From positions 1,426,001-1,490,000 of the forward strand of contig NC_088318.1 in NCBI RefSeq assembly GCF_910592395.1: a DNA stretch of 64,000 nt. The letters are read 5' to 3'. Positions within the stretch are counted from its first letter, which is position 1, and every line of letters starts with the position of its first letter. The notes beneath the pieces were generated by a model that was given only the letters and a program-made list of their open reading frames with translations, did no database searches and had not been told where the DNA came from. The stretch is from Lineus longissimus. Lineage: Eukaryota; Nemertea; Pilidiophora; Heteronemertea; Lineidae. Both the position numbers and the translations under genes were made by a program. Positions 1-64,000 of this stretch are shown one piece after another.

Positions 1-3000
1 TTGTTCTTTTATCAAGAACCTGAACAGGAGCGTGAACACGGTAAGTGCGGAGATTTAGGGTTCAGATTTGGTTTTTTTGGGGGGGGGGGGGTATCTCGGC
101 CTTAAATGGCCTAATTTGTAGTCTTATGTGATGATCAGCGTAAACTTAATCAGCAAAGTTTTCTAACATTGCTTTCTCTACTCCATTTGACAAGTCTATC
201 CCGTGTAGTCCTATGTACCAAATTTTAACACACTGTCACGCAAACCTTGAATTTTGACCCAACATTACACTTTTCCATCTCATCCCAGTGTAGACACATA
301 CATTTCTGTCACCTTTTCACGCTAACCGGCCCAACATTTAGGACATTCATAACCTTATTTGTGACAGATAAAAGGCCTTGTCATCAGATCAATAGGTCTT
401 ATTATACTTCACATGCATATTGTACTCTCTATTCCATACCCAGTTGGCCGAACAAGCTGTAGTTTGAATCTAGTTTCATGTATAAGTGGTAATCATGAAA
501 TGCAGTAGACTTAGCTTGAAATTTGTATGAATGCTTTCAATCCAAGTTACTGTACATATATTGGACATGTTCCTATACAGAATGTACAGTTGAAATCAGC
601 CAACTTATTGTGATTTAGACTTCTTCCTTTTACTTTCCATAGCTTGGACAGGTTAATCCCCAAATAGTGAATCATTACCATTTAGCTTGATGTGTTTACA
701 TGGTCGCTACTGACAACCAAGTGTCACTTAATTAAAGCACAAAGACCAAGTGATAAATTTACTATTGAAAATAATGAATGTCAGTTCCATGAGTGTTGTA
801 ATCAATCAAGTTGGATCGTTTTTACCCGGCGAATAAGTTTTTATTAAAAAAATGTGTAAAAAGACATTACTCCTGAAAGTGATATGTTGGGAGAGAGATA
901 TATTTGCGGGTCCTTTGTTTGAACGAATATTACTTTTGAACAAGTACTGTTCCCATTTGCATAGCCAATTCTATTTTCCAGTGACGGTGGACTTTAAACT
1001 CACACCGCGGACCCAGGCCGACGTTGCCCGTCGTACATCAACAAGTAATAGTCTTCTCGCCTCTCACTGCATGCATATCATGTTTGTCCCTTGCTTCCTC
1101 GCCACAGGCACTTGCCTTGTATTGCTCTCGTTGTGCTTAGCCTTAAAGGGACCATGGCTGAACCCTGAAAAGTTGACGGATCATCCTATCTGAGCTCCTA
1201 CCATTGTATAAGTTTGATGTCATTGCATCGCCTGTATCCTCGATACCTTATGCCTTGCTTCTACATGTACTCTGTTTTGGAACTTCGATAAAAAAAAAAG
1301 ATAAAGATGATGTCACAGAGTGCTGTCAGCGATTTTTTCAACGGGATTGCGTCAAAAGTTCGAGTTGACAACATCTTCAGTGGACCAGAGACCATGTAGT
1401 GACGTCATATATAGTACGCCACATGTGGATAATATCTTGGTCGGTGTTGCCACTTTTGCCACATGGGTCTGTGAAATCAATGTGACGTCCAAAATGGCGT
1501 CTTTGCCACATTGGGCAGTCCTATTCTTCCATGCTACCGTGCTCTATTATGTAAATATGGTCTTATGTCCTGTAAGTGGATGTCACCTTTCTCCTCGGCT
1601 GCACCTCATATATTTTTACCTTCAATCAGGCTTGTGTAGCGATCTGTGAGCGTGGTGGTGTGACAGATGATATTGTCATGTCGTAAAATGGGTGGCAGAT
1701 TTTGATTATCGAAGACGTGTTTGCATAACCCAGGTTGTGGTTGTATATTAAACATGTTGTCTTTTATGTTGCCTTTGCCTGCAGTTGCACCCTGGCTTTC
1801 CATTTCAACATAAATTCATGTACTAACATTTGACAAGAGTGGTTTTGGGGGAGTGGTGTTGTGGAAGAGCGATGGCCTAACAAATATCAGCCTTATTATG
1901 GAGAGCGAGGTTGTGGGTTCAACTCCTGGCCCAGTCACTGCTTGGTTACCCTACTCGTTGAGTTCAAGTCAATGACGTCTGGATGAAAATTTTCACTGGA
2001 GACTGGGATAACAATCCTAAAGCACTTTGACCAATGTCTCATAGGCCTACTATGAAAAAGTGCTATGAAGTGATAAATTTTATCATTGTCCATCGGTATG
2101 TGTCTTAGATCTGGAGTGTCCTGTATGTGCCTGGAAAGGGTATTCATCACATTCATTGCCAGTGCATTGCCATTAACCCTTTATTTACAGAAACGCTCAG
2201 TTTTATTCAAAATCTCTGTTCAATATCAATCAACCATCAACCCTGTCTTCTCTTGCTTCAGCAGTCGATCATCTGCGTTTGGGCCCACCCTCGAACCGTC
2301 CAGCGAAGTCTACAAAACCCAAAGTGTTTGTAACAAACGGACGAGACGTTCCACTCCATGGGTTGTGTTTGATATTCACACGGAATAACCCCAACGCCGA
2401 CGTCACTGATGCAACAATAACTAAGGTGAGTTTTCATTCTCGGCTCTGGCTTTATAAAGCTTTACGAGCAGCCATTGGTTACAGAAGGGACGTTCCGTTA
2501 ACGCACCAACTATCGTATTCCGGAGAAGTCGGATACCTGTAGGGGCTCTCCTGAATCTTCCTTGTTTCAAGGGCTCGTGAGGAGATAGGTTTTTATATGA
2601 GAAAAATTAACAAGGTGAAAGGACCATGGTGAAACCACTCACATCTCGCAAGATCCACTGTGACGCTGTGACTATATTAATTCAACAGGCTCTTCTGCAA
2701 GTGTCTATTAGTGTTATCATGTGGACAACCCCTGGTAATACTAATGTTAACCTGCTGTAATCTTTTCAACTTTTCAGGAGGTGAACTTCATGATCTTGGA
2801 TACTAACGCGACCATGGCGAATGGCAAGGGCCTACTCCATGCCGTAGACCATATCTTGTCCAGCGTGTTCATCCCTTCGCTCAAGAAGATGGAGGCCAAC
2901 TGGGGCAAGCTGAAAGATCAGGAGGGAGCACAAGTCAGGACAGATTTCCTTAACACACTTGATTCATTTGTGTCTGTCCTTGTGGGTGAGTCCACTATCA

Positions 3001-6000
3001 TCATTATTAGATTCATGAAAAATACCTTGGTTTTATTGAATAGAGAACTGAAACACTGATCGTTAAAGTGTATTTTGTATGTAACGTAGTGCATAGCCGG
3101 CCTCAGTTGTGGAAATATTGACATAGAAAGGCCGACATGCTTGTGTATGTTTGCATGTAAGCAACCCCTAACTACAAAACATAGCCACACTTCATGGTTT
3201 GGTTTTGTAAAAGCATTATCCATGAAGTCAATAAACTGTCATTAGATAAACTGGCAAATGTGAGCATGAATATGCATTTACACAGGGTGTGACATAAATA
3301 TAGCTTGAAAAGTTTCAAATTAACTGGAAATCTTTGGTAGAAATCAAGTTCGCCTGTTGGCTCTCAGATGTACGTGTGCATGTAATATGAGTAGTTTTGA
3401 ACCTTTGGTTCATAGGCCAGACCAAGTCTTGCAACCATTTCTCCTTATCTCCAGGTGCCCAAGAAAGTCTTGAAGAAAAGGTCTCCTTGAAGCCGTGTGA
3501 TTCATACGACCTCTCCAGGATTCAGACTCCATCAGACTGCATCACTGTCGCAAACAGCACGGAATCGCTTGGTCATATTGAAGACTGCATTCACGTGTGG
3601 ATTAAACAGATTGAGCAGGTGTTAGCAGAGAGCGAGCAGATGAGGCGGGAGGCAGACGACATTGGGCCACGTGCCGAGCTCGACCATTGGAAGAAACGCA
3701 TGTCACGGTTCAACTATTTGTTGGATCAGATCAAAGGTCAAGAGGTCAAGGCCGTCCTCGGGGTCATGCAGGCAGCCAAGTCAAAGATTCTAAAGGTATG
3801 GGTCAAGTCTACAGATTGAGAACCTTTTCCCTGGATGACTGGCATCTCCTCATCATCACTGCCCAATGATGACAAAAGTAATTTTGCAATGTCTAACTAT
3901 AAACATGAAAACAGCTACAAAAAACTAATCACTTGTCTTTATCCTCTCAGACTTGGCAAGAGTTGGATAAAAGGATCACAGACTCTGCCAACGAGGCCCG
4001 AGACAACGTCAAGTTCCTGTACACGTTGGAGAAGTTCTGTGACCCCCTGTACAACAGCGACCCTGTCGGCATGATGGAGGGCATCCCTGGACTCATCAAC
4101 GCCATCCGAATGATCCACAGCATCTCCAGGTACTATAACACATCTGAGAGGATGACGTCACTCTTCGTCAAGGTTAGTACCAATTGAAACCAATAATGAG
4201 CTTTATTCCTTTTAAATGGGAATGATGACATTGCTTCATGTGCTGAAGCTCTGCTAGTTTCTCAACCCCTACTCCTAAGTACGAATAACTGATGCTCATT
4301 GAAAATCATACTTTTAAACAATCAACTTTCAGTGCTGTCTTTTTTGTCATAGACTTGGCCATTTCAATATGTCTGAGTGAGCTTATAGCATCACTCTCTC
4401 CAAAACTTCTTTCTGATCGTATGAAATATCTCTATTCTTGTCCTGTAGATCACAAACCAAATGATCACAGCCTGCAAGTCCTACATCACCAATGAACGCT
4501 CGGAGACGATCTGGACTCAAACGAGCGTTGAGGTTATCAAGAAGTTGAACGACTGCATCGCGTTGAACAAAGAGTATCAACGATGTTTCCACAAGACAAA
4601 GAAGAAACTCGAGGAGAAGCCGGAAGAGCGCCAGTTTGAGTTCTCCGAGATGTACATCTTCGGCAAGTTCGACACATTCTGTCGTCGTTTGAACAAGATC
4701 ATTGAGATGTTCAACACAATGGAGACGTATTCCCACTTGCCCGATTCAAAGATTGAGGGCATGGAGATGGTTGCCGCCAAATTCAATGTGATCGTGACGT
4801 CCATGAAGAAGAAGCCGTACGACTACCTGGACCACCGCAAGACGGAGTTCGATTCTGACTTTGAGGAGTTCAAGAGGCAGATACAAGAGTTACATGTAAG
4901 TTACATCTACTTTTGGTCATCAATTTTTATGATAAGCCTGATTGCTCCAAACTTTGTTGGCCATGTGAGTCGTAAGATGGGCAGTGCTATGGTAAAGGGT
5001 ATTACGCCAGAGATATGATAAGCAGACGTTACTATTGTTGTCATTTTCTTTCAGCTCTCCATCTGCACATTCATGGACCAGCGCTTCGAGCGCGTCAGCA
5101 ACACCCAGCGAGCTCTCTGGCTCCTCAGGAAGTTTGAACGGCTTGCGTTGCCTAATCTTGGAATTCACGAGAAATATGCTCGTATTTTGTCACACTATGG
5201 CCGCGATATCGAGATGGTGTCCAAGATCTACCAGAAGAACAAGAGTGATCCGCCTGTTGCTAGGGATCTGCCCCCTATTGCAGGTTTGTTGAAATGTTAT
5301 TCCCATTTCTGATACAATGCCAAGTGGTCTTGTGGTCATCTCAACCATCTGAACAAGAATCTAAAATCAAGATTGCTCATGAACCCATCATAGGACTACC
5401 AGTACTTTCTGCGATTGTTAGGAATGGGTTGGACCCATACTTCCTTGATATATTTTACAGTGTTATGTCAATGCTCTTGACTGATTTCGTTTCTCTTCAT
5501 TCAGGAAAGATTGCGTGGGCCCGCCAGTTGTACCGTCGAATCCAGGAGCCCATGGAGCTGTTCCAGCAGCGCCCAAACCTCCTCCAGGGGGCCGAGGCCA
5601 AGAAGATCATCAAGAACTACAACAAGCTGGCAAAGGTCCTCCTCGAGTTTGAAGTGCTGTATCATCGTGGTTGGCTAAGACAGGTCGAGGCCGCCAAATC
5701 TGGGCTCCAGGCATCACTCTTGGTGCGTCATCCAGAGACACACCTACTGTATGTGAACTTCGACCCCCAGATCTTGACGCTGATCAGAGAGACAGAATGT
5801 ATGTCGCGCCTGGGACTGGATATTCCGCAGTCTGCCAAAAATCTACGCCTAAAACAGGGGCTCTTCAAGGACAACTATAATGCTTTGAATGTAAGTTGAT
5901 TAATTTTCGAATTAGAAGTTGCTTGGCACCTCATTCGGAAATCATTAGTCGTATTTAATCTGCAGTCTATTTCATCCGGCAACATTGTTATCTGAAGTTA

Positions 6001-9000
6001 ATAGTTCATTTCAAAAGGAAATGTGGGGATGTTGACTTCATCGCTGACCTTCTTCACAACCTTTCTACTTACAGTTGATGCTGGCAGAAAATGCCCGCGT
6101 TCGTGCCAAGATTCCTACAGCCTTTGACCCGTTGATGGTGCCGCATATCAGCAAAGTGGACGACGCCATTGAACCTGGAGTCACAATGATGATGTGGACA
6201 TCCATGAACGTTGACAAGTACATCGAAGGTAGGGCACAAATTTCCTTCAAATATTTGTGAGGAATCTGAAGGATGTATGTCTTGTACAGTCAATATTAGC
6301 CATTGGATCATTTCTCAGATATTAACGTGATAATGATTCCCCGTTTCTGTTCCAGGTGTTTATGCCGCCCTGGCTGACCTTGAACTCCTAATGGACCGCG
6401 CCAATGACTTGGTTGAGTTCCGTATCGATGCGGTCCTCATGGAGATGAGCATGGCTACGCTGTGCGAGCTGCCTGAGGATGAGCCTTGGTCGGTTGACAA
6501 GTTCCTCGAGAACACCCAGGTATGGTTGGTGTAATGTATCTGGTCACTTTGGTACCTGTTTGTAGTCTTCCGTGATAAATAGATGTCAAAGAAATCACTT
6601 GGTTGCGTTATATCTGACAGTTAGCACATTGAAGCTCTTGTTCTATGTTGGCTTTAAATCATCATTTTCTGAAAAAAACCAATCATAAGTAGGTTTTTAA
6701 AAATGGAAATAATGAAACGTCTTGTTTCTCCAGATGTTATGTATGCACGGTGCCCAGAACCTCCAGTCGAAGTCGATCAATGTTGAAGATGCCGCCAACG
6801 AACTCATCAACATGCTGTGTGTCCTCGAGGAGGAAGAGGTCGACCAGGATGACTTTGAGGATGAAGGTCACGATGATGAAGGTCAGTTCAAGGTCGTTTG
6901 GGGTCCGCTGCTCTTAGGTTGCGTGCAGTTGCCATTACTGTTGGATGCCAGTTTTGGTAATTGGTTGGGTGACTCCCACTTCAGCCTAGGAACAGGAGTC
7001 CATCCATGGAACATGGCAATCAAAGTTGATGTATTGCCTTTACTCGCAAGATGACGACAGCTCTCAAAGTGTTCAGTCTAAGTTGACTCAGTTGATTGAG
7101 ACGTTTCGTTCCTCACCCTCTTTCTACTTTATGTGCTGAGTTATCATGTGAATCTTACTCTACAGATGCTGAGAGAGGCAGCCGTAAGAGCCCGACCGGT
7201 TCCCACGGTTCTGGCAGCCCCAAGGCAGCCCAGAAGGCCAAGCCTCTTGACGGCGCAGCCAAGAAGAAGAAAGAAATCAAGGAGAGTATTGAGGAGGCAG
7301 CCAACGATCTATTGAATCATTTCAACCATCGCAACCTTGATGCCCTGCTCAAGGTCACACGCTACACCCTAGAGGGTCTGAGGAAGAGGATCACTTCAAG
7401 CTCCATGGTTCATTATATTGGTGAGTGGATGGTTGGCTACTTTTATAACAAAGTTTGCTCTGATTAATGTTAATTTAACTAGCACCATGTGTATACTACC
7501 CTGGTCACTCAGTGAGTGTAAGACTGCAAGCTCTAGGCTGCCCCCATCCAGGCTCTCGACCTCAACGTCATCACAAACGGGCGATGACTTGAGGTAATAA
7601 TGAGCTGCTACGACATAGCGACAAATAGTAGGCCTATAAAATATATCAGCGAGTCTGTCTCTGTGGTGATTGCATACTCTCATTTTCTCACCGTTCCAGA
7701 CAGTAGCAAAGGAGACGTCAAGAAGGATAGTCGTCCTTTCTTCCGAACGAATGCTACTCTGGCCATCCCCAACATCACCATGCAGCCAGCCCTTGATGAA
7801 GTCCAGCAGTCTGTCAACAAGGCAGCTCAGATGGTCATCGGAGTATCCAAGGGAGTCTCCCTCTGGAACAAAGATCGTAGACAGACCGAGAATCGCCCAG
7901 GATCCGCCTCGGATAACTTTGAGAGACGTAATAGCGTCACCAGCAACGTCCCATCGGAGAGCTCTCGCAGCGACTTGGTGACCCGCGGCCGGGACAAAGA
8001 GCAGACGCAGGCCTCCATGGTCACCAAGGATCAGAAGAACAACTACTTCAAGAACGTCTCTGAGAATAAAGAAGTATCCAAGTTGGCTTCACTGCTTTCA
8101 ACCTCCATCAACTCCACCAAGAAGGTAAAGTAATATTTCAACTTCGAAAATTCCAGTCTTAATGATATGAGGAACTTTCCCTCTTAGATAGATGTTGCCT
8201 GAATGCCTTTGTTCTTTGAATCTATAGCTGATCCATGTTTCCCTGTTTTCTCCAGGAGGTGACAACTGCTCTGGATAACTTTGCTCACTACAGCATCCTG
8301 TGGGAGAAGGACCGTGAGGCAGACCTCGTGGAGTTCATGAAGCAGGACCCGAAACTCTCCGAGTACGAGGCGATGATCCGCCACTATGAGGAGATGGAGA
8401 CTGAAATCATGGCGGAACCTGAGTGGTACGATGTGGGAGCAATCGCCCTCTATACCGGTAAGCTGGGTTTGGATTCTTCTTTGCATTGCGTCTGATGAGT
8501 TTTAGTGTTATGGCCTGGTTATTCTGTCTTTGGAAGTTCCACTTAAACATTGCTGGATATTTGAACTTATTGTCTATCCAATCAAACACTTAATCCATAT
8601 CAATAAACCTGTTGCAAATAATCTTAGTATCTTTCTTTTTCTAGAAAATCTGAAGTTTGGCTTGTTGACCGAGACGAAGGCCTGGCGTCTTCATTATGGC
8701 AAGGCTTGCAACACCAAGTACCGCTCAGAAATGGACAACACGGTCGAATTCGTCGATGAACTTGGCAAGAAACTCTCTCGTCCAATCAAGGATCTTGATG
8801 ACATCAGGATCGCCATGGCAGCACTCAAGGAGATCCGCAACAATGAGATCCGCATCGATATGGGCATCATGCCGATTGAGGAGTCGTACGCCATGTTGAA
8901 TAAGCACGACCTCCCCGTTCCTCGCGAGGAAGCTGAGCGCGTTGATACGATCAGGTACTCATGGGAGAAACTGCAGGTGCAGGCTGGTGAGGTGCAGACC

Positions 9001-11744
9001 TACCTTCTCAAGATCCAACCCAACTTCCGCACGGAACTCATCGACAATGTGGTGATCTTCCAGAAGGATTGCATCAACTTCTATTCTGATTACAACAATG
9101 TAAGTCAAAGTCCCAGAATCTTCAGGTCAAATTTGTTGGTTGCTCATCGAAGTTTTATTTCATGATTATGTTTGCAACAAGACGAAATAGTCAATGGCTG
9201 AAATGCTCCTTCACCAGCTTTTGCCACAAGGACTAATATTAAGATGTTGTAGAGTCAAATCAAGTGAAAGGTTTTACTTTCATTATCATGATCATATGTC
9301 CATTAGCCATGCCAGCCATTGTGGCAAACCTGGATTATACAGTATCATACTGTTCTGTTCTCAGAGAGGTGGATCTGATCCCTGGTCATTGCCCTGTCCA
9401 GTCCCGGATCTCAACCAGTCAGTGAGACATGAATCTAACATTCCTTGTTTATTTTCAGACTGGCCCAATGGTTGCTGGCGTTGCCCCACGCGAGGCATCA
9501 GATCGTCTTATCATCTACCAGAACAGATTCGACACTCTGTTCCGTGAGTACATCACCTACACTGGTGGTGAGGAACTCTTTGGTCTGCAAGTTACTGCCT
9601 ACCCGGAGCTGCTACAGATCAAGAAGGAATTGAACCTCCTGCAGAAGCTGTACGGCTTGTACAACGATGTCATTGATACCGTCAACAGTTACTATGACGT
9701 CTTGTGGGTCGATGTCGACATTGAGAAGATCAACGTTGAGCTGCAGGACTTCCAAAACAGATGTCGTAAACTCCCGCGCGCCCTGAAGGAGTGGTCTGCC
9801 TTTGAGGAACTGAAGAAGACCATTGATGACTTCAATGACATGGTCCCACTCCTGGAGTTGATGGCCAACAAGGCAATGAAGCCCCGTCATTGGCAGCGAA
9901 TGGCTGAGACCACCGGTCACATCTTTGATGTCGAGAATGAGAACTTCACATTGAGGAATATTCTCGAGGCACCGATCTTGGAAAACAAGGAAGATATTGA
10001 GGACATCTGTATCTCAGCCGTGAAAGAGAAGGATATTGAAGCCAAGCTCAAGGCAGTCATCGCTGAATGGGGAGGTCATAACTTCCAGTTTGGTAACTTC
10101 AAGAACCGTGGCGAGCTGTTACTGCGTGGTGACACGACTGGTGAGATCGTCTCGCTGATGGAGGATTCGCTCATGGTTCTCAGTTCCTTGCTTAGCAACA
10201 GATATAACGCACCATTCAAGAAGACGATTCAGCAATGGGTTCAGAACCTCTCTAACTCCTCCGAGATCATTGAGAACTGGATGACCGTGCAGAACTTATG
10301 GGTGTATCTCGAGGCTGTGTTTGTCGGCGGCGACATCGCCAAACAGCTACCCAAGGTGAGTGAAGTTCTGCGATGATAATATTATTCACTACCTGGAACT
10401 GTGGATGTGAAATCATGATTCCTGCTGGTAGATGCCAGTGGAGACCAAAGGATCCCACAAAAGGTGTTACTTGGTAGACGTCGGTTCCCTTGATTTCTCA
10501 GCTGAAGAGCAAATACTGTGAGGCTTTACTCACGATCTGTTTGTTCTCTGTCTTGCAGGAAGCCAAACGTTTCTCAAACATCGACAAGTCGTGGGTGAAG
10601 ATCATGACCCGCTCCCATGAGACGACCAACGTGGTCCAGTGCTGCGTTGGTGATGAGACCCTCAGCCAACTGTTACCTCATCTCCTGGAGCAGCTTGAGC
10701 TCTGTCAGAAGTCACTCACTGGGTAAGGATGCCAGGGATGTTCTCTGTGGTCGTTGTCCGCAGGGCTGATGCAGATCTGGTCTGACAGACTCGGCCATGC
10801 GACTATATGGTGCTTAATGTCAAGATGAAAGCTAATTTGGTTAAGATTTTGGATCATAATCTGTTTTATTACAGCACCTTTATCGTTTTAACAGAATGCA
10901 AGGAACCTGTTGAAACTTTTGCTATTTTGCTGCCGTCTGCTCAACGCTTCCTTCTATTTCAGCTACCTGGAGAAGAAGCGTCTGCTCTTCCCCCGATTCT
11001 TCTTCGTCTCCGATCCTGCTCTCCTTGAGATCCTTGGACAGGCCAGTGACCCCCACACCATCCAGGCTCATCTGCTGAGCGTCTTCGACAATACCAAGTC
11101 TGTCAAATTCCACGAGAAACAATACGAAGTGATCTTGTCCATCTTCTCATCGGAGGGAGAGACAATTGATGTAAGTTTGTTATCTAATTGAGTTGCTAAT
11201 TTTGTTGTCCAATTAAGTTACCAAGTTTCTTGTTGATTGAGTTGCCGGGTTGGTTATCTAATTGAGATGCCAAATTTGTTATCTTCTTGAGTTTATCTGC
11301 TCTGTGCTCATAATTATTCTGACGTCTGCTCATCCATGTTGTGTTTGTCTCCTTCAGCTCGAGAAACCAGTGAAAGCAGAAGGTAATGTTGAAGTCTGGT
11401 TGATGGCTCTCATGAAGATGGCGTTCAAGTCACTGCACGGCGTCATCCGAACTGCCGCCATGGCAATCCAGGACAGCAGTTTCAATCTGCTCGAGTTCTT
11501 GAGCATGTTCCCTGCTCAAGTCGGAGTCCTTGGAATTCAGATGATCTGGACGCGAGATGCTACAGACGCGCTCCAAAATGCCAAATACGATAAGAAGGTC
11601 ATGCAGCAGACGAATCAGGGCTTCTTAGATTTGCTGAACATCTTGATTGACCAGACAACCAAGGATTTAACGAAGGTTGAGAGGACCAAGTTTGAGACAC
11701 TCGTCACAATTCATGTGCATCAGAGGGATATCTTTGATGAGATG
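1..11744 (+). CDS. DNAH5: Dynein heavy chain tail and linker (exons 1-19)
   Basis: This part encodes the N-terminal tail (DHC_N1), which binds intermediate chains and the neighbouring heavy chain, followed by the linker (DHC_N2). It covers about 1832 residues. The first exon in the window (1-40) reads [14 protein letters not shown], matching a conserved early motif of DNAH5. Exons 4-8 hold well-conserved tail segments such as [14 protein letters not shown] and [11 protein letters not shown]. Exons 11-13 (6734-8124) are the least conserved: they contain an acidic E/D-rich run and a Lys/Ser-rich stretch, as expected of the variable tail of this subfamily. Exons 16-19 (9459-11744) carry linker motifs, for example [23 protein letters not shown] and the segment just before AAA1 ending in [11 protein letters not shown]. 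Confidence 0.93.
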
Positions 11745-14700
11745 GTAAGTGGAGAAGCAATTATAGGCTTTGTACAATTGAACTTGTATGCCTGAAGATG
11801 CGGAAGTTGGTCCGAGAGTGGTGATATGAAAGAGTAATCTGGAGTGGTTGTGGGTTGTTGTCAGACCTAGCTGATTGATATCAACGATAACTCTGATCTT
11901 ATGAATTTTCTTTCTTCCTCCAGTGTCGTATGCACATTAAGTCGCCCACCGACTTTGAGTGGCAGAAACAGTCCAGGTTCTACTTCGTCGAGGACACAGA
12001 CAAGTGCGTCATCTCCATAACTGATGTCGACTTCGAGTATCAGAATGAGTTTATTGGCTGTACTGAGCGTCTTTGCATCACCCCGCTCACTGATAGATGT
12101 TACATCACCTTGGCCCAGGCTCTGGGGATGTCGATGGGAGGTGCCCCCGCTGGGCCTGCCGGAACTGGTAAAACTGAGACCGTGAAAGACATGGGTCGCT
12201 GTCTTGGTAAATACGTTGTGGTCTTCAACTGTTCGGATCAAATGGATTTCCGTGGCCTTGGCCGAATCTACAAAGGTCTTGCCCAGTCCGGTTCCTGGGG
12301 TTGCTTTGATGAGTTCAATCGTATTGAACTGCCCGTGTTGTCGGTGGCTGCCCAGCAGATTGCGATCGTTCTACAGTGCAAGAAGGAACGCAAGAAACAG
12401 TTCATCTTCACCGACGGTGACAACGTTGCGATGAACCCAGAGTTCGGTATCTTCTTGACCATGAATCCTGGTTATGCTGGACGTCAAGAGTTGCCAGAGA
12501 ACTTGAAGATCAACTTCCGTACTGTGGCTATGATGGTGCCCGACCGTCAGATCATCATCCGTGTCAAGCTTGCTAGTGTTGGTTTCCAAGACAACATCGT
12601 GCTCGCCAGGAAGTTCTACACTCTCTACAAGCTGTGTGAGGAGCAGTTGACGAAACAAGTCCATTATGATTTTGGTTTGAGGAACATCCTCTCCGTCCTG
12701 CGTACACTCGGAACCAACAAGAGAATGAACCCAGACGACACGGAGCAGACGATCGTCATGAGAGTCCTGCGTGACATGAACTTGTCCAAACTGGTTGATC
12801 AGGACGAACCTCTCTTCTTGTCTTTGATCAATGACTTGTTCCCTGGGATCACCCTAGACAAGGCAGGATACCCAGAACTGGAGGCAGCCATCAATAAGAA
12901 CATTGACGATGTCAAACTTGTCAACCATCCACCATGGATTTTGAAGCTCATCCAGTTGTTTGAGACACAGCGGGTACGTCACGGTATGATGACCTTGGGA
13001 CCCTCAGGTGTCGGGAAGACATGCTGCATCCATATCCTGATGAAGGCGATGACTGACTGTGGTGAGCCCCACAGGGAGATGAGGATGAATCCAAAAGCCA
13101 TCACGGCCCCTCAGATGTTCGGTCGGCTAGATGTCGCCACCAACGACTGGACCGATGGTATCTTCTCCACACTTTGGAGGAGGACTCTCCGTGCCAAGAA
13201 GGGCGAACACGTATGGCTTGTCCTCGACGGGCCGGTCGACGCCATCTGGATTGAGAACTTGAACTCGGTCCTTGACGACAACAAGACCTTGACCTTGGCT
13301 AACGGTGATCGTATCCCCATGGCACCAAACTGCAAGATCATCTTCGAGCCTCACAACATCGATAACGCCTCCCCAGCTACCGTATCCAGGAACGGCATGG
13401 TCTACATGTCACCCTCGGGTTTGGAGTGGCAGCCATTGTTGAAAGGTTGGCTGAACCATCGCTCGGCGCAGGAAACAGACATCATCATGAGTCTGTTTGA
13501 GTCCATCTACACTGACCTGATGAACTACGCTACGCAAAATCTCCTCTTCAAGATGCAGGTCATGGATGCCTTTGTCATTGCTCAGGTGAGATATAGGGGA
13601 GCCCTGTGAAAACTTATATGCCGTCACACTAGTGATCACTAAAAAACTAATGAATTCTTTATAGGCTTTCATTGAATCAAATTGGTAATCAGGACATTTT
13701 GTGCCCTGGGCTACTATTCACCTACCAGTAGGCCTACTTATACTTTACATAAGGTTCTTTATGCTGCCTTCTGTCTGAGAATGATTCTGTTCTTAGCTTT
13801 TGTTCTCAAAGTTGAACAATCTGAAATCTCGATTAGTATTCTCAGCACAAACACATTGGTCTGAGGAAGGTTTAGAGTGATATATTAACTCAGTGTTGTT
13901 CTTTCTTGATTGCAGGCGACCCGTCTGCTGCAAGGCCTGATCCCCTCCAAGGAAGAGAAGGAGGGTGGCGTCACCAAGGACCACTTGGAGAAGCTGTTTG
14001 TCTTCACGTTGATGTGGAGTGTGGGGGCGTTCCTCGAGTGGGATGATCGCGTCAAGATGGAGGAATTCATGCGAAATCACGAGAGCAAACTGAACCTGCC
14101 CACGATTCCAGAGGGAGCAGAGGTCACCATGTTTGACTTCTTTGTTGATAATGATGGTGAGTATAAATTTTTGTTTGAAAATAAATCCTTTGAGCATTGC
14201 TTAGCTTTGTTAAATATAAACTCTAAAACGTAATCTAACTCAAATATTTTTGTTGAAAGGCAACTGGCAGCACTGGAGCACTAAAGTCCAGGATTACCAC
14301 TACCCGTCGGACTCTACGCCCGAATATGGCGGCATCTTGGTACCAAACGTCGACAATGTCAGGACCGAGTTTCTGATCGATACGATCTCTAAGCAAGGGA
14401 AGGCTGTGCTGTTGATTGGTGAGCAGGGTACGGCCAAGACGGTCATGTTGAATGGCTACATGGGCAAATACAATCCAGAGATGCACATCGGCAGCAGCTT
14501 CAACTTTTCATCGGCGACGACTCCGCTGATGTTCCAGGTAAGTTGAGAGAGAGATGCTTGAACTTGAATACCAAAACATGTCCCGACCTTAGTATCAGTG
14601 TTGATGGTGAACAGGGTGCCTATATAGGTATTGACAGGAACAGGAGAGGTGCTAGCAAGGGAACATAAGGGGAGGCTTGAGTGATTCCTTGAGACTGACA

Positions 14701-17700
14701 GGTGAACCGTGACTACGGTACTAGAATCTCATGTAAACCCAGTCTGGGGGTTGTAGACACAGTTTACAATCCATGAATCTATGTAAACTTATCCAGTAGT
14801 TGCTGATTTTTCAAGGAAGGTCATCAAGCTAATCTGATTGAATTCCTTTCTCTAGCGTACCATCGAGAGTTACGTTGACAAGCGTATGGGCAGCACGTAT
14901 GGTCCACCTGCTGGGAAGAAGATGACTGTCTTTATTGATGACATCAACATGCCCGTGATCAACGAGTGGGGAGATCAGGTCGCCAATGAGATTGTGCGAC
15001 AGGTGATGGAAATGAAGGGCTTCTACAACTTGGAGAAACCTGGCGACTTCACCAGCCTCGTCGACATGCAGTTCTTGGCTGCCATGATCCAGCCAGGTGG
15101 CGGTCGTAATGACATCCCAGAGCGTCTCAAACGTCAGTTCACCATCTTCAACTGTACGCTACCATCTAATCCATCCATTGATAAGATCTTTACTGTCATT
15201 GGTACTGGCCATTTCTGCGAGGAGCGTGGTTTCACAGAGGGTGTTCGCGAAATGGTAGCGAGGCTTGTCCCCATCACACGTCGACTCTGGCAGCTGACAA
15301 AGGTTTGTAATTGCCCTCTATACTATTCTTCTGAAGTCGAAGGCATTGTGGATATCACTGGCATTTGACATTGGTGCCGATCATGGCTCAGTTATATTTT
15401 GATGAAGAGATTCGAAGCTGGTTGAAAATCCCCCCATGTGGGATTCCAATTCTAAGTAAATCTATGACATTGGAGCTCACATTTGATTACGAATTTTTGA
15501 AATTTCTACTTATTTGTCTGCAGGTGAAGATGTTGCCGACGCCTGCCAAGTTCCACTACATCTTCAACTTGCGTGATTTGTCGCGTATCTGGCAGGGAAT
15601 GATCAACACGATCTCCACGGTTGTCGCAGATACCAAGATCCTGCTAGGCCTCTGGAAACACGAGTGTTGTCGTGTCATTGCTGATAGGTACGCATCGGAA
15701 AAAGCTATGACTATTATAGTAAGAGGAACCCTTGAAGTAAAGGAACTGTTTACAGATTCTGTTTTTCCTGACAGATCGTAATTCAAAATGTCATTGTAAA
15801 ACTCTGATTTTGCCTTAATTGGTGATACTATTGTAATTTTGTCAAATCCTTTCAGTCTGTTCTGAATTTCCATTTTGCTGTGCACCATAATGTCATCATG
15901 AACATGATTCTGTTGCAGCTTTCTATGGTTGGTCTCGGTGTATTGATAATCTTTTAAAGAGTTTGAATATGTCTTCTTCATGCGTTAGTGTTGGAAGGGT
16001 GAGGTTTATGATAGCACAGCAGTGAATAGAGACGTAATTCACTTGCATGAAACACTTCATACTCAATGTATTGTTGTTATTCACTGAATGCATGAAATCT
16101 AGTTGAAAAGGGGCTGTTCAAATATATTACACTTGGATTTGTTGTTTTCAAATTCTAAAAGTAGTGCATGACTAATTGTTTACGAAGCATGCATAAGGAT
16201 ATAAATGAACAAAAAAAGGGATAGATGTTGGCCCCTAAGATCTGACACTCAATCAAAGGCCTCTTCTTAGGCCAGGTTTTCGTCGAGTTCATGTTATCAC
16301 TTCAAGAACAAACAAGTTTTTTCGAAAGAGCAGGCTAGTGTCATGAAAATCGATTTCACCAATTTCAATGTACTACTTCAGGTTTGTGGCTATTGAAGAT
16401 GTCCACTGGTTCACAAAAACAATGTCTCGCGTAATCATGGAAGAGTTTGGAGAGACCGAGCAAACTTATATTGAACATGACACTTTCTATGTTGATTTCT
16501 TGAGGTAACGTCACGTGTGGAGTAGCGCCGATGCAAGGTTTACCAGTAGCGCTTTGGGCTTTTAATTGATTTGTCTTATTAATCTTATTGTGTTTTAGCT
16601 TTAATTCAGTTCTAGAGCTTTATGTTGATAACCACAGCTAGGTTAGCGCAGGTTTGGTGATGCTACAGCCGGTGTGTTCCCTCGTAGCAGACGTCACAAT
16701 GTTACATCTGGTGTGTCTTAACTCGCTTCTGCTGCTTATTACAACAGGTTCACACATATAGAGGATTATAACTGGTTGCTTAAAACAGCTAATCGGGTAA
16801 TATCTGATGAACTTGGAGAGGAGTACTTGCCTGCTTTGGAAGCGACCCGATATTTTGTAGACTTTTTGAGGTAACGTCGTGTGTCCGCATCTCGCTTCAT
16901 GCGATTTCACTGGGTGGCTGCTGTGTATCCCTCACATTTTTGTTATTTTTTATTAAATAACCTCATTTTATTTTCATTAACCCTCTGAGTTTTGTTTCAG
17001 TTGGGTTTACGTCTTTTGATGGGTCTAACGTTGTTCAGTGTCTTAACTATACAAATCAGTTGTGGTATTAGAGGAATGGGTAACTTCCTTTTCTACTACA
17101 GCTGATGTATTGTTCTTTGTTTACTAATCTCATTTCTGGCGCTTAGCAACACATTTAGGAGGAGTGTCTCACTTCACTGATACCTGGCTCATAAGTCTGG
17201 TAGGTCAACATCGGGATGACAGTTATTGAAAAGTGGCCCAATTCTCAAAAGTTTCTCATAATATTCCGTTAAAAAGGAATGTTTACAAACAAGAAAGTTC
17301 CAAATGTTCAGCTATAACACTGATATGACACAGCAACTTTGACAACATAGGCTAACTGTTCACTGATGTTGACTTACAAGGACTTGTGTTGACCTTGTAG
17401 CACACCTCAAGGTCACTTGGATTAACCACTTCATTTCCATTGCAGTGTTACTCACATTGAATGACTCACATTGGCTCACTGGGCAAATATAAGTAGTTGG
17501 GCATTGCATAACTAACCACGCATATCTGTAATTCATCTTTGCACAGGTTTACTACGGTTAATGATTTAAATTGGTTTGAAAAAACCATCTCTCGTGTAAT
17601 CGGCGATGTGCTTGGAGACGATTATACGGAATTGTTACATACCGTGTACTACTGTGACTTCCTAAGGTAGAAGACTGGCAGTTTACATTTTTCCACCATT

Positions 17701-20700
17701 TTTTATCGAGAACATACTATTTGCATCAGATGACCGTAAATGAAAATGAAATCATTCTCGCGCACGTATATTCGGCAACATCCAGCTCCTACCGGCTGCG
17801 CCATTGATTCAGAGGTGTATTGGTCGCTAGATTTCCTAGACTTGTTCACGGTGTCCACTATGTTTAGGTAATAATATTGAATTAAAAGCATTCAAATGAC
17901 ATAAACTAATGAAATTTCAATCAGCCAACGGATGCAAACTGTATGTATCTCAGCTTTTGTATGTAGTTGTCCATAATAGCATGAATCTGGAGGTAGTTTC
18001 TTGAAAGCCCGCAATTGCACGTCATAACTTGTTCAACATTTGCACTTAACGCTAAAATTTTTTTACCAAAATATATAAGTCATATCCTTAAATCAGAATC
18101 TTTATCTTGAATTCCTTTGACAATCTTGTCTTCCTAATTCTGGTCTCTGAACTTAAACCCTGAAAACCTTATCTTATTTCTATGTCAGTCCTGTGAGTTA
18201 GACTTAGTCAGTCCTGACGACCCTCTACAGTCCAGCATGTTGCATACTCAACCTATCATTCAGGTGCCCAAACTGGACTAAAACTTCTCAAACCTACCCT
18301 GCCAAACCTGTTTTGCCTTCTCTCTATTTCCCTGTGTTGAGAAATCATCCCACCCCTAGCCCCCCAACCCATTTGAACCAATAAGTTTTTACATATCTTT
18401 GTATGTTATTATGATATTGTGAAGGTGTTTTGCCTGTTCAAATGTCCAGAGACTTAATGTGGTTTGATTCCCATTTTGTCACATTCAAGGTGACACACTT
18501 ATACTTGTACCTACCTGTATTCGAAGCTCTTCTCTCAACTGCTATTGAATCAGACAAAACGTCATGGAATTTTTAAATGTGGTTGATTAAAATGATATCA
18601 TACTCATAGTACATTGTTCTGCTAATATTCAAGTAATTTCGAAGTAAATATTCATTTGACGATCCATCTATAGTCAGTCATATAGATTGGAATCCTGTGT
18701 TCTTACGTGGTTTAATGAGATTAACTTTGGTCCTCAAGTAAGGAAATATTTGTATGATGCATCTACAGAAGTCTCTTCTTATGACCTTGGCTCTAACCTC
18801 TCGTTTTCTTCTTAATAGGGATGCCCCAGAAGCCACTGGTGAGGAGCCTGAGGATACTGACTTTGATATGCCAAAGATTTATGAACCTGTAAGTCATTCA
18901 TATTACACCTTTAAAGGCCTATCGGTACTCTGTTCAAAGATTTGGAAATTGAACTTGAATTTGAAAATATCCAATTGTTTGTTGTCTGTCTTGAAAAGTG
19001 GATTCATTACCTCAGATTGTGTAAATATCATCAGTGTGGCTACAATACCGACCATCCTTTTCAGATCGAGTCCTTCAAATCGCTGGAAGAGCGTCTGTTA
19101 TTCTTCATGGCTCAATACAACGAGGCGATCCGTGGCGCCAACATGGACTTGGTGTTCTTCGAAGATGCCATGATCCATCTGGTGAAGATATCGCGTATCA
19201 TCCGTACGCCCCGCGGCCACGCCCTGCTCGTTGGTGTGGGAGGCTCCGGTAAACAGTCACTAACGAAACTCGCATCATTCATTGCTGGTTACAAGAACTT
19301 CCAGATTACATTGACAAGGTTTGTATTTAGAGTTCTTTGGTCACACGTTAGATTTGCTGACTAGTGTTCATTGGTCTAAGTTATGCCCAACAAGCTGCGG
19401 GTCATTTTGTCATTTTGCCGTATGTTGTCTTACAGATCGTACAACGTGTCCAATCTCCTTGAGGACCTCAAGTTCCTGTACCGCACGGCCGGTCAGCAAG
19501 GGAAAGGTATCTCATTCATCTTCACTGACCAAGAGATCAAGGAGGAAGGCTTCCTCGAGTATCTCAACAACGTCCTGGCGTCCGGTGTCGTTTCCAATCT
19601 CTTCGCTCGTGATGAGATGGATGAGATCTGTATGGAGTTGATCCCCGTCATGAAGAAGGAGTTCCCACGGCGACCACCAAGCAATGAGAATCTGTATGAG
19701 TACTTCATGTCGAGGACACGCCAGAATCTTCATGTCGTGCTGTGTTTCTCGCCTGTAAGTACCGCCAAAATCAGCCAAGATGATCTCTCTTTCGCTGTTA
19801 ACAACCATTATTCCAACTTGGTGCATATGGAACATACAGATTGAGTTGGTGGTCTTAAAGCTGTTGAGAGTGCATGTTTTGAAAATGTTGATCATTTCGA
19901 GGCATATGTCAATATCGATTTTTACTATTTATTCAATTCATTTCAGGTCGGGGAGAAATTCCGCAACCGAGCTTTGAAATTCCCTGGTTTGATTTCTGGT
20001 TGTACCATGGATTGGTTCCAGCGTTGGCCCAAAGACGCTTTGATCGCCGTGGCCGATCATTTCTTGGATAAATTTGAGATTGTGTGCAGTCCTGAGACAA
20101 AGCGGCAGGTGATCCAGGCCATGGGGACGATGCACGACGGCGTCGCCGAGAGTTGTATTGATTACTTCCAGAGGTAAGCAATTAGGTCGCCATTAGAGAC
20201 ATGACCTGGAACTTTTGAACGCCTTTCCCAACCACCCTTCTAGGCCCAGATTGTTACACATAGAGGGCTGTGAAAAGGCTCACTGGAGTTGGCCCTTGAG
20301 AAGGGAACACCAGTTTTTTACCAGACAATGAGATGTCAAGGAAAGCATAAGTGGAGGAACACTTTGGATAAAAACAATTCAGAGTGGAAACTTTTAGGTC
20401 TCTGCCAACATTTTTGTGTTTGCTGTTTCAGGTATCGGCGTTCCACTCATGTGACGCCCAAATCTTACCTGTCATTCATCACGAGTTATAAGAACGTCTA
20501 CGCTGATAAGAGGGCAGAGATCGGTGAGCTGGCTAACAGAATGAACACAGGTCTCGACAAGTTGATTGAGGCGTCTGAGTCTGTAGCGGAACTTAGCATC
20601 GAATTAGCCGTGAAAGAAAAAGATCTTGCAGTAGCCAATACAAAAGCTGAAGCTGTGTTGAAGGAGGTGACGACCAAGGCCCAGGCTGCTGAGAAAGTCA

Positions 20701-23700
20701 AGAGCCAAGTGCAAAAGGTCAAGGACAAAGCGCAGGGTATTGTTGACGCAATTGAGGCGGATAAGAAGATCGCTGAGGCCAAGTTGGAGGCTGCTCGACC
20801 TGCTCTGGAGGAGGCTGAGAATGCGCTGAATACGATCAAACCTGCTGATATCTCGACCGTCAGGAAGCTTGGTAAACCGCCACATCTGATCATGAGGATC
20901 ATGGACTGCGTACTGCTGTTGTTCCAACAGAGACTTGATCCCGTCGCAAAGGATCCGGAGAGAGAATGCATGAAGCCATCGTGGGGAGCTTCACTGAGGG
21001 TACGTACGCATCAATGACAAATTCCACCCATTTCCCAACGAAGCTGAGGCATGCCAGTAGAAACAACGATCTTTGAGTTACAGGGTTCGTAATGTTCGTT
21101 GTAAAGGTACTGGTAAAACATGAATATAACTTATGTCTCTCTCCCATCAGATGATGGCTGGAACTGGTTTCCTCCAGTTGCTCATGAACTTCCCCAAGGA
21201 TACCATCAATGATGAGACTGTTGAGCTGCTCGAGCCTTACCTCCAAATGGAAGACTACAATCTGGAGACGGCAAAGAAAGTGTGCGGTAATGTTGCCGGT
21301 CTCTGCTCGTGGACGAAAGCTATGGCGTCCTTCTTCGCAATTAACAAGGAGGTTCTGCCACTCAAGGTTAGTGTAGAACTACCCATTGGGAGCCCCATCC
21401 TCCTGACGTCTGCTGTGCGATATAACTGCCAATCTTAAGGCCCTCACTTCTGACTTGAGTTCATTTGGAGCCCCACCCTCCTCTATCAACTTAGCCGCTG
21501 ATGTCTGCTTATCTTTGGGTGTGTGTGTGGCACATACATGTATCACAGCATCGTCATATTCAAAGCTTTGTTCCATGGCAACTGGAGCCAACAACTTCTC
21601 TTCCTTGATTGATGCTGATGGCCTTGGTGATAACTAATCTCGTGTTCCATTTTCTTCCAGGCCAACTTGGTTGTGCAAGAAGCTCGTCTGCAGGCTGCCA
21701 TGAAGGATCTGGCGGCCGCCCAGGCTCAGCTCGATGAGAAACAGGCTGAACTCGACATCGTACAGGCACAGTATGACGCAGCCATGGCGGAGAAACAGCG
21801 CTTGATGGATGACGCCGAAACCTGCCGTCGTAAGATGGGGGCAGCATCAGCGCTCATTAGTGGTTTGGCGGGAGAGAAGGAACGTTGGACCGAGCAAAGC
21901 AAGGAGTTCAAAGAGCAAATCGGACGACTTGTTGGCGATGTTTTGGCGTGCACTGCTTTCCTCTCCTACTCTGGGCCGTTCAATCAGGACTTCCGTGGCT
22001 CCCTCGGCAAGAATTGGCAGAAAGAGATGAAGACGAGAAAGATTCCGTTCTCCCAGAATCTCAGCGTGATAAACATGCTCGTTGATCCAACAACGGTAAA
22101 TACAATTATTGGAAAACATTAGCAGTTGAATGTGTCACAGCCTGGATGAGTAGCAATTCACCCGTACAGGTATTTATCTCATGTGCTGTTTTGATGGGTT
22201 CTAAAGATATTAGCATGAGAGCTGACCATCAACTGGGGCATCATTAGCTCTACAAAACAGAGGATTTCCTGCTTTTCTGAAAAAACGAAATTGAGGTTTG
22301 GGATTTTCGTTGTTATTTTGAAACTCATTTCTTGCAGGTGGCTGAGTGGAATCTCCAAGGTCTCCCCAATGATGAGCTGTCAGTCCAGAACGGTCTGATC
22401 GTCACCAAGTCGTCACGTTTCCCATTACTCATTGATCCTCAAGGCCAGGGCAAGATCTGGATTAAGAATAGAGAGGGTGACAAAGAACTTCAGGTACATC
22501 AAATGTTTAACCCTTTAGGGACTGGGGCAATTTCCTGAAGCGGGAGCATCAAACAAATGATACTATCAGAAAGTACCAGCTGAGAGCTTTCCAATGTATG
22601 GTCATGTCAATGGGTTTGGGGCTGGAGGGGGTCATTTTTCGTCTTCGGCAGTCGAGCATATTTGTCTTCTTCGACTTTCATTTAATCTCTTTCAATTATT
22701 CAATAGACTCAAACTGCGGTGGTAAGATCATTTGGCTGTTGGTTTGATATTGTACCCTGTGAATCAGAATATCTGTATCGTTATCGTATTTTTGGGAGAC
22801 TTTGTATCTGGTTTGTCTATTGTCCATATGTTCATGCTCACTTTCATCGTGCTGTGATTAAGTGGTTCTGAGCGTTGGTGCTTATTTGTCTCACTTGCCA
22901 ACAAAATGAAACAAAACTTTTTTATCCCCCGTTCATACCAACTTCTCCAGACTAGACTATAACCTGTACCAATCATCTTTCAGATAACTTCCCTGAACCA
23001 CAAGTACTTCAGACAACATCTTGAAGATGCCTTGTCTCTGGGGCGCCCCCTGTTGATAGAGGATGTAGGTGAGGAGCTCGATCCTGCCCTTGACAACGTC
23101 TTGGAGAAGAACTTCATCAAATCGGGCAGAACCTTAAAGGTACGGTGTCATCTTTGAAATTTGGAATGTGAATACTTTTAGCGCTGACTTCTTCCTGAAA
23201 GCAATTGAAGTATAAAGTTTAACAGTTAAACTATCCAGGGCAGAAAGATGCCAATGTATGTTGTGACAAATTGGTCATTATATGAGGTGAAAGCGAAAGT
23301 TAATCCTTGTATCAATTGTCAGAAATATCTCATTTGCATCAATACTTTTCAATTCCAGGTGAAAGTTGGAGATAAAGAAGTGGACGTGATGACCGGCTTT
23401 ACGCTCTTCATCACTACCAAGCTGCCAAATCCCTCGTACACGCCAGAAGTGTCGGCAAAGACGTCCATTATCGACTTCACCGTCACCATGAAGGGTCTTG
23501 AGGATCAGCTGCTTGGCCGGGTCATCCTCACAGAGAAGGCAGTAAGTATTTGTGACCTTTAGGAACCCTATCCAAGTGAGACTCGAATCCCTGACCATAG
23601 ACATTGAGGAAATATATTTTCATATAAAAACTGTCAAACTAAATGTGTAAATTCAGTTTATAAACTTTATGGCTGTATTTTCAGGAACTTGAGAGTGAGC

Positions 23701-26700
23701 GTGTGAAGCTGATGGAAGATGTGACTTCAAACAAGAGAAAGATGAAGGAACTCGAGGATAACCTGCTCTATCGTCTCACCAGTGTTCAGGTAAGCGGCTC
23801 TCTGCCTTGGATGTCTGTCCACTCAGAACGTCTGCCTGGTTAAGATGTCCGTCTGTTCATGAGCCATCAGTTCTAGATGTCCATCTTCTCAGTTTGTCCG
23901 TCTGCTCAGAACATCTGTCTGCTCTGTACGTCCACCTGCTTGAAATGTCCGTCTGTTCATGAAGTCATCAGTTCTAGATGTCCGTCTGCTCAGGATGTCT
24001 ATCCGCTCAGAACATCTTTGTCAAGTCATTGGTGAAAGTTGCAGTTGTATCTGTATTGTTTATTCTGTATGCCGTCTGCTTTCCAGGGTTCACTTGTTGA
24101 TGATGAGGATTTGATCAACGTGCTCAACGTGACCAAACTGACTGCCCAGGACGTCAGCCAGAAACTGCAGATCGCTGCCGAGACTGAGATCAAGATCAAC
24201 GCGGCACGAGAGGAGTTCCGTCCCGTCGCCACCCGTGGCAGCATCCTGTACTTCTTGATCACTGACATGAGCTTGGTCAATGTCATGTACCAGACGTCAC
24301 TGAAACAGTTCTTGGGACTCTTTGATCTGTCGATGGCTAGGTAAGAAATGGTGATGGCCATCTTCTGGGCTAAATCACTTTTCTTTGCTGATCTTTTTAA
24401 CAATCGGTTGTAAAAGCCAATTTCTCAAACATACTGTGTAGTGTTCTGTGTTTGCTCTCTGTTTCCTCGTAAGGTTGTTCCTGTAGGTCAAGGTCATTCT
24501 GCAATGTCTTGCCTCAGGGTTTCATACTGTGGACAGTATTATGAAAAGTGATGATTACAGGAATGAATCGAGACAAATCCTTGCTCTGACTTTGAATTCT
24601 GTCCTTGATGTTGTTTCTATCACTTGACTCCAGGTCGACCAAGTCGCCCATCACCCAGAAGAGGATCACCAACATCATCGAGTACATGACATATGAGGTT
24701 TACAAGTACGCCGTGCGAGGCCTCTACGAGGAGGACAAGATGACCTTCACCCTGCTTCTGGCGTTGAAGATCGACATGCAGGGCAACAAGGTCAGGCACG
24801 AGGAGTTCTCTACTCTCATCAAAGGTGGCGCTGCTTTGGATCTGAACGTCGTGACGCCGAAACCGTGCAAGTGGATAACAGACCTGACCTGGTTGAATCT
24901 GGTTGAGCTGAGCAATCTGCATCAGTTCTCTGGCATCCTCGACCAGGTGGCGAGGAACGAGAAACAATGGCGGCAATGGTTTGACAAGGAGGCTCCCGAG
25001 GAGGAGGTGATTCCTGACGGCTACAACAACTCACTTGATGTCTTCAGACGTCTGCTCCTTGTCAGGTCGTGGTGTCCTGACAGGACACTCTCACAGTCCA
25101 GGAAATACATCGCCGATTCTCTTGGTGAGAAGTACGCGGAGGGTGTCATCCTTGACCTTGAGAAGATGTGGGAGGAGTCAGACTGTAGGACGCCACTGGT
25201 CGGCTTACTCTCAATGGGTTCTGATCCAACAACGAATATTGAAAACCTCGCCAAGAAACATAAACTAGGTAAGTGCGAGAAGTTTTAGAAGTGATTTTTT
25301 GTTTTGCAAAGTTGCAGTTATTGCCAATATGGGTAAGAATCGCCTTGCATCTCAAAGAGTGGTTGGTATAAGAAATTCAAAAAGTGTTTTGAAGAATATC
25401 GTTGTATCATCTACAGCACTTACTGTTTTTGTTTCAGAGTGCAAGGCCATCTCAATGGGTCAAGGTCAGGACGTACACGCCCGTCGTCTGCTTGCTCACA
25501 TGTTTACCAGTGGAGGCTGGACACTGCTGCAGAACTGTCACTTGTCTTTGGCTTTCGTCAACGAGGTGATGGACCTGGTCTTGGAGACGGAGACGATACA
25601 TGAGGCTTTCAGGTTGTGGGTGACCACGGAGGTTCACCCTAAGTTCCCCATCAGTTTCCTTCAGGTGAGCCATCAACCTTGGATGCAGTAGTTCTCCTTT
25701 GAGAGTACACATCACTGAATACTTTGAGGCTTGTCAGTTGACAAGTTTAGGTAGGCCGCAGAAATTGGCCCAAAGCATTGAGACGATACGAACTATGAAA
25801 GCTGAAGGACTAAAGTGAGGTTACAACTAGGTGTTTACTGCTCGTGATGTACAGCTTGAGGGTGCTAACTAAGTCCTATGTCTTTACATATTGATCAACT
25901 GTAAATGGGTCTAAGCAAACCAGTCGGAACATCTAAAATGGTTTCTTTTGATTGCAGATGTCAATCAAGTTCTCCAATGAGCCACCTCAGGGAATCAAGG
26001 CCGGTCTGAAGCGGTCCTACGCTGGGTTCACACAAGATTTCCTCGAGATCTCCAACATGCCCCAGTGGAAGCCGATGTTGTTTGGCGTGGCCTTCCTCCA
26101 CACGACGGTACAAGAACGGAGGAAGTTTGGCCCACTTGGTTGGAACATCCCGTATGAGTTCAACACGTCTGATTTCAACGCCAGCGTCCAGTTTGTCCAG
26201 AATCATCTTGATGATATGGATATTAAGAAGGTACGTTTTGAAGAAGAAACAAAAAAACAACTTTCTATGTTCAGCTGTATGTCCTAATCTTGGCACAAGT
26301 CACGACTCTAAATTACTCTCCTTGACTTAGTCACACCCTGATGGAAACGCCCTGAATGCTGTGCTATGATTAACCCAAATGTTATAACTAATGTCATGTT
26401 TCTGTTTCAGGGAGTCAACTGGAACTGTGTACGCTACATGTTTGGTGAGATCCAATATGGCGGTCGTGTAACAGACGACTACGACAAGCGTCTGCTGAAT
26501 ACCTTCTGTAAAGTTTGGTTCGGAGAGAATATGTTCAATCAGAATTTCAACTTCTACAAGGGATATGTGATACCTAAGTGTAACAAGCTGAATGAGTACA
26601 TGGAGTACATCAACAGTTTACCGAATACTGACACACCCGAGGCATTTGGTCTTCATCCTAATGCTGATATCACGTAAGTACACATTTCTCTCTTCATCCA

Positions 26701-28199
26701 ATTCATGAAGTCTAAGACAACAGTTTGTCACGTCTTTCATTCAAGAAGGCACTGGTCAGTTGTGATAGCTAGACCATAGTCCAGAGTCTGAAAATCTCTC
26801 TTGAGATAGAGGTAAGGGGTTAGGAGTTTGTCACTCCTGTTAATACCATGGTTATATCTGAATGATTGGTCCTCGTATTCCAGGTACCAGAGTAAGACTG
26901 CCAAAACCATCCTGGACGAGATCCTGAACATCCAACCGAAAGACAGCAGTGGTTCCGGCGGTGAGACACGTGAAACTGTCGTTTATCGTCTCTGCGATGA
27001 CATGTTGGACAAACTCCCCAACGACTACATCCCATACGAGGTGAAAGCTCGCCTCCAGAAGTACGGACCTCTGCAGCCGATGAACATCTTCCTGAGGCAG
27101 GAGGTCGACCGTATGCAGAAGGTCATCACGGAGGTCAGGACAACCTTGACCGACCTCAAGCTGGCTATTGACGGTACCATCATCATGAATGAGAATCTGA
27201 GAGATGCCTTGGATTGCATGTTCGATGCTCGCATTCCTCGTATTTGGGCCAAGGTAGGTTTGATTTGATACTTGTACTATCATTTGTTTTACCAAATATG
27301 GAAATTATTTGGAGGTATTGGTTTCAACCTGGTCTTAGTTCTCTGAACTCATTGGCAATCCCAGTCCTTGTTTTAAGTGGCTTATCATCTTGTTCTCTTC
27401 CAGATCTCCTGGCAGTCCAGCACACTTGGTTTCTGGTTCACGGAGCTGATTGAACGTAACAACCAGTTCCACACGTGGGTGTTTGATAACCGACCAAACA
27501 CGTTCTGGATGACTGGTTTCTTCAACCCGCAGGGATTCCTCACGGCCATGAGACAGGTACGAACACAATGTTTGAAGAAACTAACCAGTTATGGTGATGT
27601 CAGAATCAGGTCTAAAAAAAACGGCACACCATACTTCCTCAAACCTTCGATTCCAGAGAAATGTGCTTGTCAGTCACTGGGTTGTGACAACCTCTTGTAT
27701 CATAACTTCCATCAAGCGAGATTTTTACACCTTCACTTAAAAAATCGTCGCTCAAATTAGGAATGAAACATGCTGTGAGACAATTTCTCTAAACGTTTTG
27801 ATTTCATTCCAGGAGGTGACCAGAGCCCACAAAGGTTGGGCCTTGGATGGAGTGGTCCTTCACAATGAGGTGACGCGCTACCTGAAAGATGACATCACAC
27901 AGCCACCAGCAGAGGGCGTCTACGTCTACGGCCTCTTCCTCGAGGGCGCTGGCTGGGATCGCCGTGGTTGCAAACTCGTCGAGCCAAAACCGAAAGTTTT
28001 GTTCGAGCCGCTGCCAGTTATTCTGATCGATGCAGTGAATAACATCAACGTTCACGATGCCAGAACGTATTGTTGTCCGATTTATAAGAAGCCTCAGAGG
28101 ACGGATCTGACGTATATCGCTCCTGTTGAACTCAAGACAACGCAGCCTGCGGACTTCTGGATCCTGCGTGGTGTCGCCCTGCTCTGTGACATCAAATAG
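1..28199 (+). CDS. DNAH5: Axonemal outer-arm dynein heavy chain, DNAH5/DNAH8 type (5' partial)
   Basis: This is the motor heavy chain of the ciliary outer dynein arm. Translated exons match the DNAH5/DNAH8 subfamily from the tail to the C-terminus. Exons: 1-40, 2262-2425, 2778-2985, 3455-3795, 3951-4172, 4449-4895, 5055-5283, 5505-5890, 6075-6228, 6356-6519, 6734-6881, 7166-7420, 7700-8124, 8256-8457, 8645-9099, 9459-10355, 10559-10722, 10963-11170, 11358-11744, 11924-13585, 13916-14156, 14260-14537, 14856-15302, 15524-15687, one of three alternatives (16382-16504, 16748-16870, 17547-17666), 18819-18888, 19065-19318, 19436-19754, 19947-20173, 20432-20999, 21151-21366, 21661-22095, 22338-22493, 22984-23139, 23359-23541, 23685-23789, 24087-24340, 24634-25268, 25438-25664, 25958-26230, 26411-26673, 26884-27253, 27404-27556, 27813-28199. 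All introns are GT-AG and all phases agree. About 4553 residues are present; roughly 80 N-terminal residues lie upstream. DNAH5 and DNAH8 cannot be separated by eye. Confidence 0.95.
41..2261 (+). other. Dynein intron 1 in the window
   Basis: This 2.2-kb intron begins gtaagt at 41 and ends ttcag at 2261. It holds a G homopolymer near 79-91 and one tRNA-derived SINE (reported separately). The short open stretches in it have no coding character that I can recognise. Confidence 0.8.
1855..2115 (+). mobile_element. tRNA-derived SINE with a Deu-like central part
   Basis: The head resembles a tRNA. An A-box-like stretch sits around 1858-1880, and a good B box (GGTTCAACTCC) lies at 1916-1926. It is followed by a body with TAAAGCACTTTGACC near 2020 and AAAAAGTGCTATGAAGTG near 2054, which resembles the paired CACTTTG / GTGCTAT blocks of the Deu domain of deuterostome SINEs. 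The element lies in a dynein intron. Boundaries and family are uncertain without a repeat library. Confidence 0.5.
11171..11295 (+). repeat. Degenerate intronic tandem repeat, about 25-28 bp unit
   Basis: About four imperfect units of the form TTATCTAATTGAGTTGC plus a T-rich tail follow each other in the intron between the exons ending 11170 and starting 11358. Units vary by several substitutions. No coding role is visible. Confidence 0.6.
11924..13585 (+). CDS. DNAH5: Dynein AAA1 and AAA2 modules in one 1662-bp exon
   Basis: This single exon encodes 554 residues containing the main ATPase module AAA1 and regulatory AAA2. The AAA1 Walker A motif [10 protein letters not shown] lies at 12152-12181. 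Its Walker B region CFDEFNR follows near 12304-12324, and a sensor-type motif with MNPGYAGR near 12462-12485. The AAA2 P-loop GPSGVGKT lies at 12998-13021, followed by the Walker B-like [12 protein letters not shown] segment near 13215-13250. Both P-loops keep the Lys and Ser/Thr needed for nucleotide binding. It is by far the longest exon of the gene; its neighbours are mostly 100-450 bp. Confidence 0.95.
13916..15687 (+). CDS. DNAH5: Dynein AAA3 module (exons 21-24)
   Basis: Exons 13916-14156, 14260-14537, 14856-15302 and 15524-15687 encode AAA3, a regulatory nucleotide-binding module. Its P-loop GEQGTAKT is at 14418-14441 and Walker B-type FIDDINMPV near 14930-14957. The module ends in the helical segment containing [18 protein letters not shown] and [13 protein letters not shown]. 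The last exon ends in phase 2 (AG|G, Arg), which is exactly the phase needed by each of the three alternative exons downstream. Confidence 0.94.
16382..16504 (+). CDS. DNAH5: Alternative dynein exon 25, variant a
   Basis: This 123-nt exon encodes 40 full codons plus a split Arg at each end, beginning [13 protein letters not shown] and ending FYVDFLR. The acceptor (ttcag, 16377-16381) and donor (gtaacg from 16505) are good. Entry and exit are both phase 2. It joins IADR of exon 24 to DAPEA of the exon at 18819 without disturbing the frame. Vertebrate DNAH5 has one segment here with the same W at the ninth position and the same DFLR end, so this copy supplies that segment. It is one of three homologous exons in tandem and is probably used mutually exclusively. 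Confidence 0.85.
16748..16870 (+). CDS. DNAH5: Alternative dynein exon 25, variant b
   Basis: This is the second copy of the variable exon, also 123 nt and phase 2 at both ends. It begins [13 protein letters not shown] and ends YFVDFLR. The acceptor is acaacag (16741-16747); the donor gtaacg starts at 16871. Compared with variant a it keeps the ED..W core, the RVI segment and VDFLR, but differs at most surface-type positions. The intron separating it from variant a is 243 nt. Its donor flank (gaggtaacgtc) is the same as that of variant a, as expected of a tandem exon duplication. Confidence 0.85.
17547..17666 (+). CDS. DNAH5: Alternative dynein exon 25, variant c
   Basis: This is the third copy, 120 nt, so one codon shorter than a and b, again phase 2 at both ends. 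It begins [13 protein letters not shown] and ends YYCDFLR. The acceptor is ttgcacag (17539-17546). The donor gtagaag at 17667 is weaker than the gtaacg donors of a and b. It is 676 nt after variant b and 1152 nt before the next constitutive exon. Reading frame and the W, SRVI and DFLR positions are intact, so it looks functional rather than decayed. Confidence 0.82.
18819..20431 (+). CDS. DNAH5: Dynein AAA4 module (exons 26-29)
   Basis: Exons 18819-18888, 19065-19318, 19436-19754 and 19947-20173 encode AAA4. The P-loop GVGGSGKQS lies at about 19233-19259, and the Walker B-type FIFTDQEI near 19515-19540. The small first exon (70 nt, [12 protein letters not shown]...) is acidic and connects the alternative exon to AAA4. 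The module ends with [20 protein letters not shown], conserved in axonemal heavy chains. The range ends at the intron before the stalk exon. Confidence 0.93.
20432..22095 (+). CDS. DNAH5: Dynein stalk, microtubule-binding domain and start of AAA5
   Basis: Exon 20432-20999 encodes the first stalk coiled coil, rich in Ala, Glu and Lys with heptad spacing ([17 protein letters not shown]), followed by the start of the microtubule-binding domain ([17 protein letters not shown]). Exon 21151-21366 continues that domain ([16 protein letters not shown]). Exon 21661-22095 returns down the second coiled coil ([18 protein letters not shown]) and enters AAA5 ([13 protein letters not shown]). Both helices are intact with no frame break. 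Confidence 0.94.
22338..28199 (+). CDS. DNAH5: Dynein AAA5-AAA6 and C-terminal domain (exons 33-44)
   Basis: Twelve exons encode AAA5, AAA6 and the axonemal-type C-terminal domain. Recognisable blocks include [69 protein letters not shown]-like [29 protein letters not shown] and [16 protein letters not shown]. The protein ends [14 protein letters not shown] followed by TAG at 28197-28199, the expected C-terminus of this subfamily. Confidence 0.95.
23795..24020 (+). repeat. Degenerate intronic repeat of GTCCGTCTGCTCAGAAC-like units
   Basis: In the intron between 23789 and 24087, motifs such as ATGTCCGTCTGTTCATGA, CAGTTCTAGATGTCC and CTCAGAACATCTGTCTG recur irregularly about ten times. A higher-order unit of roughly 120 bp (TTCATGA..CATCAGTTCTAGATGTCC) occurs twice. 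Confidence 0.6.
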
Positions 28200-29100
28200 A
28201 TGGCTGAACTATTTCCGATGATAAACTTTCGGATCCTTGGATCAAGTGTCGTGTTGCAACATTCTGTGACATCATATAAAGACTTTATTATTTATGATAA
28301 TAGAAGTAGGACTCAGTAGAAATCCTTTGATCCGGCAAGGTGTTGCACAACTATTAGATATCCAAGTAACCTTCTTCAGAAGGAACGTTGTAGAATTATT
28401 GAAATAAGCTCCCAGGCTTCTCCATCTAAGTTTGCTCTTCTATATAGAGTAAATCCTCTAATGTGCTCTTGTTAGTAACCAAGAGTGATTTGAATTCCTT
28501 TGTCTCCATGGCAACAATGAAATGAAGGAGAAGTGCTACATTGTAAAAACTTTAAAATGTTCCGTCCTCGTGTTTATGTTTAGGTGAGGTAACAAAGAAT
28601 TAATTGAGACTATGAAGTCTTCATGTATTCTTGATATGACAATATTCTTGATTCCTGTTTCCGTTGCATCCACTCACAACATATAGCATCTGTCCAGAAA
28701 GAATGATATGATAGATTTTTCAAATTTTTTAAACCCAACCCGCGTCCTTTGGGCCACAACAAACCGGTATATGAAATATGAATACAATAATGCACTTGGA
28801 AACCCATATATACAATACAAATATGGGTGGTATTCCGTCCAGGTTGAAAGTTTACCTTTACTTTTGTTATAGTAAGCCTAGCTATTATGTATTTTTCCCA
28901 TTGGACCAGCATCGTCCCTGGTCTCAAGAACATGTTTAAAGATGAATTGAATTAGATATAACATATAAATACCTTTACACATGATAGAATATTTCCGTCC
29001 AATTATTTAACTTGTTGAGAGACTATTACATACTATTCTTATTTGTATGAACCTGTATCTGTGATGATGTTGAACCCTTGGTTATAATAATAAATGTATT
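28200..29100 (+). other. Dynein 3' UTR and poly(A) signal
   Basis: AT-rich non-coding sequence follows the dynein stop. A canonical AATAAA lies at 29089-29094. It is the best candidate cleavage signal, giving a 3' UTR of about 0.9 kb. No other gene is visible here. Confidence 0.5.
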
Positions 29101-29437
29101 TATTTAAATTAGATTTGAGATTTTGTCCGTTGTCATTGCAACGTCATAATATCACAACCACCATTCTTGGGAACCAGTCGTGGACGCATGGTATCCTCTC
29201 CTCTTCACAGTACTCAGAGCTTTGGTACGATTATACTTCACTTCATTGGACCACAGACTTCTGTTGTTGTTATGCCACAGATGTGTAACGTGGATGGGAG
29301 CCAGATTGTTGGCACACATGGGTTCGAATGAGCAAGCCAGGTATCAAGCAAATCGAAATCTGATTTAAGGCTGTACTGTCCCTGGATGTGTCATTGTTCT
29401 TCCACTGACAGTTGTGACAAAGATACCTCTTGGTTGT

Positions 29438-31745
29438 TAGCACAGTGAGCGTCTTTGCATCTTGGACGGTTGCTCCAAGGACATACACAAGGCAGGCGCT
29501 GTCTGTCTTGAGGACTGTGATGTCCAAGATGCAAAGATGCTCGCTGTGGTAAGCACAGTTGCTCCAAGGACATACACAAGGCAGGCGCTGTCTGTCTTGA
29601 GGACTGTGATGTCCAAGATGCAAAGATGCTCGCTGTGGTAAGCACAGTTGCTCCAAGGACATACACAAGGCAGGCGCTGTCTGTCTTGAGGACTGTGATG
29701 TCCAAGATGCAAAGATGCTCGCTGTGGTAAGCACAGTTGCTCCAAGGACATACACAAGGCAGTCGCTGTCTGTCTTGAGGACTGAGATGTCCAAGATGCA
29801 AAGATGCTCGCTGTGGTAAGCATAGTTGCTCCAAGGATATACACAAGGCAGGCGCTGTCTGTCTTGAGGATTGAGATGTCCAAGCTAGATGCAAAGGTGC
29901 TCGCTGTGGTAAGCACAGTTGCTCCAAGGATATACACAAGGCAGTCGCTGTCTGTCTTGGGGACTGTGATGTCCAAGCTAGATGCAAAGGTGCTCGCTGT
30001 GGTAAGCACAGTTGCTCCAAGGATATACACAAGGCAGTCGCTGTCTGTCTTGAGGACTGTGATGTCCAAGCTAGATGCAAAGATGCTCGCTGTGGTAAGC
30101 ATAGTTGCTCCAAGGATATACACAAGGCAGGCGCTGTCTGTCTTGAGGATTGAGATGTCCAAGATGCAAAGATGCTCGCTGTGGTAAGCACAGTTGCTCC
30201 AAGGACATACACAAGGCAGTCGCTGTCTGTCTTGAGGACTGTGATGTCCAAGATGGAAAGATGCTCGCTGTGGTAAGCACAGTTGCTCCAAGGACATACA
30301 CAAGGCAGTCGCTGTCTGTCTTGGGGACTGAGATGTCCAAGATGGAAAGATGCTCGCTGTGGTAAGCACAGTTGCTCCAAGGACATACACAAGGCAGTCG
30401 CTGTCTGTCTTGAGTACTGTGATGTCCAAGATGGAAAGATGCTCGCTGTGGTAAGCACAGTTGCTCCAAGGACATACACAAGGCAGTCGCTGTCTGTCTT
30501 GAGTACTGTGATGTCCAAGATGCAAAGATGCTCGCTGTGGTAAGCACAGTTGCTCCAAGGACATACACAAGGCAGTCGCTGTCTGTCTTGGGGACTGAGA
30601 TGTCCAAGATGGAAAGATGCTCGCTGTGGTAAGCACAGTTGCTCCAAGGACATACACAAGGCAGGCGCTGTCTGTCTTGAGGACTGAGATGTCCAAGATG
30701 GAAAGATGCTCGCTGTGGTGAGCACAGTTGCTCCAAGGACATACACTAGGCAGTCGCTGTCTGTCTTGGGGATTGAGATGTCCAAGATGCAAAGATGCTT
30801 GCTGTGGTAAACACAGTTGCTCCAAGGATATACACAAGGCAGGCGCTGTCTGTCTTGAGGACTGAGATGTCCAAGATGGAAAGATGCTCGCTGTGGTGAG
30901 CACAGTTGCTCCAAGGACATACACTAGGCAGTCGCTGTCTGTCTTGGGGATTGAGATGTCCAAGATGCAAAGATGCTTGCTGTGGTAAACACAGTTGCTC
31001 CAAGGATATACACAAGGCAGGCGCTGTCTGTCATGAGGCATCACAGTCCCCAAGACAGACAGCGACTGCCTTGTGTATGTCCTTGGAGCAACTGTGCTTA
31101 CCACAGCGAGCATCTTTGCATCTTGGACATCACAGTCCCCAAGACAGACAGCGACTGCCTTGTGTATGTCCTTGGAGCAACTGTGCTTACCACAGCGAGC
31201 ATGTTTGCATCTTGGACATCTCAGTCCTCAAGACAGACAGCAACTGCCTTGTGTATGTCCTTGGAGCAACTGTGCTTACCACAGCGAGCATGTTTGCATC
31301 TTGGACATCTCAGTCCCCAAGACAGACAGCGACTGCCTTGTGTATGTCCTTGGAGCAACTGTGCTTACCACAGCGAGCATCTTTGCATCTTGGACATCTC
31401 AGTCCTCAAGACAGACAGCGACTGCCTTGTGTATGTCCTTGGAGCAACTGTGCTTACCACAGCGAGCATGTTTGCATCTTGGACATCTTAGTCCTAATGA
31501 CAGACAGCGACTGGCTTGTCCTCGGAGCAACTGAACGTCTCTGCATCTTGGACAACACAGTCCTCATGACAGAGACTAGTTTGTCTATGTCCTCAGAGCA
31601 ACTGTGCTTGCCGCAGTGAGCATCTCGGACAACACTGTCCTCACAACAGACAGACTAGCTTGTCTATGTCCTCAGAGCAACTGTGCTTACCACAGTGAGC
31701 GTCGATCTTTGCATCTCGGACAACACAGAGTTCATGACTGACAGA
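29438..31745. repeat. 89-bp-unit minisatellite with an inverted central block
   Basis: About 25 copies of an 89-bp unit (some 93 bp, from CCAAGATG to CCAAGCTAGATG) fill this region. Copies from about 29467 to 31035 read one way (GTTGCTCCAAGGACATACAC); copies from about 31036 to 31745 read the other way. A short fragment at 29438-29466 is again in the second orientation, so the forward block is bounded by reverse copies on both sides. Copies near the outer right edge are the most diverged. Each unit contains a CTGTG-gtaag-CACAG dyad. Very long open frames on the minus strand are a by-product: the unit has almost no stop codons on that strand. Confidence 0.95.
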
Positions 31746-33643
31746 GACAAGGGGACTTCTTTCCCAGCAAAGGATACATTCAATGTGAAAGGCAAGACCA
31801 AGAGAGTCAAGTTGTCTTGCTTCCATCTGTTTTGCATACATGAATTTCATCACAAGTCCATTACAATTAACCAACTCAAAGGCAAAAATCTTTTGTACAA
31901 TTATTATGATAGCAAGAATTTTATACAATATTGATAATAGGAGAAAGTGTATCCATAGAAAATTAACATATCTTCTGTTTATAAACAGCTCATTATTATA
32001 ATATTTTTTACTTACATGAAGACACAATGATCCAATTACATTAGATTAGGTTTTCATTAGATAATAAACAAGTATACCTGTATACTAATTTCAATGCAGC
32101 CAACGATCACCTCTAATCCTCAACTCCCCTGCTTCAAAAACACATACTGCACGGACACGAGCATCTTGAGTCAATAGAAGTGCCAATATTTCTGAATTTA
32201 GACGACCCTCGTACATGTTACATACATGTTACATACATGCAGACTTAGTCATGTCAAGGTTGTTATAATAAATGCAATATCAGGCACACCTTTAATCATG
32301 TCCACACCAATCCAGTCCAGGTTTTACAAAGTCAAACATGAAGACACAAACATCAAATTAGGCGCACACAAATGATCGAGTTGAGGGCAACAAAAATCTG
32401 CAAAAGCCTGCAAATTGCGAGAATAAAAACGGTCGCGAACATAACCCAGTCAACAGCAAGATATCGCCACCTCAGGGATTCAGCTGTCATATTTATATGT
32501 CACATGTCACAGCAATATGCCCTTAAAATGTATGTGTGCCTCACTGTCGTCCTTGATGGTGTTGAAATCACTCAAATATTAAAGTACACATAAGCCTTTT
32601 ACATGTTTCAAGTCTTGCAAGTGCCAAGTGCAACTTGTATTGTGATAATATAACCTTCAGACAGCTTTTTCACACCGGTTCATCAAATTGAATATGCTGG
32701 TTTTAGATTTTCTGGGTTGAAAGTGAGTTGACAAAGAAACCAAGAATTAACCCTTCAGATTCACCCCAAAAACATTATCTGCTAGACATAGATTCTAGCG
32801 AGTCTACGAAAACAGTGTACTAAATTTGATGAATATGTGTTTAAACCTAAGTAGCCAGGGTGCAATACACTGTAGCATGATCATCAACACCATCAAATAC
32901 AACACTAACCACCAGTGTCATTCATTTATCCTGATCAATAGAGAATACAAAACGTGTTTGTTTGCATCAACAAAAAGACAACATTTTCTTGATAATTCTA
33001 TTGTAGCAAAATAACAGTGATAATCTGCACTAAATTCTTGAACTGAAGCTCTTTGCCAACTTGCAGAAAATTCCATATCCGGAACATGGAAATCTTTGCC
33101 GAATGACATTCTTGAAGCTATACAAATACATTGAGAAACAAATAGTCTTTAATATCAGCAACAGTGGCACCTTGTTTGTAAACTAATTAAGTCTAGGCCT
33201 CAAACGCTCGGAAAAAGTATCTTCTTCTAGCTATTTATAAAGATGTTTATCGAGCAAAACTGCTTTTGACCCACCCAACTTTCACCTAAAATATGAGGAT
33301 TGACTTGCCAAACCCACTTACTGTAATTATTAGCAATTTGTGGCAGAGATTACACAAACTTGATTTTGAAACAGCAGCGGAGCACATGAAGGAAAGGTTC
33401 CAAAAGGCTGTTTTGACTACAGAGTAGCAGTTTTACCAATCAATAATCCAAAGTAGCGACAGCAATTGTTTCGTCCACCAAGCACACGTCTTTGCACATG
33501 GAACAAGCAAGAAATAATTTGGCAACATCGACTCACCCCGCCCGACATGGAAAGCTCAACTTACTTTCACAGAAAGCGACAAATTACTGAACTGTCTTTT
33601 TATAAACCCTGTTTTAAACCATAATTTTGCCATTATTAATTGA
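31746..33643. other. AT-rich non-coding stretch, probably including the MEP-1-like 3' UTR
   Basis: No coding region recognised on either strand. The part next to 33644 should be the 3' UTR of the minus-strand zinc-finger gene. I see no canonical AATAAA for that strand; ATTAAA variants read on the minus strand occur near 33147 and 32290. Confidence 0.5.
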
Positions 33644-36600
33644 TTACTTAGTTTTTACTGTTTGCTCTCCTTTGGCAGGCGTTTCTTTTCCAAGTGCCTT
33701 GTATGCTTTTTCATTGGTCTTTGACGAGCCCTTGAACAGAGTCACAAGGTGATCACATCGGTCGAGCTTGATGCTAAACTTACGGCAATGCTCCTTCTGG
33801 ACGTGTACGGTATACGCTGCACCAATGAAGCTTTTCTTACAGATTTGACACTTCTTAGCCGCCTTTTTGTGACCCTGAGTGATGTGATTCTTGTAGACGT
33901 CAATGGCAGTACAACGGAAATCACACAGGTGGCATTTGTAAGAATGTGTTTGGTCAATGTGCTTATTTAATGTTTTTATGGAGATGAATGATCGTTTGCA
34001 AGATGTACATGTGTAGACCTTGTTCTGGTCAGAACTGGTGGCGACTGATGTTGGCTGGTTTGCCAGTGACCCTGGGAGAGGAAGGATCATGTTGTGGAGA
34101 AGCTTGAGATGACTGACCAGGTTACCTGGAGTCATGTTGTGGCCACACACGGGACAGATACGGATCGTGTTGAGTTGGCCAGGGATCATGTTGTGAGTGG
34201 AGTTGATGTGCTTCATGATATCCGCGACAAACACACTACAAATGAAACATTTACTTCCTCGCATAGATTTGGTATTGGTCGACGGGATATGGTTCATAGC
34301 GACTCGGTGCATCGTCAATCCCTGGAATGTCCAGAAGCGCTTCATGCAAACATCACAACTGAGTGGTGCTGTGTGTTTGGACGTGATCACGGACTCGTCA
34401 ATCTCAATACAGTGCGCCATCTTGAAATGCAAGCGCAGCGAATGCCGGTCTTTAATGAATCCGCCACAAATTTCGCAAATCTCCAATTCACTCCTTGCCA
34501 CCTTAGCTGGGGCAGGGGCAACAATGGGTGCGGCAGGTCGCTTGATACCCTGGGCTTGCGTTGCCAGCAATGTTGGAGCAGGGGTTACTCCTGCAGGAGA
34601 GGTTAAATGCTTTACAAGAGCAGGCTTGCTGGTTGCCATCGTTGGCAGTTGGGGCCTCGGTTGAGACTGATTCAGTTGAACCCGTACTGGTCCATTACTG
34701 GTCATGTAGGTCACAATCTGGGGCACCTGAGGCTTTGCAGTTGCAATACTAGCGTAAGACGATGTCGGCAAAGAAGTGTACGGTTTGTTATAAACAGTTT
34801 TTGGGCCGACAGTGGCCCATGCGCTGCCACCAGGCTTCGGCGGTGCTGGTGGAGTTAGCACAGGGTTAGCCCCAATTGATGGTCCTGGCAGAGCACGGAA
34901 TAAAAAGTTAATGTCATCATATGTCGGGAACAAATGCTTCTTGATATCGAACTTCTTCCCACATTTCATTTTGTGTTTTATGACCATGGCTTTATTGTTA
35001 TGTTCATAAGGACAGAGGTCACAGTGCCAGAAACATGGTTTGACCGTGACACGACCAACCATGGAATGTTCAGCTTCCATGTGGAACTTGAATGCACTAG
35101 CAGCCCTGGAGTCAAAGTCACATAATGCACATTCATACCTCCCAACAGACAAATCGACATGACCATATTCCTGATGATTGTGCATTGCATTTTTAGACTC
35201 AGTTTGAAAATTACAAGAACGACACTTCTTCACTTTAGGATGCATGGGTTTGTTCTTACGTCTGTAAGAGCTATAAATCCGCCTAAGCCTATGAAAGTCT
35301 TCCTGCTCTTCGAAACTCAATTTCTTTTTCTCAATGAGAACCTCTTGTTTATCAAGGAGATCTTTATAGATGTATTCCCGAGCAAGATCAAGACCGCTAT
35401 AGTAAAGAAATCTTGCGACTGGGCGGAGTTTTTTTGCTGCTTCCTCATGATCGCCCTTTTCGCTGGCTTGTTCTGGTACAGCAGGTTCAACCACTGTTTT
35501 AGCTGCAGGCTTCTCATCAGCTACTGTTTTTTCCTCTTCTTTTGTTCCTGCTGTGTCCTTGGCTTCACCAGTCGTCACCTCAGTCTTGTCTGAATCACTG
35601 GTCTTGGCATCATCTTTCTTTTCATCAGACTCGCTCCCCTCTTCACTCTTCTCCCCTTTACCTTCTTCTGTTTCTGTTCCAACCACTTTCTCATCCTCTA
35701 CTGATTTCACTGTCACATCATCAGACTTGTCTCCTCCTTTTTCTTCCTTATCCTTGGCATCTTTTCCCAACTCGGCCGATTTAGCCGTTTCAGGTTTGTC
35801 TCCCGCCTCATCTTTGGTCTCGTCATTCATTTCAACATCTGTAGCCTCATCATCATCAGTCTTGTCTTTCATCTCAACATCGGTCGCCTCATCATCGTCT
35901 TTCTCCCCCACTTCCGTCGTCTCAGACTCCCTCCCATCCTTACTCTCATCATCCTTGCTCACTGGGGTAACACTCTTCTCTCTGTCAGCATCATCACTCT
36001 CTTTTTCAGAGACTACAGACGCAACATCAGCTTCCATTTTCCAAGCCAAGGCTTTCCTTTTTGCCGCTTCCAATCGTCTATATTCTGGTATCTTCACAAC
36101 ATGACCCCTCAAGGCATCAACAGTGTTTTGAACAGTCACTTTGTTTCTCATAGAATTCAAGAATGATGACAATTCTTTAAAATCTTCCACCTTTTTAGCG
36201 TGAAGTTCTTTTGCTTTTGCGTAATTAGCTGCAGCGACTGGATCTACAGTCGCTGTAGTAACCTGAACAGTCGGCTTTTGATTTGATGCTACCGATTTAA
36301 CAGTCAAGTTTTGACCAACGTTTTTTACAAAACTCCCTGTTTGAGTATTCAATAGCACAGGGACAGACAGTTGTCCAGATTTAAGTACAGAAGTGGGCGG
36401 GAATTGTACAGGTACAAAGATATTGCCACCAGATGGAATGAGACTGGTTGCACCAGTCACCACTGGGGCTGACGACGTCAAGAAGGTACAAGAAGTAGGT
36501 GCCAAATTTGGAGCCATTACTGGCAAAGTCCGAGCCACACCAGCAGCAGCGCCAGCAGGGCCACCATACGTAACACGAATCTCTGCCTTAGGTTTGGGTT

Positions 36601-37624
36601 TAGTCTCCACCCTGACCACAGTCACATCGTCATCACTATCATTTGCCACAAGAGTTTTACAATGGCTTTTTGCTTCCTCCTCCTCCTCCTCATCAGCGAG
36701 CTGCACAGAGAACTCCTCGCCAGAATCTAACTTCAGCGTAAGCCCGCCACTTTTAACCTTCTCAAGATCAGGGTCCGTCTCTTTTACTTTTTTATCCAAT
36801 CTGCAATCTGTAGAATCAGTATCGGTTATTGGTTCCTCACCACCTGACTTGTTGCTGGAATCGGCACTCGTATCTTTTTCCAAATCCAAGGCACTGCCAT
36901 CGGAGATGTGTTTACCCTCTGTGCTGGCAACGGCCGTCATATTTTTTTTATCATTGTCTGTTTCATTTTTTTCCGACTCCTCAGTATCCATTGGTTCAGA
37001 TTTGGATATTTTACTATCCAGAGCAGCATCTTTGATTTCAAATGTCCCTGCATTGTCAGAAGGAATATCTTTACTATCAACGCGAGTGTCCCTACTTTCA
37101 GAAGTGGCTTCATTATCAGAAAGAGAGTTCTTACTTTCAACACCAGCGTCCTTACTTTCAGATATCAGTTCCTTTTCAGAAGGAATGTTCTTACTATCCT
37201 CACTTTCAGCATCTGCAAGTTCAGAAGTTGCCTCTGAACTATAAGAAGGCACGACCTTACAATCGGGAATATCCTTGCAATCTGGAGTAGCAACACCAGG
37301 ACTAACTAAAACTTCTCTGTCACTGCCAGACCCAGGTTTACTAGCACTCCGTGTGGCCCGATCGGGGTTGGAAACCGGACCACGATTTGGACAAGCCTTT
37401 TCCTTCGAATCAAGACATTCTGTCAGCTCTTCACCAGACTCCAGTAACGGCTTTACATCAAACTTCCCATTTTGGGAAACTTCCCTGTCAGCTGCAGCTC
37501 CATTACCGTTTTCAACTCCGTTTCCATTTATACCATTTTCAGCAGATTCTGCAGGTTGGTCCGAACTTGTTTTCTTGGAGTCCATCTTGGAATCCTCCAT
37601 GGGGATAACAGCTTCAAGTTTCAT
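33644..37624 (-). CDS. MEP-1: MEP-1-like C2H2 zinc-finger chromatin repressor
   Basis: A single open frame of 1326 residues from the ATG at 37624. An upstream in-frame GTG is not used as start, because an in-frame stop lies just before it and a splice acceptor at 37662. Residues 1-770 are low-complexity, rich in Ser, Asp, Glu and Lys, with a central hydrophobic Val/Ala/Pro part. About ten C2H2 fingers follow: three near 798-888 (starting KKCRSCNFQTESK), then fingers near 1045-1278 (ICEICGGFIKD, LSCDVCMKRF, and others). The spacing and wording of both finger groups match Drosophila and nematode MEP-1. MEP-1 partners Mi-2 in a NuRD-like complex that represses germline and stage-inappropriate genes; that function is inferred from the family. 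The coding region has no introns. Confidence 0.75.
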   Translation of the reverse strand: MKLEAVIPMEDSKMDSKKTSSDQPAESAENGINGNGVENGNGAAADREVSQNGKFDVKPLLESGEELTECLDSKEKACPNRGPVSNPDRATRSASKPGSGSDREVLVSPGVATPDCKDIPDCKVVPSYSSEATSELADAESEDSKNIPSEKELISESKDAGVESKNSLSDNEATSESRDTRVDSKDIPSDNAGTFEIKDAALDSKISKSEPMDTEESEKNETDNDKKNMTAVASTEGKHISDGSALDLEKDTSADSSNKSGGEEPITDTDSTDCRLDKKVKETDPDLEKVKSGGLTLKLDSGEEFSVQLADEEEEEEAKSHCKTLVANDSDDDVTVVRVETKPKPKAEIRVTYGGPAGAAAGVARTLPVMAPNLAPTSCTFLTSSAPVVTGATSLIPSGGNIFVPVQFPPTSVLKSGQLSVPVLLNTQTGSFVKNVGQNLTVKSVASNQKPTVQVTTATVDPVAAANYAKAKELHAKKVEDFKELSSFLNSMRNKVTVQNTVDALRGHVVKIPEYRRLEAAKRKALAWKMEADVASVVSEKESDDADREKSVTPVSKDDESKDGRESETTEVGEKDDDEATDVEMKDKTDDDEATDVEMNDETKDEAGDKPETAKSAELGKDAKDKEEKGGDKSDDVTVKSVEDEKVVGTETEEGKGEKSEEGSESDEKKDDAKTSDSDKTEVTTGEAKDTAGTKEEEKTVADEKPAAKTVVEPAVPEQASEKGDHEEAAKKLRPVARFLYYSGLDLAREYIYKDLLDKQEVLIEKKKLSFEEQEDFHRLRRIYSSYRRKNKPMHPKVKKCRSCNFQTESKNAMHNHQEYGHVDLSVGRYECALCDFDSRAASAFKFHMEAEHSMVGRVTVKPCFWHCDLCPYEHNNKAMVIKHKMKCGKKFDIKKHLFPTYDDINFLFRALPGPSIGANPVLTPPAPPKPGGSAWATVGPKTVYNKPYTSLPTSSYASIATAKPQVPQIVTYMTSNGPVRVQLNQSQPRPQLPTMATSKPALVKHLTSPAGVTPAPTLLATQAQGIKRPAAPIVAPAPAKVARSELEICEICGGFIKDRHSLRLHFKMAHCIEIDESVITSKHTAPLSCDVCMKRFWTFQGLTMHRVAMNHIPSTNTKSMRGSKCFICSVFVADIMKHINSTHNMIPGQLNTIRICPVCGHNMTPGNLVSHLKLLHNMILPLPGSLANQPTSVATSSDQNKVYTCTSCKRSFISIKTLNKHIDQTHSYKCHLCDFRCTAIDVYKNHITQGHKKAAKKCQICKKSFIGAAYTVHVQKEHCRKFSIKLDRCDHLVTLFKGSSKTNEKAYKALGKETPAKGEQTVKTK

Positions 37625-37661
37625 AGCTCCGGACTTGGTCACAATACATAATACTGGTCAC
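37625..37661 (-). other. 5' UTR part of the MEP-1-like coding exon with splice acceptor
   Basis: Read on the minus strand, CTCCCCTTTATCTCTGCAG ends at 37662, a strong polypyrimidine tract and acceptor. The exon therefore begins at 37661 with 37 nt of leader before the ATG. A non-coding first exon must lie upstream, probably near the CACGTG-rich region at 38.4-38.7 kb. Confidence 0.6.
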
Positions 37662-38014
37662 CTGCAGAGATAAAGGGGAGAGCTAACATAAGATTCTAGT
37701 TGGGTATGGCATCATCTAAATACTGTTTTGACCTGGAGCTGTGACCTTGATAACTAGGATGATGTCAGAATATTTCAGGCATATCATTTGTATTGTAGCT
37801 CAAGAGTGACAATAGTTAAGTGAAAATCAGTTCCATCGAGCAATATAGCCAAGCCAGCCTTTGGAAAGCACAAATATTCATGATGATGACCAATGCCAGA
37901 CAGCAACACTCCTTTTCTGTTGTGGAAGATACAAAAAACTTCTAGAATTCAAGCTATCAACACATAAGGAACGAATGGGTATGCTCTGAGATTCATGCAT
38001 CACCCTGTAGGTAG

Positions 38015-38095
38015 TGATGTACAGAGAATACACATGGGTCGAACCGACGACCTCACGTCACTACGCCACCACGGAAATGGCATAGTGACAAATAT
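38015..38095 (-). mobile_element. tRNA-derived SINE fragment
   Basis: Read on the minus strand, GGTGGCGTAGTGACG resembles an A box and GGTTCGACCC a B box. Only about 15-20 bp separate them, less than in a whole tRNA head, so the copy is probably internally deleted. It lies in the first intron or leader region of the MEP-1-like gene. Confidence 0.45.
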
Positions 38096-38439
38096 CACCT
38101 ATTTACTCTAATGGGAGAAAAGCCACAACATCATCCTAAATCTCTGGTAAAAGCACATTACTTCAGGATTAAAATGAATGGATTCATGACTTCCTCAGTC
38201 AAACTGCCAGCTCTTCCCGGCCCTCTAAAGCAGACGAATCCCCCTACTGGCGAAGACCAACTCTGGAGAGGCGCCATTTTCATACATTTTCAATACACAG
38301 ACATGTGACCAAAATACACATCAAAGCGGGAGTTTTGTAAACCTGTTGTCTTTTTAGTTGAAAACTACTTCTTATTCGTTGCATTTACCTGTCCGGTGGT
38401 CCTAAATGATTTCTATAAAGTTTAAAGGGTATCCTTCTG

Positions 38440-38740
38440 ATATTTTTATCGGCGATTTTCGGATCGTCGATGGCCGTCGCAGGGATTTTCAGCGCAGTGA
38501 ACAAACCCAAGATGGCGCTGATTGATCACGTGACTGAAGAAAACCGACGTCACGACAACCAATCTGCATAATAAGTTTGCTTCACTTCAGCCAATCATAC
38601 CACACCATTGTTGCACGTGGGAAACAAGGTCCAATCACTAGCAAACACGCGAAGCACGCCATTTTATAAGATTTTACTGCATTATTATCTAGTTCTTTGA
38701 GTACCGTTTGGGGGCGGTAATACCCACGTGACTCATGATG
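38440..38740. promoter_or_regulatory. Probable promoter region of the MEP-1-like gene
   Basis: The region is CpG-richer than its surroundings. It contains a YY1-like CAAGATGGCGC near 38508-38518 and three CACGTG E-boxes (38527-38532, 38614-38619, 38725-38730). CCAATC motifs lie near 38560, 38591 and 38631, and a GC-box-like GGGGGCGG near 38710. This combination is typical of TATA-less housekeeping promoters. Which gene(s) it serves is inferred from position: the minus-strand zinc-finger gene begins 0.8 kb away. Confidence 0.5.
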
Positions 38741-39064
38741 TCATATTGCAATGTTGCTAAACGTTATTTCGTCATTGATGACGTCAATCAAGTTTCAAAT
38801 TGTGCATTACTTGCTGTGGGAGTGGGTTATTCTGAAGCTATTGTGGGTTTCTGACATATTTTTTTGTGTGGAGCCCTATATTGTTAAACAAGTCCTCAGA
38901 GTTTTCAGGTTGAAGCTGAATGAATGGACTTGGCCTTTCAGTCAACTTTTTCTCCGGCTCTCCGGCTTTCTACCAAGTATTCGATTCGGTGATAGGCCTG
39001 GACATCCTCATCTTGAGATCACTTTTTTTTCACAGAATTTCTTTTATGATCTTCGCATCCTGAG

Positions 39065-39180
39065 TAACCCCTGATTTCCTCAGGATGTGCATTCATCAGA
39101 TAAATAGAAATGGTTTTGAATATACAAAAATGTATTTCGCTGAAGTTTCCATACAGCATCTGAGGAAATCAGAGACGATA
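39065..39180. repeat. Foldback element, about 105 bp
   Basis: CTGATTTCCTCAGGATGTGC at 39071 is matched by the inverted GCATCTGAGGAAATCAG at about 39157-39173, giving arms of about 17 bp with few mismatches and an AT-rich loop. Related CCCCNGATTTCC(C)TCAGGATG motifs recur near 39271 and 41661, so the arm sequence is dispersed locally. Confidence 0.5.
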
Positions 39181-39202
39181 ATTTCGCTTCTCATCGACAC
39201 CG

Positions 39203-40132
39203 AGGCGGAGTATATTGAAAACCACTGGTTATGTCAGGATGGCCCTGCACATGGGAAGAGCGAACAATAACCCCCGATTTCCTCAGGATGCCAGACTCCC
39301 CGGTGAGACGAGGCCGGTCCAATGCGTCCGGAGTGTAGATGCCATTATGGCAGCCAGGCCTTCGGATTTTAAGAAGCGTCCCCGGGTCCAAAGGCTTGCT
39401 CTGCTGGGATGTTATTCTAAAGGAGCGGCTATTTAATTGGCGCTCTTGGCCTCAGTAACTTTTATTTGTCCAAATTTTTTATCAAATGCTCCCTTGACGC
39501 TTGCCGGAAAACGCGCGGTGGGGTTATATTTTCCTATATCCGGCGTCCATAATTCCCAGAGACAAACAATTAATATGCGCCATAGACTTCTTTACAATAA
39601 TGCGCGTGTCCGCGGGGGGGGGGGGTGCCTGGTGAAGCCCATTGCTGTCTAAATTGCCATCGCCATATCATTATCATATGCCGGTCTAGAATTCGAAATC
39701 TTTTTAAAATTCCAATAGCCGACCAATTCTTGTAGTTTCAATACCGGTACACTGTTCCCGCGATCCGTTACACCAACACTGGCTCCGATCCTCACCTGGT
39801 CACTCAGTCACCGTGCACCAAAAAATGAGCGGGAAATAGAGCGAGCGTTTATATCTGATAGTTTAGTGTGATTATTATTGCCCCAGTAACTCTTATTACC
39901 GATTACTGAACAAGTCTGTATATAAGAGGCGAGGAATTGTGAAGTTGTTCGCAATTTACCCACTACAGAAACCATAGAATCACATCATGAATGAACATAT
40001 ATAATTCGTTGGTGAGCGAGCACAACTTTGGCGGGAAAACACTCATTATCTACTGCAGCATCTTTTTACTCCTTCGTCATATCCAAAATATCAGGCGGAG
40101 TATATTGAAAACCACCGGTTATGTTAGGATGC
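39203..40132 (+). repeat. Pair of 39-bp dispersed direct repeats
   Basis: AGGCGGAGTATATTGAAAAC followed by CAC(T/C)GGTTATGT(C/T)AGGATG occurs at 39203-39241 and again at 40093-40131 with two differences. It looks like the same end of two repeat-element copies. Nothing coding is visible between them. Confidence 0.55.
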
Positions 40133-42529
40133 TACTGCAGTCAGTCGGTTAAAAAAAGGCAAAGGGATGCCACGCCCATTATAAGCCAACAGCCAATGCT
40201 TGAAGAATAATTATCTAAGCTCTATCTCTGAATACTGATTATGGAATTATGCCTTATCATAACTCAAGGGTAAATGATTGAGGAGTAAAATCTATACAAC
40301 ATTCCTTCCAGAAAGAGCACTTTAGTTATTTGCTTAGCCTGAATATTCAGGTAACGGTATAGCACGGTGCAATATGGTTTGAGCATTCGCTGTTGGAGAT
40401 GTGGCGTCCAAAGCGAGGCGAGGAATATCGATTACGGTTGGGTTGAATGTGAAAGATAGACTGTGTTGGCGGATGACGGAGATATTTAGCTGTGGAGCGC
40501 CTCTACAATAGGCTGCCAGACGTCGCCCGGCCCCTGGAGCTCATATAGGGAGCATTTGGAGGTGAGTGATCGTGAGCTGGTGAGTGCTTGATAGTCCGTC
40601 ACTTTGACATGCGCCGATGTCTGATACAGATGTGGGTTAGGCCTACACGATATTTTCAGGGTGACAGATGTATCTCTAGCTGGCTCAATCAATATGTAAC
40701 CGAGGAATAGTTAGTAGAGCGACTTATTCCCGGAATTATAGTGGGACAACTCATTGGCTGTACGTTGCATCAGAGTCTTCAATAACTTTCTCTGGTTGCA
40801 TGTTGTAGGACCAGGCTAATGCCAGCGGCCTTCCCTTTTTGGCTGTATAGGCCCGAGACCTCTATCCATAGGCCTAGCTGAAGTCTAGGTCTATAAACTC
40901 ATATTGCAAGCAAATGAATTTAGTGCCCCCAGACCGTATTTTTATCTTGCGCGCCCTTTCGCAATGGTGACCTTGCATAAGCGCTTGACAGATTAGTGTT
41001 GGGATTAGTGTCGACTCTATAAATGATGACGTCATGATAATATCAGCGGGAGCATCGCAGACGGACTTTCGGGCGAGCAATAAACCGAATGACCGGGTAT
41101 TGTTGTTGTTTGGATTAAGTTGTCGGTGGTTTTATAAGCCAAGGTTATGTTGTTCCTTTAACCAATGTACGGTGGCCGGTTATGATTATAATACTATTTG
41201 TTAAAGGGACTCTACAAAGGCAGCAGCTAGGTCAGCAAGATAGTTATCCAAAGTGGCCAATAGGGGTCTCTCCCGTCTCAGTGCGACAAAACTAATCACG
41301 CTTGTACGAGGGATATACATGTATTTAGTGGTGAATCAAAATGACCTTGTACCCTTTACTCAACTTTACTGTGCATAAGTCACCAAAAGATGGCCAATTT
41401 AACCCTCTGCTCCTGCCTATAGCCCACCTTTATAGGAGGAGTGTATCGATACTGGGTCCGACTGGCACCAATGATTGTTTTGGAGTTTCTGTGTTTGTAT
41501 ATTCATTCTCATCATGAGTAAATCTCAAATAGGAGAGTGTTACACTCTGAGCGCAGCTGACCGGCCTTCCTCACCCTTACCAAATTAGGATGACGCGATG
41601 GGCTGCCCAGGCCAGGGACTCTAGGCAGTGCCGTGTGCAGGGCCGGAGAGGCGAACATTAGCCCCAGATTTCCCTCAGGATGATTCATCTGGGAACTGCC
41701 TTCCACACATGCTCAGGAATAGGACAACAGTGGCTGGTCGAGTAAGGGGACAATCTGACGATACAGATGATACCAAATGGTGATCTTGAGAGGCTAGCTG
41801 TATACAATGTATTTATATATTGAGCATATCATAGGTTACTTCAATATATAAATTTTATCTGTCCATACCTGGCCACCGTAGAAATATTTTGCTGTGTTGC
41901 AAAGACACAAGATTAATAAATCAATTTATATATTCACCTCATAATCTATTAATTGCCTTTGACTTATATTTGCAATGTTGAGCAGCATTTTGGAAAGAAA
42001 TATCTCTTTAGCTACTTTAGTTGCATGCTCTTCGCAGCACGGATTTGTATGCTTGCTGTACAAAACCTTCAAATGTACGCAGCGATGTACTAAGTTCAAG
42101 GTTACACTACACTATGTCGGGTATGTAAGATGACGCTTTTGCTCACCCTTTTCCCCATGTTATGTCTCCTTTTCTCTTAGAATTTACCGCCAAAATGTGA
42201 ATCATTTTGCTCGAATTATAGCTTGTTTGTAGTTGACGACATGTATCGTGCTATAGGCCTACTGCATGCGTAAGTCGAGGTCAAATTGGACCGTTGACGA
42301 CACACCTGACAGTGACCCATTGGCAGCACTGGCCGCTGGGCTGGGTAACTCACTTATTTTCACTAACTACATAATGTCAATGGATAATACAGTATTGCAA
42401 AGCCTACATGGGTGTACAATTTTTTTATACCGACGTACATTACAGTCTACACATTACAGTACTTAAGCCCTACCCAAACCCAGGCTGGTCTCAGGCCTGG
42501 CAGAGTTGTTGGTCATTCAGGTCAATCAT

Positions 42530-42692
42530 TAGGCCTAGGGTATAGGGAACGAGTTTACCATCCCCGATCACACCCCAAAAAAAGGTCATCGGTTGACTAA
42601 CGAAGCACCACTGTTCAATGGATTTATAGTTGAATGCGATCAAACTACGTCATTTCCGATCGGGGATTGTAAATTTTAACCTGGTATAGGCC
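42530..42692. repeat. MITE-like element with imperfect inverted ends
   Basis: TAGGCCTAGGG.. followed by TTTACCATCCCCGATC at the left end corresponds, inverted, to GATCGGGGATTGTAAATT..TAGGCCTA at the right end. Both outer ends carry TAGGCCTA. The interior is about 80 bp and non-coding. Confidence 0.5.
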
Positions 42693-42969
42693 TAGTGTGC
42701 TGTGTGGGGCCGAAACTCTTTGGTACCTATCTTTGGATGGATCCGTGGATGGTTTAGTCAGTCAATGGGTGGAAACCTATGTTACCCGGGTCTGTTATTA
42801 TGTGTTTTGGTCAACAAAAAGCACTCTCAACAAAGTCGTTGAGGTCAAAGTTCACTAAATCACCCATTGGTGGCACGTTTCATTTCTATTTGAGCTAGAA
42901 GGTTCTAAATTTGTGAGGACATATCTAGGGACCCTCTATTCTACCCCAAAAATTTGTCCCGCTCGGACT

Positions 42970-43375
42970 TCAAGTATGGCCGCCAGGCAGCCATCTTGAA
43001 AATTAAACAAAGTCGGATTGAAACCAAATTTCATAAGATTGTATATCTATGAACTCTCTACAACGTCCCTGATTTTCAGTCAAATCCATTGACCAATATG
43101 GCCGCCAGGTGGCCATCTTGAAAATTAAACAAAGTCCTATTACTCCGAAACTAATTATCGGATTGCAACCAAACTTCATGTTATTATGTATCTATGTACT
43201 CTTAATCAATATCCCTAATTTTCAGTCAAATCCCTTGACAGATATGTCCACCAGGCCGCCATCTTGAAAATCAAACGAAGTCCTATTGCTCCTAAACTGT
43301 TGATTGAACAGATATGTCAACCAATTTCCATGTGACATGTACACTCTTCAATAACCCTGAAATTTAGTCGACTTT
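42970..43375 (+). repeat. Tandem repeat, 122-146 bp unit, with GCCGCCAGG..GCCATCTTGAAAAT core
   Basis: Three full units and a broken fourth begin near 42976, 43098, 43244 and about 43309. Each starts with ATGGCCGCCAGG or a variant, then GGCCATCTTGAAAAT, AAACAAAGTCC, and ends with ATTTTCAGTCAAATCC. The second unit has about 24 bp more than the first. The CCATCTTG core is the reverse complement of a YY1 motif, so each unit carries a potential YY1 site. Confidence 0.8.
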
Positions 43376-44665
43376 ATAACCAAAATGCTATAGTTAGATG
43401 GTACCGGTTATTTTCTTTTGTGATTGAGCCAAGAAGAAGAATATTATCCAAAGGAATCAAAACTGGTGAAACTAGCCAGAAACAGTTCTCCCCATATCCA
43501 CTGCAAATGACATGCATTACATTACCCGAGGTGAGCACATGGTCCCTGGACCATTTCATTTCATTCAGTTCTCATACTAACCTATAAATTGGGGAGGGGT
43601 GATGGTTTTTCCCCTGTCAACAGGTTCAATGACCTATTAGCAGTTTATAGATGAGGGTGCACAGTATGACCAGTCCATGATTACAATCGGCGCTGTACTT
43701 GTTCTAACACCTGGTGTTCATGAATGAATATGCAATTGAATCAAAATGAATCCATATTCTATTTCTACATAGAATATGTGCATTATTACCTTGTATATTG
43801 ATCACACATATCCATGTCTGTACTACAGTTCATGTTTTATTTAAATCCAAATGTGTTCACGACATCTGTATCAGAAACTGTGAGGGATTTTGAGAGTCAG
43901 TTGATGCATTATCTTTCCTTGGTAAGTACCACAGGTACAGGATGTATGTTTGTATATTTCGTTTGGGATGTGAATTTGAGATTAGGTTGATCAGATTCCT
44001 TTTGTAGCAGCTTACAAATCCGATCTATCCCATCCAACATGCATCCAGGTTCACTGTGGTTTGTACCACTAACAATACAAATTTTGTGTACCTGATATAA
44101 AGACTTGGGATATCAAGGCCCTGACAAATTCAGTGGTTAGGTTAAGCATATTGTGTCTACTGCTCTCTGCACCTTGACATATTGAATGGACTGGTTCACT
44201 TACACTTATTCCGATTCATGTTGTGTTTCCTGTTACAAGTAACTACGACATGAAGTCAAGTGACCAGTTATCCTATAATTTATGAGCCTGTTCTACTGAT
44301 CCCATTCTTGTAGTTATTTTGGCAGCTACAGAGTTGGGGATTTTCATGTTACTTTGTAAATCAGCTAGAAGGGACTTGGACTTCCAGTAATGTTGGACTG
44401 TACTGTTGTGAGATGTGTGAAACTGCTCCCATGACAGTTGCAGAAAAGTCAGGCGTGTCTCTCTTTGATGGAACGAACAATGTTTGACATAACAAGACTG
44501 CTTTGGAGTTATACATTACAGTGATTGATACTGATACTTCCTGATCAAACTTATCAGATTGATTGACTTAGTTTGAGAACATTTGTATCTCCTCTTTTCA
44601 GTTCATTTTCTCAAAACCTTATTCCACAGTCCAAAGATTTTGTATTGCATTATTTGTCGTTGCAG

Positions 44666-44718
44666 CTCTCCGTTTGGTGAGTCGCAGTTTTCACCGTCCG
44701 CTAACTAAAGTAACCAAG
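44666..44718 (+). CDS. GPT2: Presequence-like N-terminal extension of the aminotransferase
   Basis: After the acceptor gttgcag (ending 44665) the exon is open in frame with the main protein: [17 protein letters not shown] just before MSENAVPS. It contains six basic residues (R, R, H, R, K, K), hydroxylated residues and no acidic ones, which is the composition of a mitochondrial targeting peptide. A second acceptor cctcttttcag ending 44601 would add another in-frame stretch. The upstream exon carrying the first ATG is not certain. One candidate is an ATG near 43904 followed by a GTAAGT donor at about 43921. Confidence 0.5.
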
Positions 44719-47700
44719 ATGTCTGAGAACGCTGTCCCTAGCCGGAAGGTTGTCACCGTGGACAACATGAACCCACATCTGAAGAAGATGGAGTACGCAG
44801 TGAGGGGGCCAATCGTGGCCAGGGCAGCCGAGATAGAGAATGAAATTAAGAAGGTGTGTGGCATTCCTTCCCTTTCTTTGGAATAAGTTGGTTGGAAATA
44901 CATAATAAAGGCTCGATGGTGTTCGGAGTGGATTATTATTGGATTCAGAATATCTACTCTTTTGAACCTTATGTTAGTTCTTCACAGCCAGTTAATCATG
45001 TGAAATGACCATGTGTGTAACAGCAATATTGTTGGGTAAATGTTGAAATTGGTTATTAGCAACATCTCAAATCCTCTTTTTCAGGGTGTGAAGAAGCCAT
45101 TTCCGGATGTAATCCGCTGTAACATTGGTGATGCTCATGCGATGGGTCAGGCACCAATCACATTTCTAAGACAAGTAAGTTAGTGCTCAGTATCAGACAA
45201 GTACAGGTATTGGCAGTATTTCATATAACTGCAGTACTGCAAAAGACTTCATATTTGAGAGATGTTTCTGATTCTGAGGGAGAATTCCAATTCAAAACTG
45301 TGGGATAACTTCAGAGGCTAATTATACAGAGTCTACGAGTGCTGAGACTAATTTCTGTTTGTTGTAACCCAGGTTGTTGCATGTGCCACTCTGCCAGCAG
45401 TGCTGATGGATAGCCCTCGTATACCACAAGATGCTAAGGATAAAGCCAGTAGAGTTCTAGATGGCTGTGGAGGGAGAAGTCTAGGTGAGGCAGTCTTTAT
45501 GCTTTGCTTTTACTACTGTAAACTGCAAAAAATGTTGCCCAAGAGTATCATGCCGTCTGACCACATGACCTTTTAAACTCTAGCTGAGAGTCTGAGCCGC
45601 TAGACGGCGGCAACTCAGTGATTGATTCATGTTTTGTTTTGGTTCAAATTGCAACTGGTCGAGCTGCCTCTGCCTATTGAAAATCTTGGGGTACGTAAAA
45701 TATAACTCTTATTATGTTTTCCTATTTGTTTTAGGGGCTTACAGTAACAGCTTGGGTATTGAAGTGATTAGGCGTGATATTGCCCAGTATATTGCTGAGA
45801 GGGATGGCCACCCGTGTGACTACCAGAATGTATTCCTGTGTACTGGAGCAAGTGATGGAATAAAGGTACAGATTTGATTTGTTTTCATAACTTGAAAGAA
45901 ACAATGTTACAAGCAAATGTGAAGTTTGAAATCAAAAAGTATAAATCACTCTGCCTTTTTCTCATTTGAGAGTTGACAACTAAAATAACTCAATCGTCAA
46001 GGATAATGGTGATACATTCACTGCAGCAATTTGGCTGAGACGTTCCTCTCAGCATCCTTGACTGCATGATTTATGAAGCCTATCAGTGTTGAATACTGTA
46101 TGTTCTATTTCATTTATTCACTTATTCACTTAAACTCCATGCTGCATCCAAGTGTACCGGTAACATTTCTCTGTCTTTGCTCTTTAAGTCCATTCTCAAG
46201 TTGATGATGACAGGCGAGTCCGGTGACAAGCGGGCCGGCATTATGATCCCAATCCCACAATACCCTCTCTATACAGCTAGCATCGCAGAATTCAATGCGT
46301 ACGGGGTGAGTCACATCTCTGACTATAACTCGCAGATTGTTGCCTTTCTTATTGGGTCAGAGTGCGTTCAGAGAGCTTTCTTACAAGTTTCTTCCATTTT
46401 GCTTTTGCTGCGATTGTTCCGTGCCACTATATTTGGGTGCCAATTAGGTTTATTGTCCTCGATACTTCATGCTGGCCAGTCAGGCCGCTACCTCTTCATG
46501 TTTCTCACTTAGAATTCAATCTTTGCTTACCCTGGACATCGACAACAACATCTCTTATGAACCAACTCGTTTTACAAGATTATTCATTCTACTTGATGTT
46601 CTTTTCAGATCAATTATTACTTAAATGAAGAGAACCAGTGGGGATTGGATCTACCTGAACTCAGACGAGCTTTGAATGCAGCCAAAGGTCACTGCCAACC
46701 TCGTGCCATCGTTGTCATAAACCCTGGCAACCCAACCGGACAAGTACTCACCAGGAAGAATATAGAAGAGGTCATACAGTTTGCTTACGAAGAGGGATTA
46801 TTTATAATGGCAGATGAGGTATGTGGATCTTTCTCCGCTGTGGAATGCTTTCAAGTTGTGATACCAAATGCCTGCCATGATCAAGGGATTGGCAGTGATG
46901 ATGTCACATGCTTGTCACGTATAACATGGATGACAGCTCACTGTTTCATCACTAGCATTTGCATCTTTTAAAAGAACTAAGGGCCATGAATTGTCTAGAT
47001 GTGTGGTATCTCTCGTGTTGAGGTTCTTAGAAATGTCGTGTTTGCTTGTCAGGTTTACCAGCACAACATCTACGCTGAAGGTTCGGCGTTCTACTCATTC
47101 AAGAAGGTCTTGATGGAGATGGGACCAAAGTACAAAGACATGGAACTAGCCTCGTTCATGACCACTTCTAAAGGATACATGGGAGAGTAAGTACCAGTGG
47201 CAAATTTTGGCGAATTGGGCAGAGAAATAATGCTTTGATGGACTCGGGGAGTGGATTTGACATTGATTGCTTATTGAAGAACGGTATGGCATATCTCTCA
47301 TTCGGCTGATATGCATTCAGTAATGCCCCTAGTTAACAAGTTAGTGATAGGTACCTTTCTATTTCTTGCCAAGCCTCATAAAACCTTTACAATTTATATC
47401 ACTTTTCTTTCAGATGTGGAGCGCGTGGTGGATATTGTGAGGTAGTAAACCTTCACCCAGATGTCTATGCTATGCTGACTAAATCTCTCAGTGCCAAACT
47501 GTGTCCTACCATTTCTGGACAGGTAAGTCTGATGTCTTCCTACATTTCTTAACACACATGATGAACTCACTAAAAAATTACAAGATTAACAATTGGGGTC
47601 ACCAATGAAAATTTTTCACAAGACAAAGTATTAAATTTGATCTTATTTAGTTCTAATTATTTTGGTTTGTGTTTTATTTCCTTCAGACTGCAATGGACTG

Positions 47701-48679
47701 TGTCGTCAATCACCCGAAGCCTGGAGATGCATCTTACGAACTCTGGTCAAAGGTGAGTCTTCAGAAACAAGCTTATCCAGTGTCCTTCCAGCCTTCTCTA
47801 TAACAACTGAAAATTCAGATCTCTTTGAGTTTCAAAAGAATTCTTGATGTTCAGAGTTTGATTGGATGAACTGCCAACCATGTTCTTATTCAACGTTAAG
47901 AGAGAGCAATATTGCCGGGAATCAAACCCACAACTTCTTGAGCATAAGGCCGAGATGTTGCTATACCACACCGTTCCTCAGAAAACATTATTCTTATTTC
48001 ACTTTCTTTGGCAGGAAAAAGGAAATGTGCTTAGTGATTTGGACACCAAGGCGAAGATGGTGACGAAGTTATTCAACTCGATTGATGGAGTGACGTGCAG
48101 CGAAGTTCAAGGTGCCATGTACTCATTTCCCAGGATACATCTACCGGAGAAGGCTGTGCAGGAAGCTCAGGTAGGGTGCGGTGTGACTTATAATATAAGA
48201 TTTGAAAAATAAGATGACCACGGTCACAGCTAGTAAGTCTGATATTACAAATAGATATTTACCAGGCCGGCCGCCATGTTTCATGACTGCAGTGATTTGA
48301 CCTGGGTGGCTAATTTTGACATGAGTTCTCATCTGTCAGACGGAATAAGCATCCCACCTAGCACTCACCTCCAGTAAGTCTTGGGAATTATCTCTTTCTT
48401 AGTTCACTCAGTACGATGTTCCTTTTGACTACAGAATCAGAGCTATTTGTTCTCACATTGTTATCATCTTTTCAGGCCCGAGGTATGAAACCAGACGCTT
48501 TCTACTGCTTTCAACTTTTAGAAAACACCGGAGTCTGCGTCGTCCCTGGTAGCGGGTTTGGCCAGAAAGAAGGAACGTATCATTTAAGAATGACAATCTT
48601 ACCGCCAGTAGAGAAGCTACAGGAGGTTCTACACAGGTTCCAGAATTTCCATGAAGGATTCATGGCGAAGTACAAGTAA
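44666..48679 (+). CDS. GPT2: Alanine aminotransferase (GPT/GPT2 type)
   Basis: A PLP-dependent enzyme that interconverts alanine plus 2-oxoglutarate and pyruvate plus glutamate. Coding exons: (44666)44719-44853, 45085-45174, 45373-45484, 45735-45865, 46189-46305, 46609-46818, 47053-47186, 47414-47522, 47687-47752, 48015-48170, 48476-48679; all phases agree. From the ATG at 44719 the protein is 487 residues. Key segments are [36 protein letters not shown] and the PLP-lysine motif TSKGYMGE, split across 47186|47414. The C-terminus contains [20 protein letters not shown]. Match to vertebrate GPT/GPT2 is strong along the whole length. The frame stays open upstream of 44719 with an Arg/Ser-rich, acid-free sequence, so a longer mitochondrial form is likely. 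Confidence 0.93.
47860..47995 (-). mobile_element. tRNA-derived SINE in a GPT intron
   Basis: Read on the minus strand, TGTGGTATAGCAACATCTCGG and GTGGGTTTGATTCCCGGC form an A-box/B-box tRNA-like head with normal spacing. It shares GCCTTAT and TTGTGGGTT(T/C)(G/A)A(T/C)TCC with the SINE in the first dynein intron. It lies between GPT exons ending 47752 and starting 48015. Confidence 0.6.
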
Positions 48680-50400
48680 ATGCCACCAGGGGGCCAACAA
48701 TGAAGAGTATATCATAGTCAGTTGATGAAATAGTGACAGTTTGCATTTTATGATGAATTGCTGCTTCACAATTTTAGCTAAGGCTCAAATCAGCTGTGAT
48801 CACAAGTGAATATATTTAGACTTAGGAGTGTTTCCCTTGACCATGTATTGAGTGGATGAGAAAGTTGTAAAAAATGATGAATTTTATCAAATACACGTAA
48901 TTGCTTAAATATCTCTTTACTGATTATAGCACTGTGGTCAAGGTTCAATAATTTCAGACTGATTTTATGTCAGCTACTTAGAAAGGGGTGTTGCTGGGTC
49001 AACCTTCATACTCAGTGACGTTTTTGCTTTGTACTCCGCAAACATCTTGTTGATATTTTTCTTTGAATATGACAAGATGTTTATCATTAGATCTAGACCA
49101 ATCCTGATTATGCTTATAATGAGTATGGGTAGTACACGTATTGTGCCATAGGTCTTTGCTCTTGAATGAGGCATCCATTAGTGATTGAGAATGCAGCCTC
49201 CTACAGGACCAGCTTCTTTGTGTACAAATATTATGGACAACACACTGCAGATTGCTTTTGTACAGTAATTTATGCTGAAAAGAAGAACTACAGTTGCTTT
49301 TCATTACACCTAATCCTTTATTGTGATAAAATTTCTTTTCACCATTCGATGCATGTAATTCATGTTGTAACAACTACAGCTTAATACTGATCAATCTCAT
49401 GTGACGATTTTTACATGTTCATGTATGACCACCATTTGGTAACAATGTAGCATTTGTTTTGAAAAGAGTTTAAACATTCTGAAAATCGAAGCATATTTCA
49501 GCTGCTTAAACATGCCGAACTACTTGCTTATTTGACTGTGAGTTCTACTGAAATCAATGTATGTCTTCGTCTGCTAAATACACAAGACCAGGCACAAAGA
49601 TAAATATTCGTTCTGCCAAATATGAATGTATTTTTTAGCAACTGCCTTGTATTTGAAATGAGGCTAGGTTTATTTTAAATAAGTAAAGTCACCTGCATGA
49701 ATTTGTACTCCACCATGTTGATATTCTAAATCTGTTAAAGAAAGGCTTTGTTCAGTTGAGTTAAGTATTTGTCTAGTAAGGTATGTTGTTAAATAGTGAA
49801 TGTAGATTGAATGTGCGTGCGCTGGTGTAGAACTCATGAAAGGAATCCAACTGAATTTAAACAGCTGAATTACTGTCATTATTGTTGAATATGTGCTGCA
49901 TATGGTATTGACGAAGGACCATGCAATGATCAGCCAAATAGCTGAATCATTTGAGACAGGTATTTTCTGTAGCTAACTGCCCTCATATTTGGGTGTTACC
50001 AAGTCCAAGGTCGACAAGGTGGAGTCTAAAATAGAGTCAAGATGAGACTGTATAGGTTATGGTAATGGAAACTTCATGATGGCACCTTTTAACCATATGA
50101 TTTAATTGTGCTGCTTTACCACTGACAGAAGCCTGTATATCAATACTGTGTCGAGGTTATTAAGCCAGTTGAGGAGCTCCTGTACAATCCCTATGTATTA
50201 GATAGACATGCATCTCAACCAGTTTGATTGCACTGATACAGTATCTTACTAGCGTCATGGGTGTGATTTGGCAATGTAAGGTTATTTCAGTCGAATATGC
50301 TGATGAGGTCTGCATGTCTCGTGATTGTTAGCCATGTTTATGCAGATACGGTAGGATAACATGTGGCCTTTTGTTGAATAAATTCAGTTTTAATGTAACA
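48680..50400 (+). other. GPT 3' UTR with probable poly(A) signal
   Basis: Non-coding AT-rich sequence follows the stop. AATAAA at 50377-50382, followed by T-rich sequence, is the best candidate terminal signal; if used, the 3' UTR is about 1.7 kb. Short open frames within it look like chance. Confidence 0.45.
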
Positions 50401-51103
50401 CTTCTCTTGTCTGATTCATGTTTTGTCTTCTATTCCTTTGTCATCCACCGTGTGTACAGCATGTGGAATAAGAGCGGCCATAGCTACTGATAACGCTGAA
50501 GGTCCTTTATGATTGGCTATCACACATGGGAGTCACCTAGGCCACGCCGAGGAAGCACAATTGGATGAAACACAAATTGCATCATTTGGATCTCGTGAAG
50601 CAAAACCAGGGTCGTTTACTTGATGGCCAGCCCTTTGTGTATTGCATCTGCCTTGGGTGCAAATATTCCTTGGTTCGAGTTTTCCAGCTTCTGAAAGGTG
50701 GAGGTCATCTTCATCCCAGGTTATACAGGAATCCTATTCAGAGGGGGTAGGCAGATCGGCAGGGAAATGCTGCAGCCTTGGGCAATCTGAAGATTTCTGT
50801 TGCAGACGCCATCCTAAGCTTGCAGGAAGTTATGAACGCTGCTCAAAATGCAAGAGGGAGGGCCAGCCATTACTCCTCTGATCTGACAAGAATAACTCGT
50901 CTCTTGGCTGGAATTGTTTTCAGCTCTGAATTAGCCAAGGATGTGTATTGGTTTAGGTTGTGCATTGGCTAAGCTTGTGAATTGTCCTTGGTTGTGAAAT
51001 GTCCTCAGACTATCACAGCTGACCTGTTTTAGGAATGAACATTCTTGGGAGGGTGGTAAATACCGGAGACATGAAGGCAAGATTGATTTGTGATTGTATA
51101 TTG
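50401..51103. other. Intergenic gap between convergent GPT and TSNAXIP1
   Basis: No gene, RNA gene or strong repeat is visible. The two flanking genes end toward each other across this interval. Confidence 0.6.
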
Positions 51104-51644
51104 TTTATTTGGACGGAATATATTGTACATCAGAAACTCTATGAATATACAGTTATGTACACAATAATTACTCGAAAAAATATTTGACATGCTGCATCAG
51201 AATCATGGACCAATATACATGATATATGTGAGATAGGGAGTCATCAGTAAACTGCGGCACTGGGTCTCTCGAGCTGAAGTCCCTGATTCTGAAAGACAAC
51301 CCACTGCCCAGGCCCCAGCCCAAAATGGATGGAACGCATACAAGAAAATGGCACGTACACTAATAGTGTAAACAGTAACATCTTCGCAATCTAATGTACA
51401 CAACCTACAGAAATAAGGAGATTTTCATTCAATGAAATCTTTGCTTCTAGTAATTCAGTTCCCTTAAAGATGATACACATGGAGTACTTTACAAGTTTAA
51501 AAGTCACACAAATGTTGTACTTGAATTGTTTTTTTAGGAAGGCTCTCAACCATCAAACTGTCATGTCCCTAGCCACATAGAAAGATTGCATATCAACATA
51601 GCTCAACAACTTTTCATAAAATGTTCACAAAACTTTATCACAGT
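51104..51644 (-). other. TSNAXIP1 3' UTR
   Basis: Read on the minus strand, non-coding sequence follows the TAG at 51645-51647 and reaches a canonical AATAAA at 51104-51109 (TTTATT on the plus strand). This gives a 3' UTR of about 0.54 kb. Confidence 0.55.
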
Positions 51645-54600
51645 CTAAGGCTTTTTGCCAATTCTATAGATGTTGCCATTTTGTAACCGCTCAACGATGC
51701 GTGATAATTCGGCTGGTGCGGCCTCCTCTAATCCCTCCTTCGTTACCCCGAATACCCAGCAAAGGTAGGGGTCCATTTGCTCCTGGCTTATCTCGGGGTC
51801 AATCACAGTTATGGCTTTCCGCAGGTCACTCACCTCAATCTTTTCAGGGCTGAAAAAAGCAAGAGAACCTGTTGATTCAGGATTGTGAAGTAAATTTGGG
51901 GCACGCTTTTAGTAGACGATGTATTTGTTGCAATCCATCATGGTATTGATAGCCATTCACAAAGGAAACTTGTCCCTCTGTCCCACCCACTTTGGATTCT
52001 ACGAAGAATTCTGCCATAATTCTCCCTGAGAGTTCGAATTGAGACGGCCCAAAACTGATCAACTCTCTCTTCAGTCGGAGTTAAGACGAGTATATGACCA
52101 CATAGTGAGACAGTCTTTGGGATGTTTAAACAGTTTTTAAACATCATCTACTTTCCAAACTTACTTCAAACCGACCATCTCTTGTTTAATTTCTTCCACA
52201 TAGTCAAGCCGATTCTGCTTCAATAATTTCTTCACTTCGTCGAGGAATGCACCTGTCTTTCCTTCATCATCCTAAAGAAGGACAATAAAGTGCTTTAGGA
52301 GAAAGGAGTGCAAAGCTCTTAACAGAGCTACTTGACAGCAACAAGAAGGTTGAAGTTGAAAATGATAGCTTAACCTGTAGGTAAAGATGGATTAAGTCAA
52401 CGGAACTTGGGGTGAACACAAGACCATTATCACTTAGCCATAACCAGTACCAAACAGATCATCCTTGTAATTGTCACGGTTTTATAGAAATAAGTGGAGC
52501 AATCTAATCATAACTTCACTCAAGCACAAGCACATAACATGAGATGAGGCCAGCTTGTTCTGTCTTAGAAGGTGAAATTGCTTCACACTTTTTTGCTCCA
52601 AGACCAGCACAATGAGAGAGAAGACAGTAATTACCTCCATGAATAGATTCTGGAACTCCAAGGCCTCCACATCCTTGGCCTCCAACTCTTGCTCTGCAGC
52701 TCTCATCATTGGCACCACTGCATCCTCCTCCTTCTCAAAGAACTCGATCAAAGCAGCCTTGAAGTCCTCCTTGGGGATCTGTCCCTCCGTCCCCTTCTCC
52801 TGATTGAGCTTCTGCAGATGTCCAACCAATTTGGCAATCGCCTGGTACTGGGAATGGTACAATTCCTCATCAATCTACAAACAAAAGTCGTCAAGAGTCA
52901 CAAATGAATGAATGTGTGATGAAAATTCAAATGTGGTTCATTGGCCTTTGTCAGGTACTATGATGTCTCTAAATTTTCAGGAGTTTTCAACTTACTCTTG
53001 ATGATGGATGGAAACCTGTAGGTATACCTTTCCTACTCAACCATCAAGGACGCCAAAGAACCCTATCCTTTCATCTCAAAAGTACTTCTCCCTTCCTCAC
53101 CTCCTGGAGATTGTACACCCACTCAACCATCACCAACCCCAGGTCGACTTACTGAACCATTTACGACACCAAAGAATGTCCCCATCCGCTCGTCGTGCGA
53201 GTACTTCTCACTTGCATCCTGGAGATTGTATGCCCACTCTACGATCATCTGCTCAATGCCAAACCTCTTCTGCAGATATTCGAACAAGAATGATGGCATT
53301 GGTTGTTTACTGCCATCTTCTCTCTGAAATAAACAAAACCAGGTAAAGCAACATGGTCATTGATTTAGCCTTGAAATGAGCATTACCTTCATGCTTGAAA
53401 TTCTCGGAAAAATGGCTTAAAAATATCTTGAACAGAAAAGACCAGACAGAAGCTTATATGCCTCAAACCTACTCCCTGACGAAGAATGGAGAGGAATACT
53501 GGCCAGAGGATGCCACCCTGACCACATAAGTCTGTGGCAGAACTCTCTAGGCCAGCTGACTGCATTTCAAAGACTGATGACTGACTGTCTAGCATGCACC
53601 TTAAAGTATCAGGGGCAAAGAAGAAGAAGAGTACCTCTTTGTCGGCTGCTGCCTTCTCCTTCCAGATGTCCTTAATGAGAAGAGCACAGTCACGCTTTCC
53701 AAGGCGACGATTCCGCACTTTGCCCTCATACTGAAGATGCTTCGGCACAGACTCGTCAGAACCCTATGAAAAAAACAAAGTTCATGTCTAACAATCAAAT
53801 GCAAAAGAAAGATGCCACAAGTTAAATCTTCAGCAATTCTTTACAAATCAGCAATCTTGTGTCCTTTTGGCACCACCAAAGTTCAAACAGTTGCTGCGAC
53901 TTATGTGGCAAAAGATGAAGTCGCCAGGTCATTAAATCCAATGGCGTCCAACCATAGTGATGCAGTAGAACCTCCGACGGAATTTGAATGAAAGAGATGG
54001 ATATATTTGATAAACTTTAACCCACCTTGCCATCAAAGAATTCTGACCCTCCCACATCACCGACGTTCCCTCCAGCAATCTCATTGAGTAGAGCTTCAAC
54101 CTTTTCATCACTAGTTTTACCCTCGGAGAGCTCCTTCCACCGTCCGATTCCTCCCTGGATAAACTCAGCGCACTTGTCCCACTCTGGCCTGGATACGAGC
54201 ATAAAGTAAATAGATTGAAGAAACAAGGCAAAGGACATTGTAATAGTAGAATCACATGCAAACCATGAAAGGTTTCAAAAGCCAGGCAACTGATTTCGAC
54301 TGTCAATTGGTCACCTCTTGACCTTTCGGCATTCCACCCTTCCCCAGATCACACCTGCTCGCCCTACTGGAATCATATCAGGTCACCCAGCTAGCTTCAG
54401 TGCTACGTAACTCACCTTGGCGTTGCACTTCTTCGAAGAGTTTCACATTCAGTGTAATATTCATCTCTTTGACTTATGACCTGTTTGTTGACATCAAGCA
54501 ATGTCCTGGAAAAATACAACAAAAGTTTTCCAAAATGTTTCGAGATAAGACTTCGAAGCAAGAGATAGAGTCTGAAAGTGGACATATGTTCGTACTTCAC

Positions 54601-57409
54601 TCCCCCAGTACATCGCAAAAACAGTAGATCTCCATAGAAGTTGTCAATGGCGTATTGGCCAATCGAATCTGCATCAGCTGTTAGCGTTTCCTTCATGTTG
54701 TTCGCACTGGCCTTGGTTGAATAGAAACCCGACTTACTGCACCATCTACAGGCATTCATCAAAAGTTCACTTTCTTATAACAAGACTTTGATGACTAGAA
54801 TCAGTTGGTCAACTTACTCATGCTCAGCTTGTAACTTTGCCATGTCACTTTCTGATGTCTTTAATGATTCTTCTAATTGCTGAAAATGGTCAAGAAATAG
54901 GCATGAGAGACTTCAATAAAGATTTGCAAGTACACCAAAAGTGCCTCATATCAATTGTAGAAAAAGGTGTTACATGCACTGCCTCCTTTTAGTTTTTCAA
55001 TCACAGTTTCCCTTAATTTCTCAACCAAGAAGGCAATATAGCTACAACAACTTTTTAAACTAAGACTTCAATCATTCAATCATTAAGACTTCAATCATGA
55101 CAACAGATATAACCAGGGTTTGCGCAGAGAGGGGTGAGATGATTTATTTCAATGAATCTACCGTATATTTTGCCTCAAGTTGTTCATAATCTCTGCGTGG
55201 GATGACATCGCTGTAATTAGCTATCATATTGTTTAATCGGATGGATGCTCCTGCTTCATCCTCGCGAGCTTTCCTGAAAAATAAAACATTTTTAAGTACC
55301 CACGATAACGTCAAACTGAGACTTTATCAATACTGTAAAATCAGTCAGGAGCTGTCCTGGCATACTGGATGGCAGTTAATTTCAGTAATGAACAGCTGCT
55401 TATTGAAAATCATGACTGTAGACCGCTCCTGGTCATGTTAAATAATGGCCACCATATTCAAGCCTTCACAGATAACAGTCACTAAAACAGCATCTTTTGA
55501 TGATTCTCATCAGATTGAAAGCATAAGAAGAACTATTTGAGCAACTTTCAGTGAAACTCAGTTTTGTTCAAGACAAGGAACAACCATTATCCTTTCATGG
55601 ACAGATGTAAACATAACAGCTATCTCTCAACTCACTTCAAGGCAATTTTAAGCATAACAGGGTCCACTTCTTCTTCATCCAAATCCTTCATGCCTTGTTT
55701 CGATAACGCAATGTCCTCTTGTTGGTATCTGAGATCGTTGATGTCAGACACAAGAAGTTTCCTAGCATCACATTCGTCTCGATACTTTAAATACTCGGCA
55801 GAAAGTTCATCTTTTAATTTATCCACAGTCGTCTCAAGATCCTTCATTTCATTCTTCAGGTCAGAGATTTTCTTGTAAAGGCCGCTGTTTTCCTTTTTGA
55901 GATCCACAATTTCTGCAAAACAATGCTTAAAGATTAGCTTGGATGAAGAAGAAAACAAGTTTCAGGTGACCAAAGTTTTAAAAAATACCACAACATCAAG
56001 TAGTACTAGGAGTCTTTTTCCCGTACTTTGATCAGGGCGACCTAGAAGGGCCCATTACAGATACTTATTTATGTCGTATTTCATTTCCTTTTTTAAATTG
56101 TCAAATGACATTACTGGCAATGCCATACCTTGTTTCTCTTGTTCTCGCAACGTCATAATCTTCTGATCACACTGCTCAGAGACAGTAACCAACATCTGTC
56201 TGAGTGGGTCCATCTGGCGAATGACTTCCCTCTGATACGCCAACATCATCTCGTACTCGTTCTTGATGGAAGATAGTAGGGGCTTGTAAGTCTTGAAATC
56301 TTCAATGAGGTATTCAAACACTTCTCGATGCGCCTGTAATCTTAACTCACTTGGGCCAACTTCTGTCACCCCAAGAGATCGTAGCTCCTTCTTCAAGAAA
56401 GACTCTAGTTGATCTAGAAATCTTGGCTTAGGAACAATCTGCGGTTTACCCATGTCTTCCTCATTATATACTACAAGGGATTTGTTCTTCGTCAGGGTAA
56501 CTGAGGTTCCTGATGATATTTGTCCTGTCGCATGGGCTGGCCATGTTTCAACTGTTCCTGCCTTAGTATCATTGTAGGGCTGGAAAATAAATATCGCAAA
56601 TGTGAAAAGTTTATTTAAGAAGATGCTATCCATCTCCATGACTTGCTCGAGCAGTAAAGTTCAGCTAAAGGCTTGACCAAATGTGCCCTCTCACCACACT
56701 TCAATATTCTAACTTAATCACATCTCTGAGAAAAATATTAATCATTTTCAAGTCTCAATGTCAATGAACTTTTAAATAGATTATTTACCTTCAATGTGTT
56801 TGGTGGTGGTAAGGGATGTTTTGGAGCATATCCCGTCAGTTGATAGGGTGCTCCTGTCAGACCTTCAAACTTTGCATTTTTTGCTGATATACTAGCGATT
56901 GGCTTTGGGTTGCTGAAAAAATTTTATGAATGATTAATTTAAAATGTTTCCAAAAATCTAATTCATTTCAAAGTAGGCCTAAATACACCTCCCTACAATG
57001 CAATGCCGCAGTTTTTTTTATGCAAGCCAAACTGACTCCCACTTCCAGCTCAAGCAATTTGCCAATTCGCAATTAATTGTCTCCGGCCTCTGCACTGCAA
57101 AATAAATTTGCGAGGTCATCAGTATGCCAATTACTAGGACTATAAGAGACAGATGATGAGGTGAGGACAATAGTACTATATAGTGTATCCTGTTAATCAA
57201 TTTCTAAGAGTGTTTTGTCCATCTGCAGAAGAAATGGGGTTCCGGTTATTTACATTAGGGGTCTGGCGAAATATGGGTATGTTTGACAGATGTCATTCCT
57301 CAAGCAATTTTTGGCCTCTTAGAGCAGAAGTAAAAAAGGACTGTCGCCTATCAAATATCTACCTCCCAATAGGAGGTAGTCTAGCTAGTGCTAGACGCTC
57401 CATAGACAT
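51645..57409 (-). CDS. TSNAXIP1: Translin-associated factor X-interacting protein 1
   Basis: A 725-residue coiled-coil protein of ciliated cells and testis. Exons in reading order: 57363-57409, 56789-56912, 56129-56579, 55636-55912, 55162-55273, 54818-54879, 54416-54505, 54026-54188, 53635-53763, 53153-53323, 52635-52874, 52165-52271, 51645-51849; total 2178 nt, divisible by three, with every phase matched. The TSNAXIP1_N domain is unmistakable (LRLQAHREVFEYLIEDFKTY, then KPLLSSIKNEYEMMLAYQRE). Coiled coils fill exons 4-7, then come RSATPRPEWDKC and a C-terminal EF-hand-like helical part ending IGKKP. The first exon (MSMERLALARLPPIGS) is less certain: it rests on a matching phase and its position 90 bp after an X-box. 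In vertebrates the protein binds translin-associated factor X; its exact role is not well defined. Confidence 0.9.
53036..53138 (-). pseudogene. Decayed duplicate of a TSNAXIP1 exon
   Basis: About 100 bp in the intron next to exon 53153-53323 align with the 3' half of that exon. Shared stretches include GCCAAAGAA / ACCAAAGAA, GTACTTCTC, CCTGGAGATTGTA and CCCACTC. In the minus-strand frame the copy starts VEWVYNLQE, where the exon has VEWAYNLQD, then hits stop codons. The donor position now reads GTAGGA. It is therefore a broken tandem exon copy and is not expected to be translated. Confidence 0.75.
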
Positions 57410-57986
57410 CTTGCTCCCTTGAAAAAGGTGAAAAAAGCTAAATAAATAAATTTATTTTTCCCAATTTTTAGATTTTGGCGTTTGGGAAGATGGCGGTCGT
57501 TGCCTTAGCAACATCTGTCACAAATCGGTCTGAAACGGTTTTCCCGATTACATTCATTTACCATGAAGTTATAAAATTAATTGAGAGTATGCTTCCAAAT
57601 CTTTTAAGTATTTGTTCCATTTTGTACAAAGAAGTAATTTTATTTTACTTTGATTTTACAAGTTGAAATTACGACATCATATCTTTGGTATTCGGCCCCA
57701 AGAGCAAACTACTGGCTGAAACTTTTGGAAACATCAGATTATCAAACAATTTCATCAGAAATGTACCCATGTTCATCTATTTTATCAATATATAGGGAGA
57801 TTGGACCTTTTATTTTAGAACAACAAAAACATCGTTCCGTATTACGACACTTTCGATGACGCCTTGCTCAATTTAAAACGGTTGATTTGATTGGCAAAAA
57901 TTTTAGCATGTTCCATTTTTGACCAATCAGATAATTTCTTACAGAAAATCTTGTTCATCCGGGTTATTGAAGAGTAATGAACAAAA
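57410..57986. promoter_or_regulatory. Bidirectional promoter region between TSNAXIP1 and RANBP9/10
   Basis: Two genes transcribed away from each other have start codons 577 bp apart. Besides the X-box/YY1 pair the region holds an ATTGG/CCAAT-type motif near 57888 and 57923. No TATA box is obvious near either start. Direction-specific use of the sites cannot be read from sequence. Confidence 0.5.
57480..57515. promoter_or_regulatory. X-box (RFX site) with adjacent YY1-like site
   Basis: GTTGCCTTAGCAAC at 57499-57512 fits the X-box consensus GTNRCC-(0-3)-RGYAAC exactly, with a 2-bp spacer. A YY1-like AAGATGGCGG lies just beside it at 57488-57497. The X-box is about 90 bp upstream of the proposed TSNAXIP1 ATG (57409), the usual distance for RFX-driven cilium genes. 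It is also 475 bp upstream of the divergent RANBP9/10 start. Confidence 0.75.
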
Positions 57987-60900
57987 ATGGCGACTACTTC
58001 TGCTGGAACTTCGTCGAACGAGATGCAAAATCCTCTTCAACAGGCATTTTCGGATCGTTTAAAACGCATCTATCCTGCTGTAAATGAAGAGGAGACACCA
58101 CTACCCAAGTCTTGGAGTCCAAAGGACAAATTCAACTACATCGGACTGTCACAAAACAATCTGAGAGTTCACTACAAAGGTTTGTGTTTTTCTCCACTTT
58201 TTCGATTTCGTCATCGACGCAATGTTTTGGTGCGATTTTTCCCTTTTTGTGAACGTAAAATCACTTTTCATTGATCGATATTATTGTCTTCACCAGCTTT
58301 ATGTCTCGAACTGAAGATTAGCCAAAGTATTCCCGTTCGTTGATTTTGAATATAGCCCTATTCGCTCTCATTTCTTTGTTATTTTTGTTGATGGTTTTCA
58401 TCCAGGAGGCCTAGCCCTATTGGCCCCTATAGGCTATAGATCCATGCACTTGATTGGGAGCACCGTTTACGTAACGTAGTGTTGGCCATCGTCACATCAC
58501 CATGCATTTTTACATTACTGTGATGTGGCGTGACATCTTCGTAAACGTTGTTCACAATCAAGTGCTTGGATCTACACTGGCTTCATCTTCGATCTTGACT
58601 TCAGTTCAGAGACTTCATTTACTTTGTCTTTGACGTTGGTTGGCTTTTGGCCGATGTTGAAGGCCGATGTTGAAGGCCGAGGTCGGACCAACAAACCATC
58701 TTTTATACAATAGATCTTCACGGTCAATGACGCCATGCCAGACGACAATGCCCCTTGAGCCTTTAACTGTGAAGATCTATTGTAAAGATGGTTTGTTGGT
58801 CCGACCGGTAGGGTGGTACTGGCATATCTTGCAAAGGGCCTATAGACCGCATTAGATAAATTGGTCAGTGGCTGCGTTATAACAACAAATTAATGCACAT
58901 GAATACCCCGTACACGCGGGCCGGGATGATCACGATGTTTACAAGGTGCTGGCCAACTTTCCATTGTGGTCAATGTAAGTATTACAGATAAGACAGTAGC
59001 CCTGTAATAGGTTAACTAATGAATTTCTATTGTCCACCTGGCAACTACTTTACTGAAGTAAGCAAGCTGGTCCGTCTGATAATTCAAGTGGGAAAATCGA
59101 ACCCTGTCAAGTTACATGTATGTTTTTAACAAAAAAAAGTATTCTTTTTCACTGTTTGCTGTCTGAATCTTGCTTTAGTATAGCCTTCAAATTATGTTGA
59201 TAAACTAACAATGATAACCAGATAGAATACCTGAGCCAGTGTCTGTGACCCAAGCCTATAATAAAGCAGGGTGCACCATTGCTTGACAGTGTAAAGTAAG
59301 CACTCAATGCCTATCCCACTGTGAAACACTCGTTGATGACCTGTCTTTGTTGGACACCAACCTTTGAAACATTCTGATGGATACAATACGGTCCAAATCT
59401 AAATTGGGTTTGTTTAGCTGAGTCATCACTGTTTTCATTGCAGCTGTTAGCAGACTGAATTTGTATTCATTGGCCCAATAGCCCCATTTAATAGTCAGAT
59501 ATGAATTTTATTATTGTAGAATGATACATATTCAAGCTCTTGAAAAAGAAAAGGTCATCTCCCCCAGCTGGTGAAGACAGAAGTTTATATCTCCCCCAGC
59601 TGGTGAAGACAGAAGTTTATGTTCTGTACATGTATATCGTTTAGTTGACCTATTAATAAGATTTTCCAGCCTTTGCTAAAGGAATATACATTGATTTTAC
59701 AACAATGCCTCCCTATGGCTGATCAAGATGTCTGCACCTCTAGTGGTAAAAGTTGCTCTGAATTCTCAAGTGGGCAATCAGGCATGTTATGTGTGGGACA
59801 TCACCATTAAAAATAATGTTATGTAACAATAACTAAACATGCTTGCGTTAATTGTGGATTATATGAACATGTTTATGATCGAGCATTACATACCAAGCAG
59901 GCTTATGCATGTTGCACAATTGACAATTCATTGGCAGCATGTGAATGTTAATGTTGTGACTTAATAATCCGTTACCTATTACATAATGATATAGCCCCCA
60001 CATGTATATAATATATATAATGTAAACACACAATGTTTTGGAGATGGGAAGATATTCCAGTCAACCCCATGGCCAATTCTCTCATTGATTCATAAGAACC
60101 TTGCTCCTTTGTAATGTCCCTGATGAATGATGTTTGGTATGTACAACCTGCCTTGACCTAGTACTCATCATTCATGACTGTTGCTGTGGCTCTTATTCAA
60201 GTCATTGTGGATGCATAGACACACCTCTAAATCCCTTTCAAAAAAGCATGTTGAATAAGTATTGTACATGTACTTTGAAGTCTTAGGCTAGACTTAAATT
60301 CTACAGCTGTTTATTTTGGATTCTGCAGGATGGGTTTGGACATTGATTGAAGTTGAATATGAGTGTATGGGCTTGGTATACAATCATGAGAGGTACAGCA
60401 GTGTCACAGCTGTTGAACTATTCAAATATCATCAAAACAGTGTTGTTTGTGGAATTGAGTTTACATTTTAGACATGAATGAATTATTCATTGATCGACTT
60501 ATTTGATGAGGTAAAATTTAAAAAGCTATGTCAATCGTTATCATAAAAAAATTATCAGGTGTCTTGCTTGAATAGTGTGATGAATGTCTGACCTCTTTCA
60601 TGATGACTTGTGATTTTACTTGCGTTGCGTTGTGTGTTTCCTTTAGCTCTATATTTCTTATTTACCAACTGTCTTGGAGGTTTTCATTGAAAGGTTATCA
60701 AATTCTTAAGAAATATTGGCAAAATTCACTCTTTACCCATGATAATGCAATGCTCTCCACCTTGTTTCCCACTGGCCCTCAAGGGGTTAACCATTCTTGT
60801 CATTCATAACATTACATTATTGGCTGAGTTGTATGGAGTGTGTAGAGCATGCTGACTGTGGCTGGCAGAGTGTTACAGTTTGTATTGAAATATTGATCCC

Positions 60901-61725
60901 CATGAAACCAGATGAAAAATTAACCCTTTCTGAGTCCTGCTGAGTGATGCACTGTAGTGTAATGTCATCAGTCAATGGCAACGTCTCATCTACGGAGCAA
61001 CGTTTTGTCAGTGACGTCAGTTAGTTTTCCTACTCCTAGTGTGTGTGTGTGCGTGTGTGTGGGGGGCGGGGGGAGGGGTATCTGTGAATTCCTACTATGA
61101 AGGGTTTACCGGTTAGAGTCATGATCTTGGTGTTACTGGTTGCAGTCCTGTAATGATGAAAGCTGTTAGGTGCAGATGGTGCTATTGCAGATGCTACATG
61201 TATGATATGTGCTTCATTCGGAGCACCTTGACATGAAATCTACAGAACCAGTGCCCTTCATTCACCACTTGATAAACTGCGCCATCAATCGGCATCAAGA
61301 ATTGCCCAATTTGCTGGTGATCAGATCAAAGCCCATTGAAAAGCTGAGCTATATGTGTCAGCACCACCTCGTTCCTATGGAAACTGTCACTAAGGTTTCT
61401 CTACCAGGAGCTCACATACAAGGAATGGAGATAATCATTAACCCTTTGCTGGAAAACTTAGCATTGAATGAGGGGAGATCCACAGTTCAGCAAATGCTCT
61501 GACTGGGTCGATTCTATTTCTCATTCAGTTCCATTGTAAAGCAGTTCAATAACAGTGCTGTGTCGGTTTTATTTCCATGACCAATGTTTATTTTGCGATG
61601 TTTTTCATTTCAGGGGTTGGCAAGAACCACAAAGATGCAGCAAGCGTGCGTGCCTCTCACCCCATACCAGCATCATGCGGCATTTATTATTTTGAGGTCA
61701 AAATCATCAGCAAAGGACGAGATGG
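57987..61725 (+). CDS. RANBP9: RANBP9/RANBP10, N-terminal part (3' partial)
   Basis: Subunit of the CTLH/GID E3 ubiquitin ligase; the SPRY domain acts in substrate and partner binding. Exon 1 (57987-58179) starts [20 protein letters not shown] and contains [20 protein letters not shown], diagnostic for RanBPM proteins. Exon 2 (61614-61725) continues with [25 protein letters not shown] and SKGRDG, the start of the SPRY domain. Donor and acceptor phases match (G|GG). The region before SPRY is short, closer to RANBP10 than to the long Pro-rich N-terminus of RANBP9; an invertebrate single-copy gene would be co-orthologous to both. LisH, CTLH and CRA parts lie beyond the window. Confidence 0.92.
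58436..58575. mobile_element. Foldback (MITE-like) element, 140 bp, in RANBP9/10 intron 1
   Basis: The left arm starting ATAGATCCATGCACTTGATT and continuing through CCGTTTACG is matched at 58540-58575 by its inverted form (CGTAAACG..AATCAAGTGC, then TTGGATCTA). The inner part pairs too (GTCACATCAC against GTGATGTGGCGTGAC). It has no coding content. Confidence 0.7.
58681..58806. mobile_element. Second foldback element, 126 bp, in RANBP9/10 intron 1
   Basis: A 44-bp left arm (GGTCGGACCAACAAACCATC ... TAGATCTTCACGGT, 58681-58724) is mirrored by a 41-bp right arm (58766-58806) with about three differences. A loop of about 41 bp separates them. It lies just after two tandem copies of GGCCGATGTTGAA. 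It is a near-perfect hairpin and probably a young insertion. Confidence 0.8.
59557..59621 (+). repeat. Tandem duplication, 32-bp unit, two copies
   Basis: ATCTCCCCCAGCTGGTGAAG plus ACAGAAGTTTAT is present twice head to tail, without mismatches. It lies in RANBP9/10 intron 1. Confidence 0.85.
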
Positions 61726-64000
61726 GTGAGTACGGTAATCATTCTGATTCAATTTACTATTAGTTTTATAATACAGTTGTTTTCCTGATTAAAAATGAGA
61801 CGAAACCAAACACCTAGAGGGGACTGTTTATGATGGCAAAATTGCTGTACACAGCATTTTGAGATGAATTTCAATCAAGGCCTGAAAAGAACAAGTATAT
61901 TCTCACTTCAGTTATTTGAATGAATTGGGTTATCGTGCCATGTAAGCTAGCTCCAGGTTCATTTGAACCTGCAAGTTATTTCAGGCAAGTTATCATCATA
62001 ATACTTCTTACTGCTGTTATTTCGACTATTTGAAGGTGTAAGTTTAAGTCTCCAGCATTGCTAGAACATACTTCTTCAACTAATGTACTTGTTGATGGGT
62101 TTGAAAACAGCATTGCTGATGGTATCCCATGGCGTTTGCGGGAATCGAAGAAGAATCCCAAGCAACCACCATGATTGAGAATAAGGTTACTGTTCACCTG
62201 GCAGTGCCAAAAGGTGATATTCAGAAGTTATCTTTCCAACAACTTGTCTGCTCTTACATTGTTCTGAGTCTGATATAAGTGTTAGTTGTTAGCCAAGGAT
62301 GTGTGTATTGCCAGCCTGGGTGATACAGCCTGGGCTGGTGGATCACATCAGGAATTTTCCCAAAGGTTAGCAAAAAAATGCATACGTTTTTCCCACCGTG
62401 TCCATTCTATTTATAATTGATAAGTTTGAAGTGGTGAGCTGCTCTGAATGTGTATTTCAAAATAATAAATTTTGTTGACGTACTGAAACTGAAGCACCTG
62501 ACCGAAGTGTAGAAGTCATTCAAAAGATCCTCCCCTTGCATGTGACTGTGATAGGTACCGAACTGAAGTGACCTCGGCCGGTGGATGCCCAGGAAGGAAA
62601 TTATTCAGATTGCAAATTGAAGATTGATCTTTGCACAATTTGATTGCTGTCTATGTTTTACCATCAGATTTTATTTCAAGTTTCTGTTTGCTGTGCTACA
62701 ATGAGCATGCACAAGTTTCTTGCTCAGAGCTGATGCCTAGATTTGAATCTGGAGGAGGTATTACTATTATCATGCTCAGTGTTATTAGGTATAAAATATC
62801 ACGTTCAGTTTTCAGGAGCCTTGGATACGTTGCTGATTGCTACAAGATATTCAGTATGATCAGTATTGATGATATTTGCAGCTTGCCTGATGTCTATTGC
62901 AAATAGTTGCAAATATTGTGCTACCTGACAGGTTCACCTATAATTTGCATTTCATGCAGATAATTTTGGGCTCTCAGTCAGTCCCTTCTTCAAGCCTACT
63001 TCAAAACATCTCATCCTTTGCCATTGAATACTTCCATGGCAATTATAATATATTGAGTAAAAACGTAAATACAACCATCAGTCTGGCCTAATCGGTATAG
63101 GCCCCGAAGCTGGTGCATCCTCCTGTATTGACCTTGGCATACAGTAGTGAGCATGTACCCATTCATCATGTACATTCTATCAAGTACGCAGTAATGTAAC
63201 ATTGTTGTTGTGCGTCTGCATGTACTCGATCAATACATGGTTCAGGGTATTAGTTCCCCAGCAAAACATTGGATTATGAACGAGTATTTGTGTGACGTTG
63301 TTTTTGAATAAAAACACTGAGAAGGAAAGGAAAAGCTTTGGTTTGGGTAGGCCTAGTGTTAGAGCTGGTTGATAAGCCCAATAAAAAAGCTTACTTTGAG
63401 AACCATTTTAATCACAAATGCCTGAATGGCCTGGTCAATGGACCTGCAGTAATTTGGTAGTTGTTTACTGCTGCTAATGTTCCATGATGTAGACCAGTTT
63501 ATATGGTCCTGCTCCTTGAAACAGAGATTGTTGACTTTACCATTCTTAGTGACAGTGTGCATCCGTATGATGTCACCATCATCAGCTGATAGCTTTCCTG
63601 GAAAGTCATAAAGTGTTGCCAGAGATTTATGTCCTTTGTGAGAGGTTTTGTCAATTCAAGCAGGGATAAAGAGCAGGTTATCATCGTCCTGGTCATGGCC
63701 ATCAGGACAGCTTCTGTAGTGTGAAGGGATGGTTTGCATAATGCTTAGAGGCGATATGATACACTGAATGTATGCAGGGAGTCTGTTGTCTGCAGCTAAT
63801 CTTCATCTTGACCCAAAAAGTGTTAACATTCACAAATTGATAAACATGTATCAAATGTGCTTGTCCTGAATCTTGCTATCCCAAAGAATCCCAGGTAGCT
63901 GGTAAAGTATCACGGTTTCTGTGTATAGAACACTGCGTCTGATTGTAGGTGAGCCAGGATGTAAACAGCAACAACAATAGTTTTGTGGCCCTGCCAGGAG
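61726..64000 (+). other. RANBP9/10 intron 2 (continues beyond the window)
   Basis: After the donor gtgagt at 61726 I find no further RANBP9/10 exon: the next expected segment of the SPRY domain is not seen in any frame. No repeat of note, except one TAGGCCTA near 63349. Confidence 0.6.

What the first reader, a model, noticed from the sequence alone, without database searches (positions are those of the whole stretch)
15687..18819. Three tandem, phase-matched alternative exons at the AAA3/AAA4 junction of an outer-arm dynein heavy chain
Seen: 16382-16504, 16748-16870 and 17547-17666 encode three homologous 39-40-residue segments. They share a Trp near position 9, an SRVI/NRVI core and a terminal DFLR, all start and end in phase 2, and each is flanked by its own AG and GT. 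Exon 24 ends and the exon at 18819 begins in the phase they require. Known: vertebrate DNAH5/DNAH8 have one such segment. Inference: mutually exclusive splicing yields three motors that differ where AAA3 meets AAA4, a region tied to regulation of the ATPase ring. I know of no description of this in an axonemal dynein. It could tune cilia in different cell types (for example sperm and larval ciliary band).
Basis: partly seen in the sequence, partly recalled or inferred. Interest (0 to 1): 0.92.

Follow-up and report, generated by a model that had tools for sequence, protein, structure and literature searches.

The report
Three swappable exons in cilia motor
A ribbon worm's gene for a motor protein that drives cilia carries three alternative versions of one small exon, so a single gene can probably make three variants of the motor ring, and molluscs seem to do something similar.

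Summary
The window holds most of the DNAH5-type outer-arm dynein heavy-chain gene of the nemertean Lineus longissimus (exact 45-exon model). The 3.1-kb gap between the exons ending at 15687 and starting at 18819 contains three homologous, open, phase 2-2 exons. An HMM of other proteins' segments finds exactly these three in 64 kb (E 1e-18 to 6e-16; next 2.9). The database protein uses copy 1. None of the three donors has G at +5, against 39 of 43 other donors of the gene. Two mollusc gene models carry two such segments in series with the same border. Related molluscs, such as two oysters 96% identical overall, differ here (54%). So the cluster may predate the nemertean-mollusc split, but the tree support is moderate and a local triplication is not rejected. 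Of 116 proteins read, 114 carry one segment and 2 carry two. One-at-a-time choice is therefore likely, but frame and intron length do not enforce it and no RNA was available. The segment ends the AAA3 lid. Tissue roles are untested. The closest known case is a Schistosoma cytoplasmic dynein.

The parts
1..28199 (+). DNAH5-type outer-arm dynein heavy-chain gene (residues 115-4687 of P0001; 45 exons, first one cut by the window edge; stop codon 28197-28199)
   Evidence: joined exons equal P0001 residue for residue from residue 115
15524..15687 (+). constitutive exon upstream of the cluster (25th in window), ends in phase 2 (AD-AG)
16382..16504 (+). alternative copy 1, [40 protein letters not shown](R); the one used in database isoform X2
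16490..16518 (+). 29-nt repeat spanning the copy 1 donor (GAG|GTAACGTC...), 83% identical to 16856-16884
16748..16870 (+). alternative copy 2, [40 protein letters not shown](R)
16856..16884 (+). second copy of the 29-nt donor-spanning repeat
17547..17666 (+). alternative copy 3, [39 protein letters not shown](R); groups with the distal (second) mollusc segments at moderate support
18819..18888 (+). constitutive exon downstream of the cluster ([23 protein letters not shown])

Best explanation
The three exons are tandem-duplicated alternatives of a single obligatory exon of an outer-arm (gamma/DNAH5-type) dynein heavy chain. One copy is normally chosen per transcript, giving up to three motors that differ only in about 40 residues: the last two helices of the AAA3 small (lid) subdomain and the strand leading into AAA4. 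Shown: three intact coding copies with matching phases; use of copy 1 in an annotated protein; uniformly weak donors; like segments in series in two mollusc gene models; one segment per protein in 114 of 116 relatives read. Inferred: that choice is regulated by trans-factors acting on weak donors, and that the variants tune how the AAA3/AAA4 face meets linkers or regulators in different ciliated cells (for example sperm and epithelia).
For: Structure of the locus. HMM from other proteins finds exactly three copies. pN below pS in all three pairs: 0.356-0.385 against 0.535-0.826. A scan of the gene's other internal exons up to 700 nt against their neighbouring introns found no second cluster; the best other candidate scored 0. 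All three donors lack +5G, against 39 of 43 other donors that have it, and outrank only 1, 1 and 2 of 43 (Fisher 0.0023). Biomphalaria P0010 and Mytilus coruscus P0013 contain two segments in series joined exactly at R|F. Crassostrea and Ostrea are 96% identical overall but 54% in the segment. Single segments are 41-43 residues in 114 of 116 proteins, and no clean skip was found in the 120 listed. AlphaFold2: helices 86-104 and 106-113 and strand 117-120 of the fragment, block pLDDT 67-90 over residues 81-120. Pfam AAA_lid_1 and DYN_lid reach into the start of the segment.
Against: No transcripts were available. Frame and intron sizes (243 and 676 nt between copies) do not enforce exclusivity. 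Two relatives have two segments in series. Copy 3 has a very weak acceptor (1 of 43 constitutive acceptors scores lower) and is one residue shorter than any of the 114 single segments. No supported RNA docking site: 6 of 100 shuffled sets were as good. The AU test does not reject a lineage-specific triplication (p 0.23). Copy 3's highest percent identity is to a Macrostomum segment outside the distal group, although its best score is to a Crassostrea segment inside it.
Confidence: 0.8

Rival explanations
1. Only copy 1 is used as a rule. Copies 2 and 3 are duplicated exons that are silent or decaying.
For: Only copy 1 is seen in the one Lineus protein shown to me (P0001). Copy 3 has weak splice sites at both ends.
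Against: Copies 2 and 3 are fully open, score E 2.8e-18 and 6.3e-16 against segments of other proteins, and show protein-level constraint. Copy 2 has exactly the donor sequence of the used copy 1. Two molluscs keep a second segment.
Confidence: 0.1
2. The copies are independently included cassettes, so that proteins with 0, 1, 2 or 3 segments are made.
For: Every combination tested (none, 1+2, 1+3, 2+3, 1+2+3) is in frame and open. Two mollusc proteins have two in series (P0010, P0013).
Against: 114 of 116 proteins read have one segment and no clean skip was found among the 120 listed. The aligned Chlamydomonas gamma-chain segment has the same length without gaps, as expected of an obligatory structural element. 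The two doubles may be gene models that joined alternatives; I could not check their transcript support.
Confidence: 0.07
3. The cluster is a lineage-specific nemertean triplication unrelated to the molluscan pairs (about origin; compatible with the best explanation of how it works).
For: The AU test does not reject one clade of the three copies (p 0.23). Only 41 columns, most forks unresolved.
Against: Each copy is closer to some foreign segment (61, 59 and 58% best identity) than to its sisters (45-53%). Copy 3 falls with both mollusc 'second' segments in a 16-row group (86/88). The best-of-37 comparison is biased upward.
Confidence: 0.25

Closest known systems
Mutually exclusive exon pair in the cytoplasmic dynein heavy chain of Schistosoma mansoni (SmDHC1; WebScipio paper PMC3228551, section 9 read)
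   Same: Dynein heavy chain; [quoted passage not shown] the authors judge them mutually exclusive from an alignment of more than 2000 heavy chains
   Different: Cytoplasmic, not axonemal; one extra exon rather than two; position within the motor not given in the text I read
Arthropod muscle myosin heavy chain exon clusters (described in PMC3228551, section 9)
   Same: One motor gene makes variants tuned for muscle types by swapping homologous exons
   Different: Actin motor; several clusters per gene; unrelated protein
Vertebrate DNAH5 and DNAH8
   Same: Two versions of this heavy-chain type that differ in this segment among other places (8j07_n0 is labelled DNAH5; 9fqr_I3, from bovine sperm, carries another name in the PDB table and I take it for DNAH8). 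DNAH8 in sperm and DNAH5 in airway cilia is recalled.
   Different: Made by gene duplication, not exon choice (recalled); one segment per protein in the sequences seen

Membership tests
DNAH5-type (gamma) axonemal outer-arm dynein heavy chain | closest sequence match to DNAH5 heavy chains over the motor | tested here: met
   P0001 'dynein axonemal heavy chain 5-like isoform X2 [Lineus longissimus]' 100% over the 566 residues searched (98% covered); human DNAH5 best in PDB, 2.8e-86
DNAH5-type (gamma) axonemal outer-arm dynein heavy chain | built into the outer arm of cilia | not testable with these tools
   no protein localisation data
Tandem-duplicated mutually exclusive exon cluster | adjacent homologous exons of near-equal length and identical phase with own AG/GT | tested here: met
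Tandem-duplicated mutually exclusive exon cluster | each copy gives an intact protein | tested here: met
   4573, 4573 and 4572 residues from the window's exons, no stop
Tandem-duplicated mutually exclusive exon cluster | exactly one copy per transcript | tested here: inconclusive
   114 of 116 relatives read carry one, 2 carry two; no clean skip in the 120 listed; no transcripts of this animal
Tandem-duplicated mutually exclusive exon cluster | device that forbids joint inclusion: frame shift | tested here: not met
   all tested combinations in frame; not required of every known cluster (recalled)
Tandem-duplicated mutually exclusive exon cluster | device that forbids joint inclusion: too-short intron between copies | tested here: not met
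   243 and 676 nt; smallest other intron of the gene 103 nt
Tandem-duplicated mutually exclusive exon cluster | device that forbids joint inclusion: docking/selector RNA pairing | tested here: inconclusive
   best downstream docking site equalled by 6 of 100 shuffled sets; upstream flanks only roughly tested; comparative introns not available

The most novel reading that the evidence does not exclude
An ancient exon-choice switch, inherited from an ancestor of nemerteans and molluscs, lets one gamma-type heavy-chain gene make different outer-arm motors for different cilia. It would do by splicing what vertebrates do with two genes, DNAH5 (airway) and DNAH8 (sperm). The swapped face of AAA3/AAA4 would be the tuning point for linker docking or regulator binding.
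Probability: 0.35. Interest if true: 0.82.

Novelty: new member of a known kind. Interest (0 to 1): 0.6.

Why it matters
Cilia with very different loads and waveforms (sperm tails, larval bands, gills) share a small set of dynein heavy chains. A natural swap of 40 residues at the AAA3 lid, with the rest of a 4,700-residue motor unchanged, would be a clean experiment on what that face does. In published structures it lies where linkers of the same or neighbouring motors can dock, and in cytoplasmic dynein where Lis1 binds. If the switch is shared across phyla, RNA-seq from oysters, mussels and snails could test tissue specificity directly.

Tried and rejected
RNA docking/selector model: a candidate site at 16638-16687 pairs with all three downstream flanks, and 0 of 546 single shuffled windows reached it, but when whole sets of 91 windows were shuffled 6 of 100 sets did as well; dropped. 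For upstream flanks 2 of 546 shuffled windows reached the best; not tested by whole sets. Lineage-specific triplication: not favoured, not rejected. A fourth copy: none in the window. Other exon clusters in the gene: none found (exons over 700 nt were skipped, only candidates within 15% + 12 nt of the exon's length were allowed, and only 12 exon/intron pairs had any open candidate). Two protein searches with copy 3 alone and copy 2 alone gave no hits, because only 2 and 3 candidates shared enough words; they say nothing about absence. The recall-based idea that a 2016 evolution paper on dyneins (10.1093/molbev/msw213) describes this could not be checked: not held. The same holds for PMC12206504. 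PMC9741552 (human tandem duplicated exons) does not mention dynein.

Full report
What the window is. The gene is the DNAH5-type axonemal dynein heavy chain of Lineus longissimus, the bootlace worm. A 566-residue stretch matches P0001, 'dynein axonemal heavy chain 5-like isoform X2 [Lineus longissimus]', at 100% identity over the aligned 98%; the next best is 90% in a snail (2637 proteins matched, the best 120 listed, only those 120 examined). Exact mapping gives 45 exons in the window, from residue 115 to the stop at 28197-28199, and the joined exons reproduce that part of P0001 letter for letter.

Splice signals. A scoring matrix was made from the gene's 43 other donors and 43 other acceptors. 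The donors of copies 1 and 2 (both GAG|GTAACG) outrank only 1 of 43, and that of copy 3 (AAG|GTAGAA) only 2 of 43. None has G at +5, where 39 of 43 others do; one-sided Fisher 0.0023, with the caution that the copies share ancestry. The acceptors of copies 1, 2 and 3 outrank 18, 3 and 1 of 43. Copies 1 and 2 share a 29-nt, 83% identical stretch running from the exon end into the intron (16490-16518, 16856-16884), while their exon synonymous sites are nearly saturated (pS 0.74). A shared regulatory sequence at the donor is a reasonable inference, as is partial gene conversion.

Exclusivity. Lengths are 123, 123 and 120, so every combination tested, including none and all three, stays in frame and open. 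The introns between copies are 243 and 676 nt, above the gene's minimum of 103, so crowding does not forbid joint splicing. A docking-site search was not significant (6 of 100 shuffled sets as low). What argues for one copy at a time is the protein. Of the 116 of 120 listed relatives in which my pattern read the segment, 114 have one of 41-43 residues and 2 have two in series. The pattern itself cannot see a skip, so I looked for one separately: in 0 of 120 is the upstream border joined to the downstream motif within 20 residues. Of the four unread, P0009 ends at the border and P0024 is broken inside the segment, and P0056 and P0058 hold most of one segment but lack the exon before it. The aligned stretch of the Chlamydomonas gamma chain has the same length without gaps.

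Relatives. The two doubles, Biomphalaria glabrata P0010 and Mytilus coruscus P0013, are joined exactly at R|F, the border seen here, in the order 'VDFLR' kind then '(T/G)(S/D)FMR' kind. I read them as gene models that put two alternative exons in one protein, though joint splicing is not excluded. P0009 reads VIADR-YVCCFR and stops, which looks like read-through into the intron at the same border. Comparing close relatives that show different kinds, Crassostrea and Ostrea are 96% identical overall, 93% and 99% in the 150 residues on either side, and 54% in the segment. In 10 such pairs the mean segment identity is 0.44 (my arithmetic), and in 8 of 10 no sampled window of the same size within 900 residues is as low. 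In 10 same-kind pairs the mean is 0.64, and in 3 of 10 no window is as low either. I chose the pairs and assigned the kinds by eye, so this test is partly circular, and the segment also evolves fast by itself. In a tree of 40 segments (41 columns) copy 3 joins a 16-row group holding both mollusc second segments (support 86/88, below the tool's star). Copies 1 and 2 lie outside it, unresolved among rows that include the mollusc first segments. By score copy 3's nearest is Crassostrea, inside the group; by percent identity it is Macrostomum P0023, outside it. AU tests do not reject a clade of all three copies (p 0.23), of copies 2+3 (0.217) or of 1+2 (0.33). My reading is an old proximal/distal pair with a further proximal copy here. 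It is probable, not proven.

Where it sits. Pfam places the start of the segment in the AAA+ lid (AAA_lid_1, residues 3-79 of the 203-residue query, the segment starting at 56). AlphaFold2 on a 10-sequence alignment gives the segment (fragment residues 83-123) two helices (86-104, 106-113) and a strand (117-120), with block pLDDT 67, 89, 90 and 70. The AAA4 part of the fragment is poorly modelled, and the mean is 60. The top 46 Foldseek matches by title are dynein or axoneme entries, best a chain of the bovine sperm axoneme at 61% identity, with rmsd 12.2 for that row. So the exon is the end of the AAA3 small subdomain and its junction to AAA4; the exact helix assignment is inference.

How it may work (inference). 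[quoted passage not shown] PMC6249098). Swapping the lid's outer helices could therefore alter linker docking, motor-to-motor coupling or regulator binding without touching catalytic motifs. No result here tests this.

Known or new. PMC3228551 (section 9 and passages read) reports a mutually exclusive exon in the cytoplasmic heavy chain of Schistosoma and mentions an alignment of more than 2000 heavy chains, so its authors may know of others. Searches for axonemal cases listed none in the open-licence library (listings only, plus passages of PMC11270918 and of PMC6103457; one search was very broad and returned mostly unrelated papers). Subscription papers are not covered. Gene databases may already hold the isoforms as predictions: 'isoform X2' suggests siblings, and P0001 stands for 11 sequences I could not list.

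Noticed in passing
29469-31519: 89-bp minisatellite, 17.5 copies (94% matches) followed directly at 31039 by 5.4 copies of the unit in the opposite orientation (core of the unit 18 times forward and 0 reverse before 31039, 0 forward and 5 reverse after it), about 1.3 kb downstream of the dynein stop.
   Followed up: partly
16490-16518 and 16856-16884: 29-nt repeat across the donors of copies 1 and 2, conserved into the intron although exon synonymous sites are nearly saturated; possible shared splicing element.
   Followed up: partly
33647-37657 (-): Open reading frame of 1337 codons on the minus strand, by eye rich in Ser/Glu/Asp, no Pfam match.
   Followed up: partly
56058-56660 (-): Stretch matching TSNAXIP1_N (E 5.2e-28), a translin-associated factor X-interacting protein.
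   Followed up: partly
46597-46968 (+): Aminotransferase class I/II match (E 7.8e-13); neighbouring ORFs look like alanine aminotransferase (name recalled).
   Followed up: partly
P0002/P0026 and P0023/P0086: Babylonia and Macrostomum each list two or more divergent DNAH5-like proteins, so some invertebrates may also have duplicated the gene.
   Followed up: no
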